From positions 2,666,001 to 2,730,000 of the forward strand of contig NZ_CP139487.1 of the NCBI RefSeq assembly GCF_034259205.1: DNA of 64,000 nucleotides, in the 5' to 3' direction. Both the position numbers and the translations under genes were made by a program. This DNA is from Peredibacter starrii. Its GTDB lineage: Bacteria; Bdellovibrionota; Bacteriovoracia; Bacteriovoracales; Bacteriovoracaceae. Of the stretch, positions 1 through 64,000 are shown piece by piece; position 1 is the stretch's first letter, and each line of letters opens with the position of its first letter. Under the pieces are notes generated by a model. That model ran no database searches. It was given only the letters and a program-made list of their open reading frames with translations, and had not been told where the DNA came from.

Positions 1-227
1 TGTTCATTATTGAAGGTGAACAACCAGTGATTAAGCTCGTTGCAGAAGACGGAAGTACAGAGTTCTTATTGGACATCACAACTAACGAAGATTTCACAAT
101 CGTAACAAAAATCTCTGGTCAAGTTTCTAACATCTCTAAAAGTGTTAGAAATGTTGGAACCATTATTAATCCACGTTTTGAAGAGGTAACTCTTAGAACG
201 GGAATTAATAAAGTTATTTGCCAATAA
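1..227 (+). CDS. C-terminal part of an unrecognised protein (truncated by window start)
   Basis: The reading frame is open from the first complete codon at position 3 to a TAA at 225-227, giving about 74 residues ending in NKVICQ. The frame has no stop upstream, so the true start lies outside the window; an internal GTG at 27 is probably just a valine codon. The visible part is a beta-rich stretch with alternating hydrophobic residues and no motif I recognise. A strong hairpin follows directly after the stop. Function unknown; confidence concerns the existence of the coding region only. Confidence 0.6.
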   Translation, partial: FIIEGEQPVIKLVAEDGSTEFLLDITTNEDFTIVTKISGQVSNISKSVRNVGTIINPRFEEVTLRTGINKVICQ

Positions 228-233
228 TGAATT

Positions 234-255
234 GGGCCGGAGTTATCTCCGGCCC
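234..255. terminator. bidirectional hairpin terminator between convergent genes
   Basis: Perfect 9-bp stem GGGCCGGAG / CTCCGGCCC with a TTAT loop. It lies 6 bp after the stop of the left-hand plus-strand gene and its right arm contains the last codons of the convergent minus-strand lipoprotein gene, whose TAA stop is the loop itself. No strong T-run follows on either side, so efficiency is uncertain. Confidence 0.6.
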
Positions 256-728
256 CTCATAATCTGATCTGTGTAACGGAAATTCTGATCATCCACCCCA
301 CCCAGAACCAACATTTCATGCAGCACTAAGCGGTTGTAGTTAAGTCTGGCCCCCCGTCGGGCACGCATCCAATCCAGTTGTTGTTCCTGGTGACCCACAT
401 AAAGAAAAATCTGATTATTTTGATGATAACTGCGAACCACCTGGTTGCGCTCATTCATCAGGATCTGCTCCGTCACCTGAACGTTATCAAGCGTCAGGCG
501 ATTACGAATGAAGCCCACGAATCTTGGACCGAACATACTCTTCAAATCATTATCATAGGCGTTTAAAAGCTCCTGGGACGTTCTTACGAAGTCAAGACGG
601 AACTCTTCTTCCTCTAGAGTTGTATATGCCGATACTCCCGCCACTGATTTATCCGATTTGCCCGAAGAATTGCTCTTCCCACAGGAAATCAGCGCCAGCA
701 GCGTGAACATAAAAATAAATAGTTTCAT
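243..728 (-). CDS. predicted lipoprotein of unknown function
   Basis: 161 residues with a lipoprotein signal peptide: short basic n-region, hydrophobic core, and lipobox LISC with Cys16 as the predicted lipidated residue, followed by a Ser/Lys-rich linker. A GGAGGG ribosome-binding site sits 5 nt before the ATG. The C-terminal third has a conserved-looking segment LVLHEMLVLGGVDDQNF with a His-Glu pair, reminiscent of small secreted Bdellovibrionota proteins; whether it binds metal cannot be judged. The last residues (RGRR) are encoded inside the terminator hairpin. Likely a periplasmic or outer-membrane-attached protein; no function assigned. Confidence 0.75.
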   Translation of the reverse strand: MKLFIFMFTLLALISCGKSNSSGKSDKSVAGVSAYTTLEEEEFRLDFVRTSQELLNAYDNDLKSMFGPRFVGFIRNRLTLDNVQVTEQILMNERNQVVRSYHQNNQIFLYVGHQEQQLDWMRARRGARLNYNRLVLHEMLVLGGVDDQNFRYTDQIMRGRR

Positions 729-879
729 AGTGTCCCTCCCAAATGTCTCGATGGGAGGTCTCTATGCAAATTTCTGACCGAATGGATCAATCGTAATTTC
801 GGAGAGATTACACACCGCAAGGTGCGCTTTGGATGGATCAGGTTGGCACTAATCACTTTGTTCTCTCCGCTTCACGCTT

Positions 880-913
880 CGAGACCCTTCGGGCTGCGCT
901 GCAGACCGTCTCG
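880..913. repeat. GC-rich inverted repeat beside the tandem array
   Basis: Arms CGAGAC (880-885) and GTCTCG (908-913) enclose a GC-rich segment with a nested CTGCGCTGCAG. The 729-934 stretch contains no credible gene; this GC-rich block differs in composition from its AT-richer surroundings and leads directly into the 18-bp tandem array, so the two may be one mobile or repeated unit. Assignment is tentative. Confidence 0.35.
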
Positions 914-934
914 CCCTTCCTTGGGCTCGTCGTC

Positions 935-1150
935 GCTGGAGAAAGTACTGTCGCTGGAGAAAGTACTGCCGCTGGAGAAAGTACCGCCGCTGGAGAAAGT
1001 ACCGCCGCTGGAGAAAGTACCGCCGCTGGAGAAAGTACCGCCGCTGGAGAAAGTACCGCCGCTGGAGAAAGTACCGCCGCTGGAGAAAGTACCGCCGCTG
1101 GAGAAAGTACCGCCGCTGGAGAAAGTACCGCCGCTGGAGAAAGTACTGCC
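935..1150 (+). repeat. 12-copy 18-bp tandem repeat array (intergenic)
   Basis: Twelve contiguous copies of an 18-bp unit, consensus GCTGGAGAAAGTACCGCC, begin every 18 bp from 935 to 1133; a decayed thirteenth start is at 1151. The first two copies carry ACTGTC or ACTGCC instead of ACCGCC and the last carries ACTGCC, so variation sits at the array ends, as expected for unequal exchange. As 18 is a multiple of three, frames stay open and give artificial six-residue repeats (AGESTA, LEKVPP), but no ribosome-binding site or plausible start supports translation. The array lies directly downstream of the fusA terminator. There are no spacers, so it is not a CRISPR array. Confidence 0.9.
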
Positions 1151-1165
1151 GCTGAAGTGAGCCTG

Positions 1166-1196
1166 AAAATAAAAAGGGCCAGCTTTCGCCGGCCCT
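1166..1196 (-). terminator. rho-independent terminator of fusA
   Basis: On the minus strand, AGGGCCGGC and GCTGGCCCT form a 9-bp stem (one G-T pair) with a GAAA tetraloop, followed by TTTTTATTTT. It begins 27 bp after the fusA stop codon and before the tandem array, so the array is normally outside the fusA transcript. Confidence 0.85.
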
Positions 1197-1223
1197 AATT
1201 TGTTTAAATCTTTAAACGATGGC

Positions 1224-3395
1224 TTATTCAGCACGCTCGTTAAGCTTGTCTTTACGAGCAGCGATAACTTTATCCTGAACGTGTGAAGGACATTGCTCAT
1301 ACTTCGCGAATTCCATCGAGTAACCAGCTTTACCAGCTGTACCTGAACGAAGAACTGTCGCGTATCCGAACATTTCTGAAAGAGGAACGTGAGCGTTAAT
1401 AACAGCGTCACCTGTATCAGTAGTTTCAGATCCAAGGATTACACCACGGCGAGAAGATAAGTCACCGATTACGAAACCTTGGTAGTCTTGTGGAGTTTCA
1501 ACTTCAACCTTCATGATTGGCTCAAGAATGATTGGGTTAGCGTTCTTAATTGCATCTCTCATCGCCATACGAGCAGCGATACGGAATGCCATATCAGATG
1601 AATCCACGTCATGGTACTGACCGTCTTGTAGGAATGCATCTACGCCGATAACCGGGAATGCAGCAAGAGGACCTTTGTTCATAACGTCGCCGAAACCACG
1701 GTCACAAGAAGGGATGAATTCGTTAGGAATTACACCACCCTTAATTTCGTTGTTGAAGCGGTAAACTTGGTCTTCACGCTCTTTACGGTCGTCAGTAAGA
1801 GGCTTGATCTTACCAGCAACTTTTGCGAATTGACCCGAACCACCCGTTTGCTTCTTGTGTGTGTACTCAAGCTTAGCTTCGCCACGGATTGTTTCACGGT
1901 AGTTAACCTGTGGAGCACCGATTTCAACTTCAGCTTTATACTCACGCTTAAGACGCTCAACGTAGATTTCAAGGTGAAGCTCACCCATACCAGCGATACG
2001 TGTTTCACCAGATTCTTCATCTGTGAAAAGGTGGAACGTTGGATCTTCTTTAATGAAACGAGCAAGACCTTTAGACATACGAGCTTGCATTTCCTTATCT
2101 TTAGCTTTGATTGAAAGCTCGATAACAGGAATAGGTACGTGCATACCTTCACAAGAAAGATGCTCTAGGTTTCCGTCCTCATTTACGAAAGTATCACCCG
2201 AAGCACAGTCAACACCGATCATCGCGATGATATCACCAGCTGATGCAGAATCGATGTTTTCACGATCGTTAGAGTTCATACGAACGATACGACCAACACG
2301 TACGCGTTTCTTCGTACGAGTATTGATTAGAGTGTCACCCTTGTTAAGAGTACCTTGGTAAATACGAGTATAAGTCAACTGACCGAATTGTTCGTCAGTG
2401 ATCTTGAACGCCATACATACTAGACCTTTATCGTACTCAGGAAGAAGTTCAACCTTCTCACCAGTCTTAGAGTCGATAGCTTTTGAGTGCTCAGCAGTTA
2501 CCGGAGATGGTAAGTAACGAGCAACAGCGTTAAGAAGAAGTTGAACACCTTTGTTTTTGAAAGCTGAACCCATGAATACCGGAGTGAAAGCAAGTGTCTG
2601 AACACCTTTTTTCACAGCAGCGTGGATTTGCTCTTCAGAGATGTCTTTACCATCAAGGATGGCTTCCATCATGTTGTCATCGAAAGCTGAAACAACATCT
2701 AGCATTTCTTCACGAGCTTTTTGAGCTTGCTCAACTAGTTCAGAAGGGATTGCTTCTTCACGAACGATTTCACCGTTGTCGCCGTCGAAGTAGTAGGCCT
2801 TCATAGTGATAAGGTCTACAGAACCTTTGAAGTTCTCTTCTGCGCCGATAGGAATTTGCATAAGAACAGCGTTGTGACCAAGCTTCTCTTTAAGAGCTTT
2901 CACACCGTTGTAAGGGTTAGCACCCATACGGTCCATCTTGTTAAGGAAGGCCATACGAGGAACGCGGTAACGCTTCATCTGACGGTCTACAGTGATAGAC
3001 TGAGATTGTACGCCTGCTACTGAACAAAGAACCAGGATCGCGCCGTCAAGAACGCGAAGTGAACGCTCTACTTCTACAGTAAAGTCCACGTGGCCCGGAG
3101 TATCGATCAAGTTGATCTTGATGTTTTTCTCATCGCCTTCAGCATACTTGATACCTTTCTTATCAATACCCATCCATTCAACAGTTGTAGCTGCTGATGT
3201 AATTGTAATACCTTTTTCACGCTCAAGCTCCATGTGGTCCATGGTTGCGCCGGCGCCGCCGCCTTTAACGTCTTCGATCTTGTGGATCTTAGAACAGTAG
3301 AAAAGGATGCGTTCTGATAGTGTTGTCTTACCAGAGTCAATGTGGGCAGAAATCCCAATGTTTCTAGTTTTAGACAGGTTCTTGTCGATACTCAT
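1224..3395 (-). CDS. fusA: translation elongation factor G, spirochaete/delta type (spdEFG1-like)
   Basis: 723 residues, slightly longer than the roughly 700 of E. coli EF-G. GTPase motifs are intact: AHIDSGKTT (G1, near residue 17), the ERGIT-like EREKGIT switch (G2), DTPGHVDFT (G3) and NKMD (G4); domains II-V follow. The HIDSGKTT loop (not HIDAGKTT), the GGGAGATMD stretch before switch I and the general pattern match the EF-G subfamily of spirochaetes, planctomycetes and deltaproteobacteria, where EFG1 does translocation and a second paralogue does ribosome recycling. It catalyses GTP-driven movement of tRNA and mRNA through the ribosome. It stands alone, away from rpsL/rpsG, with its own promoter and terminator. 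Start supported by TGGAG 7 nt upstream. Confidence 0.97.
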
Positions 3396-3446
3396 CTGTA
3401 CTCCAAATGTAGTTAGAGGGTCCTATATAAAAAAATTTTAGCCTGC

Positions 3447-3475
3447 ATCATAATGAAGGCCCAGCTTATCGTCAA
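3447..3475 (-). promoter_or_regulatory. sigma-70 type promoter of fusA
   Basis: On the minus strand, TTGACG (3475-3470) and TATGAT (3452-3447) are separated by exactly 17 bp, close to the TTGACA-N17-TATAAT consensus. Transcription would start near 3440, leaving a leader of about 45 nt before the fusA ATG. Confidence 0.7.
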
Positions 3476-3543
3476 TTGTTTTCGCCCACTTGAATCGCTT
3501 TTTGCTTATTGCCAAAATCTCTTTTTTCGACGAAATTTTGGGT

Positions 3544-4173
3544 ATGACTGGTAAGAAAGACTTAGATAAATCAACCCTATACGAAGCTGTTAAATCCCTT
3601 GTTGAGACTCCGTCTCAACATATCCACTTGAATCAGCAAAAACTTTTCACCCTTTTCAGCGTTGCTTTTCAGTACATACTGTTCCGCTCAACCAAACACC
3701 CGGGCCATTATATCATACGTATCGAAGATTCCATGCTGGCCGAAAAATTAGCACGCAAAGCGAAAGATGAGACCACTCGTAAGTTCATGAATCGCCTACT
3801 TGTGCCTCGTCGTCTGGCCTACGGCAATTCAACTTTCCACTTGGATTATTTTCCACTGGCAACTTGGGGAGTCACTAAGGATCTACCGAAAGAGAAAATC
3901 CAGGGCGCGATCATTGTTAAAAATACTTCTCACAATCCACTGATTGATGAATCTGATTTCCGTCACGTGAATGAAGACGATCAAGCAGTTCAGCTTTTCG
4001 GAAAAAATTACTACCTCAGTACTCTGATGGATATTTCCCCTCGTACAATCATGATTGCTTTCGATGAAGAATTCGAAGGTCTTGATACGCTTCAGTTCGA
4101 TTTCATCGAGGAGAAATCAGAAAGAATGGTTGATGGTGTGATGATTTCAGAAGACGTGCAGTTCGAAGATTAG
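3544..4173 (+). CDS. conserved-looking protein of unknown function
   Basis: 209 residues from the ATG at 3544 (MTGKKDLDKST). An in-frame TTG at 3490 would add 18 residues but has no ribosome-binding site; neither start has a strong one, so the N-terminus is uncertain. The protein is soluble-looking, without signal peptide or membrane segment, mixed alpha/beta, with a basic central part (KLARKAKDETTRK) and an acidic C-terminus. I do not recognise a family. It converges on the MORN-repeat gene, sharing the TTAG stop overlap at 4170-4173. Confidence 0.6.
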   Translation: MTGKKDLDKSTLYEAVKSLVETPSQHIHLNQQKLFTLFSVAFQYILFRSTKHPGHYIIRIEDSMLAEKLARKAKDETTRKFMNRLLVPRRLAYGNSTFHLDYFPLATWGVTKDLPKEKIQGAIIVKNTSHNPLIDESDFRHVNEDDQAVQLFGKNYYLSTLMDISPRTIMIAFDEEFEGLDTLQFDFIEEKSERMVDGVMISEDVQFED

Positions 4174-4940
4174 ACCTTCACGCCTTCCTTGTATTGAATC
4201 TCAGTCAAATGTCCATTGCGATCGAACTCTTTCCAAAGACCGTTCTTTAAATCGTCTTTGTACTTTCCTTGCGCCTTGATCTGACCATTGCTGTAGTAGA
4301 AGACCCAAACTCCGGCCTTGAATCCGTCGAGATAATCACCTTCAGCAAGAATTGATCCAGTGTCGTAGTTGTGTCTCCAAGAACCAATGCGTTTGTTTTT
4401 TGAGTAAACACCTTCGGCCGCGAGTACACCATTTTCGAACATGATTTTTCCCGGACCGTCTTTCCATTGTTTTGGATAGAACACATCCTGCGGAGGAAAC
4501 TTCCAGTTGAAGCCGTTGATTTTCTCTTCCATTTGTAGCTTTCGCGTGGCCTTCAAGATGTAATACTTGGCCGCATCGACTTCCTGAGGAGTCAGTTCTT
4601 TGATGTAAGAGAGTTCATCTTTCAATCGAGACATGAGGCGTGGAATGATTGATTCCATTTCCATGATCTTGGATTCTTCTGAACCCCAGAGGCATTTAGC
4701 AAAAATAGTTAGTGTTTGTTCCTGCGCTGTCAGAACAGAGTCAATGTCATCACTCGGAAGCTCCATAAAATCTTTGAAGGTGCGGATGTTTTTCATCACG
4801 TAACTCATAAAGATCGGATCCTCTAAAACTCCGGCAGTAAAAATCTGCCCACGAGTTGTGGATCCAGTGGTTTCCATGTTGATGACGAATTCCTTGAATC
4901 CATCCAGTTGACGGCGTTTAATACGATCTAGCATTCCCAT
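4170..4940 (-). CDS. MORN-repeat protein (YwqK-like C-terminal domain)
   Basis: 256 residues. The N-terminal 150 are helical and charged with no recognised motif. From about residue 170, four MORN-type repeats follow, each with a G-x-W or G-x-Y core: KRIGSWRHNYDTGSILAEG, AGVWVFYYSNGQIKAQG, NGLWKEFDRNGHLTE. This pattern is typical of the YwqK/MORN variant family, beta-hairpin repeats often found in immunity or antitoxin-like proteins, though no toxin gene lies next door. No signal peptide. A second methionine (Met3) is an alternative start. Confidence 0.75.
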   Translation of the reverse strand: MGMLDRIKRRQLDGFKEFVINMETTGSTTRGQIFTAGVLEDPIFMSYVMKNIRTFKDFMELPSDDIDSVLTAQEQTLTIFAKCLWGSEESKIMEMESIIPRLMSRLKDELSYIKELTPQEVDAAKYYILKATRKLQMEEKINGFNWKFPPQDVFYPKQWKDGPGKIMFENGVLAAEGVYSKNKRIGSWRHNYDTGSILAEGDYLDGFKAGVWVFYYSNGQIKAQGKYKDDLKNGLWKEFDRNGHLTEIQYKEGVKV

Positions 4941-5093
4941 GGATCAAAATTATAAAGCGGCTTTTTTCAATGAAACAAAAAATTTCAAGTCTTTGTAACT
5001 AGCCGTAATTCCAGGGGTTTTGAAGAACCCTAATTAAGAAATTCTTTAAGAAGTTGGCGAAAGAAGTGAATTTGAAAAGAAAAATTCTCACCT

Positions 5094-5121
5094 GAATAGA
5101 AAAGGGGTCTGAAGACCCCTT
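5094..5121 (-). terminator. rho-independent terminator of the EF-hand lipoprotein gene
   Basis: On the minus strand AAGGGGTC and GACCCCTT form a perfect 8-bp stem around a TTCA loop, followed by TTCTATTCAGG. It begins 28 bp after the stop codon at 5149. The 4941-5093 interval contains no other recognisable element. Confidence 0.75.
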
Positions 5122-5148
5122 CCCTTTTGCATGAAAAGAAATCCTATA

Positions 5149-5856
5149 TTACATACCGCCGGTCGTGCCACCAGTCGTTCTTTCAATCACTGCACAGGCA
5201 ATCGGTAAACTTTGAGCAGGAGTTAAATCATCAACTCCGGCCACTGTCCTTGGAAGAACCGTGTCGGCCGGAATTCCGTGAATCATAATCACCTGGCCCC
5301 CAAACTGAAGTGTTGTACCGGCCGGAAGTTTCACCACAGAATCATTTGGATCTGCATCAGTCGCAGTCAGATCAGTCACCATTTCTGCAAGTGAAGAATC
5401 TTCATCGTAGTTATAATTAGCTCCTGAGGGATATTCATTTCTTCCCTCTGCTTGCGAATCAATGTCACCATCTAGAGGAACCAGTATTTGGCCCGCCACT
5501 GCTTGGGCCTCGGCCGCATCCACAAATCCATCTCTATTGGTATCGGCCGCCGAGGTAGGACAGGCAGTACCAGTTGCGATGTATTGAATATGCTGACCTT
5601 CAGGAGCGCCAGTAATGGCCATATTGATTTGTACATCGTCACCATTAACATTGATATCGGCCGTACCACCAATGTCAGAAGCAACACTGTTAACTGGTGA
5701 AAAAGTTCCCTGATATGTTCCCTGGACTTGTTCATCCTGTTGTTGCTGAGGAGTGCTGCTTGAATCATCGTCATCACTTCCACAACCAACCAGCGCCACG
5801 CCCATGACCGAAACAAGAAGGAGTGGGGCCATCTTTTTTGTGAGAATCTTTTTCAT
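5149..5856 (-). CDS. secreted lipoprotein with EF-hand-like calcium loop
   Basis: 235 residues, GGAGG ribosome-binding site 6 nt before ATG. The signal peptide ends in lipobox LVGC (Cys25), then an Asp/Ser/Gln-rich linker. The mature part has an EF-hand or dockerin-type loop, DTNRDGFVDAAEA, near residue 105, followed by TLQFGGQVIMIHGIP near residue 185, a pattern seen in CHRD or Cu/Zn-SOD-like beta domains, but I cannot assign one firmly. The Gly-rich C-terminus (TTGGTTGGM) may be flexible. It has its own terminator and is probably a single-gene transcript. Likely calcium-binding envelope protein; role unknown. Confidence 0.75.
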   Translation of the reverse strand: MKKILTKKMAPLLLVSVMGVALVGCGSDDDDSSSTPQQQQDEQVQGTYQGTFSPVNSVASDIGGTADINVNGDDVQINMAITGAPEGQHIQYIATGTACPTSAADTNRDGFVDAAEAQAVAGQILVPLDGDIDSQAEGRNEYPSGANYNYDEDSSLAEMVTDLTATDADPNDSVVKLPAGTTLQFGGQVIMIHGIPADTVLPRTVAGVDDLTPAQSLPIACAVIERTTGGTTGGM

Positions 5857-5968
5857 AAGTCCTCCATAAAAGAGTTAACTTCTTCACGTGATCATTCACC
5901 TGACCATAAGCAACCGTAAATGAAGTGGAACTTGAGAACGTTGGACTGAAAGGCCCTTGATGACCGAC

Positions 5969-7135
5969 TTAGTTCTTTTTAACTCTCTCAATCGTTTGGT
6001 GAAAGAGGGTTTTGATTTTTGAAAGCTCTTCATCAGAAAGATGAAAACCGAATGAAAGACGAAGGCCGTTCTTGGCCACCTCTTTCTTACCTAATTGAAG
6101 TAGCACCAAGCTGTCCTTGGCCGCACCCGAACTACAGGCAGAGCCGGCGCTAATCATAAGGCCATTTAGATCGAATAGGGCCAGCGCAATATCCGAGGTG
6201 AGTCGATTCAAGTAAAAGTAGATGGTGTTTGCGTTACGACGTGGCCCCTTTAAGACCCCGCCAATTCCTCTTAATTCGCCTTCTATGAAGTTTTCCAGCT
6301 CTTCACGCTTTTTGGTATTGGCCTTCACATCAAACGCTTTTAAATCGTTTAAAGCGAGAGCGATGCTTTTCACGCCTTGCGGGTTCTCAGTGCCAGAGCG
6401 AAGTCCCTGCTGCTGGCCACCACCGAGGACAAGAGCGCTGAATGGAAGATCCTTCTTGAAGAATGAGAAACCAATGCCTTTAAAAGCACCGAACTTATGG
6501 GCCGAAAAGCTCCACACGTCACCTACTGAGAGATTCTGCCACTCTGGGATTTTACCGGGGGCCTGAACACAGTCGACGTGGATATAAAGATCAGGAATGT
6601 TCTTGAATGGAAGAAGCTCTTCCAAAGGAGAAACGAATCCCGTTTCATTGTGTACCCATAAGTGATGATACAGAACGACGAGATCAGGATTGTTATCTTT
6701 TTTATCTTTAATAATTTCTAAATTCTTCGTGTGATTGTAGGTCAGGTCATCATTGTGCACGAGTTCCAAAAACTTCACGTGCGGACCCCAATAACGCTCA
6801 CTCAAATTCGCCACGGCCGGATGATCGATGCGTGAATAGCACACCAAAAGCTCTCCACCCTTAAGACGGGCCAATTCTGAAAATGAGTATGTGAAAGTCA
6901 GAAACGCTTCTGTGGCGCCTGAATGAAAGAACAACTTCGTGTCTTTTTCAGATTTACCGAAGGCCTGATAAATGGCCGTGCGACCTTCGTTGATGAGCTT
7001 GCGAGATGCTTTGCCGGAACTGTGCTGGCTGGCAGGATTTGCGAAAAGTACATCGCCACTTTTCATCCAATCAATGACTGAATGAGAAAGTGGCGATGTA
7101 GCATTATAATCGAGGTATAGACGTTCGAGATTCAC
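5969..7135 (-). CDS. cysteine desulfurase, class V aminotransferase fold (NifS/IscS-like)
   Basis: 388 residues, GTG start. Family landmarks in order: LDYNATSP at the N-terminus, NPASQHSSGKASR near residue 33, HSGATEAFL, the pyridoxal-phosphate lysine in SFSAHKFGAFKG near residue 213, RSGTENPQG, and the sulfur-carrying cysteine in SAGSACSSGAA near residue 333. It would release sulfur from cysteine as a persulfide for Fe-S clusters or thiolated tRNA. It follows an Rrf2-family regulator gene with a 20-bp gap, an iscRS-like arrangement, but no iscU, iscA or hscBA follows, so the physiological partner (IscU, SufU or MnmA) is unknown. Its sequence is divergent from E. coli IscS. Confidence 0.85.
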   Translation of the reverse strand: MNLERLYLDYNATSPLSHSVIDWMKSGDVLFANPASQHSSGKASRKLINEGRTAIYQAFGKSEKDTKLFFHSGATEAFLTFTYSFSELARLKGGELLVCYSRIDHPAVANLSERYWGPHVKFLELVHNDDLTYNHTKNLEIIKDKKDNNPDLVVLYHHLWVHNETGFVSPLEELLPFKNIPDLYIHVDCVQAPGKIPEWQNLSVGDVWSFSAHKFGAFKGIGFSFFKKDLPFSALVLGGGQQQGLRSGTENPQGVKSIALALNDLKAFDVKANTKKREELENFIEGELRGIGGVLKGPRRNANTIYFYLNRLTSDIALALFDLNGLMISAGSACSSGAAKDSLVLLQLGKKEVAKNGLRLSFGFHLSDEELSKIKTLFHQTIERVKKN

Positions 7136-7155
7136 TCGTTAGGAAAAAACCAATA

Positions 7156-7689
7156 TTACTGGTTCATTTCTCCAACATTTGAGCGAATTGCAGATGCGTT
7201 GTTTGTATTCGCAGCTGTTTCTCCGAACGCTCCGGCACCCTTACGAGAAAGGTCACCAAGAGTTGTAGTAGCTAGGTAATCTTGCATGATTGTACCTAGG
7301 TTTTCAAAGTATGACTTAGTCAGGTTGAACTCTTTAGTATCAACAACAGCGTTGATTTCGTTACCTGATTCGTCTTTAAGAATTTCGATACCAGAAGATG
7401 GTACGCCAAGAATGTCACGAGCTGGGTTGATGTTCTCACCAACACAGTCAAGAACGTCCTTAACTGAGATTTCGTCCATAGCACGAGATAGCACGTAACC
7501 GCCACCTGGACCACGAACTGATTTAACTACTTTACCTGTACGAAGCTTTCTGAAAAGCTGCTCAAGATAGTGTAGAGAGATTGATTGTCTTGTAGAGATT
7601 TCTTGAAGTCTTACTGGGTTTCCATTTGAGTGGAAAGTAAGGTCAAGCATAGCTCGAACTGCGTAACGTCCTTTAGATGTAAGTCTCAT
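7156..7689 (-). CDS. Rrf2-family transcriptional regulator lacking the Fe-S cysteines
   Basis: 177 residues from the ATG at 7689, fixed by a perfect GGAGG 7 nt upstream; an upstream in-frame ATG at 7710 lacks such support. The N-terminal winged helix is classic (MRLTSKGRYAVRAMLDL, LEQLFRKLRTGKVVKSVRGPGGGYVL). IscR ligates [2Fe-2S] through three cysteines after the wing; here only one cysteine (DVLDCVGENINPARD) is present in the whole protein. The remaining 80 residues form a longer than usual C-terminal extension. It probably regulates the downstream desulfurase gene, but by a signal other than a canonical Fe-S cluster. Confidence 0.88.
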   Translation of the reverse strand: MRLTSKGRYAVRAMLDLTFHSNGNPVRLQEISTRQSISLHYLEQLFRKLRTGKVVKSVRGPGGGYVLSRAMDEISVKDVLDCVGENINPARDILGVPSSGIEILKDESGNEINAVVDTKEFNLTKSYFENLGTIMQDYLATTTLGDLSRKGAGAFGETAANTNNASAIRSNVGEMNQ

Positions 7690-7798
7690 TGTCTTCCTCC
7701 ATAAATCCAAAAAAGTTGGTAAATTTTTTATCGGGTTCCCAAACCATCCTTGTCACCCGAGAGAAACTTCATCTGGATGCCGCTCATAACAATCCAGA

Positions 7799-7820
7799 CT
7801 AAATATCTCCTAAATAGTAT
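7799..7820. promoter_or_regulatory. possible operator upstream of the Rrf2 gene
   Basis: The heptamer CTAAATA occurs at 7799-7805 and 7810-7816, one helical turn apart, and the segment is flanked by ACTA and TAGT arms. It lies about 110 bp upstream of the regulator start, a position suiting autoregulation. The rest of the 7690-7987 interval shows nothing definite. The assignment is speculative. Confidence 0.25.
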
Positions 7821-7987
7821 GACCTTTTCTTTTTTCCCACGTCAACTTTTAAATCTGAAACAATTCTGTATTTTCCGTAGGGGCATTTGCGAGTGCAAAA
7901 AACGACCATGATATCGGCAGATTAACTCACTCCGAAGGGAGCGCTGGTGTTAATTTGTCTCCGGGCAAAATGTTCCGACTGAGTTAC

Positions 7988-8446
7988 TCAGTCATCGTGA
8001 AGTGAGTACAAAAAGAAGTTTCTAGAAGGGCCTTCCGGGGACTCCGATGGACCTGGTTGGATGGTGATTTCTAGCAAGTATGGGGTGAAGCTCTCTGGTA
8101 ATTCTCTCACCAAACGTCGGGCAAATTTCATCCCCCACTCAACAAAGAAGTACTGCTTATCTTCGAGATAAACAGGTATCTCTAATTGAAGAATTTCCTC
8201 GTTCTTTTCAATCCGATAAAGATCGGCATGAAGAAAAGTTTTACATTCAGACAGGATTGAATAGGTCGGGCTCATCACTTCAGTCTCGCCAATGAAAGAC
8301 TGAGTGAACGTAGTTTTGCCAGCACCTAAGTCCCCTTCCAGGATGATCATGGCCGGGGTCTTAGCGAGGTCTTTTAATTCATACACAATATAAGACAGAT
8401 CTGACTTATAAACTTTTTTCCATTCGCGGATGAGCTTCTTATTCAT
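7988..8446 (-). CDS. tsaE: tRNA threonylcarbamoyladenosine biosynthesis ATPase TsaE
   Basis: 152 residues. Walker A GDLGAGKTT near residue 38, then SPTYSILSE and HADLYRIE, the conserved pattern of this small P-loop family, and FVEWG in the Walker B region. TsaE supports the TsaB-TsaD complex in making t6A at position 37 of ANN-decoding tRNAs. It is last in the cdaA-glmM-pdxJ-nnr operon, 8 bp after nnr. The nnr-tsaE pairing is common in bacteria. Confidence 0.93.
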   Translation of the reverse strand: MNKKLIREWKKVYKSDLSYIVYELKDLAKTPAMIILEGDLGAGKTTFTQSFIGETEVMSPTYSILSECKTFLHADLYRIEKNEEILQLEIPVYLEDKQYFFVEWGMKFARRLVRELPESFTPYLLEITIQPGPSESPEGPSRNFFLYSLHDD

Positions 8447-8454
8447 GGGTCTAA

Positions 8455-10047
8455 TTAATCCTTCAGTAGTTCATCCAGCGCTTTGAATGCCTCAGGGAAC
8501 GCTTCAATTAAGTTCGTGGCAGTCATAGGACGAACACCGAGTTTTTCGGCCGCAAATTGTCCAGACCAGGTATGAATCAAGACGCCCAATAGGATCGTGC
8601 GATTCAGGTTCTCATAAATATTATACAGTGAATCGCGGCGTTTCAAGTTTGCTTCCTGACCGATAAGACCACCTAGGATGCCAGCAAGTACGTCACCCAC
8701 TCCACCTGTGGCCATGCCATCGTTTGGTGAGAAGTTGAAATAAGTCTTACCATTCGGGAACGCCAGATATGTACAAGGCCCCTTCAGAATGATTGAACAG
8801 TTGATACGCTCAATTGTCTCTTTCAGGTGAAGGTATGGTTCTTTTTGAACTTCCTCAACCGGAATACCAGTAAAGCGCGAGAACTCACCAAAGTGCGGAG
8901 TAAGAAGTGTCGGAGCATTTCTCATCTTGAACACTTCAGCATCGTCTTTAATATTAAGGACGTTAATCGCATCTGCATCGAGAACCACTGGACCTGAGAA
9001 GTTATTTAAAATCTCAAGCACCAGAGCACGAGCGCGAAGCGAACGAGCAAGGCCCGGTCCAATCACGATTGAGTCATACTTATTTAAGTCTTTAAGAAGT
9101 TTTGGCCACTTCGCCTGATCATTCGGAACATAACCCGTCATCACTTCTGGAATAAGACGTGAAATGAATTCCTGATACTGGGGTTCCCACGTAGAAGCAG
9201 TCACGAGACCTGCTCCCACTTTAAGGGCCGCAGTTGAAGACATCACGAGAGCACCAGTTAGGCCGTGAGATCCACCGATCACCAGCGTGTGACCGAAGAG
9301 TTTTTTATCACCGAACTTGTTACGGGCCGGAGGAAGATCATTTTTTAGATCTTTATCGATCAGAAACTTATCACCGTTCTCTTCAATGATCTGAAGCGGA
9401 AGACCTGAAGGAATCACCTGAACTTCACCCACGTGACGAGCACCTTCGGCCTGATAATAACCAAGCTTAGGAAGCCCCACTGCAAGTGTTAGGTCGGCCA
9501 TAATGGCATTACCTTGAATTTGCCCTGAATCACCCTCGACTCCCGTTGGAATATCAAGAGCGATCGTATAGGCCTTCTCTGAATTGATGAAATGAATCAC
9601 GTCATACAGGAAGTTTGAAAGCGGAAGTCGAACTCCGGTTCCAAAAATTGCATCTACAATAATTTTTGGGGAACTGTTTTGTTCGAAGTAGGCCTCAAGA
9701 GCACCGATGTCATCGATGTGAGCAGTGCGAACACCATATGATTTTGCAATTTTTAACTGATCTTTTACTTCTTGTGAGCAATCTTTTTCTTCAAAGAGAA
9801 GGAAGGCGCGGGGTTCAAGTCCCATGCTTGAAAGGTGACGAGCGATCGCAAGACCCGTTCCACCATTGAATCCCTTACCAATCAGAAAGATCAGCTCTCC
9901 GTAGTGAATCTCTTCACCGAGTTTTTCTACAATCGCCTTCGCCCCCAAGAGCGAAACGTTTTCTATAATGAGTTTTTCCGGGAAGTGGTACTTCGTCTGC
10001 GCGATTTTTTCCAGTTCCTTCATTTCAGCTTGGGTAACAATTCTCAT
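8455..10047 (-). CDS. nnr: bifunctional NAD(P)H-hydrate epimerase / ADP-dependent dehydratase
   Basis: 530 residues in two domains. The N-terminal YjeF_N epimerase domain (about 1-215) has GKGFNGGTGLAIARHL and the DAIFGTG and ALDIPTGVEGDSG motifs. The C-terminal ribokinase-like dehydratase domain (about 235-525) has GPGLARS, LDADAINV, LTPHFGEFSR and the phosphate-binding ATGGVGDVLAG. Together they repair hydrated NADH and NADPH. Length and domain order match the fused bacterial enzyme. AAGG precedes the ATG, and the start is 2 bp after the pdxJ stop, indicating coupled translation. Confidence 0.95.
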   Translation of the reverse strand: MRIVTQAEMKELEKIAQTKYHFPEKLIIENVSLLGAKAIVEKLGEEIHYGELIFLIGKGFNGGTGLAIARHLSSMGLEPRAFLLFEEKDCSQEVKDQLKIAKSYGVRTAHIDDIGALEAYFEQNSSPKIIVDAIFGTGVRLPLSNFLYDVIHFINSEKAYTIALDIPTGVEGDSGQIQGNAIMADLTLAVGLPKLGYYQAEGARHVGEVQVIPSGLPLQIIEENGDKFLIDKDLKNDLPPARNKFGDKKLFGHTLVIGGSHGLTGALVMSSTAALKVGAGLVTASTWEPQYQEFISRLIPEVMTGYVPNDQAKWPKLLKDLNKYDSIVIGPGLARSLRARALVLEILNNFSGPVVLDADAINVLNIKDDAEVFKMRNAPTLLTPHFGEFSRFTGIPVEEVQKEPYLHLKETIERINCSIILKGPCTYLAFPNGKTYFNFSPNDGMATGGVGDVLAGILGGLIGQEANLKRRDSLYNIYENLNRTILLGVLIHTWSGQFAAEKLGVRPMTATNLIEAFPEAFKALDELLKD

Positions 10048-10049
10048 AA

Positions 10050-10811
10050 TTAACCTTCTAAAGGGTATTTATTAATTAATGTAAGCATCTCTTTAATCAC
10101 GTGGCCCAGACCGATGAAAACTGATTCAGCAATGATCCAGTGGCCAATGTTGTATTCTTCAAATTGCTTTTCCTCAAGAAGAGGAACAAGCGATTCAAAT
10201 GTCAGACCATGGCCCGCATGGTAGCCCCAGCCTTCACGTTTCATGATCGTCGCACCTTCACGGTAACGAACCAGATGTGAAGTCACGTCTTTCTTATTCA
10301 GAAAATCTTTGGCGTAGTCACCAGTATGAATTTCAACCGCATCGGCCTTGATGGATAAGCAGCGCTTAAGCGTCACTTCATCGGCCTCAACGAAGAGAGA
10401 AATTTTTGTATCAGGAGAGAGGGCCTTAATATCTTCGCAGGCCTTCTTCACGCGCTCATAGTTCTTCTGATCAATCACATCCAGGCCACCTTCCGTCGTG
10501 CGCTCTTCACGCTTCTCAGGAACGAGACAGACCCATTCAGGTTTTTGCTTGATCGCAATCTTCACCATCTCATCTGAGGCGCCCATTTCTAAATTAAGGG
10601 GCCTCCCCATCTTGCGGCACATATCATGAACTGTCGGAACATCGTGATCTTGAATATGACGACGATCTTCACGAAGGTGAATCGTGATCTGATGAGCACC
10701 TGTAGCAAGCGACACTTCAGCTGCGCGCATGACTTCAGGATAGTATTCCCCACGTTGCTGGCGAAGGGTCGCCACGTGATCGATATTTACACCTAGACGA
10801 GCGTATTTCAT
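10050..10811 (-). CDS. pdxJ: pyridoxine 5'-phosphate synthase
   Basis: 253 residues, the usual length. Starts with ARLGVNIDHVATLRQQRG, the phosphate and substrate loop of PdxJ, then HLREDRRHIQDHDV, LNLEMG, LVPEKREERTTEGGLDV and HAGHGL. It condenses 1-deoxyxylulose 5-phosphate with 3-amino-1-hydroxyacetone 1-phosphate, the last step of the DXP-dependent vitamin B6 route, in the cytosol. It sits between glmM and nnr with gaps of 1 and 2 bp, firmly within the operon. Confidence 0.96.
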   Translation of the reverse strand: MKYARLGVNIDHVATLRQQRGEYYPEVMRAAEVSLATGAHQITIHLREDRRHIQDHDVPTVHDMCRKMGRPLNLEMGASDEMVKIAIKQKPEWVCLVPEKREERTTEGGLDVIDQKNYERVKKACEDIKALSPDTKISLFVEADEVTLKRCLSIKADAVEIHTGDYAKDFLNKKDVTSHLVRYREGATIMKREGWGYHAGHGLTFESLVPLLEEKQFEEYNIGHWIIAESVFIGLGHVIKEMLTLINKYPLEG

Positions 10812-10812
10812 T

Positions 10813-12168
10813 TTAACCCAGGGCCTTCTTCACTGTCTCAGCAAGCTCAGTGCAAAGTGTGTTCACAAGTTTGTTATCTTTTCCTTCAACCATCACACGA
10901 GCAAGGGCCTCAGTTCCAGAGTAACGAAGAAGGATGCGACCTTCTTTACCAAGTTTTGCTTCAGCGTGATCCATTGCCTTTTTGATTTCTGGCACTTCTT
11001 CGAAAGGAACACGTTTAGCAACGTGAACGTTTTGCATCACTTGTGGGAACATTTCAATTTTTGTAAGGTCCGCGAGATCCATGTCGTAGAAACGAATGCT
11101 CTCGATCACTTTTAGAGCGGCAAGAATACCGTCGCCAGTGGTTGAATATTTTTTGAAAACCAAGTGACCTGAAGGCTCACCACCGAAAAGTGCTCCTGAT
11201 TGTCTCATGCGCTCAACGATGTAGCGGTCGCCCACCTGTGTACGAGTGAATGTAAGACCCTGCTGCTGAAGAAAGTATTCAACACCAAAGTTACTCATCA
11301 CAGTCCCTACCACTTCATTGGCCGGGCCGATTTCATTGTTATCTTTTAGGAATTTTCCACAAAGACCAATGAGCTTATCTCCGTGAACCACTGTCCCGTT
11401 ACCATCAACGATCGTCAGACGATCACCATCTCCATCCAGACATACACCAAGGTCAGCGCGGTATTTTTTAACCGCATCTGCGCAAGCTTCTGGGTGAAGA
11501 GCACCAACGTTTAAGTTGATGTTTGTTCCATTGGGCGTATTACCGATGGCGATCACTTCAGCACCAAGCTCTTCGAAAACCATTGGAGCAAGCTTGTAAC
11601 CAGCACCGTTGGCCGCATCAACGACGATACGAAGGCCTTCAAGCGTGTACTGAGGAGAAAGAGCGGCTTTCGTGTTCACAATATAGCGGCCAATCACTTC
11701 ATCTAAGCGTTTAGCGTTACCAAGTTGATCACCGACTTTCACCGGAATGCTTGATGGATCAAGAACCATTCTTTCAAGTTCTAGTTCAATCTCGTCCGGA
11801 AGCTTGTGGCCCGTGCGATCAAAGATTTTAATTCCGTTGTCCTCAAATGAGTTGTGAGAAGCAGAGATCATGACCCCCGCATCAGCACGCATACTTTGAG
11901 TGACAAATGCCACACCTGGAGTTGGAAGCGGACCTGTAAGGATCGCTTTACCACCCTGTGAACACACACCAGCAGAGAAGGCCTGCTCAAGCATGTAACA
12001 AGAAAGTCTGGTATCTTTACCAATAATGATCAGCGGTTTTTTAGAAAAGTTTTTTTGAAAGTAACTAGTAACTGCGCGGCCCAGAACAAACGCCACTTCA
12101 CCAGTCATGGGATAAACGTTGGCCTTGCCACGAATACCATCTGTACCGAATAACTTACGACCTGACAT
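10813..12168 (-). CDS. glmM: phosphoglucosamine mutase
   Basis: 451 residues. FGTDGIRGKAN at the N-terminus, catalytic serine in ISASHNSFEDNGIK near residue 104, metal-binding DGDGDRL near residue 247, sugar loop GGEPSGHL near residue 330, and the C-terminal phosphate-binding RYSGTEALARVMVEG. It interconverts glucosamine 6-phosphate and 1-phosphate for UDP-GlcNAc. It follows cdaA and ybbR/cdaR, the same order known from Firmicutes, where CdaA and GlmM physically interact and GlmM restrains cyclase activity; whether that holds here is inference. Confidence 0.96.
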   Translation of the reverse strand: MSGRKLFGTDGIRGKANVYPMTGEVAFVLGRAVTSYFQKNFSKKPLIIIGKDTRLSCYMLEQAFSAGVCSQGGKAILTGPLPTPGVAFVTQSMRADAGVMISASHNSFEDNGIKIFDRTGHKLPDEIELELERMVLDPSSIPVKVGDQLGNAKRLDEVIGRYIVNTKAALSPQYTLEGLRIVVDAANGAGYKLAPMVFEELGAEVIAIGNTPNGTNINLNVGALHPEACADAVKKYRADLGVCLDGDGDRLTIVDGNGTVVHGDKLIGLCGKFLKDNNEIGPANEVVGTVMSNFGVEYFLQQQGLTFTRTQVGDRYIVERMRQSGALFGGEPSGHLVFKKYSTTGDGILAALKVIESIRFYDMDLADLTKIEMFPQVMQNVHVAKRVPFEEVPEIKKAMDHAEAKLGKEGRILLRYSGTEALARVMVEGKDNKLVNTLCTELAETVKKALG

Positions 12169-12213
12169 AATGACTCACTTTAAGAATGAAATAACTGATT
12201 TAACTATACCATC

Positions 12214-13134
12214 TTATTGTATATTCACAATAATGGTCTTGGGAGAGATTTCGAGCAAATGAATGCTCGGAGGAAGCACGACTTTCAGAGGTACTTCAAG
12301 GCGGCCTCTGGCATCGTCCGGGATATCGGCCCACACTTGAATAGTGGACGAGACATTTGATCGGTTTTTAATAATCTTGTCTGGGACCAGCAGTTTCACC
12401 GACGCAGTTTTGACACTCGAATTGATTTTACGCGAGTGCGAAAGGAACTTAATCGGCAGGTCCTTCAGAGTGAAATTGGCACTTGCTGCCTTGAGCTGAT
12501 AAGAGAACTTGATGTCGTAACCAGAGGTCAGGGTCAAGCGCTCATCCGGAAGAGCGACCTCAACCGGCACTTGATTGAGCCCTGTGAGTGATTCTAACTC
12601 AACGGGTTTTATTGGGATTTCTTTGAGCTTAGTAATGAGCGAGCGAGGTCCATAGACCTCCACTTCCGCCGGTTCTAGCACCGTATTAGAGAGAGAAAGT
12701 TTTTCCGGTAGGTGGCCCGCGAACTGAAGTTTCAATGGCACAATCTTACTCGCCTTCTTCTCAAGCTTAATTGGTAGGCGACGCGGTAATACACGTTCAA
12801 CCACCATACCAAATGGAAGATTCAGCTGGGCCGGATTGATGTCCACAGTAAAGTTTAACTGCTTACGAGCGTTCGCACGATTGAGATCAATCACGAGACG
12901 ATCTTCACGTTCCGCAACAGTACGTACGAAAGCACGGGGCCCCTCGATCATAAACGTCACTTCATGCTGAGGCTTGGCCGCAAACATCATGTCCACTGGA
13001 AGGATATATTCCAGGGTCACGGTTTTCTCAAATTTCACTTTCTCTGAGTTTAGAACGTAAACCCAGAGGAAAAGTGAAAGGAAGATCGAGATGAACTTCA
13101 ATGAATGTTTCTTCATTCGGTTGCGCATCTTCAT
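12214..13134 (-). CDS. cdaR: YbbR-domain protein, probable CdaA regulator
   Basis: 306 residues. One membrane helix near residues 11-28 (HSLKFISIFLSLFLWVYVLN), then an extracytoplasmic region of about three YbbR-type beta modules, recognisable by motifs such as VEGPRAFV and VYGPRSLITKL. A GGAGAATTACTCC leader gives the ribosome-binding site; the ATG overlaps the cdaA stop (ATGA, 13131-13134), so the proteins are co-produced. In Firmicutes CdaR modulates the diadenylate cyclase through the membrane. Confidence 0.85.
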   Translation of the reverse strand: MKMRNRMKKHSLKFISIFLSLFLWVYVLNSEKVKFEKTVTLEYILPVDMMFAAKPQHEVTFMIEGPRAFVRTVAEREDRLVIDLNRANARKQLNFTVDINPAQLNLPFGMVVERVLPRRLPIKLEKKASKIVPLKLQFAGHLPEKLSLSNTVLEPAEVEVYGPRSLITKLKEIPIKPVELESLTGLNQVPVEVALPDERLTLTSGYDIKFSYQLKAASANFTLKDLPIKFLSHSRKINSSVKTASVKLLVPDKIIKNRSNVSSTIQVWADIPDDARGRLEVPLKVVLPPSIHLLEISPKTIIVNIQ

Positions 13135-13937
13135 GGAGTAATTCTCCCCACGGACTCAACCGGTCCAACTCGATCGATTTCTAATAAGAATTTGCGCAGG
13201 TATTTTCTTAATAGATCTTCGTTCTCCATGTAATGGAAAACGCCGTTATAACAAATATTGATTCTTCCTGTTTCTTCTGAAACTGTTACCACTACTGCAT
13301 CTGAAATTTCAGTAATACCAAGGGCCGCGCGGTGACGGGTACCAAAGTGACGATCGATTTCTACGTTCTTTGAAAGCGGAAGGAAACATCCCGCTGCTTG
13401 GATCACACCGTTGTAGATGATGATGGCACCATCATGAAGTGGTGAGTTCGTCTGGAAGATAGAATAGATAATATCAGAGTGAATTCTTGAATCTAAACGT
13501 GTACCAGATGATGAATAGTTCAATAGACCGTGGTTCTTTTCAAACACAATCAGCGCACCAGTTCTCTCTCGAGAGAGGGCCGAACATGCAGCGACCACTT
13601 CTTCAATCTGCTGATCGAATTTCGAACGACCATTGCGGCCAATAATTTTTGTGCTTGAAATTGAAACCAGCGCACTTCTGATTTGATCCTGGAAAAGAAC
13701 AATCAAAATAATGAACAGGTAATCGAAGAAGTTTTGAAGAATCCACGAGAGAGAATACAATTCGTAGAATTGACTCACCCACCAAAGCATCGCAAGTGCC
13801 ACGATACCAAAAAGCATTTGGTACGCGCGAGTTCCTTGAACGATCAGGAGGAAACGGTACATGATAATAGCTACAGCTGCTATATCTAGCAGGTCGATGA
13901 CCCTAAAATTGGCAAGGAGAATGCCCAGCTGCTGCAA
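13131..13937 (-). CDS. cdaA: membrane diadenylate cyclase (c-di-AMP synthase), CdaA type
   Basis: 268 residues. Three predicted membrane helices in the first 85 residues, then a DAC (DisA_N) domain with both catalytic motifs: SPLHDGAIII (DGA) and GTRHRAALG (RHR). It makes cyclic di-AMP from two ATP at the inner membrane. The start is a TTG preceded by GAGG at 5-nt spacing; that GAGG lies in the 3' arm of a hairpin (13943-13961). c-di-AMP is best known in Gram-positive bacteria, so this is an informative occurrence in an apparent Gram-negative predator. First gene of the cdaA-cdaR-glmM-pdxJ-nnr-tsaE operon. Confidence 0.93.
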   Translation of the reverse strand: MQQLGILLANFRVIDLLDIAAVAIIMYRFLLIVQGTRAYQMLFGIVALAMLWWVSQFYELYSLSWILQNFFDYLFIILIVLFQDQIRSALVSISSTKIIGRNGRSKFDQQIEEVVAACSALSRERTGALIVFEKNHGLLNYSSSGTRLDSRIHSDIIYSIFQTNSPLHDGAIIIYNGVIQAAGCFLPLSKNVEIDRHFGTRHRAALGITEISDAVVVTVSEETGRINICYNGVFHYMENEDLLRKYLRKFLLEIDRVGPVESVGRITP

Positions 13938-13942
13938 AAGTA

Positions 13943-13961
13943 CCTCGTGTTATTTACGAGG
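13943..13961 (-). promoter_or_regulatory. hairpin sequestering the cdaA ribosome-binding site
   Basis: On the minus strand CCTCGT and ACGAGG pair perfectly around a 7-nt AAATAAC loop. The last four bases of the 3' arm, GAGG, are the apparent Shine-Dalgarno sequence of cdaA, 5 nt before its TTG start. The hairpin would hide the site and lower translation initiation. It is too short of T residues to act as a terminator. Confidence 0.5.
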
Positions 13962-14000
13962 CTTATCGGAATTTGTGAATGAAATTTGAGGGAGATAAAG

Positions 14001-14029
14001 GTCCCGAAGAAAATAAATTTCTCCGGGAC
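14001..14029 (-). terminator. hairpin terminator of the PilZ-GAF-AAA+ regulator gene
   Basis: On the minus strand GTCCCGGAGAAA and TTTTCTTCGGGAC form a long stem of about 12 bp (one G-T pair), starting 11 bp after the stop codon at 14040. The following CTTTATC is only a modest T-rich tract. It separates the regulator from the cdaA operon downstream on the same strand. Confidence 0.55.
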
Positions 14030-14039
14030 AAGAATGGAA

Positions 14040-16022
14040 TTAAGCTGCTTCTTTTTCGTCTTCAACCAGAACTGGTTTCGGAGCTGGTGCCTTGCCAGGA
14101 TTATTGAGACCCTCAATAATTTCATCTGACATAAGCATTTTCTTACGAAGGGCCTCACGGGAAATACCCATGGCCGTGGCCGCTTTCGATTTATTGCCTT
14201 TATGGCGCTTGATTTCCGCAAGAATCATCTCACGTTCAACCAGGGCCACTCGGTCTTTAAGCGGAATCGCTGGATCGTCGGCATGTGGAATGTTTTCCAG
14301 AAGACAGTTTGCCGTCTTCGACACGTCGATGATTGGAGACGATTTACTTCCAAGGTCCGTGATCACATGGGCCTTTGGATTATAAAGAACCGCTTTCTCA
14401 ACTGCTTTTTCTAGCTCTGACACGTTACCTGGCCAGGCGTAATTTACCAGCTGGTCTTTCACCACATCTGAGAAATCTTTCAGAAGAAGACCCTGCTTTC
14501 GACATTCTTTACGAAGGCAAAAGCTAAGAATATCTTCAATGTCCTGAGGACGCTTACGAAGAGGATCAATGTTCACTTCAGACGAGCACATATAGTGATA
14601 AAGTTCAGGGTTAAAAGCCCCCTCTTCTTCAATCAGCTGCTTTAAGTTTTTGCTGGTCGTGAACATCGGACGCACGTCCAGAGAAATATGTGAGCCCGGG
14701 ATGCGACGATCTTTCAGCACCTGCATAAGTTGCATCTGCATATGAACCGGCATGAATGAAATCTCATCGAATACAATTGATCCACCCACACACTCTTCAA
14801 GTTTACTTTTTGAATCTCCTGAACCAAAAATTTCCTTATTAAGAGTTGCTTCGTCCACACCCTTACATGAAATCACCATGTACGGAGCAAGACCACGCTT
14901 ACCTTCGTTATGTACGATGCGAGCAAAAAGTTTTTTACCTACGCCTGTCTCACCTGAAATCAGCAAAGGAGAATCGATGTCTTTTAGACGAACGATTGCC
15001 TTTCTTACTTCAGAAGTTTGCTGAGAGCGACCAATCCACGCCCACTCACGATCATACGGAGTTGAGAAGCGACGGATAAGTGACTTTTCAGACACCGGGC
15101 TATAATGGTGGAACACTGAAGAAAGAATGAGGGCAAGAACCTTCATTGTTTTTTCATCTTCCACAGTGAAACGATCTTCGTTACGCTTGTTCAGGACTTC
15201 GATCACACCAATGATTTTATCTTCACGGTTAGTGATTGGAGAACAGATGATGGAACGAGTATCAAAACCCGTCACTTTGTCCATCTCCTCTGAGAAACGA
15301 ACTTTATCTGTTTGCGTATCAATGTTCAGCGACACACCTGTCGTAAATACTGACCCCGCGATCCCCTTACGGTAATCGAATTTCAGAAGTTCTTTATCAA
15401 TTCCTAGCGCAGCAACTGCTTCTAGTTCATTCGTTTCAGTGTTAATCAGGAAAATCGAAGCGCGTTGACCATTCAGGATACGCACGATCTCTTCCAGCAT
15501 ACTCTCCACGAACTTTTCTTTATTACCAAATTGCGTAATGTCTTTGAAAAGTGAAAGAAGGAGCGAGAACATCTCAAAGCCTTCTTTCTCAGAAGCATAA
15601 TGCTGAGTAAGAGCAAGCTGCACGAGAGAATCTTTAAGGCGCTCAGGTGGCAGACTTTGAATATACTGCTCAATGAATCGCTTCATATTGCCATAATCTT
15701 CAGTGTCTAATTCAGCTCCATAATTCATGGCCTCTGCATCAGGTGAAGCAACATTTCTGAATGCTCTTACGACTGAAGCACCAAAGTCAAAACGAAGTCT
15801 TTTAAATTGAAGTGAACAACGAAGAGTGGCACCCACAGGAAGTGGAAAAGACGTCGTGAAACCAAGTCCGGTCATACTCACGTCCATGAGTTTGATCTTC
15901 TCTACAAACTCAAAGCGCCCCTGATCATTTTCATATTCCACCAGAAATTGCACATCATCACGTGACTCAACTGGCACGCGGAAAGACTGGTAGTATTTAA
16001 ATTCTGAAAAACTGGTCAGCAT
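14040..16022 (-). CDS. PilZ-GAF-AAA+-Fis regulator lacking the sigma-54 contact loop
   Basis: 660 residues, GGGAG ribosome-binding site. Domains: PilZ-like (about 10-115) with DVSMTGLGF matching D/NxSxxG, but the expected RxxxR is degenerate (YQSFR); GAF (about 145-305), with RASIFLIN and GIAGSVF; AAA+ (about 335-545) with Walker A SGETGVGKK near 354, Walker B GGSIVFDEI near 414; and a C-terminal Fis helix-turn-helix (GNKSKAATAMGISREALRKK). In sigma-54 activators the GAFTGA loop follows ELFGHE; here EIFGSGDSKSK passes straight towards Walker B and the loop is absent. So it probably binds DNA and senses ligands but does not open sigma-54 promoters in the standard way. PilZ suggests c-di-GMP input, if binding survives. 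Confidence 0.85.
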   Translation of the reverse strand: MLTSFSEFKYYQSFRVPVESRDDVQFLVEYENDQGRFEFVEKIKLMDVSMTGLGFTTSFPLPVGATLRCSLQFKRLRFDFGASVVRAFRNVASPDAEAMNYGAELDTEDYGNMKRFIEQYIQSLPPERLKDSLVQLALTQHYASEKEGFEMFSLLLSLFKDITQFGNKEKFVESMLEEIVRILNGQRASIFLINTETNELEAVAALGIDKELLKFDYRKGIAGSVFTTGVSLNIDTQTDKVRFSEEMDKVTGFDTRSIICSPITNREDKIIGVIEVLNKRNEDRFTVEDEKTMKVLALILSSVFHHYSPVSEKSLIRRFSTPYDREWAWIGRSQQTSEVRKAIVRLKDIDSPLLISGETGVGKKLFARIVHNEGKRGLAPYMVISCKGVDEATLNKEIFGSGDSKSKLEECVGGSIVFDEISFMPVHMQMQLMQVLKDRRIPGSHISLDVRPMFTTSKNLKQLIEEEGAFNPELYHYMCSSEVNIDPLRKRPQDIEDILSFCLRKECRKQGLLLKDFSDVVKDQLVNYAWPGNVSELEKAVEKAVLYNPKAHVITDLGSKSSPIIDVSKTANCLLENIPHADDPAIPLKDRVALVEREMILAEIKRHKGNKSKAATAMGISREALRKKMLMSDEIIEGLNNPGKAPAPKPVLVEDEKEAA

Positions 16023-16086
16023 GGAAGCTCCCTTTCAAATAAACCTAGCTTTTGGGCTTATCGGTTAAAGGGCGCTTAACTTTAGG

Positions 16087-16119
16087 GTTCCTGACACAAA
16101 AACTTGGCACTACAGGAAC
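16087..16119. promoter_or_regulatory. inverted repeat in the divergent promoter region
   Basis: GTTCCTG (16087-16093) and CAGGAAC (16113-16119) form perfect 7-bp arms, centres 26 bp apart, between the AAA+/Fis regulator gene (leftwards) and the HNH gene (rightwards). The position about 65-97 bp upstream of the regulator ATG suits a dimeric operator, perhaps for the Fis domain of the regulator itself. Confidence 0.35.
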
Positions 16120-16154
16120 TTAGCTTTCTTTACTGACTAAAAACGTCCCTTTTT

Positions 16155-16172
16155 ACTTTCGCTGGCGAAAGT
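16155..16172. repeat. 18-bp palindrome, copy 1 (upstream of HNH gene)
   Basis: ACTTTCGCTGGCGAAAGT is palindromic except for the central two bases. It is followed on the plus strand by AACTTTTTTTT, so it could also act as a terminator or attenuator hairpin in the HNH leader. The same 18-mer in inverse orientation lies inside the HNH gene at 16836-16853. Confidence 0.8.
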
Positions 16173-16224
16173 AACTTTTTTTTAACAGTTGACACATCCG
16201 TATCTTTTCCGTATTTTGTTTTAC

Positions 16225-17121
16225 ATGAAACTAAACCACGTTGCAAATAAAATTTTATTGGCTGATACAAAAAAATTAGCAGATGCTGAAAGAGAGGCCC
16301 TGGTTAAACTCCTCCATCATTTGAAAGAGATAGATAAGAGGAAGCTTTTTTGTGACCTGAAGTATCCGTCACTCTTCACTTATTGCGTTCAAGAATTAGG
16401 ATATTCCGAAGGTGCCGCCCACAGACGAATCGTAGCGGCCCGTGCTTTGGCAGAGATACCTGAGATTGAGAAGAAAATTGAAGACGGACGATTGAGTCTC
16501 ACGAATATTTCACTCGTGAATCAATTTATTGAAGATCCAATTAAAAGACGTGAAGTCTTTAAAGAAATTGAAAATTTAACGAAGAATGAATGCGAACAAA
16601 AATTATTCGAAATAACAGGCAAAGAAGAAAAACCAAAAGATAAAAAGAAGCGCATTTCCAAAGATAAAATCCCAGTCGCGTTTGTTCTATCAGATGAAAC
16701 TATGGCCGTTGTGGATCAGCTCAAAAATCTTCTTGCTAAAGAAATGGAGATGGATGAATTAATTCAGTTCATGGCCAAAAAGACCATTGAATCAGTAGAA
16801 AAAACTAAGTTTAAACAAACAGATACGAAGAAATCACTTTCGCCAGCGAAAGTAGGACGGGCCATTCCCGCCTCGATTAAACGAGCAGTATATGCGAGAG
16901 ATAAGAAATGCACCAACTGTGGAACAACTTACAATCTGAACTACGACCATATTCTTCCCTATTCAATGGGAGGGCCAAGCTCGGTGGAGAATTTGCGGCT
17001 CTTATGCTCGCAATGTAATCAAAGAGCGAGAATTAAATCTTGTTTAAACTCTCCAAAAGGAGCTTTATCACATTCTGATTTGAGACCTTTTCTAGCTGCT
17101 GAATACCTGGAACCGTATTGA
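16225..17121 (+). CDS. HNH endonuclease-domain protein
   Basis: 298 residues from the ATG at 16225 (MKLNHVANKIL); an earlier in-frame ATG at 16189 would add 12 hydrophobic residues and lies next to the T-run. No clear ribosome-binding site for either. The first 130 residues are helical and DNA-binding-like (GYSEGAAHRRIVAARALAEIPEI), then a Lys-rich linker. The HNH domain near residues 225-275 has CTNCGTTYNLNYDHILPYSMGG, N in VENLRLLC and the second zinc CxxC in LCSQCN. This architecture recurs as a multicopy family in Bdellovibrio-like genomes. The last 30 residues overlap the convergent ATP-grasp gene by 89 bp. It carries an 18-bp palindrome also found in its leader. Confidence 0.85.
   Translation: MKLNHVANKILLADTKKLADAEREALVKLLHHLKEIDKRKLFCDLKYPSLFTYCVQELGYSEGAAHRRIVAARALAEIPEIEKKIEDGRLSLTNISLVNQFIEDPIKRREVFKEIENLTKNECEQKLFEITGKEEKPKDKKKRISKDKIPVAFVLSDETMAVVDQLKNLLAKEMEMDELIQFMAKKTIESVEKTKFKQTDTKKSLSPAKVGRAIPASIKRAVYARDKKCTNCGTTYNLNYDHILPYSMGGPSSVENLRLLCSQCNQRARIKSCLNSPKGALSHSDLRPFLAAEYLEPY
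16836..16853. repeat. 18-bp palindrome, copy 2 (inside HNH gene)
   Basis: ACTTTCGCCAGCGAAAGT, the exact reverse complement of copy 1, encodes the residues around LSPAKV in the linker before the HNH domain. With copy 1 it brackets 663 bp of leader and gene. Confidence 0.85.
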
Positions 17122-17839
17122 GTTCAAGGATGGAGAGTCTTCCGTCCTCGTGGATAAAAAGATCAATGGCGCCATAATGAGCACCCGAGGCCTGAATTAG
17201 GCTATTGATAATTGCCTGATGTTCGGCCGGAAATTCGACCACTGTGGCAGCACCTTCGCGCTGAAAGTTCGCCACGATGCCGGACTTGGCCGTGCGTTCG
17301 AATACGATGGGGCTTTGGCCTTTAAGGAAGAAGTAACGAAGCTCGCGGGCATCGCGAACTAGTGGTTGAATGAGGTAATCCTCATCCACGCCTTTCTTTT
17401 TCTTCCACCAAGACTTGAACTCATCCCAAGTCAGGGCCTCGATACCCCAACCACCCTGGCCCACATGTGGTTTCACTACCACTTTGGGATAGAGCCTAAA
17501 GAAGCGTTCAATATTAATCAGATCTCCACCCTTGATCGACATCCAAGGTAAGGCAGGAATATCTTTCTCATCAAACCAATCAAACTGAGTGGGCTTTGAA
17601 CGGAACCGTTTTAAAACATCGTGGGGATTAACGACCTTATTAGTTGGAAGGCCTTTGATAAACATCAAATCAAGATCGTTTCCGTAGATTCCCGTCGTGC
17701 GTACTAAATAGAAATCTGCTTCCGGTAAAAGATAATCACTCCATGGATCGAAGAGCTCAACTTGACCGACTTCTTCCGTCAGTCTCTTAACAAAATAGGT
17801 TTCCTTATTTTTTGCAATTACACAGAGCTTATTTTTCAC
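17033..17839 (-). CDS. RimK-type ATP-grasp ligase
   Basis: 268 residues, GTG start. The ATP-grasp core is visible: KVVVKPHVGQGGWGIEAL (ATP-binding lysine and glycine loop) near residue 118, DYLIQPLV, ELRYFF, and the metal-binding end GAIDLFIHEDGRLSILELNTVPG with Asp, Glu and Asn ligands near residues 225-248. The family joins a carboxylate to an amine using ATP (glutathione synthase, RimK, peptide or amino-acid ligases); the substrate is unknown. Divergently adjacent (12 bp) to an M14 peptidase gene, a pairing that suggests ligation and hydrolysis of related amide bonds. The 3' end overlaps the HNH gene. Confidence 0.85.
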   Translation of the reverse strand: MKNKLCVIAKNKETYFVKRLTEEVGQVELFDPWSDYLLPEADFYLVRTTGIYGNDLDLMFIKGLPTNKVVNPHDVLKRFRSKPTQFDWFDEKDIPALPWMSIKGGDLINIERFFRLYPKVVVKPHVGQGGWGIEALTWDEFKSWWKKKKGVDEDYLIQPLVRDARELRYFFLKGQSPIVFERTAKSGIVANFQREGAATVVEFPAEHQAIINSLIQASGAHYGAIDLFIHEDGRLSILELNTVPGIQQLEKVSNQNVIKLLLESLNKI

Positions 17840-17851
17840 TAAAATGATCCC

Positions 17852-18805
17852 ATGTTTAAATCTCTCTTTATTTACCTCATGACCCTATCCTTTGCCTATG
17901 CCCAAACAACGGCCGAAGGAATGAAACCTGAAACAAAAACAGAACCGGAAAAGCCGGAAGCTCCAGTTACTTATCCCTTGAATGCCGAAGTTCAAAACTT
18001 CTGCAAAGACCTGGATAAAAAATTCTCTGAATATAAATGGGGTGAGGTTCACTGCGGATATTTTCAATGGATCAATGTACGTAAATCAAAGGCCGGCACT
18101 CCCCTTATCTGGACCACATTTGGGGAAGAGAACACAGCTTCTGCGGCCAATACCACACTTGTTCTTTGTGGCGTTCATGGTGATGAAATCACACCTGTGA
18201 AATTTTGCTGGGACCTCATGCGTGAGCTTAAATCGAACCACACATTCACTGATAAGTTAGTGGTAGTTGCTCCTCTGGTTTCTCCTGACTCATTCTTCAA
18301 AGCAAAACCTACTCGCACTAACGCTGCTGGAGTGGATGTAAACCGAAACTTTCCGACTGCAGATTGGAACAAAGACGCTTTGAAACGTTGGAAAGAGAAT
18401 TACAAAAGAGACAAGCGTAAGTATCCAGGTCCAAGGGCCGCGTCTGAGCAGGAAACAATCTTCCAGATGAATCTTATTAAGCGCTATAAGCCAAACAAGA
18501 TCATTACAGTTCATGCACCTCTGACGATCCTCGATTACGATGGTCCGTCACTAAAAGGCAGCGAAGGCCAATCGGCCAAGCAACTTTTGGAACAGATGTC
18601 CCAAAAGTCTCAAGGCTATAAGATTTCAAATTATCCGATTTTTCCTGGAAGCTTAGGAAACTGGGCCGGGAAGGAAAATCGCATCCCGACCTACACTTTG
18701 GAACTGCCGAATACAGTTCCGACTGAGACTGATCGCTTCTGGCAACTCTTTGGAGATGCCGTGCTCTTTGCAATCGAGCACAAGATGAAGCCACCTATCG
18801 ATTAA
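17852..18805 (+). CDS. secreted M14-family zinc carboxypeptidase/amidase (MpaA/AstE-like)
   Basis: 317 residues with a signal peptide (MFKSLFIYLMTLSFAYAQ) and a Pro/Glu-rich linker to about residue 40. Zinc motif HGDE near residue 109 supplies His and Glu, VDVNRNFPT near 166 is the substrate-binding Asn-Arg, HAPL near 213 gives the third zinc ligand, and ELPN near the C-terminus holds the catalytic glutamate. It resembles murein-peptide amidase MpaA and succinylglutamate desuccinylase. Export suggests a role on envelope or prey peptides. Start codon lies 12 bp from the divergent ATP-grasp start, with no clear ribosome-binding site. Shares a TTAA stop overlap with the next gene. Confidence 0.85.
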   Translation: MFKSLFIYLMTLSFAYAQTTAEGMKPETKTEPEKPEAPVTYPLNAEVQNFCKDLDKKFSEYKWGEVHCGYFQWINVRKSKAGTPLIWTTFGEENTASAANTTLVLCGVHGDEITPVKFCWDLMRELKSNHTFTDKLVVVAPLVSPDSFFKAKPTRTNAAGVDVNRNFPTADWNKDALKRWKENYKRDKRKYPGPRAASEQETIFQMNLIKRYKPNKIITVHAPLTILDYDGPSLKGSEGQSAKQLLEQMSQKSQGYKISNYPIFPGSLGNWAGKENRIPTYTLELPNTVPTETDRFWQLFGDAVLFAIEHKMKPPID

Positions 18806-21234
18806 GCGTTTGCTTTTGGTGGCTCTGGAAGTTTCTTCACAACCAATGCTGGCACAATGATCAGAACCGCACCAATGAGGTACGCGTGAACCGATCCAAA
18901 TTTCCAATACACGAGTGAAGCATAGATTGGGCCAATCACTCGTCCTAAAGAACCGAGTGAACGGAAAATACCAAGACTTTGTCCCTGCATGTTCTGTGGC
19001 GTATAGAACGACACTAAGCTTGTGAGACACGGGATAATCATCGCCGAACCAAGGGCCAGGAAGAAAAGACCCGCATAAAGCATCCACGCCGCTTGAGCGT
19101 AAGCAAGAAGGATTAGACCTGGAACAATGGCAATAAGACCATTGAAGCTCATCTTTCTCTCGCCCACTTGGTGAGCTTTACGACGAACATATCCGCCTTG
19201 AACCATACCAATCACAAAACCGATGAAGATGAACATATAAGCGTTATCCATCGACGTGTAACCCAGACGCTCAACTGCAAGGAACGTCAGCGTAAACTCC
19301 ATACCAGAGAAAGCTGTGATGAAGAGGAAGTAAGCAAAATTCGTTAAGTTCACACCCGGAAACGGAAGTGGCTTCATAAGCTTAATTGGATTGATACTTC
19401 TCTCAAGATGTCTCTTAGAGCCTTCCTTTAAAGTTTCCGGGAAAGATTTCAGAATCGTGAAGAAGTTAATAAAGCTCAGACCCGCTGCCAGAGTAGCTGC
19501 TGCCGAGAATGGGTTCACACCAAATGCTTCCCACTCAGGGTGATGAAGAATTGGGTTATAAAGAGAAAGAATACCACCCAATGCCGGACCAAAAACAAAT
19601 CCTAGAGCGAAAGCAATACCAATTGCTGCCATCCCTTTAGAGCGGTTTTTCTCGTCTGTCACATCACTTACAACCGCAGAAGCAATCGACATGTTCCCTG
19701 ACATGAGTCCGCCCACGATACGAGCAACGATCAACAACGTGAATGAGCCCGAAAAAATCCACAACACATAACTCAGGAACAATCCGAAGACTGAAATCAG
19801 AAGTACCGGACGACGGCCAATTCTATCTGAGATCGAGCCCCACATAGGTGCTGCCACAAATTGAAGTAATGAATAAAGAGCACCAAGAAGACCACCAAAA
19901 AGAACAATCGTGCTCATCTGAGGTGTGCCATCTGCAGTCACTGATATAGACTGAATATTAGAGATAAGATTCATCATTCCTGAAAGGAAGAAGTTGTCCT
20001 TATCCACTTCAAGATAATACTTCGCCATGGCCGGGAACATTGGGAAGATAATTGAGAATCCTACCAGATCCATGAACATAGTAAGGAACATGAGTTTTAA
20101 AATTTTCTTCGAGCTATCAGGTAGTTTCGAAGGAGCTTCTTTTGCTTGTTCAGTGATCACTGCTTTATACCTTTCTTTTACATCGATTTTATAAAATAAT
20201 TCGCTACGCTCTTTTGAAGAGCCATTGGCATATACGTTGATAAAGTGAGCGTAGTCATTGATCCATTCTGGATCAGCATTTAAGCAAGGAATGTGAACCA
20301 GAGTTCCGCCGGCATCTTTGACTTCATGAGCGAGCTCAGTTCCGATCTCATCTGTTGTTTCTAAACAGTCCACCACGAAACTTGGGCAATACACCCCGAT
20401 CTTCTTAGAACCGTTTTCAACTTTTTTCACCACTGTGGCATCAGTGTAAGGCCCAAGCCACACTTCTGAACCAAAGCGCGACTGGAAAGTCATCGAAATA
20501 GGAATCGGAGACTGTAACTGATTTTTAATCAGTTCGAATGTCTCTAAACAGTGAAGAAGATAAATATCTTTTTTATCCAGAACACGACGAAGCGGAATAC
20601 CGTGAAACGAAATCACAAGTTCCTGCATATCAGGATTGACCTGTAGAGACTCACGAATCTTTCTCACCGAGTGATCAATGAAAGCTTTTGAAGTGTGATA
20701 AGAATTCACAATCGTGAAAGTCGGAAGGTTCACACGCTTTTTAAAGTCTCCGCCTAAAGCATCCACTACCGAAGCAATGGTACTCTCCGCATACTGAGGG
20801 AACTGTGGCAGCACTAAAACTTTCTGTGCACGCTCATGAATATCTTCTTTTTCCCACTCATCGATGACATCCGAGGCCCTAGGGCTTGCCAGAAGAAAGG
20901 CATGGTTAATTTCAAGATTTTCGTCCAGTTTCGGACGCAAAGAATCCGCCACTTTTATCGTGTTCGTGATCAGCGGGAAGCCCTCTGCCGTATGAATGCG
21001 GGCATAAGCTTCGGCCGAACGACGAGGCCTAAAAGGGAGAATAAAAAGATTTAATATGATTTTCCAAACAAGAGGATGGGCGTCCACTACTCTAGGATCA
21101 GCTAGAAATTCGCGTAGAAATTCACGGACATCCGAGACTTTCGTACTCTTAGGAGAACCCAATTGACCAAGGATCACTTTGATTTTTTCTGCCATATGCT
21201 TCTTTGTGTTGAAAGAGTCCTCCCTTTTTGTCAT
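18802..21234 (-). CDS. ferrochelatase-MFS transporter fusion
   Basis: 810 residues. Residues about 14-365 are a ferrochelatase: ILGQLGSPKS, the signature ISFHGIPLR with catalytic His near 209, and CPSFVVDCLETTDE with the conserved Glu near 291. Residues about 385-805 are a 12-helix DHA1-type major facilitator transporter with motif A GSISDRIGRRPVLL and a central loop. The frame is continuous, with no stop or frameshift at the junction (PDSSKKILKLMFLT). Ferrochelatase inserts iron into protoporphyrin IX; a fused exporter could carry haem, porphyrin or a related compound. A second Met (residue 14, 21195) is an alternative start; neither has a good ribosome-binding site. Confidence 0.9.
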   Translation of the reverse strand: MTKREDSFNTKKHMAEKIKVILGQLGSPKSTKVSDVREFLREFLADPRVVDAHPLVWKIILNLFILPFRPRRSAEAYARIHTAEGFPLITNTIKVADSLRPKLDENLEINHAFLLASPRASDVIDEWEKEDIHERAQKVLVLPQFPQYAESTIASVVDALGGDFKKRVNLPTFTIVNSYHTSKAFIDHSVRKIRESLQVNPDMQELVISFHGIPLRRVLDKKDIYLLHCLETFELIKNQLQSPIPISMTFQSRFGSEVWLGPYTDATVVKKVENGSKKIGVYCPSFVVDCLETTDEIGTELAHEVKDAGGTLVHIPCLNADPEWINDYAHFINVYANGSSKERSELFYKIDVKERYKAVITEQAKEAPSKLPDSSKKILKLMFLTMFMDLVGFSIIFPMFPAMAKYYLEVDKDNFFLSGMMNLISNIQSISVTADGTPQMSTIVLFGGLLGALYSLLQFVAAPMWGSISDRIGRRPVLLISVFGLFLSYVLWIFSGSFTLLIVARIVGGLMSGNMSIASAVVSDVTDEKNRSKGMAAIGIAFALGFVFGPALGGILSLYNPILHHPEWEAFGVNPFSAAATLAAGLSFINFFTILKSFPETLKEGSKRHLERSINPIKLMKPLPFPGVNLTNFAYFLFITAFSGMEFTLTFLAVERLGYTSMDNAYMFIFIGFVIGMVQGGYVRRKAHQVGERKMSFNGLIAIVPGLILLAYAQAAWMLYAGLFFLALGSAMIIPCLTSLVSFYTPQNMQGQSLGIFRSLGSLGRVIGPIYASLVYWKFGSVHAYLIGAVLIIVPALVVKKLPEPPKANA

Positions 21235-21282
21235 AAATCATGCTAAATGACTAGAATCAAAAGTATTAACAGGGGTTAGACA

Positions 21283-21807
21283 ATGGCCAAAAATGCGAAA
21301 TCAGAAGGTCGTAAATCAAAAGAAATGGGTTCAGTGAGCCTTTTAGGGAACACAAAGACCAATTACCCTGAGACCTATGCCCCGGAAGTCCTGGAAAAGT
21401 TCCCTAATAAGCACCCAGATAACGACGCCTGGACAACTTTTGTTTGTACTGAGTTTACCTCTCTATGTCCGATGACTGGCCAGCCAGACTTCGCCAAAAT
21501 TTTTATTAACTATATTGCCGATAAAGATATGGTGGAATCTAAGTCTCTTAAGATCTACCTCTTCAGCTTCAGAAACCATGGTGACTTCCATGAGGACTGT
21601 GTGCAGAAGATCTGTAAGGACCTCTTTAAGCTGATGAAGCCTAAATACATCGAGGTTCAAGGGGACTTCACTCCACGTGGAGGAATTGCGATTTTCCCAT
21701 ATGCTTCGATGAGTAATGGATCAAAGAAGTACGAAGCTATGAAAGATGCTCGAATGGCAAATTATTCTCCAGGCAAATACGGAATGGACCTGGCCCGACT
21801 TTATTAA
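21283..21807 (+). CDS. queF: NADPH-dependent 7-cyano-7-deazaguanine reductase
   Basis: 174 residues, single-domain (YkvM-type) QueF. Catalytic Cys in [15 protein letters not shown] near residue 66, the QueF signature [16 protein letters not shown] near 90, and conserved FHEDCV. It reduces preQ0 to preQ1 in queuosine synthesis. AGGGG precedes the ATG. It is followed 27 bp later by tatA on the same strand. Confidence 0.95.
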
Positions 21808-21834
21808 TAAAATATTAGGATCAAGGAAGTATTT

Positions 21835-21993
21835 ATGATGGGTTTAGGAATGGGCGAATTAGTAGTTATCCTCTTAATCGTGGTGCTATTTTTCGGCGGT
21901 AAGAAGCTACCTCAATTGGGTTCATCACTTGGTGAATCGATTAAGAATTTCAAGAAAGGCATGAAGGAAGACGACACTGATAAGAAGTCGTAG
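21835..21993 (+). CDS. tatA: twin-arginine translocase subunit TatA/TatE
   Basis: 52 residues: [20 protein letters not shown] is the single membrane helix, followed by the [20 protein letters not shown] amphipathic helix and a charged tail. The Phe-Gly hinge (FFGGKKLP) is diagnostic. An AAGGAAGT ribosome-binding site lies 6 nt before the first of two ATGs. TatA forms the pore for folded proteins with twin-arginine signals. Four such proteins are encoded in the next 32 kb. No tatC lies nearby. It converges on the pilin genes with a 6-bp gap. Confidence 0.93.
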
Positions 21994-21999
21994 TTCTCG

Positions 22000-22785
22000 C
22001 TATTCTTTCACACAAGTAGCTGTTCCATCCGCATTTATCGATTGGATAAAAAAACCGGCCGAGCAGCTATAAGTAAACGCCTGACAGGCCTGAGTTCCAT
22101 CTGCATTAATCCCACGACTATACTGCCCCGGTGGACATGTTTGATTCGACAGAGCGAGATTCTCCATTCTACGACAAGTTCCCGCAGTACAGATATCCGA
22201 TCCACTTACATTATTTCCGGCAACCACATGACCTCTCGAAGTCAAACCAACTGTGGTTAGTTCTCCTGTCATGACATCGCCATTTTTGAATACAAACTGA
22301 TCTTCTTCTGCCTGACAGTTAGTGATAGGGCCTGTTTGAGAACTCGCATACACTTTCAAAGGAACAGCAAAAGAAGCATCTTTCACGGCCGCCTTCGATC
22401 TTAATTTCCTAATTGAGACCACCAAATCAACCACTCTCGCTCCGTTACCCAAGGACTGATTTTTATCAACGGTTCTCATTCCCGTAATTTCAACCAGGTC
22501 ATGAGCGTACTTTTTCCCCGCCTCATAAATGGCCTGGTTAGAACTATTTTTGACAGACGGAATAACGCTACCTACAGAGGCACCCGTGAAAGTAAGAGCA
22601 CAGGCCGACTTGTCATACAATAAACTTGAGATTGTCCTCTTAAGCTCCAAAACTTCAAACTTCGTCTCGAAAGTCGAACGACTTTGATTCTGTTGTTCAG
22701 ATAGATTCATGATCACAACCGCACCAGCACCAAGAGCACCGGCGAACATTAAAAATTGAACGAGAGAAAAACCTTTCTTATTCAT
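22000..22785 (-). CDS. minor-pilin-like protein with fibre-type C-terminal module (third of three)
   Basis: 261 residues from the ATG at 22785, which overlaps the upstream stop as TAATG. Prepilin leader MNKKG followed by FSLVQFLMFAGALGAG: cleavage after Gly5, but the usual Glu at mature position 5 is Gln. A long helix leads into a region with SACALTFTG. The second half carries GDVMTGELTT, the fibre-type MTG motif, and two copies of a Cys module (CPPGQYSRGINADGTQAC and CSAGFFIQSINADGTATC). It would be processed by PilD and incorporated into, or at the tip of, a type IV pilus or pseudopilus. Last gene of the pilin trio. Confidence 0.82.
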   Translation of the reverse strand: MNKKGFSLVQFLMFAGALGAGAVVIMNLSEQQNQSRSTFETKFEVLELKRTISSLLYDKSACALTFTGASVGSVIPSVKNSSNQAIYEAGKKYAHDLVEITGMRTVDKNQSLGNGARVVDLVVSIRKLRSKAAVKDASFAVPLKVYASSQTGPITNCQAEEDQFVFKNGDVMTGELTTVGLTSRGHVVAGNNVSGSDICTAGTCRRMENLALSNQTCPPGQYSRGINADGTQACQAFTYSCSAGFFIQSINADGTATCVKE

Positions 22786-23588
22786 TAGGGCCCCAAACTT
22801 CCGCAAACAACTGCGCCACTTGATGTAATGGCCTGAATGGCCTGATTTGCACCACATGAAAATTGTAAATCCACACAATCTAATGTTCCATCAGCTCTTA
22901 CACCTCGAGAAATTTGATTGGCACCACAGAGCTGATTATTCAGAGCAAGTTCTGAGATGGCACGACAAACTGAACCAGTACAAAATCTTGCTGCTAGAAC
23001 GTTTAATGTTGCGACAACACCAGTAGTTGAAACAAGACTTGGAGTTGTTAAAGGTCCGGTCATTTCATCACCAGACTTAAGAACAAACTTATCACTATTC
23101 ACACGGCAGCTTGTAACCAATCCTGCCGGATTAAGATTCACCTTCAAAGGAACAAGAATAGGTGCATAGTGATTACGGTCTTTCTCTTTAGACTTTTTGA
23201 AATCAACAGAGAGAACCACATTGGGAGTTCCATCAGGATTTGGATCTCCGAGAATGAGTCTCATGCTTTGGACTTTTACATTGGAAGTTCCGTTCTTCGC
23301 CAGATCAAAAACCGTCTTTCCTCCATTGGGAAATGCGTTTTTAATTTCAGTGACGGGATCTCCAATTCTCTTACCTGAGAATGTGTTACTACAGGCCTTT
23401 TCTTCAAAAAGAAATGTCGTGACGAGCCTTCTCATTTCAAGAGTTTCAAATCGCGCATCATTAGAAACCTGATTTTGATGAAATTGAGAGCTAAGGTTCA
23501 TGGACAAAACTAAGAGTCCGCCCATACCTGCGACCACCACCATGAGTTCAACTAATGAAAAACCATGTTTGTTATTTTTCATCTTCAC
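22785..23588 (-). CDS. minor-pilin-like protein with fibre-type C-terminal module (second of three)
   Basis: 267 residues. Canonical prepilin signal HGFSLVELMVVVAGMGG with Glu5 of the mature form, then a long N-terminal helix and a FEEKACSNTFSG region. Middle part: GDEMTGPLTTPSLVS, as in phage-fibre proteins. C-terminal: CGANQISRGVRADGTLDC and CGANQAIQAITSSGAVVC, two copies of the Cys-x-x-x-Gln module. Start overlaps the upstream pilin stop by 4 bp (ATGA), and its own stop overlaps the next start, so the three are translationally coupled. Confidence 0.82.
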   Translation of the reverse strand: MKMKNNKHGFSLVELMVVVAGMGGLLVLSMNLSSQFHQNQVSNDARFETLEMRRLVTTFLFEEKACSNTFSGKRIGDPVTEIKNAFPNGGKTVFDLAKNGTSNVKVQSMRLILGDPNPDGTPNVVLSVDFKKSKEKDRNHYAPILVPLKVNLNPAGLVTSCRVNSDKFVLKSGDEMTGPLTTPSLVSTTGVVATLNVLAARFCTGSVCRAISELALNNQLCGANQISRGVRADGTLDCVDLQFSCGANQAIQAITSSGAVVCGSLGP

Positions 23589-24661
23589 TGCCAGGCACCT
23601 TTAAAGCAAAGTTTTGTAATCGTAACTGTAGGGCCCTGGCATTTTTCCATACAACGATAATAGGCTCCACTTCCATCACCTAGCGCAAGGAACCCATTGG
23701 ACTTACACTTGTACCCCCAGCCGTTTCCCCTCTCATCATACTTGCCCCATTTACACTCACCAGGAGTGCTTTGAGAACAAGATCCCGTCTGTCCATGGTC
23801 CCTGCCCGGAACCGTACAAGTTTGTCCACTCTGGGTGAAGGCCATCGCCGGACATCCCGGAGGAATAAGATCCACACAAGTGACCGCTCCATTAGCTGCA
23901 ATGGCACGAATCGCTTGTCCCGTAGGACAAGAATAAGTGATGGTTCTACAGCGAGGAGTTCCCTGCACGCCATCGAGATACTGATTCGGTGGGCAGCCCT
24001 GATTTGATAACACGAAGTCATTCATGTTTTTACAGTTGGCACCAGCACTTGTGCAGATCGCCTGACCCTGAATTGCACCAGAAGCAGTCACATCATTTGT
24101 AACGTTCAATTGAGTCGTCGTCAGAGCTCCCGTCATCACATCCCCTGCTCGTTGAACAAACTGATCATCGTAAGACAAACAATCAACGATGGGCCCGGCC
24201 GCACTACTTGCCGTCACTTTAAGAGGAATCGCTATAGCGAGGCCTGATCTATTAGTGATCGCTTTGGCCTTTTGAAAAGTAACAAGGAGATCAACCTGAC
24301 GAGTGGTCGCCGTCAGTGGTCTGTTCTTATCAATCGTTCGGAGAGAACTAATAATTAAATTATTCGAGCCATACTTCTGGCCCTTAACGAAGATAGATTC
24401 ATTGGCCGGATTTTTTAGCGCATTTACTTCTGCACCAATGGCCGATCCACCCAAGGTATTCGTACATGCGACCTTATCGTAGAAAAGATTCGTGATGATT
24501 TGTTTTAGTTCCTGACTCGAAAACTTGGCCTCAACATTGGCCTGGTTCTTCGCTTGTTGATTGGTTAAATTCATCAAACCTAGAGCGACAACACCGATAC
24601 CGGCAGCACCTAAGAGAACTTCCACAAATGAAAGTCCACGTTCGTTTCTAAAAAATTTCAT
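23585..24661 (-). CDS. minor-pilin-like protein with fibre-type module and extra Cys-rich tail (first of three)
   Basis: 358 residues, the longest of the trio. Prepilin-type start NERGLSFVEVLLGAAGIG (cleavage after Gly9, mature Glu5 present). Then DKVACTNTLGG, GDVMTGALTTTQLNVTN, two Cys modules (CPPNQYLDGVQGTPRC, CPTGQAIRAIAANGAVTC), and an additional 85-residue Cys-rich C-terminus (MAFTQSGQTCTVPGRDHGQ, GWGYKCKSNG, CFKGAW) likely forming several disulfides, a plausible tip domain. It lies 107 bp downstream of an RCC1 gene on the same strand. Confidence 0.82.
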   Translation of the reverse strand: MKFFRNERGLSFVEVLLGAAGIGVVALGLMNLTNQQAKNQANVEAKFSSQELKQIITNLFYDKVACTNTLGGSAIGAEVNALKNPANESIFVKGQKYGSNNLIISSLRTIDKNRPLTATTRQVDLLVTFQKAKAITNRSGLAIAIPLKVTASSAAGPIVDCLSYDDQFVQRAGDVMTGALTTTQLNVTNDVTASGAIQGQAICTSAGANCKNMNDFVLSNQGCPPNQYLDGVQGTPRCRTITYSCPTGQAIRAIAANGAVTCVDLIPPGCPAMAFTQSGQTCTVPGRDHGQTGSCSQSTPGECKWGKYDERGNGWGYKCKSNGFLALGDGSGAYYRCMEKCQGPTVTITKLCFKGAWQ

Positions 24662-24768
24662 ATAGTAATTTTACTCGGATAAGTGCTGGTACCTAAGCTG
24701 CCATTCAATATCTACACTGCAAAATTGATTCAAAAAAAATTGGAGCATACGAGTATATCACTTTGTCT

Positions 24769-27700
24769 TTATCGCCGAATTCCAACGGCAAAGCCGCTAT
24801 TGCCTGCAGTGATGTCGGTCCAGTTTGTTCCTGAAGCAAGTTGCACTGGCGAAGTTTGGTTAACTCCAAATCCAGGCAGATTTCCCGCGGCATATCCCCA
24901 TCCCCACAGTGTTCCATCACTCTTAATCCCATAAGAAGTAGAATCATGGATTGAAATTTTTTTCCATGAACCTGCAATTTGAGTTGGCGATGTTTTCTGG
25001 GTGACAGTTCCGTCGCCTAATTGACCTGAGCCATTTAAACCCCACATCCAGAGCGTGCCATCAGTTTTTATCGCCGCTGAAACCTGGCTTCCGAGCTCAA
25101 CTGATTCCACATCCGTTAGAGCCGTTAATTGAATCGGCGAAGATTTTCCTGAAGTAGTGGTGTCACCCAACTGTCCATTCCCATTTGCTCCCCATACCCA
25201 GAGAGTTCCATCGGTTTTAATCGCAACAGTGTGAGAGTTCCCGCAAGCGACTTTTGACCAGTCAGTCAGAGCACCGACTTGAACCGGTGAAAGCATGGTA
25301 GTGGTATTCCCAATTCCAAGCTGACCGCTGGAATTTTGTCCCCAGGCCCAAAGAGTTCCATCATTTTTTATGGCCATGGAAAAAGAACCGCCAGCAGCAG
25401 CTTTGGCCCAAGTATTGAGAGATGATATTTGAGTCGGTGAGGTAAAACTTTTTCCAAGCTGATAACTTTCATTAAATCCCCAGCCATGCAAGGTTCCGTC
25501 TGATTTAATCGCCGATGCGAATAAATAACCTCTGGCGATCTTGGTCCACGTGCCAGGAACTTGTACCGGGGAAGATCTATTGGTTTGAGTTCCGTCACCT
25601 AATTGTCCACCATTGTTTGAACCCCATGTCCAAAGAGATCCATCGGACTTAAGTCCAGAAGAAGAATAATAACCGGTAGCAATCGCCGACCAAGTAGTAT
25701 CGGCGCCAATCTGGACGGGGGAACTGGTATAACCAGATGTAGTTGAGGCAATGGATCCCATAGAATTGCCGGCCCATCCCCAGAGTGTACCGTTAGTTTT
25801 AATTCCTAAAACATGATATTGCCCTGAACTTAGCTGAGACCAGTCGGAAGTATGGGTTGCTTGTGCTGGAGAAAAATAGTGAAAACCAATTTGACCTGTA
25901 TCGTTTAATCCAAATCCCCAGAGAGTTCCGTTGGTTTTGATGGCAAGTGTGCGAGCTCCGCCGGCATCTAATTCAGACCAATCAGTATCTGAGCCCACTT
26001 GAGTTGGAGTTGAAACATTGGTGAAATTTCCAATTCCCAATTGCCCGGATTGATTATTTCCCCATGACCAAAGTGTCCCATTAGTTTTAAGGGCGCTGGT
26101 GTGATTTAGCCCCACTGCCACAGTTTTCCAATTGGTATCACTTCCCACGATCATGGGAGAACTATAGTTCGCACCATTTCCAAGACCAGTAATTCCCCAA
26201 ATGCCGTAGCCCCAGGCCCAGAGTGTATTATCGTTTTTGATTCCAAATGAAGTTGAAGAGCCAGCATAAACACTAGACCAGTTAGAGTCAGTCCCCAATT
26301 GGGTCAGAGAGCTTTTGTTAGCGGTAGTAGCGTCACCCAATTGTCCGAAGGTATTTGCACCACAAACCCAAACTGTTCCATCAGATTTTCGAGCAAGAGT
26401 ATAATTGGCCCCGCCCGCAATTTGTGTCCAGGAAAATCCCGCCCCAATTTGGGCCAGAGAAGATCTTCCCGCGTTGAAGGCGCCATCACCAAGTTGACCT
26501 TCATTATTTCTTCCGACGGTCCACAAGGTATTATCTGACTTAATCAACACAGCGTGATTGTCACCAAGTCCGGCCTCAATCCATGTATCAGAACCCACTT
26601 GAACCGGAGAGGATCTATTGTTTGTATCTCCAAGACCTAATTGGCCCGAGGTATTTTGTCCCCATGCCCAGAGTGTGCCATCAGTCTTAATCGCCATGCT
26701 GAGAAGATGACCGGTATAAACTTTTGACCAATTGGTAAGTGCACCGATTTGAATCGGTGAGTATCTTGTGCTGGCACTCGCATTACCAAGCACCCCACTT
26801 GAACCAGATCCCCACCCCCACAAGGTTCCATTACCTTTCACAGCAATAGTGTGACTTGTACCTGTAGAAATTTTGGCCCAGTCAGAATCAAGACCAACCC
26901 GATTGGGAGAATAATAAAACTTCCCAATCTGGTTATAATTATTATTTCCAAAGAACCACAGCGATCCATCATTCTTAATTCCAAAACTAAAATTGGAAGT
27001 AGACCCTGTCTCGGCCTTTATCCAATTAGTATCAGAACCAATTTGAACAGGTGAAGATTTTGCAACTGCTGTTCCGTCCCCTGTCTGACCTTCATCATTC
27101 TGTCCCCATCCCCACAAGGTTCCGTCAGTCTTAACCGCTAAGGAGTGACCATATCCCGCATATACCCTGGCCCAATTAGTTCCAGAACCAATTTGAATGG
27201 GAGAATTCACATTGGCGATGGCATTATTACCAACTTGCCCATAGGGATTCCATCCCCATGCCCAGAGTGTGCCGTCAGTCTTAACCGCAAGAGAGTGACC
27301 ATTACCAGCTGAAACGGAGGCCCAATTGGTGAGAGAACCAATTTGAACAGGACTAAAATTTTGACTGATATTTCCTAATCCTAAATGACCGCTGTCATTT
27401 TTCCCCCATCCCCAGAGAGAGCCATCAACTTTAATCGCAAGTACATGCGCACTTCCATTCGCAATCTCTTTCCAGTTATTGGCAGAGGTCATTTGGGTAG
27501 GAGTAAAAAAATGAATGCCTAATTCACTGTTAGCGTTATTGCCCCAACCCCACAACGTACCATCGGATTTTACTCCTAATGAATGTGTGTTGTTGGCCGC
27601 AACCATCGTCCAAGTATTATCAGAACCAATTTGAGTTGGAACTGATGTACTTGCAGCAGTGCCTGTTCCAACACGTCCGTTAGCATTATCTCCCCAACCC

Positions 27701-28005
27701 CAAATCGTCCCGTCCGTTTTAAGAACTACAGTATGCATGTGTCCGGATGCGGCCTGGACCCAATCGGTAGAGCTACCAAGTTTAGTCACGGGCTGCACGC
27801 CTCCAGTGACACCAAGGCCTAATTGATAAAAACTATTTGTCCCCCACACGAACATTCCGTAGAGATTGGTATTTTGAGTTTTCCAAAATCCGATCATCGA
27901 ACGAAAAGCAAAAGCATCTTCAAAGGGATTAAGCACAGAAGTAGCAATGGCGGCTTTGCCAGCATTTGAAATGAGTTTTAAGAAGTCGCGACGGCTCTGA
28001 GTCAT
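24769..28005 (-). CDS. Tat-exported RCC1 beta-propeller protein, 21 blades (copy A)
   Basis: 1078 residues from the ATG at 28005 (MTQSRRDFLKL); an in-frame ATG at 28020 adds five residues. The twin-arginine signal SRRDFLK is followed by a hydrophobic stretch and NPFEDAFA, then AFRSMIGFWK. The rest is a chain of RCC1-type repeats of about 50 residues, each with a KTDGTLWxWGxN...GQLG...SPVQIGSxTNW core and an xGxxHSxAI start. I count 21 blades, fitting three seven-bladed propellers. Blades 3, 7, 14 and 17 have a shortened loop (such as ELGIHFFTPTQ) and blade 21 is somewhat short. No C-terminal anchor. Presumably periplasmic or surface-bound; ligand unknown. Confidence 0.9.
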   Translation of the reverse strand: MTQSRRDFLKLISNAGKAAIATSVLNPFEDAFAFRSMIGFWKTQNTNLYGMFVWGTNSFYQLGLGVTGGVQPVTKLGSSTDWVQAASGHMHTVVLKTDGTIWGWGDNANGRVGTGTAASTSVPTQIGSDNTWTMVAANNTHSLGVKSDGTLWGWGNNANSELGIHFFTPTQMTSANNWKEIANGSAHVLAIKVDGSLWGWGKNDSGHLGLGNISQNFSPVQIGSLTNWASVSAGNGHSLAVKTDGTLWAWGWNPYGQVGNNAIANVNSPIQIGSGTNWARVYAGYGHSLAVKTDGTLWGWGQNDEGQTGDGTAVAKSSPVQIGSDTNWIKAETGSTSNFSFGIKNDGSLWFFGNNNYNQIGKFYYSPNRVGLDSDWAKISTGTSHTIAVKGNGTLWGWGSGSSGVLGNASASTRYSPIQIGALTNWSKVYTGHLLSMAIKTDGTLWAWGQNTSGQLGLGDTNNRSSPVQVGSDTWIEAGLGDNHAVLIKSDNTLWTVGRNNEGQLGDGAFNAGRSSLAQIGAGFSWTQIAGGANYTLARKSDGTVWVCGANTFGQLGDATTANKSSLTQLGTDSNWSSVYAGSSTSFGIKNDNTLWAWGYGIWGITGLGNGANYSSPMIVGSDTNWKTVAVGLNHTSALKTNGTLWSWGNNQSGQLGIGNFTNVSTPTQVGSDTDWSELDAGGARTLAIKTNGTLWGFGLNDTGQIGFHYFSPAQATHTSDWSQLSSGQYHVLGIKTNGTLWGWAGNSMGSIASTTSGYTSSPVQIGADTTWSAIATGYYSSSGLKSDGSLWTWGSNNGGQLGDGTQTNRSSPVQVPGTWTKIARGYLFASAIKSDGTLHGWGFNESYQLGKSFTSPTQISSLNTWAKAAAGGSFSMAIKNDGTLWAWGQNSSGQLGIGNTTTMLSPVQVGALTDWSKVACGNSHTVAIKTDGTLWVWGANGNGQLGDTTTSGKSSPIQLTALTDVESVELGSQVSAAIKTDGTLWMWGLNGSGQLGDGTVTQKTSPTQIAGSWKKISIHDSTSYGIKSDGTLWGWGYAAGNLPGFGVNQTSPVQLASGTNWTDITAGNSGFAVGIRR

Positions 28006-28162
28006 TACAATCCAAGACATCCGTATTTTTACAGATGCACCTAGATTAATAATAACTTAAATACTCGTACCTGCAACAAGATGGAGCATTTTTCTATAGG
28101 TAAACATAAGGCAAGAAAGGCCAACGTGAGGATATTCTTCATCCCCGCCTCTTCCTGTCTGG

Positions 28163-29668
28163 TTAAAATTTCTCTAGAACCTTCAAAACTACCGGCTCAT
28201 TCTCATTTAACTCTTCAATCGTCTCAAACACTTTCAAAACAACTTGATCATAAGAAGCAGTTTTGCCTTTTTGTTTTAAGAGCTGAAGGATGTAGCGGCT
28301 TGCGCGGTCGATAAGCTTATTGTTACTTGGTCTAACCCAAGTCATTACGTTCCCTTCATAACGGTCAAGAAGACCCATTATGAGTGTAGAATGAGCATTC
28401 AGAAGCATCTTCACCATGAGGTGATTAAAGAGCGGGTCTTCGCCCCATTCAAAATAGGCCTCTTCATTCTGACACTTCATCAACACGCGGCCATCATCAT
28501 AGGTCACACTGAATTCCGCAGTCGGAATGCTTTTTGAACGATTGGCCAAACCGATTTTAGAGATATCAAATCCAAACACACGATCGGTCCCAATGCGTCC
28601 ATCTAACTCACTCCACTCAAGTGGTCTTGGAGATCTCCAAAGAAGCTCACTCCAGGCATGACCTGAAGTCTGGGCCTCTGGAATGAAGAGATAACAAAGT
28701 CCATGAGGAGCATCGTGATCGAGGAGGTTCTCAAAAGCACGAAGAGAGAATGTTGGTGATCTTTCCGTTGTATCAGTCAGGATACTGATTGCAAGGAATG
28801 GATCAGTCACGTAGTTAAGATATTTTTTATCTTGGTAAAGCTTTGCTTCAATCGTTGTAAGTGGTGCCATCGCTTCATAGCGAGTCAGACAGAGACGGTG
28901 AAGAAGGTCTTTATAGAAAACTTCAAAGTCAGTTTTATCTTTATGCTTATAAAGTAGACCAACGCCGATCGCTAGCATCAAAACAGTCGATGCCTGCATG
29001 CGAGTTGAACCAGAAATGGCCATTGGCCCAACGGTCAGATTAATTTTTTTAATGTTTTTATTCTCAATTACTTCACGTGAACGATGAATCGGCATGAGAA
29101 CATCATCAGGATTACAATATAAAAAATATGGCTTTCTATTGGAGTAAGCAGCGGCCTTCTGGGCGGCCCCAATCACAAATGGAGTCTCTCCACCTTCAGT
29201 ACTTGCAAGAAGAAGATCGTTCGGGCCAAAGCCCAGATCCATGAGTTGTCGTTCACCGTAGTCAGTTCTATCTTCAAAACTCTCAACTGATTTAATGAGA
29301 GCAAAATCTCCACCGGCCATAAACGAGAAGACCTGATTGGCCCCATCAAACTTTTGGCGATAAAGTGTCTCTAAAACAAGTGACAATCTTCCTGTGGCAC
29401 CACAGCCGCACATGAAAATTTTGTTGCCCTTATCCAGGGTGTCCCGAATGTCCTGGGCAAGTTCCCACAGAGCATCGGTCTTGGTGCCCATAATTTTAAG
29501 AGCATCATGATCGACTTCTTCCAAAATTTTAAGAGCGGCGGCCACATCTTTTTTTACAAGCTGTGAAAGCTCTGTTGTTTTCGGATGAAAACTTTCAGTC
29601 ACTAAATGACCAAGTTGAAACTGCGGTGCAATTTCTAAAAATGCGCGGGCTTTTTCTGCGGGTGACAT
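28163..29668 (-). CDS. SIS-domain protein related to MurQ / glucokinase regulatory protein
   Basis: 501 residues from MSPAEKARAFL (ATG at 29668, AAGG 9 nt upstream); an upstream Met at 29719 is unlikely. The SIS fold resembles MurNAc-6-phosphate etherase: KIFMCGCGATGRLSLVLE near residue 85, STEGGETPFVIGAAQKAA near 155, and VGPMAISGSTRMQAST near 215. MurQ is about 300 residues; this protein has a further 200-residue half with FGFDISKIGLANRS, resembling the double-SIS glucokinase regulatory protein. It probably binds a phosphosugar, maybe from peptidoglycan recycling or prey wall digestion; catalysis is not certain. Monocistronic by position. Confidence 0.8.
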   Translation of the reverse strand: MSPAEKARAFLEIAPQFQLGHLVTESFHPKTTELSQLVKKDVAAALKILEEVDHDALKIMGTKTDALWELAQDIRDTLDKGNKIFMCGCGATGRLSLVLETLYRQKFDGANQVFSFMAGGDFALIKSVESFEDRTDYGERQLMDLGFGPNDLLLASTEGGETPFVIGAAQKAAAYSNRKPYFLYCNPDDVLMPIHRSREVIENKNIKKINLTVGPMAISGSTRMQASTVLMLAIGVGLLYKHKDKTDFEVFYKDLLHRLCLTRYEAMAPLTTIEAKLYQDKKYLNYVTDPFLAISILTDTTERSPTFSLRAFENLLDHDAPHGLCYLFIPEAQTSGHAWSELLWRSPRPLEWSELDGRIGTDRVFGFDISKIGLANRSKSIPTAEFSVTYDDGRVLMKCQNEEAYFEWGEDPLFNHLMVKMLLNAHSTLIMGLLDRYEGNVMTWVRPSNNKLIDRASRYILQLLKQKGKTASYDQVVLKVFETIEELNENEPVVLKVLEKF

Positions 29669-29735
29669 GTTGAACCTTAAACAGGAGACAAAGTTAATTG
29701 CAGATAATTCTAAGAACATTCAATCGCCTTTGGAA

Positions 29736-29754
29736 GCAATTTGGAACCAATTGC
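29736..29754. promoter_or_regulatory. palindromic site upstream of the SIS gene
   Basis: GCAATTTGGAACCAATTGC is a near-perfect palindrome (one extra T), 68-86 bp upstream of the SIS gene start within a divergent intergenic region, so it could be an operator. The remainder of 29669-29924 has AT-rich promoter-like sequence but no element I can define. Confidence 0.3.
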
Positions 29755-29924
29755 GCAGCAAATCATTGATTGTTTCTTTTTTTCCTGGGAACAGTATCTA
29801 TTTCCGAGCACGAATAAAATTTCATAGGCTTAAAAGACTTACCTGATTGTTGTTATCAGCCAACTTGTTTTTAAGAAATCCCTAACGTAGTCTTTCACAT
29901 CATTAAAATAATTCTGAGGTTAAA

Positions 29925-30590
29925 GTGAGACGATTATTTTCTTACATTGCTTTACTAGGCTTTGCACTCAATGCTTGGTCCTATAACGAGCGAGGCAACT
30001 CTGGGTTCACAATCATTTGCGAAAATCCTGAAGAGAATAAATTCTACGATGCCTACGAGGCAGAACATCGTTATTACCTAACCCCTGTTTACCCAAAGTT
30101 TAAAGGAGATTCTTGTCTTACGGACGGGCAGTGCTTAGATTCCGCCATTATCATTGCCAGGGAATTTCTAGAGCGACTTCCGGAAGGTGAGCTAAAAGAG
30201 CATGCACTTTTGAGACTGAAAGATTTTGTTCTTGAAGTTAATATCAAAAACAATATTGAAATTCTTCCCGTAAATGACATCGGAATCGGGTTTATTCCAA
30301 GAAAATGCACGCTCCGCCAGACGATAGTGCAAAGAGTTCCCATTTTTGTTGAAGACTTCCGATACATAATTGCAAACGACTACTGGAAACTTCTATCAAC
30401 CAGACAAAAAGCGGTAGGAATCGTCCATGAAATCCTATATGGCTATTATGCCGTTCTAAAAATTCAACCAGAGTCTTCCGAAAAAGTCAGATACCTGAAT
30501 GCCCTAGTGATATCTGGCAAAATTAAAAATTTTACTGAACAAAGATATCTCAAAACGATTCAGCAAGTTTATTCGAAAAATGAAAACTGA
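29925..30590 (+). CDS. secreted protein of the TIGR02147-linked module (copy 1)
   Basis: 221 residues, GTG start. Signal peptide RRLFSYIALLGFALNAWS, then ERGNSGFTIICE and KFYDAYEAEHRYYL near the new N-terminus. Four cysteines in the mature part. Later conserved blocks are GIGFIPRKCTLRQTIVQRVP, YIIANDYW and GIVHEILYGYY, the last with a His-Glu pair. It is clearly paralogous to the protein at 47531-48214, which keeps all these blocks. Overlaps the downstream regulator gene by 11 bp. Function unknown; a periplasmic sensor or ligand for the partner regulator pathway is possible. Confidence 0.78.
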   Translation: MRRLFSYIALLGFALNAWSYNERGNSGFTIICENPEENKFYDAYEAEHRYYLTPVYPKFKGDSCLTDGQCLDSAIIIAREFLERLPEGELKEHALLRLKDFVLEVNIKNNIEILPVNDIGIGFIPRKCTLRQTIVQRVPIFVEDFRYIIANDYWKLLSTRQKAVGIVHEILYGYYAVLKIQPESSEKVRYLNALVISGKIKNFTEQRYLKTIQQVYSKNEN

Positions 30591-31335
30591 GGACAATCTT
30601 TCTTTCTTACTTAACAATATTTTAGAAGCTAGAAAGAAAAAAAACACAAACTATTCACTAAGAGCTTTTGCTCGCGACCTCAAAATTTCGTCAGGTCGCT
30701 TGAGCGATATTTTAAATGATAAGTATCTTCCAGGGCCGTCTATTTCAAATCGAATCATTGAGTCCCTGAATTTAAATGAAAAGGAACGAGAAGAATTTCA
30801 TCAAATCCTGGAAAGATGCCACGAAAAATTTAAACTTTTAGGAGAGGCAAAACTCTTAAAAGAAGAAGAATATTCACTCATTGCAGACTGGCATCACTTT
30901 GCGATCTTAAATTTGATGGAAACCTCTGACTATAAAGATGCTCCTGAGTGGATCGCCCAAAGACTTGGGCTTTCAGAGGAAACAGTGGAACAGTCACTGG
31001 ATATTCTTGAAAGCATTAACTTGGTAGAGTTTAAAAAGGGAAAGCGATACCCTACTCACAAGAATCTCACGACCACTCATGAAGTACCTTCTGAAATTAT
31101 CCGGGAAGGACATCGTCAAATCATCTTGCAGTCATTGAATTCACTTAAAGAGCACTCCACTGACATTCGTGACATCACATCTGTAAGTGTGTCTGTAAAT
31201 ATGGCGAATCTTCCAAAAGTAAAGGAACTGGCCCGTGACTTCAGAAGAAAGGCGGCCCTCCTCTTAGAGGAAGGAGAGCGGACCGAGGTCTACAATATTT
31301 CTATCCAGATCGTGCCAGTAACAAAGCTCAACTAA
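30580..31335 (+). CDS. TIGR02147-family (DUF4423) helix-turn-helix regulator (copy 1)
   Basis: 251 residues. The N-terminal helix-turn-helix has YSLRAFARDLKISSGRLSDILN, a pattern typical of the TIGR02147 family of Fibrobacter and Bdellovibrionota. The C-terminal DUF4423 domain includes DWHHFAILNLMET, RLGLSEETVEQSLDIL (winged helix) and THKNLTTTHEVPSEIIREGHRQ, ending with RTEVYNISIQIVPVT. Cytosolic. It overlaps the secreted-protein gene, so the two are co-expressed. The paralogous pair at 47531-48965 has the same order. Confidence 0.88.
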   Translation: MKTEDNLSFLLNNILEARKKKNTNYSLRAFARDLKISSGRLSDILNDKYLPGPSISNRIIESLNLNEKEREEFHQILERCHEKFKLLGEAKLLKEEEYSLIADWHHFAILNLMETSDYKDAPEWIAQRLGLSEETVEQSLDILESINLVEFKKGKRYPTHKNLTTTHEVPSEIIREGHRQIILQSLNSLKEHSTDIRDITSVSVSVNMANLPKVKELARDFRRKAALLLEEGERTEVYNISIQIVPVTKLN

Positions 31336-31474
31336 AAATTAAAGGAACAGTTCCTCCACCAACAGGTCCTACTTCATTCGGACCCCTCTCTAATTGTGAA
31401 GACATGAATCCAAGAACAACTTGTCCATCAAGATTTACTGAATCATCGTTTAGTTTTCTTAAAAAGGACAACAT
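31328..31474 (-). pseudogene. short open frame, possible remnant of a protein C-terminus
   Basis: 48 codons from ATG at 31474 (MLSFLRKLNDD...) to a TGA inside the end of the convergent regulator gene. The frame is also open further upstream with coding-like composition (SIEVADQLV) to beyond the fibre gene stop, but no ribosome-binding site or good start exists. Composition is balanced (VNLDGQVVLGFMSS, GPVGGGTVPLIFS). It may be the 3' end of a decayed gene, or a real small protein; not recognised. Confidence 0.3.
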
Positions 31475-31547
31475 TACTAGCTGGTCGGCAACTTCTATAC
31501 TTACGTAGGAAACTAAAAAGGAGTGCGACCAAAACCTTTTAAAAAAG

Positions 31548-34500
31548 CTACTTCGCTTTTTGTATCAGTAGCTTTTCGATTCGCTCAAGACGGGCCTTAA
31601 TTTCTGCATTTTCTTGCTTGAGCTTTTGGTTTTCAGCCTTGATCACTTCTATTTCCTCACGATCGGCCTTGGAATCAATACTGCGATTAATTCCTTTCAC
31701 CGCCTCAATGAGTGGTGCCACCAAATGATCATAGGCAACTGACTTCATTCCTGTCTTGGGATCAGTAATCACAACTTCCGGATAAATTTTCTCTACTTCT
31801 TGAGCAATCACACCCACCTGGTGTTTATCTCCGAATTTTGCTTTATCCTTGTAATCATACTCCACCCCTTGAAGCATCAGAATCTTATCAAGAGCATTGT
31901 CTAATGGACGGATATTCTCTTTTAGACGTCTATCTGATGAAGCAGTACAACCAGCACTGGTACAAACTTGAGTTCCGGCAATACGAAGGCGAGTGGTCGA
32001 ATTGATATCACCCGCTACATCCAGTTTATATGTCGGCGAGGAATCGCCAATTCCCATATTACCAACTCGATCAACACGGACGTACTCAGTAGTGTAATTT
32101 GAAACGGAAAGAATTGCGCGGTTACTAGTCAACGCGGCACCAGCGCGGGCCTGCAGATTTATGGCAGGAGCCGTTCCGGAATCAACTCCTGAAACGTCTC
32201 CAATCATTCCCACAGATCCAATGGTACTATTGGTAAGTCCGTACATCACAGGACTGATAGTTCCATCAGCTCCAGTATTATTATTGATTGCCATGTATCC
32301 GGATGCATCCGAGACACTAAAGCGGGCCATGACTTCGCCTGCACTGGCTGCTGCCTCTTTCACCACTTGAAATTTTGCAGTCGGAGCAGTTATCCCAATC
32401 CCCACATTCCCACCCTGATCAATGGTCATTCTCGGAGTATTGGTGTTCGTTCCATTTGGGATAGTCGAAAACATCAGATTTGCACCCGAGGCAGAAGCCG
32501 TATGATTTTCTGTCGCATAAGAATACACAGTCGCACCCTGTGCCCCGGTATGGTTCCGAAAAGTTAATAATCCCATTGTGTCCCCGCTCTGAACATAAGT
32601 TGGGGCAGAGGATGTTCCACGGCTTCTACGAAGAATGAAATGAGGCGAATAGTTTGTTTCTGATGAAGTTCTAGATTCGATAACATTATAAGATTCAGTT
32701 GACTCAGATTTTATATCTCCTACCACATGTAATCTTTCTTCAGGACTGTTTGTTCCAATACCAACATTTCCTTCTGAGCTGATTGTTAATCGGGCAACTG
32801 GTGTGCTAGTGCCATTCGCAACTGTGGTGAATTGTAGATTCGTTCCAAAAGCACTGGCAGTGTAATTCTCAGCAGCCACGGCGGTAATTGAAGCAGTTGA
32901 ATTGGAAGTATAGGCACCGCCAGATGTCCAACCTCTAAACTGAATCCCGCCAAGATTTTCGCCAGTAAGGATTTGACTTTCGCTACCAGGATCTCCGTTT
33001 GCACGCCTTAATACCATTCTGGACTGATCATCAAAAGAATCGAAAGCGGAAAGAACATTTGTTGAAGACTGGCCATTCCAATCTTTAGAAACATGAACTG
33101 GAGTAAGAGGAGAGGTCGTTCCAACACCAACATTACCTGTTGAACTGATGGAGAGCTCTCCGTCATTGATGCTCGTCGGTTTACCGGCAATTCCTAATTC
33201 AAATGAAACTCCGGTTTCATCATAAACTCTTCCCGAAGCAGAGATAGCTCCTCGCACATCCAGGGTCTGAAGCGGACTGGAAGTTCCAATCCCTACTTTC
33301 CCGGCGTTGTAATAAACATCCAAAACGTTTTTACTCCACACTCCTGAATTATCAAAAGCTGCATCATTGGCAATAATCTGCCCTTCTAATTTACCAAGGG
33401 CTTCAATCAAAGTGTCCGTTGCTGCCAGCGGAAGTGCACTTCCCACTCCATATCCACTTAACAGAGCATTTCTTACTCGAGAGTCTAAGAAATAAAGATT
33501 GCTTCCTTCTGGCACGACCGTTGTATTAAGCGTTTGCCAGGATTTATCTCCCCGCCAGTATTGGGCCGTAGTCCCGGCCGAGATTGTTGGTTCTTTACCT
33601 GCCAAAGCGGCAGTAAGCCCCGCCACTTTTGCTTCAGGAATTACTCCGTCACTTAAATTTAGATTTGAGTATGTGATGGTTGAACTCGCGATATCAGAAC
33701 CCGTGACTGTACCATCAACGATCTTACTTGAATCCACCGTGTTTGCTGAGACCACACCCGAGGCGCCAAGTGCTTGCCAGGAGGTGCCGTTATAAAACAT
33801 CAGAGCATTGGTCGAGGAGTTATAATAAAGCTGTCCTGGGATTCCTGAACCAGGATTTGCGCCCAGTTGCGGGAATTGAATACCTTCTGAGCTAGCAAAA
33901 TTCACATCATCTACAGTCAGAGAATCATCTACGACGTGACCAGAGCTGACCGAATCAGCGGTCAGGGCCCCGCCACCTCCGCCTCCACTTGCTCCTCCAC
34001 TGCCAACTCTAAAACCCGCCAATGAAGAATATGTGACATTCGCTGCCCCTGAGTTCCATTGCCAGACGTAAGCATAAACCTTATCTCCAGCATTCAAATA
34101 TGATGATCCCGAAGCATTTAGGTAGAGTTGACTTCCGGTCGAGAGCTGATGGAACGCACTTCCGATAATGGCCCCTGTATTTGCCTTGATCGTAAGTCCA
34201 CCATAAGTGTTGATTGAATCCCAATATACAATTGCTGAGAAATGATAAAATCCAGAACGAGGAACTGTATACATTCCAGTCGCAGGATCAAATGCATTCT
34301 CAGTATCAATGCTTTCAACATTCGGAAGGATGGTCGTAGAAGTACCACCATTGGCCGCTGATTGATTGGTCGACCGGGTGGCACGAAAATATCCACCTTT
34401 TGAATCACTTGCAAATATCCATTGGGTTCCATCGAATATAAAAAGTGCATTCTCTGTTGTATCGTAGACCATAAGACCTACAGTTGCGGCCAAACCATTT

Positions 34501-35564
34501 CTCTGAGCTGTGGTCATTCGCGGAGGTAGAAAACCTTTGGTAGTCGATTGAAGATCAAGAATCGCTGAACTCGCTGGCGCTGTGCCACCAATGGTGACTG
34601 AACCGGTTGAGAAAAATAAATTTCCTAAACTCTCTCCCCACTGCTTATCCGCACAGGCAAAAGAACCTAGGCCATTGGTCATGAGAATCTGATTCACACC
34701 ACAACTTGAACTAATGCCACTTAAGTGTGTATCCAGTAATCCCTGGGCTTTCACTCCAATAGTTAAACCTGACGTGAATAATGTAGATCCATCGGCCACA
34801 AGTGTAGTGTCGGTATCTACATCCATCACACAACTAAACGCTGTGCCATTGGATTTTAACACTTGCCCCATGCCACAAGTGGGCAATGCACTCTTAGCAA
34901 AACTTTGAACAGACGGGTCCGTCTCAACCGATGTGGCTAGTTTTCCGGAGCCATCAAGCTGCGGAATCTTACCTGCACCTGTTCCTACATCAACTGACAA
35001 GGTCCCGGTGTTGGTAATCGTGCCACCCAGAAGTCCTGTGCCTGCGGCTACGGATGTTACCGTTCCACCAGTGGCACCAGTGATGGGTTTTGGTTCCCAT
35101 CTTGAACCTGTCCAGGTGAGGACTTCATTATTGTTGGCATTCAATTTAGAAAGCCCGTGGGCCACTTGCGCACTTGGCACTGAATAGAGGGCCTGAAACG
35201 AATAGACCTTATCCGGCGTTGGAGTCGTGTTCGTAATGCGAATCACCGCCTCTTGCCCCGTCGGTACACTCGCTAAAACTTCATTTAGCGAAGTTCCACA
35301 TACCATTTCAAGCTTGGCGTGAAACACACCATTGGTAAGCGAAACTCCAGCAAGATCTTGCGAACAAAGAATGGCACTCGTGTTACCCGAATAAGCGAGT
35401 TCAAATTTTAAATCAACTGGCCCCACCACCGGTGAGCCATTTGCGTTAACCAGACGGCCGGAATAGCTTAATGAATCGCTAGCAATAACAATCTCAGCAG
35501 TAGTCAGACCAACTGCTAACAAAGCCATCATAACGACTGATTTAAGCCTTCCAAATATTGCCAT
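31548..35564 (-). CDS. giant secreted fibre protein with C1q-like and endosialidase-chaperone (S74) domains
   Basis: 1338 residues, GGAG ribosome-binding site. After a signal peptide comes the N-terminal domain LSYSGRLVNANGSPVVGPV shared with the protein at 41530-45888. Then beta-helix/tail-fibre-like repeats (GNVGIGTSSPLQTLDVRG, NVGIGTNSPEERLHV), Cys modules (CGMGQVLKSNGTAFSC, CGVNQILMTNG), and near residues 390-520 a C1q/TNF-like jelly roll (YTVPRSGFYHFSAIVYW, GDKVYAYVW). The end is an intramolecular chaperone: SSDRRLKENIRPL, GVIAQEVEKIYPEVV, then a coiled coil (NQKLKQENAEIKARLERIEKL). Such chaperones trimerise a fibre and cleave themselves at the Ser-Asp site. This layout resembles Bdellovibrio mosaic adhesive trimers, implicated in prey contact. 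Confidence 0.85.
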   Translation of the reverse strand: MAIFGRLKSVVMMALLAVGLTTAEIVIASDSLSYSGRLVNANGSPVVGPVDLKFELAYSGNTSAILCSQDLAGVSLTNGVFHAKLEMVCGTSLNEVLASVPTGQEAVIRITNTTPTPDKVYSFQALYSVPSAQVAHGLSKLNANNNEVLTWTGSRWEPKPITGATGGTVTSVAAGTGLLGGTITNTGTLSVDVGTGAGKIPQLDGSGKLATSVETDPSVQSFAKSALPTCGMGQVLKSNGTAFSCVMDVDTDTTLVADGSTLFTSGLTIGVKAQGLLDTHLSGISSSCGVNQILMTNGLGSFACADKQWGESLGNLFFSTGSVTIGGTAPASSAILDLQSTTKGFLPPRMTTAQRNGLAATVGLMVYDTTENALFIFDGTQWIFASDSKGGYFRATRSTNQSAANGGTSTTILPNVESIDTENAFDPATGMYTVPRSGFYHFSAIVYWDSINTYGGLTIKANTGAIIGSAFHQLSTGSQLYLNASGSSYLNAGDKVYAYVWQWNSGAANVTYSSLAGFRVGSGGASGGGGGGALTADSVSSGHVVDDSLTVDDVNFASSEGIQFPQLGANPGSGIPGQLYYNSSTNALMFYNGTSWQALGASGVVSANTVDSSKIVDGTVTGSDIASSTITYSNLNLSDGVIPEAKVAGLTAALAGKEPTISAGTTAQYWRGDKSWQTLNTTVVPEGSNLYFLDSRVRNALLSGYGVGSALPLAATDTLIEALGKLEGQIIANDAAFDNSGVWSKNVLDVYYNAGKVGIGTSSPLQTLDVRGAISASGRVYDETGVSFELGIAGKPTSINDGELSISSTGNVGVGTTSPLTPVHVSKDWNGQSSTNVLSAFDSFDDQSRMVLRRANGDPGSESQILTGENLGGIQFRGWTSGGAYTSNSTASITAVAAENYTASAFGTNLQFTTVANGTSTPVARLTISSEGNVGIGTNSPEERLHVVGDIKSESTESYNVIESRTSSETNYSPHFILRRSRGTSSAPTYVQSGDTMGLLTFRNHTGAQGATVYSYATENHTASASGANLMFSTIPNGTNTNTPRMTIDQGGNVGIGITAPTAKFQVVKEAAASAGEVMARFSVSDASGYMAINNNTGADGTISPVMYGLTNSTIGSVGMIGDVSGVDSGTAPAINLQARAGAALTSNRAILSVSNYTTEYVRVDRVGNMGIGDSSPTYKLDVAGDINSTTRLRIAGTQVCTSAGCTASSDRRLKENIRPLDNALDKILMLQGVEYDYKDKAKFGDKHQVGVIAQEVEKIYPEVVITDPKTGMKSVAYDHLVAPLIEAVKGINRSIDSKADREEIEVIKAENQKLKQENAEIKARLERIEKLLIQKAK

Positions 35565-35706
35565 GATTCTCCATTTTAAGGATTCTTATGACTTATCGGT
35601 ACGACAATTAAGAAATTTTAAACATTTGAAATAGATAGAGGATACTGGCCACTCAATATTAGTAAATTCAATTACTTACAATTGGATCTCTTGTTAAGAA
35701 ATGCTT

Positions 35707-35726
35707 AAACACTTTCTAGAAACACT
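35707..35726. promoter_or_regulatory. direct repeat with palindromic centre upstream of the fibre gene
   Basis: AAACACT occurs at 35707-35713 and 35720-35726 with a TTTCTAGAAA palindrome between, about 145 bp before the fibre gene start. A regulator site is possible; no promoter hexamers can be fixed with confidence in 35565-35788. Confidence 0.22.
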
Positions 35727-35788
35727 CAAATTCATTCCACTTAGAATAGACCTAAATTTAAAATAGCTGTCTCTGAAGTCGCCGTTTC

Positions 35789-38011
35789 CTAATTTGCCAC
35801 CGAATGATAATAGGCCGCAAGCAGGTTCCAATCTGTGCCAGAACCAATCTGCACCGGGGAACTCTTCGCTACGGTAGTCCCATCTCCTAAAACTCCGTTG
35901 GTATTGTCTCCCCAGGCCCAAAGGGTTCCATTTTGTTTAATTGCTAAAGTACACTCTTGCCCGACCTCGATTCTGTACCAATCAATGCTAGAACCAACCT
36001 GAACCGGTGAAGTAAATTCATTCGAACTAGTACCTACCCCTATCTGACCAAGATAATTAGCTCCCCAGCCCCAGAGAGTTCCGTCAGTTTTAATGGCCAT
36101 CGCAAAGTATTCCCCTGCCACAACCTCTTTCCAATTTGTAAGAGTACCGACCTGAGTAGGCGAATTTAGAAATGTATAATTTGATTGGCCAAGCTCACCA
36201 GAGTAATTACTTCCCCAGCTCCAGAGGGTTCCATCACTCTTGATTCCGAAACTGCAATAGCCACCGGCCGCAATGCTCGCCCAGTTAGTGGCCGACCCAA
36301 TTTGCACTGGATTATCTACGGCATTACTGGACATCATTCCGATCCCAAGCTGACCTTCAGCATTTGAACCCCACGCCCAAAGGGTTCCATCGTTTTTAAG
36401 TCCTAAAGTGTGATCGTATCCACCTGATACTGACTTCCAATTCGTACCACTTCCCACTTGGGTCGGTGCTGAAATAGCAAAGCCTAATTCATATTTTGTA
36501 TTAAGTCCCCATCCCCACATGACTCCGGATCTCACTCCTAAAGTAGAATCAGACCCGGCATGAACTGCGCTCCAGTTAGTGAGAGTTCCCACTTGAGCAG
36601 GAGTTGACCGATGATTAAGGGTTCCGTCCCCCAATTGTCCCAGATTATTACGTCCCCAACCCCAAAGCGTTTTGTCTGCACCCCGTATGGCCATGACATG
36701 AAACTGGCCCGCAGACACTGCAGACCAATCAGTCAAACTGCCGACCTGGATTGGTGAACTCTTACTGGTGGTACTACCGTCACCAAGCTGACCATAGTTA
36801 TTTAAACCCCAGCTCCACAAAGTACCATCCGATTTTAGGGCACAGGTAAAGCCGGCCCCGCCAGCAAGACTCAACCAATTCGTTAACGTTCCAATTTGAA
36901 CGGGAGAACTTTTGTGAGTGGTTGTTCCATCACCTAATTCACCACTTCCATTGTAACCCCAGGCCCAAAGCGATCCATCAGTTTTGATGGCGTGAGAATG
37001 ATTCTGCCCCACTGATATTTTGGCCCAATTCGTAAGGGCCCCAACTTGTACCGGTGAACTTTTATTGCCACCAAATCCAATACCTAATCGTCCATTGTTA
37101 TACAATCCCCAGGCCCACAGGGTTCCATCAGTTTTAAGCGCCAGCGTGTGTTGAAAATTAGTTTGAACCTGCGCCCAATCCGTGTTGGACCCAATTTGCG
37201 TTGGAGAGTCAGCGACAGTCGTTGTTCCAAGCCCTAGACTTCCATTAAGTCCAGTTCCCCACACCCACAAGGTATTATCCGTCATAATGCCAGTCGAAAT
37301 CTCACCGGCCGAAATTTGTGACCATGTATTGAGGGTTCCAATTTGTACTGGCCGAAATTTAACAATGGGAGCACCACTAACTCCCACCCTACCATCATTG
37401 TTGTCACCCCAGCCCCACAAAGTGCCATCAGTTTTAATACCAAGACCGTGATATGTTCCAAGGGACAACTTCGCCCAATCAGAACCTGTAGGAGTCTCTG
37501 TGGGTTGACGGAAACTTATGCCAAGTTGGCCGGCGTAATTATCCCCCCAACTCCAGAGTGTTCCATCGGACTTGATTGCCATGCTATGAGATGACCCTGC
37601 TGCGACACGAACCCAATCACTCTGAGTTCCAACTTGAGCGATTGAAGTTCTATCAACTAAATCACCCTGTCCGAGCTGAAAAGCATTATTCTGGCCCCAG
37701 CTCCACAGAGTTCCATTCTCTTTAATCGCTAAATTGAATCCATGGCCAGCGCTTAGATTCTTCCACTTCGTATCAGAGGCCACAAACACTGGACTACTTT
37801 TACTCACAGAAGTGCCATCGCCTAAGGCACCACCTCCCCCATCACCCCATGCATAGAGTTCAGGTTTGAACCGGCGTGCAACGGGTCTCCAGAAACCAAT
37901 CACGGCCCGGAAGGCATATGCATTTTCAAAAGGATTAATGAGACTCGTGCCAACACCCAGTGCACCAGCACGGGCAACGCTGGATAAAAACTTTCTGCGA
38001 CTATGTTCCAA
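35789..38011 (-). CDS. Tat-exported RCC1 beta-propeller protein, 14 blades (copy B)
   Basis: 740 residues using the TTG at 38011, chosen because AAGGA lies 8 nt upstream and it gives the short n-region EHSRRKFLSSVARAG seen in the paralogues; the longer frame from a TTG at 38059 lacks this. Tat signal SRRKFLS, then INPFENAYA and AFRAVIGFWR. I count 14 RCC1 repeats, equal to two seven-bladed propellers, with shortened blades at 3 (QLGISFRQPTE) and 10 (ELGFAISAPTQ), the same position in each heptad. Typical unit: KTDGTLWAWGxNxxGxLGDGTTxxKSSPVQIG. Between two other members of the cluster on the same strand. Confidence 0.9.
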   Translation of the reverse strand: MEHSRRKFLSSVARAGALGVGTSLINPFENAYAFRAVIGFWRPVARRFKPELYAWGDGGGGALGDGTSVSKSSPVFVASDTKWKNLSAGHGFNLAIKENGTLWSWGQNNAFQLGQGDLVDRTSIAQVGTQSDWVRVAAGSSHSMAIKSDGTLWSWGDNYAGQLGISFRQPTETPTGSDWAKLSLGTYHGLGIKTDGTLWGWGDNNDGRVGVSGAPIVKFRPVQIGTLNTWSQISAGEISTGIMTDNTLWVWGTGLNGSLGLGTTTVADSPTQIGSNTDWAQVQTNFQHTLALKTDGTLWAWGLYNNGRLGIGFGGNKSSPVQVGALTNWAKISVGQNHSHAIKTDGSLWAWGYNGSGELGDGTTTHKSSPVQIGTLTNWLSLAGGAGFTCALKSDGTLWSWGLNNYGQLGDGSTTSKSSPIQVGSLTDWSAVSAGQFHVMAIRGADKTLWGWGRNNLGQLGDGTLNHRSTPAQVGTLTNWSAVHAGSDSTLGVRSGVMWGWGLNTKYELGFAISAPTQVGSGTNWKSVSGGYDHTLGLKNDGTLWAWGSNAEGQLGIGMMSSNAVDNPVQIGSATNWASIAAGGYCSFGIKSDGTLWSWGSNYSGELGQSNYTFLNSPTQVGTLTNWKEVVAGEYFAMAIKTDGTLWGWGANYLGQIGVGTSSNEFTSPVQVGSSIDWYRIEVGQECTLAIKQNGTLWAWGDNTNGVLGDGTTVAKSSPVQIGSGTDWNLLAAYYHSVAN

Positions 38012-38194
38012 AAAATCGTCCTTAGTACTATGTGAGAGGATAGACTTCAACGTATGCAAATAATTATTTATGAAATAAAAAAAATGAAAAATGAATTTAT
38101 TAGAAAAATGAGAAATGTTTGCGAATACAAGACATTAATTCGTGAGACTATAGTCAGTCGCGATTTACAATTTTGAATGTCTGTTGTTTTAGAT

Positions 38195-38227
38195 CAAAAA
38201 AAGAGAACTCATCATCTTCGATGATGA
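38195..38227 (-). terminator. probable terminator of RCC1 copy C
   Basis: TCATCATC and GATGATGA form an 8-bp stem (38209-38227). On the minus strand a run of seven T follows after a 6-nt gap. It lies 53 bp after the stop of the 38280-41513 gene. The gap between hairpin and T-run weakens the case. The remaining AT-rich interval up to 38011 presumably holds the promoter of RCC1 copy B. Confidence 0.4.
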
Positions 38228-38279
38228 TCACGTCACAAAATATTATTTTTTAATTTATCTTCGATCAAATATGTTTTTC

Positions 38280-41200
38280 TCACGGACCCCGAATACCAAT
38301 TGCATGCAGATAACCACTTATGGACTTCCAGTTTGTTCCTTGGCCTATCTGAACAGGAGAACTCTTTGAGGCTATCGTTCCATCACCCATGAGCCCCATA
38401 GCACCTGATCCCCATGCCCAAAGTGTTCCATCTGATTTTAGCGCAAATGTTACTGAAGGTCCTGCGATTATTGAGACCCAATTCGTCTCCGAACCAATTT
38501 GTACAGGAGAAGATTGATTTGTCGTGTCTCCAGTCCCTAATTGTCCGTTTAAGTTATAACCCCAGGTCCATAATGTTCCATTCGTTTTAATTCCTACCGT
38601 GTGGTAACCACCTGCCGCTATTTTTGCCCAACTATTTCCGACGTTAGTCGGAGTGGTGATATTACTCGTAGAACCATTCCCCAGTCTTCCAAATGAACCT
38701 AATCCCCATGCCCAAAGTGTTCCATCTGATTTTAGTGCCATGGTGTGATCGTTCCCAGCAGATACGAAATTCCAATTGGTGTCAGAACCAATCTGTATGG
38801 GTGACGATTGATCGACTGTGCTTCCGGTGCCCAACTGATAATTCTGGCCATATCCCCAGGACCACAATGTTCCATCAGTTTTGATTCCAACTGAATAATA
38901 TTGGCCTGCAGACACACTTTGCCAATCAGTGAGAGTTCCTACTTGCACTGGATTTGAAAATCCCGATCCCACCTGACCATCTGAATTAGCTCCCCAAATC
39001 CAAAGAGTATTTGTAGTTTTAAGGGCCATCGAAAAATTGCTTCCGGCAGAAATCTTTGACCAGTTTGTGTCTGTGCCGATTTGAATCGGAGAGGAACTTC
39101 CAATTGTAGACAAATTTCCCAATTCTCCATTCGGATTGGGCCCCCAACTCCAAAGAGTTCCGTCAGTTTTGAGTCCTAAACTATGATTTGCTCCGCTGGA
39201 AACATCACTCCAAGTTGTCCCCGGAATTTGAGTTGGAAAAGATTTATTTAAGGCGTCGTTTAGTCCAAGTTGGCCATTGGAATTTAGCCCCCAACCCCAT
39301 AATGTAGAATTGGTTTTGACTCCCATTGCATGACTGGTTCCGGCCGAAACTTTTGACCAGTTGGTGCTTTTATCAACTTGGAAGAATTCATAAAAAAGTT
39401 TTCCACTTTTCCCGTAATAAAACTCACCCCATCCCCAAAGAGTTCCATCGGATTTTATGGCAGAGCTAAAACCATCTCCAGCATTTGCTGAAGACCAATT
39501 GGTACCCGTGCCCACTTGAACAGGTGAAGACTTATTGACTGCTGTTCCATCACCAAGCCTACCTAAAGAGTTATCTCCCCATGCCCAAAGAGTTCCATTT
39601 GTTTTTACCGCCAGTGTGTGATCGGCACCAGCGTAAGCTTCTTTCCAATTTGTGAGCGCTCCAATTTGAACCGGCGAATTTCGAAAAGTCGTTGAACCAT
39701 CTCCGAGTTTACCACTGACGTTTTCTCCCCAGGCCCAAAGTGTTCCATCTGTTTTTACAGCGACAGTATGGCTTGAGCCACATGAAATTTTGGACCAATT
39801 CGTCAGGGAGCCAACTTGCATCGGGCTACTACGATCAGTTCCTCCACCAAGAAGTCCTCCATAGTTTGCTCCCCAACTCCAAAGTGTTCCATCTGTTTTT
39901 ACGGCAATGGTAAATGCGCCTCCACAATCTACTCTCGCCCAATTGGTTAGAGCTCCAATTTGAACTGGAACAGACTGATTACCCACAGTTCCGAGTTGTC
40001 CAAAGGCATTATTTCCCCAGCCCCAGAGGGTTCCATCAGATCTAATGCCGAGACAATGATTACCTCCTACCCCAAGCCTTAACCAATTAGTGGCAGAGCC
40101 AATTTGAACCGGCGAACTGGTATCTGTGGTCAATCCGTTTCCAAATTGATATTGCCCATTTTCACCCCAGGCCCACATTGTCCCATCTGATTTAATTGCG
40201 TGTGAATGAAGACTTCCGGCCTTCACATATGCCCAGTTTGTATCAGCACCAACTTGTACTGGTGAATATCTAATGGTTGTTGTACCACTAAGACCAAGCT
40301 GTCCGTTAAAATTTGCTCCCCATGCCCATAAGGTTCCGTCACTTTTAATTGCAAGAGTATGATAAGTACCGCTGGTGCTATCGATCCATACAGTTGTGTT
40401 ATCTATTCGTGTCGGCGAATCGATATAATAAATACCAAGTTGATAACCTAAGTTATTGCCACATCCCCAGAGCGTGCCGTTCGTTTTAATGGCATGGGAA
40501 AAAAGAGTTCCGGCCGTTATTTTAGTCCAGTCAGTATCACTTCCAACCTGAATAGGTAATGATTGAACCGTAGAGGCTGTCCCGATACCTAACTGCCCCT
40601 GAGTATTCGCTCCCCAACTCCACAGTGTGCCATCGGTCTTAAGAGCAAGAGTATGGGTGGCCTTACATGAGACCTTCGACCAGTTTACCGATAAATCAGT
40701 TTGAGTTGGTGTGCTTCTATTTGTTGTCGTTCCATCACCGATTTGACATGAAGTGTTTTGTCCCCAGCCCCAAAGGGTCCCATTGGTTTTAATCGCAAGT
40801 GTGGATGAAAGCCCGGCTGTGATCTCAGTCCAATCTGTATCTGAGTTTACTTGTACCGGCGAAAAATAATTTATTGATCCTGGGACACCAACTTGGCCTG
40901 TGGAATTATTTCCCCAACTCCATAATGTGCCATTCGATTTTAAAGCGACAACGTGAGAACCTCCGGCATCGATTTTAGTATAAGCAGAACCGATTTGAAC
41001 CGGGCTACGAAAGACGATTCCAAGTCTTCCATTCGCATTATTTCCCCAGGCCCATAAAGTTCCATCCGTTTTTATCGATAGCGTATGTTCGCCTCCATTA
41101 GAGATGCTCGCCCAATCCGCTCCTGTACCAACTTGTGTAGGAAGGGAAACATTCGACAATGAACCAAGACCTAACTGGCCCGCATTGTTTTTTCCCCATG

Positions 41201-41513
41201 CCCAGAGCGTGTTATCTGTTTTAATAGCATGAGAAAAACTCAGTCCCGCAGAAACTTTATTCCACACAACGGCCGAATCAACAAGTTGAGGTAAACTTCG
41301 AGCACTCGTCATGCCCAAACCTAATTCTCCCGCGGAGTTTGTTCCCCAAGAAAAAAGTCCGACGGCATTTCCAGAGGCCCTCCAAAATCCCGTCACAGCG
41401 TGAAATGCATGGGCCTTCTCAAAAGGAGAAATAACTGAAGAAGCAAATCCAACTGCTCCTGCACGCCCAATGGTTGCAATAAATTTCCTGCGTCCCTGAT
41501 CTATTTCCGACAT
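38280..41513 (-). CDS. Tat-exported RCC1 beta-propeller protein, 21 blades (copy C)
   Basis: 1077 residues. Tat signal GRRKFIATIGRAGAVGFASS followed by ISPFEKAHA and AFHAVTGFWR, the motif conserved in all four paralogues. I count 21 RCC1 repeats. Shortened blades are 3 (RLGIVFRSPVQ), 7 (QLGIYYIDSPT), 14 (KSGKLFYEFFQ) and 17 (QVGSGFSNPVQ), the same set as in copy A, so the order of blades has been conserved since duplication. AGAGG precedes the ATG and the gene starts 16 bp after the stop of the giant fibre gene, so fibre and propeller protein are probably made from one transcript. No C-terminal anchor; ends HAIGIRGP. Confidence 0.9.
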   Translation of the reverse strand: MSEIDQGRRKFIATIGRAGAVGFASSVISPFEKAHAFHAVTGFWRASGNAVGLFSWGTNSAGELGLGMTSARSLPQLVDSAVVWNKVSAGLSFSHAIKTDNTLWAWGKNNAGQLGLGSLSNVSLPTQVGTGADWASISNGGEHTLSIKTDGTLWAWGNNANGRLGIVFRSPVQIGSAYTKIDAGGSHVVALKSNGTLWSWGNNSTGQVGVPGSINYFSPVQVNSDTDWTEITAGLSSTLAIKTNGTLWGWGQNTSCQIGDGTTTNRSTPTQTDLSVNWSKVSCKATHTLALKTDGTLWSWGANTQGQLGIGTASTVQSLPIQVGSDTDWTKITAGTLFSHAIKTNGTLWGCGNNLGYQLGIYYIDSPTRIDNTTVWIDSTSGTYHTLAIKSDGTLWAWGANFNGQLGLSGTTTIRYSPVQVGADTNWAYVKAGSLHSHAIKSDGTMWAWGENGQYQFGNGLTTDTSSPVQIGSATNWLRLGVGGNHCLGIRSDGTLWGWGNNAFGQLGTVGNQSVPVQIGALTNWARVDCGGAFTIAVKTDGTLWSWGANYGGLLGGGTDRSSPMQVGSLTNWSKISCGSSHTVAVKTDGTLWAWGENVSGKLGDGSTTFRNSPVQIGALTNWKEAYAGADHTLAVKTNGTLWAWGDNSLGRLGDGTAVNKSSPVQVGTGTNWSSANAGDGFSSAIKSDGTLWGWGEFYYGKSGKLFYEFFQVDKSTNWSKVSAGTSHAMGVKTNSTLWGWGLNSNGQLGLNDALNKSFPTQIPGTTWSDVSSGANHSLGLKTDGTLWSWGPNPNGELGNLSTIGSSSPIQIGTDTNWSKISAGSNFSMALKTTNTLWIWGANSDGQVGSGFSNPVQVGTLTDWQSVSAGQYYSVGIKTDGTLWSWGYGQNYQLGTGSTVDQSSPIQIGSDTNWNFVSAGNDHTMALKSDGTLWAWGLGSFGRLGNGSTSNITTPTNVGNSWAKIAAGGYHTVGIKTNGTLWTWGYNLNGQLGTGDTTNQSSPVQIGSETNWVSIIAGPSVTFALKSDGTLWAWGSGAMGLMGDGTIASKSSPVQIGQGTNWKSISGYLHAIGIRGP

Positions 41514-41529
41514 GATCTAGACCTCTTCA

Positions 41530-44500
41530 TTAGAACCCATCAATCCAAGAAATATACACAAAGCTTCCATATTTCACGAAGCTGTAGATGACATGTCCGG
41601 AGGTAGGAGTGGCGTTAGCAGGACGATACTTAAATGTTGAGCTACCATCAGAGAACACACACGAACCTGAATGAGAATTGTTCTGAACAGCGATAGTGTA
41701 ACTCGTTCCTTCAACCATGTTGGTTAGTGTCCAGGTAGCGCCAGAACAACCTGTGGCCGTATATTGATAGTTACCCGCAGCCATATTGAATGAAGTCGGA
41801 GTTGTGTCGTTGACAGCAACTGAAGCAATGGAACCATTCACCTGAAGGGTCGAGTTCGGAGAGCTAATTCCAATTCCGACTTTACCATCAGATTTGACAA
41901 CTAATCTTTCCAATCCATCTGTACCAAGAATGAAGTCATTGGCCTTGACTCCGAAATATTCAAGTGCACCTGAACTTAATAGATTCTCAAATAAAATATA
42001 ACCCCGATCGTTGGAATTATTGTCCATCTTGAAAATGTAATCAGTTCCTCCTCCATTACTTTCCACGGTAAACATTGGTTGCATCACAGAGCCAGAGGCC
42101 TTAACTTGACCCCAGCTATTTACAGAGAGACCTTCACTATCAGAGTCCCCATTGATCCAATTTGATCCTAGAATTATGTTTTGAGTGGCAGTATGGTTAC
42201 CCAGATTATCTGAGCCCCCGGCCGTTTGCCAGGTCGCAAGGCCTGAAGCATCCGAAGTTAAAACCTTACCTGCACCCGGAGTACCGCCAGTGATTTTCAC
42301 CTGGCCCGCGACTTCGAGTTTTGCACCTGGAGTAGTTGTTCCGATGCCCACATTTCCAGTAGCATCGATTCGCATACGTTCATTACCAGCTGTAGAGAAT
42401 CCAATCGTCGAAGCTGCCGGACGATAAAAACCTGTATTTGCATTATCTAAAGTAATTGCCGGTGCTGCGGCCGTATTAGTGTAAGAAAATCGCCATACAG
42501 AACCACCAATACCGTACATAGATGAATTATCCATTCCAAAACGAGCAGTTCCATTATGACTGAACAATATGTTTCCAGCTAAATTATAAAATCCTGTTGC
42601 AGGGGAACTACTAAAGCTAATAGATGGAGAGGCCGCACTTCCATCGGCTGCCCTAAATGCTCCAGTCATTGCAACTGTTCCGTCTGATTTAAAATCACCA
42701 CCTGCTGCTGGAGTCTGCCAAGTCGCTAGCCCTGAAGCATCCGAAGTTAAAACTTTTCCTGAGCCCGGAGAACCTCCGGTGATTTTCACTTGGCCTGCAA
42801 CTTCAAGTTTGGCGCCTGGAGCAGTAGTGCCAATACCAACATCTCCGGCATTTGTGATACGCATTCTTTCTGAGGTTAAAATTGCACCATCAGGTGTGGT
42901 ATGAAATGTAAGCCGTCCTGGCATATCGTTTAATCCTGGAGTTCCATCAACCTCAGCAGATATACGGGCCGAAATTCTATCACCGAATGAATCATGGCCC
43001 CGGAAGTCAATCATTCCCAAATAATCATTAATGCTGACAATCCCGTTGGAGCGACTTTTTGTAAAGTGGATGCTACTCGAATTTACAGTTGAGGAATTGT
43101 TTTCGTGTACGTTAGTTCCATTCAAGATATGCAATTTCCCGTAAGGGTTTGAAGTCCCAATCCCCACATTCCCGGTGTTGTTGTTGTGGATATTGGTTCC
43201 GCTAGTCGACCAAACTGAAGCAACTCCAGTAATCGCTGTATCTACATACTGCTTTGTCGCCGCATGAAGATTGGCCGTTGGATTGCCCGCCAAAGTAATT
43301 GCACCTGTCATGGTTCCACCAGCGAGTGGAAGCTTAGTCGTATCTGTCGCACTATCAGCAACACAACGGTAACCAAGGGCCACATCACTTGTTATCACCT
43401 CACCAGGTAAACAAGTCATCCGCACTAACTTCGCAATCGGAATAGTTCCATCAGCGAGATTGAGTTTACCGTAAGTAATAGTTGAGTTAGCAATATCAGC
43501 ATTAACAATTGTGCCATCTAAAATTTTTGCAGACGTCACAGCATCGTTGGCAATTGTGGCGGCGACTGAACCAGTTCCAGAAGCGGTCACATCCCCTGTA
43601 AGAGCTGAAATTGTTCCACCTGAACCAGTGGCATTGATGGTAATTCCACCGGCCGAGTTTGTGATTGAAACTCCCGTACCAGCAGTTAATGTTGCTGCAA
43701 CCGGAGTCGCACCAGTTGATCCGATTAATAATTGTCCATTTGTGAGGGCCGGAGCTTCAACAATCGTTGTTGCAGTCGACACCATGATTCTATTTCCGAC
43801 AAGTGAAGCGACATTGAATCCATCAGCAACGTCTTTGAAATCATCATAATCAGCTTTACTAATAAGACCCGCAGTGACACCCGCAGCACTGGCCATCGGA
43901 ATATTTAATGTATGTACGCCGGTCGCAGGAACGGTCACCCAATTTGGGGCCGTGCCGGTCGTACCAGGGGCGGCAAAGGAGTGAGAACCAACAGTAGAAC
44001 CGTTAAAATTTGTAATCCCAGATCCACTCACACCAAAGGCGAGCCAGTTAGAGCCATTACAATATTCTACGTTACCACCGTTATAACGAATGGTACCTGC
44101 TTTGGCGGCCACACAAGCGACAGCATCAGCACCAATTTGCACACCGCCAATGACATCCAGTTTTGAACGTGGAGTATTCGTCCCAATCCCCACATTCCCT
44201 GAAGTGTTCCAAATACCTGTGCCCGGAAAATTCGCTCCACCCGAAAACACGACAGGTGTTGAGGTTGTTGACCCACGTGCAGTCACAGTTGCTAAAGTAT
44301 CGGCTTCAGCAGATAAAAAATTCGGACTCCATGGAACCCATGCCGAACCATTATATTGAAGAAGATCACCAGTAGTTCCTGGCACCATTCCAATCACACC
44401 TGTGCCAGAGTTGTAACTAATAGGAGAAGCACCAGAAATCGCTCCGCGAGCGAGTGTATTGGTAAAATACTTATTAGTCGCACCCTCCGGAACCGCATCT

Positions 44501-45888
44501 GTATTTAATGTCTGCCAGGTCTTGTCCCCTCTCCAAAACTGAGCAGTTGTTCCGCCCGCAATGGTAGGTTCTTTCCCCGCAAGATCAGACGTGAGGTTGG
44601 CAATTTTTGACTGAGCGATGTTGGCCGTCGCAGACACGTCCGCATCAACAATTGAGCCATCAGTTATGTCAGAAGAACCAACAGATGAATTTCCCCAAGA
44701 TAAAATTCCGGTTCCATCCGTCTTAAGAACTTGTCCATTCGTACCGGGCGTTGCAGGCAGAGTAAAAGTCACGCCAGCAGTTGTCAGTGGAGCACGAAGT
44801 TCTACGAAATTTGATCCTGAATCTTGTAGGCGCAGACTGCCAGTAAGTGCGATGTTGCCCACAACATCGAGTTTTTCATTTGGAGTTCCCGTTCCAATAC
44901 CAACATTGCCAGTATTAAAATATATATGAGGAACCGCATCGATCCACTGAGAGGAATTCACTCCACCCAATTGATCATCTACATATTGCTTGTTCACAAT
45001 TTGATCTGGGAGTAACGGTGTAGGAACCCCGTTAATCGTACCCACGACCAAGGTCCCTCCGGTTTTATCCAACTTATTGTTTGAAAGATCTGAGGCCTGG
45101 CCTTGAAGTTTTTCGATCGCCGTAAGAATTGAATCTGTCGCTGTCACAACAGATGATGAGGCAGCACTAAAACCATTTAATATAGTATTGAGAACGTCAC
45201 TCCCGAAATCACCCCAAGTGTTATCACCTTTTAAGTAATTTGTTCCATCACGTGTACCGGCGAGTTTCGATGGATCAATCCCTCCCGCAAGATGAGCATT
45301 AGTAATTCCACCTGGGGCCACAGCGAGTGTACCAGTTTCAGTAATTGGACCACCTGTTAGACTTGAATCAGTATTAATTTGGGTAACTGAACCACTTCCT
45401 GTTCCGGCATCACCCGGCACCCAACGTTTAAGAGTATCGTTCCACTTCAAAACTTGATCTGGAAGTGCACCCATCTGAGGCAAATTTTTTGCATAATTAG
45501 ACATGTAAGAAGAAGGAACCGCATACATGTTTTGAATCGCATACGTTCTGCTATTGGTTGTGTCCGTCACTTGATAAGTCATGTTGTGGCCCGCAGGCAC
45601 GGACTCCATCAAGTTTTGAAGAGAAGTACCACTACAATCGGGCGGATCAAATTTTAATTTAACGTGGAAGACACCATTTGAAAGAGGAACTCCCGTAATT
45701 GATTTCGTACAAAGGGTTGTCCCCGGATCATCAGTGGAACTTAGATCAAATCTTAAATTCACCGGACCGGTTACCGGCGATCCATTGGTGTTCACAAGGC
45801 GTCCGGAATAGCTCAATGTATCTAAAGCATATGCACGAAGAGACAGAGCACTGAGAAAAGTGGAGATCAGAATTAATTTTTTCACCAT
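41530..45888 (-). CDS. giant secreted fibre protein without an S74 chaperone
   Basis: 1452 residues, AAGG before the ATG. Signal peptide (KKLILISTFLSALSLRAYA), then LSYSGRLVNTNGSPVTGPV, the N-terminal domain shared with the other fibre. The long middle is tail-fibre-like: GGTTAQFWRGDKTWQTLNT, GGTMTGAITLAGNPTANLH followed by ATKQYVD, repeated NVGIGTTTPGAKLEVAGQ, and one Cys module (CLPGEVITSDVALGYRC). The C-terminus has no SDRRLKxN chaperone; instead a small beta domain (TPTSFNMAAGNYQY, SGSCVFSDGSSTFKYRP), like phage-fibre tip domains. Probably a trimeric surface adhesin. It heads an operon with RCC1 copy C. Confidence 0.83.
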   Translation of the reverse strand: MVKKLILISTFLSALSLRAYALDTLSYSGRLVNTNGSPVTGPVNLRFDLSSTDDPGTTLCTKSITGVPLSNGVFHVKLKFDPPDCSGTSLQNLMESVPAGHNMTYQVTDTTNSRTYAIQNMYAVPSSYMSNYAKNLPQMGALPDQVLKWNDTLKRWVPGDAGTGSGSVTQINTDSSLTGGPITETGTLAVAPGGITNAHLAGGIDPSKLAGTRDGTNYLKGDNTWGDFGSDVLNTILNGFSAASSSVVTATDSILTAIEKLQGQASDLSNNKLDKTGGTLVVGTINGVPTPLLPDQIVNKQYVDDQLGGVNSSQWIDAVPHIYFNTGNVGIGTGTPNEKLDVVGNIALTGSLRLQDSGSNFVELRAPLTTAGVTFTLPATPGTNGQVLKTDGTGILSWGNSSVGSSDITDGSIVDADVSATANIAQSKIANLTSDLAGKEPTIAGGTTAQFWRGDKTWQTLNTDAVPEGATNKYFTNTLARGAISGASPISYNSGTGVIGMVPGTTGDLLQYNGSAWVPWSPNFLSAEADTLATVTARGSTTSTPVVFSGGANFPGTGIWNTSGNVGIGTNTPRSKLDVIGGVQIGADAVACVAAKAGTIRYNGGNVEYCNGSNWLAFGVSGSGITNFNGSTVGSHSFAAPGTTGTAPNWVTVPATGVHTLNIPMASAAGVTAGLISKADYDDFKDVADGFNVASLVGNRIMVSTATTIVEAPALTNGQLLIGSTGATPVAATLTAGTGVSITNSAGGITINATGSGGTISALTGDVTASGTGSVAATIANDAVTSAKILDGTIVNADIANSTITYGKLNLADGTIPIAKLVRMTCLPGEVITSDVALGYRCVADSATDTTKLPLAGGTMTGAITLAGNPTANLHAATKQYVDTAITGVASVWSTSGTNIHNNNTGNVGIGTSNPYGKLHILNGTNVHENNSSTVNSSSIHFTKSRSNGIVSINDYLGMIDFRGHDSFGDRISARISAEVDGTPGLNDMPGRLTFHTTPDGAILTSERMRITNAGDVGIGTTAPGAKLEVAGQVKITGGSPGSGKVLTSDASGLATWQTPAAGGDFKSDGTVAMTGAFRAADGSAASPSISFSSSPATGFYNLAGNILFSHNGTARFGMDNSSMYGIGGSVWRFSYTNTAAAPAITLDNANTGFYRPAASTIGFSTAGNERMRIDATGNVGIGTTTPGAKLEVAGQVKITGGTPGAGKVLTSDASGLATWQTAGGSDNLGNHTATQNIILGSNWINGDSDSEGLSVNSWGQVKASGSVMQPMFTVESNGGGTDYIFKMDNNSNDRGYILFENLLSSGALEYFGVKANDFILGTDGLERLVVKSDGKVGIGISSPNSTLQVNGSIASVAVNDTTPTSFNMAAGNYQYTATGCSGATWTLTNMVEGTSYTIAVQNNSHSGSCVFSDGSSTFKYRPANATPTSGHVIYSFVKYGSFVYISWIDGF

Positions 45889-46012
45889 GTACCTTTTATT
45901 TCTTCATAAATGGTAAAACCTAACAATTGTTTCGATTTTTCAGGGGAACAAAAAGGAGCGCTCTTGGGCCAAAATTAAGATGGGTCCATGAACCATGACC
46001 GATGAGACTCAC

Positions 46013-47368
46013 ATGAAAAAGAAACATGTGGCACTGGCAGGTGTTCTCCTCTTGGCCTACTTCCTTGGAGTTAACTTAAAATCCGAGCCAAAGACCGTTC
46101 GAAGAGATTCGTTTGAAGATGAAGTTGTTGTGCTAAAGAAGAAGCTCATAAAACGTCGACCATCTTCAACCGCAAAAGCTCAAAAAGAGCTTGATAAAAA
46201 TCAAACACCAGTAGATCTACCGACATTCAGTATTAGCGACAGAGAAAAATACAGAAGTGAGAAAGGATTTGTTAACGAACCTGAAAACAATGAAATTCCT
46301 GCTGAGATGAATATGTCCACACCCTACTCACCAGGAGTCAGCAACCAGTCAGCATCAGCTTATCAATCGGGAAGAAATAATTCATCGGCCCCAAAAAATA
46401 AAACAGCCAGTGCACCTAATGGGACAGTCCCTAACGGCCCCATGGTTTTCACAAATGTACCGGACCAACCTACTCCTACACCAAACACAAACAACAATAA
46501 CAGTAACACTAGCAATCCTAATAATAGCGGTTCTACTTCATCAGGTTCGGAGGAGACACCTCCTGCAGTATGCTCGGCCAATATTGGCGGAGGATCATTT
46601 AATGGTCCGATCTCTGTCGAACTGAGTTGTTCCAATACCAGCAGTATTAAATACTGCGTGAGCGAAGGCACATGTTGTGATCCTGAAACCGGATCAAGCT
46701 ACACAGGGCCCATTACCATCGGCCAGGCCTCCAAAACATTTTGTCTTAGTTATACAGGTGGAGATGATATTTCAGAGGCCACCTACACGTTTAATGCCAA
46801 TCTCCCTCATCTGGAAATCTTTCAACCAAAAGTTCAAGTGCAGACGACCCAACTAGACACCTTGTTATCTATCGTGAGCAATAATTTCGGATCTAATGAT
46901 CATAGCGTCGGTCTCATCAGTTTTAGACAAAACAACCCGCAAAGCAGTGCGCTGACTTGTCAGGAGGCGGTTGAGTTCGTGCCATCGGGCTGGGCGGGAA
47001 GCGGAACTCTCGCAGTACTTCCGGAGACGCCGGTTTTCCCTTATACTCCAACGGATCAAATCAATGTCATGCTGAACATTTCAAAACTAGTGTACGGTGA
47101 AAATTATTTAGTAAGCTATGTGAAGAGTTCTCAGTATGCAGAAGAACAGTATGCTTGCTCTCATTCAAAAATGATCCTGAGAGATTTCTATTATTTTGAG
47201 TCGCTTCCTATCGAAGTCTCAGATTCTAACACTTTCCTTGGTGGCTTCAGTCCCATTGGCCCTGGTGAAGACAACAGCACCCTTTATCGCGGTCCTGCAA
47301 GTGATCTCAATACCACCTCATTGGAAGAACTACGCTCTGGAATAGTCAGCGTGTTCTATGATAAGTAG
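46013..47368 (+). CDS. membrane-anchored or secreted protein with chitobiase-like domain
   Basis: 451 residues from the ATG at 46013 (MKKKHVALAGVLLLAYFLG); an ATG at 45995 adds six residues and neither has a clear ribosome-binding site. One N-terminal hydrophobic segment serves as signal or anchor. Residues about 30-185 are low-complexity, rich in Ser, Asn, Pro and Thr, as in a wall- or matrix-spanning stalk. A CHB_HEX-type Ig-like domain follows (GGGSFNGPISVELSC, SIKYC, YTGPITIG). The C-terminal 190 residues are unrecognised. Divergent from the fibre/RCC1 operon, with which it may share a control region (45889-46012). Confidence 0.72.
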   Translation: MKKKHVALAGVLLLAYFLGVNLKSEPKTVRRDSFEDEVVVLKKKLIKRRPSSTAKAQKELDKNQTPVDLPTFSISDREKYRSEKGFVNEPENNEIPAEMNMSTPYSPGVSNQSASAYQSGRNNSSAPKNKTASAPNGTVPNGPMVFTNVPDQPTPTPNTNNNNSNTSNPNNSGSTSSGSEETPPAVCSANIGGGSFNGPISVELSCSNTSSIKYCVSEGTCCDPETGSSYTGPITIGQASKTFCLSYTGGDDISEATYTFNANLPHLEIFQPKVQVQTTQLDTLLSIVSNNFGSNDHSVGLISFRQNNPQSSALTCQEAVEFVPSGWAGSGTLAVLPETPVFPYTPTDQINVMLNISKLVYGENYLVSYVKSSQYAEEQYACSHSKMILRDFYYFESLPIEVSDSNTFLGGFSPIGPGEDNSTLYRGPASDLNTTSLEELRSGIVSVFYDK

Positions 47369-47530
47369 TTTTGTGTACGCTCCATTCAAATTGGGAGCAA
47401 AAATATGTTTCGTTTTGTGAACAAATGCATCTAATTTCAATCACCTATATTGTCACTCCAACACTCTGCCTTGTAAATTGATGCCGCAACTTGTACCTCA
47501 TATAGATATTTGTAAAAAGAGGCCTTTAAT

Positions 47531-48214
47531 ATGAAAAGAATAATTTCACTTATTTTTCTATTCTCAGTAACTCTAAATGCATGGGCATGGTCTGAGAGAG
47601 GAAATTCTGGCTTTTCCATCATTTGCGAAGATGCTTCACAAAACCAATTCTATGATGCCTACGAGACAAAATTTCGCTACGGCCTGGACCCTATTTTCCC
47701 ACAAGTTAACCAAGAGTGTTCTGACAGAGCGAGCTGCCTGGAAGTTTCTCTTCAAATTGCAAGAGAACTTCTTAATCGTCTTCCAGCAGATCCAAGAAAC
47801 CGTTTCAATAAAAATGTTGGCATAAAAAAGTTCGCACTTGAGCGAATTGAATCATTCACAAAAGAAGCAAACTTCTTAGACAATATCGAAATCCTTCCTA
47901 TTAATGATGCAGGAATTGGTTTCATTCCAAAAAACTGTGACCTTCGTCAGACTGTTGTTCAAAGAGTTCCTCTTTTCAAGCATGACAAGCGTTACATCAT
48001 TTCAAACGAATATTGGGACCAACTAAACATTCAACAACAAGCTGCCGGAATCGTTCATGAGATTCTTTACGGCTATTACGGTTACATTCAAAACGAAGCT
48101 TTCTCATCAGAGATGGTCCGTTATTTCAACTCACTGGTTCTGGCCAATGAACTGAAGTCATTGACTGAAGAAGAATACAGATTGTTTTTAAACCGCGTTT
48201 ATTACGGGAACTAA
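47531..48214 (+). CDS. secreted protein of the TIGR02147-linked module (copy 2)
   Basis: 227 residues, GAGG ribosome-binding site. Signal peptide KRIISLIFLFSVTLNAWAW, then ERGNSGFSIICE and FYDAYETKFRYGL. Conserved blocks with copy 1 are DNIEILPINDAGIGFIP, CDLRQTVVQRVPLF, YIISNEYWDQL, GIVHEILYGYYG and SSEMVRYFNSLVLA. It has a 7-residue insertion after DPRNRF relative to copy 1. Ends 1 bp before the regulator gene. Function unknown. Confidence 0.8.
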   Translation: MKRIISLIFLFSVTLNAWAWSERGNSGFSIICEDASQNQFYDAYETKFRYGLDPIFPQVNQECSDRASCLEVSLQIARELLNRLPADPRNRFNKNVGIKKFALERIESFTKEANFLDNIEILPINDAGIGFIPKNCDLRQTVVQRVPLFKHDKRYIISNEYWDQLNIQQQAAGIVHEILYGYYGYIQNEAFSSEMVRYFNSLVLANELKSLTEEEYRLFLNRVYYGN

Positions 48215-48215
48215 T

Positions 48216-48965
48216 ATGGAACTTTCGAACCTGCTTCAAAACATCCTGGACGAGAGAAGAAAGAAGAATCAAAGCTACTCTATGAGAGCTTTTGCCCGTG
48301 ATCTTAGCATCTCTTCAGGCCGTCTGAGTGACATTATTAATCGTAAATATGTTCCTGGTGCTGCAGTAGCAGAAAGAATTATTGGTTCGCTTGAACTAAC
48401 TGATGAAGAACGTCCAAAAATTCGTCAGCTCATTGAGCATTCTCACCAGTCTTTAAAACTACTCGGTGGCGCTCACCAGCTTCAAGAATCGCACTACGCT
48501 ATTCTTTCTGACTGGCACCACTATGCCATTTTGAACTTGATGGAGACAAATGACTTCCAGAGCGAAGTGTCGTGGATTTCCGCCAGACTTAATTTGGCAC
48601 CAGAAGTGGTTGAAGACTCTCTTTCAAAACTTCTTTCGTTTGAATTAATCGAGCGTAGAGAGGACAGACTCGTTCCAACTCATAAGAATATTACAACGAC
48701 TCACGAAATTCCATCTGAGGTCATCCGTGAAGGTCACCGTCAGGTGATCATGCAGTCTTTGGACTCACTTGAAATGGATCCAACTGAACTACGTGACATT
48801 ACTTCAATCACGCTTCCAGTAAACGTGGCGAACCTTCCAAGAGCTAAAGAACTAGCAAGAGACTTCCGCCGTAAAATCGCCACTCTTCTTGAGGAAGGCG
48901 ACAAAACAGAAGTGTATAACATCTGTGTTCAGATCGTTCCGGTGACTAGAAAGAAATTCAATTAA
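48216..48965 (+). CDS. TIGR02147-family (DUF4423) helix-turn-helix regulator (copy 2)
   Basis: 249 residues, closely similar to copy 1 throughout: YSMRAFARDLSISSGRLSDIIN, DWHHYAILNLMET, THKNITTTHEIPSEVIREGH, NVANLPRAKELARDFRRK and EVYNICVQIVPVT. The near identity of the DNA-binding segment suggests that both copies recognise similar sites. Preceded by its secreted partner and followed by a strong terminator. Confidence 0.88.
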   Translation: MELSNLLQNILDERRKKNQSYSMRAFARDLSISSGRLSDIINRKYVPGAAVAERIIGSLELTDEERPKIRQLIEHSHQSLKLLGGAHQLQESHYAILSDWHHYAILNLMETNDFQSEVSWISARLNLAPEVVEDSLSKLLSFELIERREDRLVPTHKNITTTHEIPSEVIREGHRQVIMQSLDSLEMDPTELRDITSITLPVNVANLPRAKELARDFRRKIATLLEEGDKTEVYNICVQIVPVTRKKFN

Positions 48966-48971
48966 ATAGAC

Positions 48972-49009
48972 AAGGATTCGGTCCTGAAGGACTGAATCCT
49001 TAGTTTTTT
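48972..49009 (+). terminator. rho-independent terminator of the copy-2 module
   Basis: AAGGATTCGGTCC and GGACTGAATCCTT form a 13-bp stem (one G-T) around TGAA, followed by AGTTTTTT. The right arm and T-run contain the last codons and stop of the convergent methyltransferase gene. Confidence 0.85.
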
Positions 49010-49566
49010 ACGGCCGAAAGTTCAACCGCAATCACATGCAGGACATTACTTTGAAAGACCATGCGCTCGCGTAGTTCATTTTCAGTGATACGACCCTCTT
49101 TCAGTTCATTTTCAAAACGAGCATTCAGTAGCGGCATATAGTTCTTGATGTCGAAGTTCACTCCCCACATCAGACCTACGACATCGTCATGCATTCCGGT
49201 AGCAATCATTGAAAGATTTCGCTGCACAGAGAGTAATTGAAAAAACTCAATCGAGAGGCGCTGAGTACATAGAGGGTTTAAATAGAACTGATCATGGCGA
49301 GGATGAAAGGCCTGAATATAAATTTTAGCATCGTGAGTACATACACGGTAAAGCTCTTGAAGCACGTACTGAAGTTCTTCAGGAGTGGTTCCCATTTGCT
49401 CCATCGAAAAATCAAAGACCGCTTCGGTGACTGTATTGTCGGCCCAAGGCCACTTCTCTTTTACAAGATTAATGACTAAGTCTGGCTCGCAATTGGGAGA
49501 TTTATCAGCATTGATAAAACCTTCACGTTTTTTAAAACCACAACCAAGATTTACTTTAAGTTCCAT
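49000..49566 (-). CDS. class I SAM-dependent methyltransferase
   Basis: 188 residues. N-terminal motif I LKVNLGCGFKKREGFINAD with the acidic residue of motif II soon after (PNCEPDLVINL), then WPWADNTVTEAVFDFSMEQM and LQELYRVCTHDAKIYIQ, typical of small glycan- or protein-associated methyltransferases. Its ATG lies inside the end of the glycosyltransferase gene (16-bp overlap), indicating coupled translation. The substrate is unknown; context suggests a glycan or a glycosylated surface protein. Confidence 0.8.
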   Translation of the reverse strand: MELKVNLGCGFKKREGFINADKSPNCEPDLVINLVKEKWPWADNTVTEAVFDFSMEQMGTTPEELQYVLQELYRVCTHDAKIYIQAFHPRHDQFYLNPLCTQRLSIEFFQLLSVQRNLSMIATGMHDDVVGLMWGVNFDIKNYMPLLNARFENELKEGRITENELRERMVFQSNVLHVIAVELSAVKN

Positions 49567-50573
49567 TTTTCAAACTCCACTTTGACTCTATCGAAAACAT
49601 CGTCCCACTCTCCAAACTTGGTTTGTCTAAAGAGTCTCACATTCTTATACCAAGGAGTTTTTTCTCCTGGTAGGGCCCAAATATAGTACGGAAGTACCGG
49701 CACCATGACCCAGGTTTCCTTTCCAAGGGCAGCTGCCGCATGAGCAACACTCGTGCAGGAAGTGATGACTAGATCCAGTTGGCTGATGACACCAAGGGTG
49801 TCCTCCCAGGTATTTAAAGGCAGAGTCGTCTCTTCTTTTTGGAGATTGATCCAAGGGACATCACCTACAGCATTAATCAAAAGCTCTTTCGGAAACTTGC
49901 GATGCTGTTCATGTTCAAATTTTGGATTCCCGTAAAAGCGCAGGCCCACACGTGGACGCTTGTCTTTGGGAAAACTATCAAAGTATTTTTTCCATTTGAA
50001 ATTATATTCAGGATCAAGACCCAGATAAGGATCACCATTCAAATCCTTATACTCAATTCCCAAAACTTGTCCTGCACTCATACCTGGCACCCAAAAGTCA
50101 TGAAACACATCAGGGGCCGCCTTGTGGCCAACGACTGCTGAGACCCAAGGACAACGAGCGAAAACACTTTTTAAACTCGAATCACAAGTCACAATGACTT
50201 TGGCACCCATGTCAGCAAAGTTCTTGGTAAAACGAAAATTGATGATCTCATCGCCTAATCCGCCCTCTGAGCAAAACAGAAGAGATTTTCCGCGAAGATC
50301 TTCATTTCGGTAAATGGGTTTATTGGTTGGAAGAGGTTGATCACCAAAAGCTTTGACCCACCGGCCATAACTTAAGAGTTCAAAACCTTTTGCAAGGTTT
50401 CCCTGGCGCATTTCATACCAGGCACGATTGAATTTTGGACGAGGATCATCGGGAGCAATTTTTTCAAGTTCCAAAGCTATTTCCCAGCCACGATCAAAAT
50501 CACCGCGAAGTCCTGCGGCAACTTGTTGATCAAGAAGAGAATTAACCTGATGCTGGAACGAAGAATGAGGCAT
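49551..50573 (-). CDS. TPR-glycosyltransferase (GT9/GT41-like)
   Basis: 340 residues. Residues about 10-75 are TPR-like helices (FDRGWEIALELEKIAPDDPRPKFNRAWYEM). Then a GT-B type domain: LLFCSEGGLGDEIINFRF resembles the heptosyltransferase glycine loop, RVGLRFYGNP begins the second Rossmann half, and TSCTSVAHAAAALGKETWVMVP is the nucleotide-sugar binding motif, followed by WYKNVRLFRQ. Such proteins glycosylate flagellins, adhesins or other surface proteins. It lies downstream of the RCC1 copy D gene and upstream of a methyltransferase on the same strand. Confidence 0.8.
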   Translation of the reverse strand: MPHSSFQHQVNSLLDQQVAAGLRGDFDRGWEIALELEKIAPDDPRPKFNRAWYEMRQGNLAKGFELLSYGRWVKAFGDQPLPTNKPIYRNEDLRGKSLLFCSEGGLGDEIINFRFTKNFADMGAKVIVTCDSSLKSVFARCPWVSAVVGHKAAPDVFHDFWVPGMSAGQVLGIEYKDLNGDPYLGLDPEYNFKWKKYFDSFPKDKRPRVGLRFYGNPKFEHEQHRKFPKELLINAVGDVPWINLQKEETTLPLNTWEDTLGVISQLDLVITSCTSVAHAAAALGKETWVMVPVLPYYIWALPGEKTPWYKNVRLFRQTKFGEWDDVFDRVKVEFEKWNLK

Positions 50574-50642
50574 AAGGTATATATTTACTTAATTGAATCC
50601 ATTTTCAAAGGGAATTAAGAAGCAATAACCTGCCTAATAGAA

Positions 50643-53600
50643 TCAACCTCTTTTCACAATCGTATGTGATCCCAGCGCAAGCATCGTATAATTGCTTCCA
50701 CCACCTCCGACTTGAATTGGAGATGACGTACTCGTCGTATTGCCATTTCCAAATTGGCCGGAGCCATTGAAGCCCCACGCCCAAAGTGTTTTATCGGTTT
50801 TAATCGCCAACGAATGAGAAGCCCCTGCATCGATCTGCTCCCAGTTCGTGAGAGTTCCTATTTGGACCGGAACTGACTGACTTGGATTTCCCGCCTCATT
50901 GAGACCAAGTCGACCATTGTTTCCGAATCCCCAGGCCCACAAGGTTCCATCCGTTTTTATCGCAAGAGAGTGTAAATCTCCGGCCGCAATCTTCTGCCAA
51001 CTGGCACTACTGATCAACACTGGACTGTTTCTGATGTTACCACTGGAATTATCACCAATTTGACCATAACTGTTTCCACCCCAGGCCCATAATGATCCAT
51101 CGGTTTTAATTCCGAGATTATGATCACCGGAAGTTGAAATCGCAGTCCATCCTGTTCCGATTTGCTTAAAGGCAATTGAAGTATTAGTTGTGCCGTCCCC
51201 TAGCTGTCCATTGTTGTTAAATCCAACGGCCCAAAGACTTCCATTGTTCTTAAGGGCAATCGTATGGTAGGCCCCCGAAGCAACCTGCATCCAATCGTAG
51301 TCTGTACCCACTGTTTGAGGGACGTAAAAATTGATCGCAAGTTGTCCGTCAATTGACTGGCCACAACTCCAAAGCCTGCCCCCAGTTTTCAAGATCAGAG
51401 AAAAATCTTTACCGCAGTCACTACCGTACCAATCAGTGTCGGTTCCAATTTGAACGGGGACTGATTGTTGGGTGGTATTCCCTGTTCCAATTTGTCCTAC
51501 CGTATTTTTTCCCCAGCCCCAAAGTGTGCCATTCGTTTTGACGGCCTGATTGAAATCGTTACCGGCACTCGCCCACGACCAGTCAGCTCCTCCGATTTGA
51601 ATTGGTGAGGACTGAGAGTTCACAGTACCATCACCTAACTGATACTCGGCGTTTGCTCCCCATCCCCAAAGCGTTCCATTGGATTTAAGGGCAAGCGAAT
51701 GTTTATCTCCAGCAGAGATGACACTCCAGTTAGTATTGGCGCTTATTTGATAAGGAGAATTTCTGGTTCCTGCACCGGCCAGGGCAAGTTGTCCGTAATT
51801 ATTATTTCCCCAGCTCCAGAGTGTTCCATCACTAAGGATCCCAAGAGTATGGTTACTGAAGGTTTCAATTTCTGTCCAAGTTGAAGTACCCACTCGCTCT
51901 GGGGTGTAAAAGACAATACCTGTTTGACCGTAACTATTACTTCCCCAAGACCAAAGAGTTCCATCGGTTTTAATGGCCCCCATGGCCGCACCGGCGGAAA
52001 CAACTGACCAGTTAGTGGCACTACCAATTTGAACAGGAGATGAAATATCCGTGGCGGTTCCAAGTCCCAATTGCCCATCAGTATTTTTTCCCCAGCTCCA
52101 AATAGTTCCATTGGATTTGAGAGCAATGGTACATGCACCTACAGTATCAACTGAAAATGATGTCCAGTTGGTATCGGTACCAATTTGGCCAGGAGTTGAA
52201 CGAGAAGTTGTCGTTCCATCCCCCAGTTGTCCTTCAGTATTTTTTCCCCAGCTCCAAAGAGTGTTATTTGTTTTCAGGGCCACGGTATGCTGATCGCCGG
52301 CATTCACCATTGACCAGTTTGTATCGGTTCCAATTTTTGTTGGTGTGTATAGATCACTCGTATTTCCATCACCCAATTTACCATTGAGATTCTCACCCCA
52401 ACCCCAAAGAGTGCCGTCAGTTTTAATTGCCATGGCATGAACTGCACCGAGACTGATTTTACTCCAGTCAGAAGCGCTACCAATTTGAATAGGAGAAGAT
52501 TTGTTATCCGTAGCTACAGCACCATCACCATACAGACCAATCTCATTTTCGCCCCATACCCAAAGAGTATTGTCAGATCGAATCGCCATCGAAAGGGAAC
52601 GACCGGCCGAAATTTTCGACCAGGTTTGGCCACCAATCATGACCGGACTATTGAATGATGTTGCGACACTGCTGTTTCCAATACATCCCCCAAAATTGCT
52701 CCCCCAGGCATAAAGAGTTCCAGTTCCCCTTAGTGCAAGCACGTGATTAAAGCCTGCGGAAACATCAACCCAATCGGTGGCCGATCCAATCTGAATCGGC
52801 GACCATTTCGACTGACTCGACCCATTACCTATGCCACCTACAGTTCCCCAGCCCCAACTCCAAAGCGTGCCGTCAAGTTTAATGCCATAGGAATTTCTTC
52901 CGCCGAATGAAATCTTACTCCAATTGGTGCCGGCCCCTACTTGTCTTGGAGAATAAAACACAATTCCTAATTGTCCATTGTCATTTGCGCCCCAGGCATG
53001 TAACGAACCATCGGATTTCATTCCAAGAGAATGAGCTGTTCCGCCAGCAATCTTTGTCCAGTTCGTGCCTGAGATCTGCACCGGAGTCGAAATATCCGTG
53101 AGTGTTCCATTCCCTAATTGACCAAGATTATTTCGTCCCCAGACCCACAAGGTATTATCTGAACTAATGGCCATTGAATGAGACTGACCTGCCGCGACCT
53201 TTAACCAGGTGCCTGCGGCCAATTGAACGGGAGATGCCTTTGCAAGAGTTGAGCTATCTCCGACCTGACCGTAGTTGTTCGCCCCCCAGCCCCACAAAGT
53301 TCCATCACTTTTTATTCCTAGACCATGGGCCTCTCCGGCGGAGACCAATGTCCATCCATTTGAAACAAATGTTGGTGAATAAAAAAACATACCGAGTTGA
53401 TTTCTATTATTACTTCCCCAGGCCCAGAGAGAGCCATCTGATTTAATTCCCATTGTATGGTTCAAACCTGCGCTGACTTTTTGAAAGCCCCATCCAATCC
53501 AGTAAGGAATGACCTTGTTAGAAGCGTCGCCAACCCCCACTTGCCCAAAAGTATTTCCCCCACAGCCCCAAAGGTTTCCTTCTGAGGAAACGGCCATTGT

Positions 53601-53867
53601 ATGATTGGCACTTGCACTGATTGAAATCCAATTCGGAGATGAGTTTAATTCATATGGGGATGAACGAAAGGTGGTTGTCCCATCTCCCAATTGCCCAGAG
53701 GAATTGGGACCGTAAATAAATAGACCAACGGTTTGAGGAATAGAAGCTTTCCAGAAACCCAATACAGTTCTGAATGCCCAGCTGTCAGCAGAATAAGATC
53801 CTGCGACTCCGAGTGCAGTTCCATGAAGAACTCGCGTGAGAAATTCTCTACGATTGGATCCCGACAT
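50643..53867 (-). CDS. Tat-exported RCC1 beta-propeller protein, 21 blades (copy D)
   Basis: 1074 residues, AGAGGTG before the ATG. Tat signal SNRREFLTRVLHGTALGVAG, ending ADSWA, then AFRTVLGFWK. I count 21 RCC1 repeats; shortened blades are 3 (QLGMFFYSPTF), 6 (QLGIVFYSPRQ), 13 (QTGIVFYTPER) and 17 (QLAINFYVPQT). Blades 3 and 17 match copies A and C; 6 and 13 are seven apart and one step earlier than 7 and 14. Four repeats have Cys or other residues in place of the last Trp. It lies 70 bp upstream of a glycosyltransferase gene on the same strand. Confidence 0.9.
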   Translation of the reverse strand: MSGSNRREFLTRVLHGTALGVAGSYSADSWAFRTVLGFWKASIPQTVGLFIYGPNSSGQLGDGTTTFRSSPYELNSSPNWISISASANHTMAVSSEGNLWGCGGNTFGQVGVGDASNKVIPYWIGWGFQKVSAGLNHTMGIKSDGSLWAWGSNNRNQLGMFFYSPTFVSNGWTLVSAGEAHGLGIKSDGTLWGWGANNYGQVGDSSTLAKASPVQLAAGTWLKVAAGQSHSMAISSDNTLWVWGRNNLGQLGNGTLTDISTPVQISGTNWTKIAGGTAHSLGMKSDGSLHAWGANDNGQLGIVFYSPRQVGAGTNWSKISFGGRNSYGIKLDGTLWSWGWGTVGGIGNGSSQSKWSPIQIGSATDWVDVSAGFNHVLALRGTGTLYAWGSNFGGCIGNSSVATSFNSPVMIGGQTWSKISAGRSLSMAIRSDNTLWVWGENEIGLYGDGAVATDNKSSPIQIGSASDWSKISLGAVHAMAIKTDGTLWGWGENLNGKLGDGNTSDLYTPTKIGTDTNWSMVNAGDQHTVALKTNNTLWSWGKNTEGQLGDGTTTSRSTPGQIGTDTNWTSFSVDTVGACTIALKSNGTIWSWGKNTDGQLGLGTATDISSPVQIGSATNWSVVSAGAAMGAIKTDGTLWSWGSNSYGQTGIVFYTPERVGTSTWTEIETFSNHTLGILSDGTLWSWGNNNYGQLALAGAGTRNSPYQISANTNWSVISAGDKHSLALKSNGTLWGWGANAEYQLGDGTVNSQSSPIQIGGADWSWASAGNDFNQAVKTNGTLWGWGKNTVGQIGTGNTTQQSVPVQIGTDTDWYGSDCGKDFSLILKTGGRLWSCGQSIDGQLAINFYVPQTVGTDYDWMQVASGAYHTIALKNNGSLWAVGFNNNGQLGDGTTNTSIAFKQIGTGWTAISTSGDHNLGIKTDGSLWAWGGNSYGQIGDNSSGNIRNSPVLISSASWQKIAAGDLHSLAIKTDGTLWAWGFGNNGRLGLNEAGNPSQSVPVQIGTLTNWEQIDAGASHSLAIKTDKTLWAWGFNGSGQFGNGNTTSTSSPIQVGGGGSNYTMLALGSHTIVKRG

Positions 53868-53980
53868 AATTCACCTCTAGAGATAAATTATCCGGGGCCA
53901 TTTTATGATCGACAATGAAGGGATCGCAGTTAATGCTCCACCCGTCTGTGGATCAAGTGATCTTTAGATTGAAAGAAACA

Positions 53981-55360
53981 TCACTGAAGCATTCTCTCTG
54001 CAATGAAGAACGAATCCCCTAACTCAATCACAGTTCCTCTTCTGACTTCGTAGTCATAGAGTTTGTAGATTCTGTCCTTATAAGCTTTAAGGGACTTTTT
54101 AGTTCGGATTGAACCATTGTCAGGAAAGCCTATTCCATAATAAATACTTTCCGGTTTTTGATTCTTAATAGTGTTCATGACACTTTTTATGCCCGGTCTG
54201 TTTCCGGACTTATCATTAAAATAGTTGAATTCATCGATTTCATAAGATTGATAAGCAGTAGGAATCGAACCATCGGCCTTCATCAGTTCAAGCACCCATC
54301 CAGAGGCCCCATTGGCAATCACATCAATCTCAACACAAGTTCCCTGACTACCATAGGCAACAAGGTTACAGGCGCCACGAGTGACTAATAATTTTTTTAG
54401 ATCAAGCAGACCATTGGTAATGATGCTGTGATAAGAAACTTTTTGAAGATAATAAGAGCGCAAATTGATTGCAAATGGATCAAGATTGTCCTGTTTAAAG
54501 TAGTCACAATCCAATTCACGGCCATTCATTCTCGCTACCACTGATGGAGCTTGATGAGACCAACCACCATACAGCATTGGCTCTCCACATACTTGTTCGC
54601 TGGCATAGTTCACCCACGAAGATCTGATCCAGGCGTAGTCTGTTGTCAGCCTGTGCTTCAAATTTACAAAGTAAGCGTTGTTAGGATCAACATCATTTAA
54701 GATTGAAAGAACACTTAAATTGAGGCCCATAAAGTTAGCACTTGGTTTTTCCACCTTGCCACCGATCGGGGTCATCCAGCCATCCGAACTTTTTAAATGA
54801 GAAACCACAAACGTCGGAATGATGGATTTAAGCTTGATTGCATCAGGATCAGTTGCTGGAAGAATCTTATAAAGTCCGTAAAGCCCAATCACCACCTCCG
54901 GTGTGGTTAAGAAGGCATAAGAAGTCGCGATACCTTTGAAGCATAGACCGTAATCGTCTTTGAACAATTTCTGGTTCCAATCGATTTGGCGATAAAGATA
55001 CTGATAGACCTTTTTTGAGATTTTAACAATTTTCTCTTGTCTCGGTTGATCGACATAAGGATGAATTGCAGACAAATCTTTTAGAAGGGCCGCCAATCGG
55101 TGAATCTTAGGCGTGAGATAGGGTTTACCAATTTGTGAAGCATTGACCCCACTACTCACAGTGGTGGCCTTGCACACGTGTCCAGTTGAATAAGTAATAA
55201 TGTCCAGATTGAGCCATGTATTCAGAGAAGCATCCAGGCTCTTGAAGTACGGAGTTCTTAGATCAGAGAGCTGCGGAGTCGATGTTGTAAAATTTTGGAA
55301 CAGTAGTAATGACATTGAGGCGATTAACAACAGTCCAACTACAAACATTTTTTTCAACAT
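53981..55360 (-). CDS. secreted or anchored protein of unknown function
   Basis: 459 residues from the ATG at 55360 (LKKMFVVGLLLIASMSLLL), backed by GAGAG upstream; an ATG at 55396 would add 12 charged residues before the signal. The N-terminal hydrophobic segment is a signal peptide or single anchor. The mature part is helical with repeated aromatic and Leu spacing (LYGLYKILPATDPDAIKLK, GWMTPIGG, MLYGGWSHQAPS), and might be an alpha/alpha-toroid, as in glycan-processing or terpenoid enzymes, but no catalytic motif can be named. Six cysteines could form disulfides. Monocistronic. Confidence 0.68.
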   Translation of the reverse strand: MLKKMFVVGLLLIASMSLLLFQNFTTSTPQLSDLRTPYFKSLDASLNTWLNLDIITYSTGHVCKATTVSSGVNASQIGKPYLTPKIHRLAALLKDLSAIHPYVDQPRQEKIVKISKKVYQYLYRQIDWNQKLFKDDYGLCFKGIATSYAFLTTPEVVIGLYGLYKILPATDPDAIKLKSIIPTFVVSHLKSSDGWMTPIGGKVEKPSANFMGLNLSVLSILNDVDPNNAYFVNLKHRLTTDYAWIRSSWVNYASEQVCGEPMLYGGWSHQAPSVVARMNGRELDCDYFKQDNLDPFAINLRSYYLQKVSYHSIITNGLLDLKKLLVTRGACNLVAYGSQGTCVEIDVIANGASGWVLELMKADGSIPTAYQSYEIDEFNYFNDKSGNRPGIKSVMNTIKNQKPESIYYGIGFPDNGSIRTKKSLKAYKDRIYKLYDYEVRRGTVIELGDSFFIAERMLQ

Positions 55361-55458
55361 GAACCACTCTCTCTCGTTTGGTATTAGATGGTCCATTATC
55401 GGCGACTAGAGAGTAAAGACTGAATATATAAGAGAATTTCATAGCAAAATTGAGTCTT

Positions 55459-55491
55459 TAGGCCAAGTCGCAACTAATGCGGTATTGCCTA
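55459..55491. other. structured intergenic hairpin
   Basis: TAGGC (55459-55463) pairs with GCCTA (55487-55491) and inside them CGCA pairs with TGCG around ACTAA, separated by a symmetric 5/5 internal loop. It could lie in the leader of the 53981-55360 gene on the minus strand. Significance unknown. Confidence 0.3.
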
Positions 55492-55547
55492 GAATTTATT
55501 GCATGAGAGGGAAAACTGTATAAATGAGGTGAGAATTTGGGAGGAGC

Positions 55548-55626
55548 AGAAATAAAAAAGGGAGCCCCTGCTTGGCTCCCTTCTTTTCGGCATCTTGCCT
55601 TTGAGAGTGACATCCTGTCACATCTT
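55548..55626 (-). ncRNA. candidate small RNA with three stem-loops
   Basis: On the minus strand a perfect TATAAT (55638-55633) lies 7 bp before the proposed start near 55626, with a weak TTGTCC as -35. The transcript of about 78 nt would fold into GTGACA-GGA-TGTCAC, then GGCA-AGA-TGCC, then AAGGGAGCC-AAGCAGG-GGCTCCCTT followed by TTTTATTT, a textbook terminator. No open frame fits. The first loop shows GGA in an ACAGGATGT context, close to part of the CsrA-binding consensus. Compact promoter-stems-terminator order between two genes supports an independent unit, without proof of expression. Confidence 0.5.
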
Positions 55627-55803
55627 ACAATCATTATACCCAACATTTTTTCAGGACAAAGAAAAATATCAGGAGGAAACTTTTTCCAAGTGATCTTATT
55701 TAAACTGTTAAAGAACTACTCAACAATTTGTCTCTCTCTCGCTTACAATAAAGAAGTAAACTGATTTAAATAATGGAAACCACGGATTACCGGAGTAATT
55801 AAG

Positions 55804-56136
55804 ATGAGTACTCGATCAGCTCGCTCAGGAAAGAAACTTTTTAGAAAAACCTTTACCTACTACATTCCGGCCCCTCCTCATCGCAAATCAGGCTACCGTG
55901 AACGTGAGTTTGATAAGATCATGCAAGGAATTTTGCAGACAGGTTTTGAAATTGAATCTCTTCAAACTCAAAGTGCTGGTGGTGAGTCAGGTGGTTTGTT
56001 CGTGGTCGCTGTCTTAAAAACAAATTCAAAAAAGATTTTTGATCGTGACATGAATCAGGACCTGCAAGAAGAGTTCAAACTCTCCCACACTCATTCATCT
56101 CCTGACATTATATTAGATGAGGAAGAAGATGTTTAA
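55804..56136 (+). CDS. small basic protein of unknown function
   Basis: 110 residues, GGAG before the ATG. No signal peptide. Basic N-terminus (STRSARSGKKLFRKTF), central YREREFDKIMQGILQTGFEIESLQ, and an acidic tail ILDEEEDV. The alternating beta pattern in GGLFVVAVL suggests a small alpha/beta fold. It overlaps the downstream lipoprotein gene by 8 bp (ATGTTTAA) and begins a three-gene operon with it and a ferredoxin gene. Not recognised. Confidence 0.72.
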   Translation: MSTRSARSGKKLFRKTFTYYIPAPPHRKSGYREREFDKIMQGILQTGFEIESLQTQSAGGESGGLFVVAVLKTNSKKIFDRDMNQDLQEEFKLSHTHSSPDIILDEEEDV

Positions 56137-57385
56137 ACTTCTCCTCTTATTCTTCATCACTTCGTGCTCTTTCTTTGTGAGTCGTATCGACACTCCCCTG
56201 GTGGCCGATATTGATATTGAGAAACAACGGCCAGAAGCTCCAGGATTTTGTCCTCTGGATAAGAAGGTCGAGTTTCAGTTAGTAGGAAATAGCGATAACT
56301 CACAGGTTGTTTATTACCAATTGGTGAAAAACATCGGGAAGTCTCAGTTAGACTTCATGGACCACTTCGCTCTTTGGAACCTTCTCCAACTAGCAGTGAG
56401 ACCGGATCAGTCTTCTGCCACATCAAGAATTCAGGTTCTCCTGCACAAAGATGGACGCAGTTCTTACTTCGATTTCTTTTCTGAGCTTTCAGAAAATCAA
56501 TTTCCTTATCTCTATGGCATTGAATGGATCTTAAAGAAGTATGGTAATAAAAGGGGCCTTGAGTATTATGCCCAGATTCTGGATAACTCAATTGGTTCTC
56601 AGTTAAAAATCAGTAAGGACTTTGAAAACTTCCTGGTAAAAAATCTTCAAGGAATCAAAAACGATCCGGAACTCGCTCCGTTCTACTTCCGTGGTGTAGA
56701 GATTTTGAAAGAAAATGAGACCGCACCAACTCTGAGCTATAAAAAGGTCGTGGCCCTTTACCGCAAACATCAAAAAGACCAGAAGATCATTATCAACACC
56801 TCCCTCACTCAATTCGTGACCGAGAAGGGCAATTCAGGAAGTTGTAACTATGACTTTAATCTTTACGATAACTCGATCTTCTTAATCGATAAGATCATCC
56901 CGGTGGCGAATCTCTACGGTCTGGCACTTCCCAACGCGGCCTTTATGGCCTCATCCTCTCAGAAGCTGGATAAGATCGCCTCTCTAGATCACCTTCCTCT
57001 CTTCAAAGGTGAGTCTAAAGTCAGAAGCTCTGCTGTTTGTATGATTGAAAACAAAGACGCCAAAATCTGGGCCATTTCAAATCAAAGCCGAGATCCAGGA
57101 CAGCACTTGTTCCACCTCGTTCGTTATGGACTACCGGGAAGCCAAACAACATCAGAAGTAAATAGACTTATCCGTCACTCTCGCCACCTGTTTCTCTCGG
57201 ATCCAGTTCGACTCATTATCGAGTCGGGCCGTTCGTCAGAAGATCAGATTGAAAACCTCTTGAAACTCAATCTGCCAATCTACAATGCGGACAAACTGGG
57301 CAACATCTGGTCATACACCATGTTTAAGGAAGGGAACCGCTTCATCATTGATGATCGCAATCCTGGTGCCTTTACATGCAAATAA
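56129..57385 (+). CDS. predicted lipoprotein of unknown function
   Basis: 418 residues from the ATG at 56129; GAGGA lies 5 nt upstream, whereas the ATG at 56117 overlaps that site. Signal MFKLLLLFFITSC with lipobox FITSC. The mature part is 400 residues, helical with segments such as LDFMDHFALWNLLQLA and FKGESKVRSSAVCMIENKDAK, ending in GNIWSYTMFKEGNRFIID. No family recognised; four cysteines in the mature part. Overlaps the ferredoxin gene by 10 bp. Confidence 0.78.
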   Translation: MFKLLLLFFITSCSFFVSRIDTPLVADIDIEKQRPEAPGFCPLDKKVEFQLVGNSDNSQVVYYQLVKNIGKSQLDFMDHFALWNLLQLAVRPDQSSATSRIQVLLHKDGRSSYFDFFSELSENQFPYLYGIEWILKKYGNKRGLEYYAQILDNSIGSQLKISKDFENFLVKNLQGIKNDPELAPFYFRGVEILKENETAPTLSYKKVVALYRKHQKDQKIIINTSLTQFVTEKGNSGSCNYDFNLYDNSIFLIDKIIPVANLYGLALPNAAFMASSSQKLDKIASLDHLPLFKGESKVRSSAVCMIENKDAKIWAISNQSRDPGQHLFHLVRYGLPGSQTTSEVNRLIRHSRHLFLSDPVRLIIESGRSSEDQIENLLKLNLPIYNADKLGNIWSYTMFKEGNRFIIDDRNPGAFTCK

Positions 57386-57624
57386 TCACCATCGTTGGCA
57401 GGGCCAGCGGTCGAGAGCAAAAGCTCGAAGTTCCAGGTGAGGATTATTCGCAAAATCTCTTGTTCTGGTTAAGGGATCAGGGAGTAACGATTGCTTCTTC
57501 GTGTGATGGAGATGGAGTTTGTAAGCGCTGTTATATTCAGAATGGATGGCTGACCTGCCAAATGACTGTCGGAGAATTTCTCATCCAAGAGCCAAGTGGC
57601 AGGATTGAAGTCGGATATCTTTAA
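57376..57624 (+). CDS. small [2Fe-2S] plant-type ferredoxin
   Basis: 82 residues. Cysteines in ASSCDGDGVCKRC and LTC reproduce the CxxxxxCxxC...C ligand set of plant-type ferredoxins (the first spacing is one longer than the CxxxxC classic). N-terminal beta strands IITIVGRASGREQKLEV match a ubiquitin-like fold. It probably carries electrons to an unidentified partner. Tightly linked to the lipoprotein gene (10-bp overlap) and shares TTAA stop overlap with the convergent gene. Confidence 0.8.
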   Translation: MQIITIVGRASGREQKLEVPGEDYSQNLLFWLRDQGVTIASSCDGDGVCKRCYIQNGWLTCQMTVGEFLIQEPSGRIEVGYL

Positions 57625-58343
57625 AGCTTTTTAAATCCACCCTGACCAGTGATGAAATACGTGTCTGCTTGGTTCACGGCCTGAAGGATATTGCTGATTG
57701 TATACTCCATAATAATCGTCGCACCTGCGATTGGACTATTACGAGTTCCTTGGTTCTGAATTCCACCAAGCTTCATTGTCGCTGTGAAATCGAAACCAAA
57801 AAGTGTCTTCACATATTCAGGAATGATCTGAACGGCCGTAAGGTAAGCACCAGCACCGTTAAAATGACCGCCGTAAGAGTAAACAACACTGTATTTGAAA
57901 TCTACAACAGTTACATTATAGAGATTGTCGTAAGAAACTTTATAAGTCTTCTTAGTCGGAGCTCTCCAACCTTCAGTCTCAAAAACATCGGCCGGCTGTC
58001 CATTGATACGAGGTACAACACTGATAGGAGCATATTCTGTCACGTTATGAGGACGACCGTGATCGACAAGACGATAAACTTCTTCACCAAGAGCAACTAA
58101 GTCACGAGCAATGGCGATGACTCGACCAGCATCCCCAATTGGATCTGGAACACCAGTAACTCCACCCCAGCCGAAATTCTTTTGATCTACTTCTTCGGTA
58201 TATTCGAAACCCATGGCAGAAGTTTTCACTTCCTCGATTCTCTTCTGAGCAATCGTGAAGTAATTAGCATCAACCTTCTGATTGGCCTCTGCAAACCCCG
58301 TTAAGGTTAGAGCAGCAAATGCTAGCGCCAACTTCAAACCCAT
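57621..58343 (-). CDS. secreted protein of unknown function
   Basis: 240 residues. Signal peptide MGLKLALAFAALTLTGFAEA, then an alpha/beta mature part with SVVYSYGGHFNGAGAYLTAV, VKTLFGFDFTATMKL and TIIMEYTISNILQ. The pattern of alternating hydrophobics in the second half suggests a beta-rich outer-membrane-associated protein. Not recognised; similar hypothetical secreted proteins occur in Bdellovibrio-type bacteria as far as I know. Converges on the ferredoxin gene. Confidence 0.72.
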   Translation of the reverse strand: MGLKLALAFAALTLTGFAEANQKVDANYFTIAQKRIEEVKTSAMGFEYTEEVDQKNFGWGGVTGVPDPIGDAGRVIAIARDLVALGEEVYRLVDHGRPHNVTEYAPISVVPRINGQPADVFETEGWRAPTKKTYKVSYDNLYNVTVVDFKYSVVYSYGGHFNGAGAYLTAVQIIPEYVKTLFGFDFTATMKLGGIQNQGTRNSPIAGATIIMEYTISNILQAVNQADTYFITGQGGFKKL

Positions 58344-58388
58344 AAATTCCCCCTTAAAGGACTTTTCTGTGAGCTAGAGAACCATGAG

Positions 58389-58405
58389 TTGACTAGTAAA
58401 GTCAA
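58389..58405. promoter_or_regulatory. palindrome in divergent intergenic region
   Basis: TTGACT-AGTAA-AGTCAA gives perfect 6-bp arms between two divergent secreted-protein genes, 46-62 bp upstream of the left gene. A candidate operator. A weak promoter (TTGCCA, 18 bp, TAGGAT) may lie near 58485-58515 for the right gene. Confidence 0.28.
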
Positions 58406-58581
58406 TTTTCAAATGAAATAGCATATTTATTACATGACGCACCGGGCGAATTAAAGGTTTTTAAGTAAAAAATTCATATATTTTGCTTGCCACCCTTTAC
58501 TTGACCTAAGTAGGATGTCTCTCGCACAACACATAAGATTTTCTTATGAATTTTATTACCAACTCTAATGGAAGGATTGCT

Positions 58582-59463
58582 ATGAAATTTTTACTCACTT
58601 GGGCCCTCGCTCTCACTACTCTCTCGGCCCAGGCCCTTACGATCGGCGCTTACAACATCAGGAACTTTGACTACGATGAGCGCTACCGTATTACGACTAA
58701 CAAGCCTGAGCTTGCTAATATTATCAAGCAAATCAATGTAGACGTATTAAGTGTAGAAGAAATCCACGACACTGCTAAATGGGACGAGTTCGTAGCGAAA
58801 TCGCTTCCTGGTTACGGCACAGAAGTTTCTCAATGTGGTGGTGACCACGGCCAACGTCTTGGCTTCCTTTACAATACAAAGACAGTAGAAATGCTTTCAT
58901 TCAATGAAGACCTTTCTATTTCAAATCCGGGCGGTCCTGGAACTTGTGACTCTGGTTCACGTCCTCTAGCAATCGCTCTTTTCCAAATTAAGGCCACTAA
59001 GCAGAAGTTCTTCGGTATGACTGCTCACCTTAAATCAGGCAACAATGGTGCTGGTAAACGCGAAAAGCAATACCAAATCATTAAGAACATCATTAACGAG
59101 CTAAAATCTAAAACAGGTGTTAAAGATTTCTACTTCGCTGGTGACTTGAACACGACTGAATACTCGAACAAAGGTTCAGACTATAACCAACTTACAAAAG
59201 TTGTAAGAGATCTTGGTATGGTTAACCTTACTGAGCGCGTGGGCTGTACAGCTTACTGGTGGGGCGGCACTGATGACGGTGTTGAAAACCCAACGACTCT
59301 TGACCACGTAATCGCAACTCCTGGTCTTCTTAAAATCCAACCTCAGCCGCTAGTTTACGGCCACTGTGCAAAAGTTCAGTGTCGCCAGGCAAAGGTTAAA
59401 GACCTGGGCGTGAGCTACGAAGGTGTATCGGATCACTGCCCGATCACTGCTAAGATTCAGTAA
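58582..59463 (+). CDS. secreted endonuclease/exonuclease/phosphatase-family (DNase I-like) protein
   Basis: 293 residues from the ATG at 58582, supported by GGAAGGA upstream; an ATG at 58546 is less likely. Signal peptide MKFLLTWALALTTLSAQA. EEP-fold motifs: IGAYNIRNFD, VLSVEEIHD (metal-binding Glu), MTAHLKSG (catalytic His), YFAGDLNTTEY (Asp and Asn) and the C-terminal VSDHCPITA with Asp and His. All key residues of a DNase I-like phosphodiesterase are present. Four cysteines in the mature form fit a secreted protein. In a predator this could degrade prey DNA; substrate not shown. Confidence 0.88.
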   Translation: MKFLLTWALALTTLSAQALTIGAYNIRNFDYDERYRITTNKPELANIIKQINVDVLSVEEIHDTAKWDEFVAKSLPGYGTEVSQCGGDHGQRLGFLYNTKTVEMLSFNEDLSISNPGGPGTCDSGSRPLAIALFQIKATKQKFFGMTAHLKSGNNGAGKREKQYQIIKNIINELKSKTGVKDFYFAGDLNTTEYSNKGSDYNQLTKVVRDLGMVNLTERVGCTAYWWGGTDDGVENPTTLDHVIATPGLLKIQPQPLVYGHCAKVQCRQAKVKDLGVSYEGVSDHCPITAKIQ

Positions 59464-61030
59464 TTTCTTCTAAGGTCCCCTCTCGAGGGGACCTTTCTTT
59501 TTTCTCGCCTTTAATATTAAATCTCAAAACATGTACCAGTTCCGAAAGCTTCTTGGTTTGATCCGAGAGTTGAATGGCAATGAGTGAAGACTCATTGGCA
59601 AACTGGTAATTCCCTCCTGATAATTCTTTTACTCTTGAAAGATGGGAGAGAAGATTAGCAGCGGAATCCAGTTGCGTTCGGTTGGTGTGAGCAATGTCTC
59701 GATTGAGATACTCATTTTTCTCCACAACTTTTACAATCTCGGCGAGTGATTTTCCGCTTTGGGAAGCGAGCTTATGTCCATCGCTCGCGAGCTCCACGCT
59801 GCCATTGATGAGTTTTGCGATCTCCTTAGATGAAACAAGACTTCTTTGAGATAACTTTCTCACCTCCTCAGCAACCACGGAGAAGCTTTTCCCATCTTCT
59901 CCACCCGCACGAGCGGCCACAACTGAAGCATTGAGTGATAAAAGATTTGTCTGGAAGGCAATTTCATCCAACACCACGACGATCTCATGGATGCGATTGG
60001 ACTGAATTTTAATCTTATCAATCGTTTCGAGTAATACCAGAAAGTCTTTGTAACCCTGTTCCGCGTCTTCACGATTTCGGCGAGAAACTTCCAGAGTTGC
60101 TTCCGTCATCTTAAGCGAGTTCCTCATGTTCTTAACCAGTTCATCTAAGATGAGCGATGAGGTCTCGAGGGCCTCAACCGATTCACGAGTGGAAGTATTA
60201 AGATTCCCCGAATTATGTGAGATATCTCCTGTGACGTTAGCAATCTTATTTCCGGCCGAATCAAGTTCGGAAGTCACATGGGAGAGACTTTTAAGTGGTG
60301 AATGAAGAAAGTAATAGGCGGCAATAAGGAAGGTTCCGGTGATGGAAAAGGCCCATAGAAGAATATCCATTACTCTTTCTTGCTTGGCCTCTTGAACTGC
60401 AGTGAGATTTAAGTCAGAAATAATCCCGAAGGCCCCATGAAGCTTACCATCTTTCCAGTTCTCCATTTTATAACCCAGAATATCTTTTCCATTTCCCCAA
60501 GGACTCTTCGCAGGATCCCCGTGACAATTCAGACACCCTTGCTTCTCAGAGAGATATACCGGACGAAAGACCGCCACATATTTTGGATTAGAGATGCGAT
60601 ACTCTCCCACCTTTGGATTTTTTTTGAAAAATTCCAGAATCTCGTTCTCCTCACGATTGGCGAGATTTTCTTTTTTTCTTGGCTCTTCGGAAATAATTCT
60701 AAAACGGTAATTCTCAGAAGTGGCGTTCTCTGCACCGACTCGCATGGCCGCAAAGATCGGGACTTGTTTTAAAACATCAATTCTTGCATCTTTAGAGATC
60801 ACCCCATCTGGAAAGTTCTTGATCACATCTCCAATGGTGTCTTGAAGACGACCTTGTTCGGCCACATAGTTTCTTACCGATTCCAAACGAGACAAGATGG
60901 CCCGTGATTTATCAATCAGCGCCTCAGACTTCTCTTTTTCAATTTGATTTAGACTTAAAAGAACCAGTGCACTTGTTAAAAACAGACCCAACAAAACGAT
61001 CGTAAGAACAACTTTACTTCTGAGACTCAC
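59450..61030 (-). CDS. methyl-accepting chemotaxis protein with c-type haem (DUF3365-like) sensor
   Basis: 526 residues, GTG start with GGAGGG upstream. Helix 1 near 7-27; periplasmic region 28-220 contains CLNCHGDP (CxxCH haem-binding motif, near residue 167) within a DUF3365/Tll0287-like pattern; helix 2 near 222-245. The cytoplasmic half ends in an MCP signalling domain, VLDEIAFQTNLLSLNASVVAARAGG and KSFSVVAEEVRKLSQRS. At the highly conserved VEAARAGE, Glu is replaced by Val. It probably senses redox state, oxygen or another small ligand through haem and controls motility via CheA. Confidence 0.9.
   Translation of the reverse strand: MSLRSKVVLTIVLLGLFLTSALVLLSLNQIEKEKSEALIDKSRAILSRLESVRNYVAEQGRLQDTIGDVIKNFPDGVISKDARIDVLKQVPIFAAMRVGAENATSENYRFRIISEEPRKKENLANREENEILEFFKKNPKVGEYRISNPKYVAVFRPVYLSEKQGCLNCHGDPAKSPWGNGKDILGYKMENWKDGKLHGAFGIISDLNLTAVQEAKQERVMDILLWAFSITGTFLIAAYYFLHSPLKSLSHVTSELDSAGNKIANVTGDISHNSGNLNTSTRESVEALETSSLILDELVKNMRNSLKMTEATLEVSRRNREDAEQGYKDFLVLLETIDKIKIQSNRIHEIVVVLDEIAFQTNLLSLNASVVAARAGGEDGKSFSVVAEEVRKLSQRSLVSSKEIAKLINGSVELASDGHKLASQSGKSLAEIVKVVEKNEYLNRDIAHTNRTQLDSAANLLSHLSRVKELSGGNYQFANESSLIAIQLSDQTKKLSELVHVLRFNIKGEKKERSPREGTLEEITES
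59472..59506 (+). terminator. rho-independent terminator of the nuclease gene
   Basis: AAGGTCCCC and GGGGACCTT form a 9-bp stem with loop TCTCGA, followed by TCTTTTTTCTC. It begins 8 bp after the stop codon and lies wholly within the 3' coding end of the convergent chemoreceptor gene, where it encodes the charged tail. Confidence 0.85.
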
Positions 61031-61224
61031 TCAACTTTCCCTCCAAAAAAATTTAACAAAGCCTCTAATATGAAGGTGATTGAAAAAGCAGCAAATTGAA
61101 TTGTGAGTGAAGGATCAACAATTTAGATAACAAATATCAAATTCCTGACCCGAGTCATTTTTTTTTACAAACTGCCTCTTTCCATGGGCCCCACACCTCT
61201 TTAGAATAGATGCAGGAGAACAAA

Positions 61225-61818
61225 ATGAAATACCTAAGCATTGATATTGAGGCCACGGGTCTCGCCGAGAACTGTCAGATCATCGAATTCGCGATGATTC
61301 CTTTCGATACACAATTTAAGCGCCTGGAAGACTCTCTCGCTCGCACGATGTATATTCATTGTCCTTCTTTTGAAGATCTAAAACCGACTCTCGATCCTTG
61401 GGTCCGTGAACATAATGAGAAAATCATCCGCAAAGCTCACTCTGAAGGAATGATGCTTTCTGAGTTCAAAGAGTTTTTGAAGAACTACCTCGAAAGCAAA
61501 GAAGTGCGCGAATACTTCAATAACCAAAAAATCGTTCTCTTTGGTAAGTCGATGACGGCGATTGATCTTCCGTTCCTGACTCGCGATTTGGGTTGGGATT
61601 TCATGCGTAAGTATTTCCACCACCGAAACCTTGATCTCTCTGGGGTTGGTTACAGCTTGATTGATTTGGGAATGCTTCCTCAGGGGATGGATTCAGGATC
61701 AAACCTTATGAATCACCTGGGCATGGGCGAAGTGGCGCATACTGCACTTGAGGATGCGAAGAATACTGCCATCATGTACTTGAAGCTTCTGGAAAAATAC
61801 GAGGCGAAGAAGTCTTAG
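61225..61818 (+). CDS. DEDDh-family 3'-5' exonuclease
   Basis: 197 residues from the ATG at 61225 (MKYLSIDIEATG), with AGGAG 6 nt upstream; an ATG at 61210 overlaps that site. DEDDh motifs: Exo I SIDIEATGL, Exo II around AIDLPFLTRDLG, Exo III AHTALEDAKNT with His and Asp. It resembles the single-domain exonucleases of the RNase T/oligoribonuclease/DnaQ group; DNA or RNA specificity cannot be told from sequence. Shares a TTAG stop overlap with the convergent M23 peptidase gene. Confidence 0.85.
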   Translation: MKYLSIDIEATGLAENCQIIEFAMIPFDTQFKRLEDSLARTMYIHCPSFEDLKPTLDPWVREHNEKIIRKAHSEGMMLSEFKEFLKNYLESKEVREYFNNQKIVLFGKSMTAIDLPFLTRDLGWDFMRKYFHHRNLDLSGVGYSLIDLGMLPQGMDSGSNLMNHLGMGEVAHTALEDAKNTAIMYLKLLEKYEAKKS

Positions 61819-62465
61819 TCTTCTTTCTTCGACAGATACTGGGCCGGATTTCTCACACGATCTTTTACACGAATTTCAAAGTGAAGATGCGGTCCAGTTG
61901 AGCGTCCAGTGTTACCGATTTCAGCAATCACTTGTCCGCGCTCTACTCTCTCACCTTTATCCACCTTGTTTTTACGGTTGTGAGCATACACAGTGAAGAT
62001 GTCATCTCCATGGGCCACAACAATCATGTTACCGTAACCGCGAATACCGTTATCAGAATAAATCACCACACCCGTGTCTACTGCCACGATGGGAGTTCCA
62101 CTTGGTGCCGGGATATCGATACCATCATGGTGCTTGCGACCACGAGGTCCGAACTGAGAAGAAATTTTATAGAAGTGCGGAACTGGCCATAGGAAGCGAC
62201 CGGTACCAAGGCTGCCGTAATCTTCAATAACGTAAGTGTCTCTTAGGAAATAAGCGATACCCACTTTTGATGGGATGAAGATCCATTCTTTCTGGAAGTT
62301 CTTATCCGGGTTAGCGGCCTTAAGGTCGTCCACGCTCACGCCATAGGTCTTCGCCACTTTCTTCACGTGCGAAGGCTGTTCAACGTAAACATACTGGCCG
62401 CTCTTCATGCTCGAGCACGAAAACAGAGTTACCAGAATAAATATATTAAGCAGAAAATTTAGCAT
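61815..62465 (-). CDS. NlpD-like lipoprotein with LysM and M23 peptidase domains
   Basis: 216 residues. Lipoprotein signal with lipobox LFSC (Cys17). A single LysM domain (about 26-70: VKKVAKTYGVSVDDLKAANPDK) binds peptidoglycan. The M23 domain (about 95-210) keeps all zinc residues: HHDGIDIP, and HLHFEIR. So, unlike E. coli NlpD, which is degenerate, this may be an active endopeptidase. The start codon overlaps the end of surE by 20 bp, a surE-nlpD order like that in E. coli. Confidence 0.88.
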   Translation of the reverse strand: MLNFLLNIFILVTLFSCSSMKSGQYVYVEQPSHVKKVAKTYGVSVDDLKAANPDKNFQKEWIFIPSKVGIAYFLRDTYVIEDYGSLGTGRFLWPVPHFYKISSQFGPRGRKHHDGIDIPAPSGTPIVAVDTGVVIYSDNGIRGYGNMIVVAHGDDIFTVYAHNRKNKVDKGERVERGQVIAEIGNTGRSTGPHLHFEIRVKDRVRNPAQYLSKKED

Positions 62466-63222
62466 TTAATTTCTCTATACACTGGCCCAGACCACTATAG
62501 TCTCTTGGGATCCGGTCAATCAAAACGTGTGGAGTTATTGCGACGTATCCATCCATCACTGCCTGGCAGTCAGATTCGATATTTGCCGCGAATCCTTCAT
62601 AAACTCCGGCGATCCAAAAATATTCACGATTCCTTGCGTCCATTCTAGCATGAATTTCCTCAGAATAGCGCCTAAAACCTATTTCTGTGAGCTTACATCC
62701 CTTGATTTCTGCTAAATCGAGATTTGGAACATTAATATTGATAAGAGTTTTGGGAGGACAGTGCTTGTGAAGACCGGCCTCAAGACACATGCGAATGACT
62801 TTCGCAGCGGTGTGATAACGGTGTTCCTCGTTCACAGCATTGAACACTAAACTTACGGCGATTGCCGGAACGTCATGAAACGCGGCCTCTCTCGCTGCCG
62901 CAATTGTTCCTGAATAATAAAGATCCTGTCCTAGGTTTGCTCCACGATTGATCCCTGAGATCACGACCTCTGGACGATTTTGTTTCATCACATGCCCTAG
63001 TCCCATGAGGACACAGTCAGCTGGGAAACCAGAACAACCATAAATATTGGGACGAATTTTTTCTAATCGAAGGGGTTTATCCAGACTTAAAGAGTGACCA
63101 GTGGTCGAGCGCTCTTCCAGGGGAGCAATCATGGTCGTTTGATAGTGTCCTGAAAGCTCATCATACAAACTATGAATTCCGGGAGCGTGAACGCCATCAT
63201 CATTGGCGAGAAGAATGTTCAT
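62446..63222 (-). CDS. surE: 5'/3'-nucleotidase SurE
   Basis: 258 residues. ILLANDDGVHAPG at the N-terminus provides the metal-binding Asp-Asp; APLEERSTTGHSLSL and the VISGINRGANLGQDLYYSGTIAAAREA block follow, all diagnostic. SurE dephosphorylates nucleoside monophosphates and helps stationary-phase survival. Overlaps the upstream TrpF-like gene by 23 bp and the downstream peptidase by 20 bp. Confidence 0.95.
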   Translation of the reverse strand: MNILLANDDGVHAPGIHSLYDELSGHYQTTMIAPLEERSTTGHSLSLDKPLRLEKIRPNIYGCSGFPADCVLMGLGHVMKQNRPEVVISGINRGANLGQDLYYSGTIAAAREAAFHDVPAIAVSLVFNAVNEEHRYHTAAKVIRMCLEAGLHKHCPPKTLININVPNLDLAEIKGCKLTEIGFRRYSEEIHARMDARNREYFWIAGVYEGFAANIESDCQAVMDGYVAITPHVLIDRIPRDYSGLGQCIEKLNAKFSA

Positions 63223-63823
63223 GAAGCTTACTCCAAATGTTCATCTTTTTTAATTTATCCTGGTCCACTTTGCGATGGCCCGTTTCAATCTCCTGAGTGA
63301 GATCAAGACTAAGATTCACATGGGGACCTAGATCCAACTGACTTGCCTCTTCGAAACTATCAGCATGAACAAAGACATTTAGATTTCGATACTGAGTCAG
63401 ATTCCACAACGTAGAATTATTCTGATAGTGCCTCTGCCACTTAACGGGCAAGAGGACTCCGCGACAAAAATCTGTGTTTAAAATTCCCTGCCAGTCCCCC
63501 TCGGGATGAAACATCCAGATATATGGAAGACCTAACCTTTGGTAAAAATCGACAGACTGCTGGTCCCGTAGCACCAGGGTGAATTTGAACGGTTCATTTT
63601 TCAGCAAGTTGATGAAGGAAAGAATCGTCTCAGGTCGGTCGTTCTCAAAGGTCAGATAGACTTCTTCGGATTGAATACTTTTTAGCAAAACTTGTAGCAG
63701 GTGAAAAGGCACAAGGTTGGGACTTCTGCCTCGTAGATCAAACACAAAATCACAGGGAACCTTGGACTTCAAGGTTTCTAGTGTTTTCTGATCATAGATG
63801 CCGTGGACAAGAAGGCGGGTCAT
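63200..63823 (-). CDS. divergent phosphoribosylanthranilate isomerase (TrpF)-like protein
   Basis: 207 residues, near the usual 200 of TrpF. The N-terminus RLLVHGIYDQKTLE resembles KICGIxxxEDA but has His where the catalytic Cys should be. FVFDLRGRSPNLVPFHLLQVL resembles FxxxSPRxVSxxxAxxL, and NLSLDLTQEIETGHRKVDQDKLKK resembles the phosphate-binding SGVExxPGxKDxxK end. The spacing fits a TIM barrel. The match is weak and catalysis doubtful, but a glutamine amidotransferase gene 7 bp upstream supports a tryptophan-operon origin. May be a repurposed relative. Confidence 0.5.
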   Translation of the reverse strand: MTRLLVHGIYDQKTLETLKSKVPCDFVFDLRGRSPNLVPFHLLQVLLKSIQSEEVYLTFENDRPETILSFINLLKNEPFKFTLVLRDQQSVDFYQRLGLPYIWMFHPEGDWQGILNTDFCRGVLLPVKWQRHYQNNSTLWNLTQYRNLNVFVHADSFEEASQLDLGPHVNLSLDLTQEIETGHRKVDQDKLKKMNIWSKLHEHSSRQ

Positions 63824-63830
63824 TTAAAAA

Positions 63831-64000
63831 TTATACAAGATCACGGTAAACGGGTCTCATAAACTCAGTTCGGTAACTTGTTCCTATGGATTCCGGATGA
63901 AATTGATAGGTTAATAAATGAGGACCGCGTGTGATGAGGATCTCATCGTTTTGAATAAAATTCGTCAAATAGGGATTTCTGAGACTCGCCTGCCCCATAA
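63831..64000 (-). CDS. class I glutamine amidotransferase, C-terminal part (TrpG/PabA-like), truncated by window end
   Basis: 56 codons remain before the TAA at 63833-63831; the frame is open to the window edge. LLTYQFHPESIGT contains the FHPES motif with catalytic His and Glu of class I amidotransferases, as in the TrpG/PabA glutamine subunit; the C-terminus continues TEFMRPVYRDLV. Expected partner: anthranilate or aminodeoxychorismate synthase. A fusion to TrpE cannot be excluded, since upstream sequence is missing. Confidence 0.7.
   Translation of the reverse strand, partial: MGQASLRNPYLTNFIQNDEILITRGPHLLTYQFHPESIGTSYRTEFMRPVYRDLV

Follow-up and report, generated by a model that had tools for sequence, protein, structure and literature searches.

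Three overlapping genes on the minus strand, A, B and C, probably encode modular minor type IV pilins that enter a pilus and whose fibre-type C-termini trimerise into a spike at the pilus tip. They lie in a 64,000-nucleotide stretch of the Peredibacter starrii genome (the window). This genome is a single contig of 4.15 Mb and encodes numerous large fibre proteins as well as parts of the type IV pilus and type II secretion kind. A prepilin peptidase is present in the host (PF06750 match at 401534).

Gene layout and prepilin leaders

Genes A and B overlap by 4 bases and genes B and C by 1 base, so the three look like a single operon (Table 1). Class III prepilin leaders, which an earlier note on this DNA had assigned to all three products, can be read directly in each of them, with Glu at position +5 in A and B and Gln in C. 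Gene C is listed among the open reading frames with a start at 22878, which precedes the real one: its leader, MNKKG^F, starts at 22785. Only B among the three passes the Pfam N_methyl cut-off (21.6 bits, cut-off 21.2), and A and C are tied to it by full-length similarity, as the pairwise identity over the full shared length is 42% for A and C, 35% for A and B, and 37% for B and C. The pilin domain, comprising the first 165 residues, contains two invariant cysteines, Cys66 and Cys161, and gene A has an additional Cys-rich tail (residues 264-358) behind its Cys modules. A profile of the pilin domain (A4) matches known pilins in the PDB along the N-terminal helices only, and a PDB sequence search with gene A gave no match at E<=1. 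The S74 domain is absent from A, B and C according to both Pfam and a census of S74 domains in the genome. Bdello_MAT_N gave no match in the three proteins, which start with the prepilin leader.

Table 1. Positions in the window of the pilin genes, their sub-parts and the two fibres
Feature	Position	Strand	Details
Gene A, modular minor prepilin	23585..24661	-	358 aa; leader MKFFRNERG^LSFVE
Gene A, leader and pilin domain, residues 1-165	24167..24661	-	Segment common to all family members
Gene A, fibre-type motif FVQRAGDVMTGALTT	24116..24160	-	Genome pattern census and fibre profile
Gene A, two Cys modules, C223-C238 and C245-C262	23876..23995	-	
Gene B, modular minor prepilin	22785..23588	-	267 aa; GTG start; leader MKMKNNKHG^FSLVE
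Gene B, fibre-type motif FVLKSGDEMTGPLTT	23043..23087	-	Genome pattern census and fibre profile
Gene B, two Cys modules, C221-C238 and C245-C262	22803..22928	-	
Gene C, modular minor prepilin	22000..22785	-	261 aa; ATG at 22785; leader MNKKG^FSLVQ
Gene C, fibre-type motif FVFKNGDVMTGELTT	22252..22296	-	Genome pattern census and fibre profile
Gene C, two Cys modules, C217-C234 and C241-C258	22012..22137	-	
MAT-like fibre, C-terminal S74 chaperone	31548..35564	-	1338 aa; Peptidase_S74 1.5e-20; holds CGMGQVLKSNGTAFSC module
MAT-like fibre without S74	41530..45888	-	1452 aa; MTG site 43304-43320
VGIGT...EYCNGSNW module of fibre 41530-45888	44032-44193		Recurs in this pilin family

In the AF2 model of C, helices span residues 9-16, 20-56 and 59-66, and four strands lie within residues 98-157. 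The pLDDT is ~62-90 over residues 41-158, from an alignment of only three sequences, and a pilin-like core is plausible from this model. The model of A is of low confidence, and with the three-sequence input the C-termini of both A and C are without a resolved fold. Foldseek searches with the two models returned no match, to a pilin or to a fibre, at E<=0.001.

The genome contains four secretins, and some family members show weak matches to the GspH, ComGD and ComGE models; both observations would fit pseudopilins that serve type II secretion or competence in place of a type IV pilus. However, these matches are far under the cut-offs and limited to the shared N-terminal region, the adjacent genes are unlike secretion genes, and the long fibre stalks of the sister proteins described below fit surface display. 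We hold a pseudopilin role to be very improbable.

The MTG motif in pilins and fibres

The motif GDxMTGxLTT, which had been reported for all three pilins, is present in them as GDVMTGALTT, GDEMTGPLTT and GDVMTGELTT. Searching the 4.15 Mb for G-[GDE]-x-M-[TS]-G gave 21 matches in the DNA; two that do not code for the motif were removed. The remaining 19 are 15 fibre sites, A, B and C, and one transporter, encoded in the window at 18802-21234 (minus strand). The 810-aa frame of this last gene matches a full ferrochelatase (Pfam 1.1e-77, residues 20-329) and an MFS transporter (2.4e-55, residues 382-769), and its product is predicted to be a fused haem-synthesis enzyme and transporter.

When a profile was built only from the 15 fibre sites of this genome, A, B and C ranked directly below the fibres, at 13.2, 12.3 and 9.6 bits (E 0.003-0.04 among 796 open reading frames), and scored above all of the 9000 shuffled copies used as the control; the sister prepilin G (L011) ranked next after them. 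The agreement extends upstream of the motif, as in NYVLKAGDTMSGPL of a fibre and KFVLKSGDEMTGPL of pilin B. The MTG motif of A, B and C is fibre-like, and its occurrence in both pilins and fibres, as the earlier note described, is above chance in both the fibre-only profile and the genome census. Since A, B and C are paralogues, this sharing counts as one independent event, and the direct fibre evidence for the three proteins themselves consists of one motif of 15-24 residues.

Cys modules and the neighbouring fibres

Each of the three proteins contains two Cys modules, as the earlier note described, although the proposed tandem consensus CxxxQxxxxIxADGTxxC is followed only loosely and not by all six. 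The proposed kinship of these modules with the Cys modules of the fibres did not hold. A Cys profile built from fibres scored no pilin above shuffled sequences, and a profile built from pilins found no fibre. The Cys modules were rejected as an element linking pilins to fibres after failing these tests both ways, and they are best regarded as an element of the pilin family, present in many relatives. Of the two lines of evidence in the earlier note, the MTG motif stands up to profile comparison with the fibres and the Cys modules do not. One relative (L153) has S74 on the same chain as the pilin domain and Cys modules; it connects these modules with a fibre-type architecture, which partly rescues the link to fibres.

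Both motifs do exist in the neighbouring fibres, as had been claimed, but in two different ones: the MTG motif in the fibre at 41530-45888 and the Cys motif in that at 31548-35564. Against Bdello_MAT_N, the window fibres reach 17.2 and 13.9 bits, below the cut-off of 60; these weak matches, together with the set of fibres, are the grounds for regarding the genome as Bdellovibrio-like. Four large RCC1-repeat propeller proteins are also encoded on the minus strand among the fibre and pilin genes (24769-28020, 35789-38059, 38280-41513 and 50643-53867), and all four start with RRxFL or RRKFL, which is Tat-like. A duplicated gene pair on the plus strand (29925-31335 and 47531-48965) adjoins fibre genes at each copy. 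In each pair, the gene for a secreted protein bearing the motif GNSGFxIICE precedes one for an HTH regulator with DUF4423 (1.2e-41 in the first copy); these regulators possibly control fibre expression.

The failure of the Cys modules in both directions, together with an MTG match that is short and below 14 bits, would be compatible with a coincidental or convergent MTG motif. The C-termini of A, B and C would then be unrelated Cys-rich adhesin or carrier domains, even though genuine fibre domains do occur on other members of the pilin family. However, the match outranks every shuffled copy, and the motif is nearly restricted to fibres and A, B and C genome-wide. Its position after the pilin domain is also that found in two relatives (L051 and L052), in which GDTMTG is followed by a CNG module on one pilin and which bridge A, B and C to the fibre modules. 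Coincidence is, in our judgement, quite improbable.

Sister pilins with fibre modules and S74 domains

Seven further members of the A/B/C pilin family are found in the same genome. Three overlapping 525-aa prepilins (S1-S3, L009) have a capping-loop stalk and S74, and G combines a leader, an MTG-like stretch and S74, passing the Pfam cut-offs of both N_methyl and Peptidase_S74. A further pilin (L050) also bears S74, F (L010) carries a fibre capping-loop/CNG module, and H (L012) is without a recognised module. In the whole genome, 5 of the 19 S74 domains sit on prepilins. The module of the window fibre at 41530 shares 52% identity with pilin F (E=5.5e-8), and the same module is recovered in pilins of relatives down to E ~1e-17, with ranks interleaved with those of fibres. 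The SDxxxK motif is kept in 29 of 31 pilin S74 domains.

Regarding distribution, homologues of the pilin are present in all 26 same-genus genomes and in 64 of 144 genomes in the phylum sample. Pilin-S74 proteins occur in several genera, with one instance in another family (L211). In viral contigs, query A1 found no relative, and query A2 matched nine stretches in the fibre-stalk/S74 part only. Several other loci show unusual architectures. A gene for an S74 fibre that also has an MTG-like stretch (L150 1-2558; G000:C1:1533000-1535557) lies in two overlapping frames of 525 and 382 aa and appears split as if frameshifted. A same-genus locus (L071 3923-7987), next to two divergent pilin genes, encodes a 1354-aa prepilin whose C-terminal part contains ~65 cysteines. 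Lastly, prepilins of 690-850 aa (L044 3903-6347 and 6579-9131; L045 77-2287 and 5441-7513) contain long runs of 'NTAxGxxAL' repeats, which resemble trimeric autotransporter heads, and then S74.

In a tree of 31 pilin, 26 fibre and 9 phage-contig S74 domains, based on few columns and weak at many of its forks, pilins and fibres are intermixed; the AU test rejects one clade of all pilins (p=0.0004). The tree requires 12 changes, compared with 22 in shuffles, and at least 3 are forced by well-supported branches. More than one S74 transfer is well supported by this tree; the exact number is uncertain. The suggestion that adhesin modules moved between fibres and pilins therefore stands for the family, through S74 and the capping-loop/CNG module, and is partly supported for A, B and C, by the MTG motif and not by the Cys modules. 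On these sequence comparisons, the exchange of modules between pilins and surface fibres has good support, most of it from proteins other than A, B and C.

Three-gene arrays

Arrays were defined as pilins on one strand with gaps of <150 bases. The grouped loci comprise 68 singles, 7 pairs, 14 triples and one array of six, with none of four or five, so that most tandem arrays have three genes; the count is a biased sample, because loci were partly chosen for their tandem look. In four of the pairs (L071, L072, L073 and L075) a third pilin is divergently adjacent, and two others (L049 and L056) sit at contig ends. Coordinates inspected by eye in the least fragmented genomes (G000, G027, G073, G032 and G166) likewise give sizes of 1 and 3. 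A long/short/long triad is seen in eleven genomes, and twice in L210, where six successive pilins (2491-11156) form two such triads back to back. All three genes carry the capping-loop/CNG fibre module in L157 and L205, and all three carry S74 in L009. The +5 residue is altered in many triads, gene C included. S74 proteins form trimers, as do MAT fibres (PMC10769870); thus, the simplest reading is that three products make one trimer, and the array size suggests that A, B and C possibly form one heterotrimer.

Triads also have a conventional explanation. Tip complexes of three or four minor pilins are common in type IV pili and type II secretion systems, and the GspI-GspJ-GspK pseudopilus tip is a heterotrimer with three different minor pilins per complex (PMC8179133). 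The recurrence of long/short/long triads in many genera and the lack of Glu at +5 in gene C, as for a topmost subunit, would likewise fit an ordinary minor-pilin priming complex. A, B and C would then be the counterpart of GspI-J-K or PilV-W-X, with Cys-rich tails of their own, C-termini that are not intertwined and an MTG motif that is a functionless loop. However, A, B and C are 35-42% identical across the pilin domain, the MTG motif and the Cys modules, whereas GspI, GspJ and GspK are divergent and, to our knowledge, are not close paralogues and have no fibre modules. Moreover, sister triads bear fibre modules or S74 in all three genes, as in L157 and L009. A plain priming complex is an alternative to be taken seriously, but an unlikely one.

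Proposed assembly and known systems

For the favoured reading, a tip spike of trimerised fibre-type C-termini, we propose the following assembly. The class III leader would be cleaved, and the N-terminal helix and the disulfide-bearing pilin domain would allow entry into the pilus. Behind the pilin domain, the C-terminal extension begins with the MTG motif, followed by the small Cys modules, a slot that sister pilins fill with elements also found in the fibres: stalks of the capping-loop beta-helix kind, the CNG module and S74 chaperones. Three pilins anchored in the inner membrane would trimerise via their fibre-type C-termini; in the S74 members, the chaperone domain would fold the trimer and then cleave itself off. 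The trimer would prime the pilus and pass out via the secretin, forming a spike at the tip for binding to prey or some other surface. Homotrimers would arise from single-gene members, and an operon of three genes, such as A/B/C, would yield one heterotrimer. A bolder version, which we offer tentatively and with some doubt, is a pilus with a phage-like intertwined heterotrimeric spike that is folded on the membrane before assembly, in which S74 might act as a quality gate on initiation and fibres and retractile pili might share one module pool.

Modular type IV pilins are known, for example PilB of Streptococcus sanguinis (Raynaud et al. 2021, PMC8179133). As in the A/B/C family, such pilins carry a foreign module behind an N-terminal pilin module and are expected at the tip. 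The survey in that paper includes the architecture IPR012902-IPR030392 (pilin and S74), labels S74 a predicted peptidase and does not mention Bdellovibrio in its main text. In the pilins described here, by comparison, S74 sits on fibre-type stalks and is kin to the chaperones of MAT fibres, and the genes form triads. The mosaic adhesive trimer (MAT) fibres of Bdellovibrio bacteriovorus (Caulton et al. 2024, PMC10769870) share with the pilin family the capping-loop beta-helix stalks, the exchangeable tips and S74 with SDxxxK. However, MAT fibres start with a signal peptide and a beta-rich N-domain of ~130 aa, and the pilins with a prepilin leader and pilin domain instead. The main text of Caulton et al. 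(PMC10769870) does not contain the word 'pilin', and says of the interplay between pili and fibres only that it 'may also be of interest'.

Two further systems offer precedents. In TcpB and CofB of type IVb pili (PMC9565799), the C-terminal beta-rich domains of a minor pilin trimerise at the pilus tip, although as a homotrimer with an H-type lectin-like fold; similarity to TcpB or CofB was found neither with gene A against the PDB at E<=1 nor with profile A4 against the PDB. The PilV shufflon adhesins of I-complex plasmids (PMC9045228) are minor pilins with exchangeable C-terminal adhesin ends, but exchange there occurs by site-specific inversion at one locus, whereas here the variety lies in dispersed paralogues. 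Among open-licence papers, Raynaud et al. 2021 was the only one found with pilin and S74 together. The modular pilin with S74 is therefore known already. What appears to be new in the literature searched is the kinship of the modules with fibres, the reading as a trimeric spike, and the triads.

Work on prey recognition and pull-in by predatory bacteria has treated type IV pili and MAT fibres separately. Should both draw on a common pool of modules, the exchange of tips between fibres and retractile pili could be a route by which prey range evolves. The catalogued but unexplained architecture of pilin and S74 would be reinterpreted as a trimerisation device and not a peptidase, and this reading predicts heterotrimeric pilus tips.
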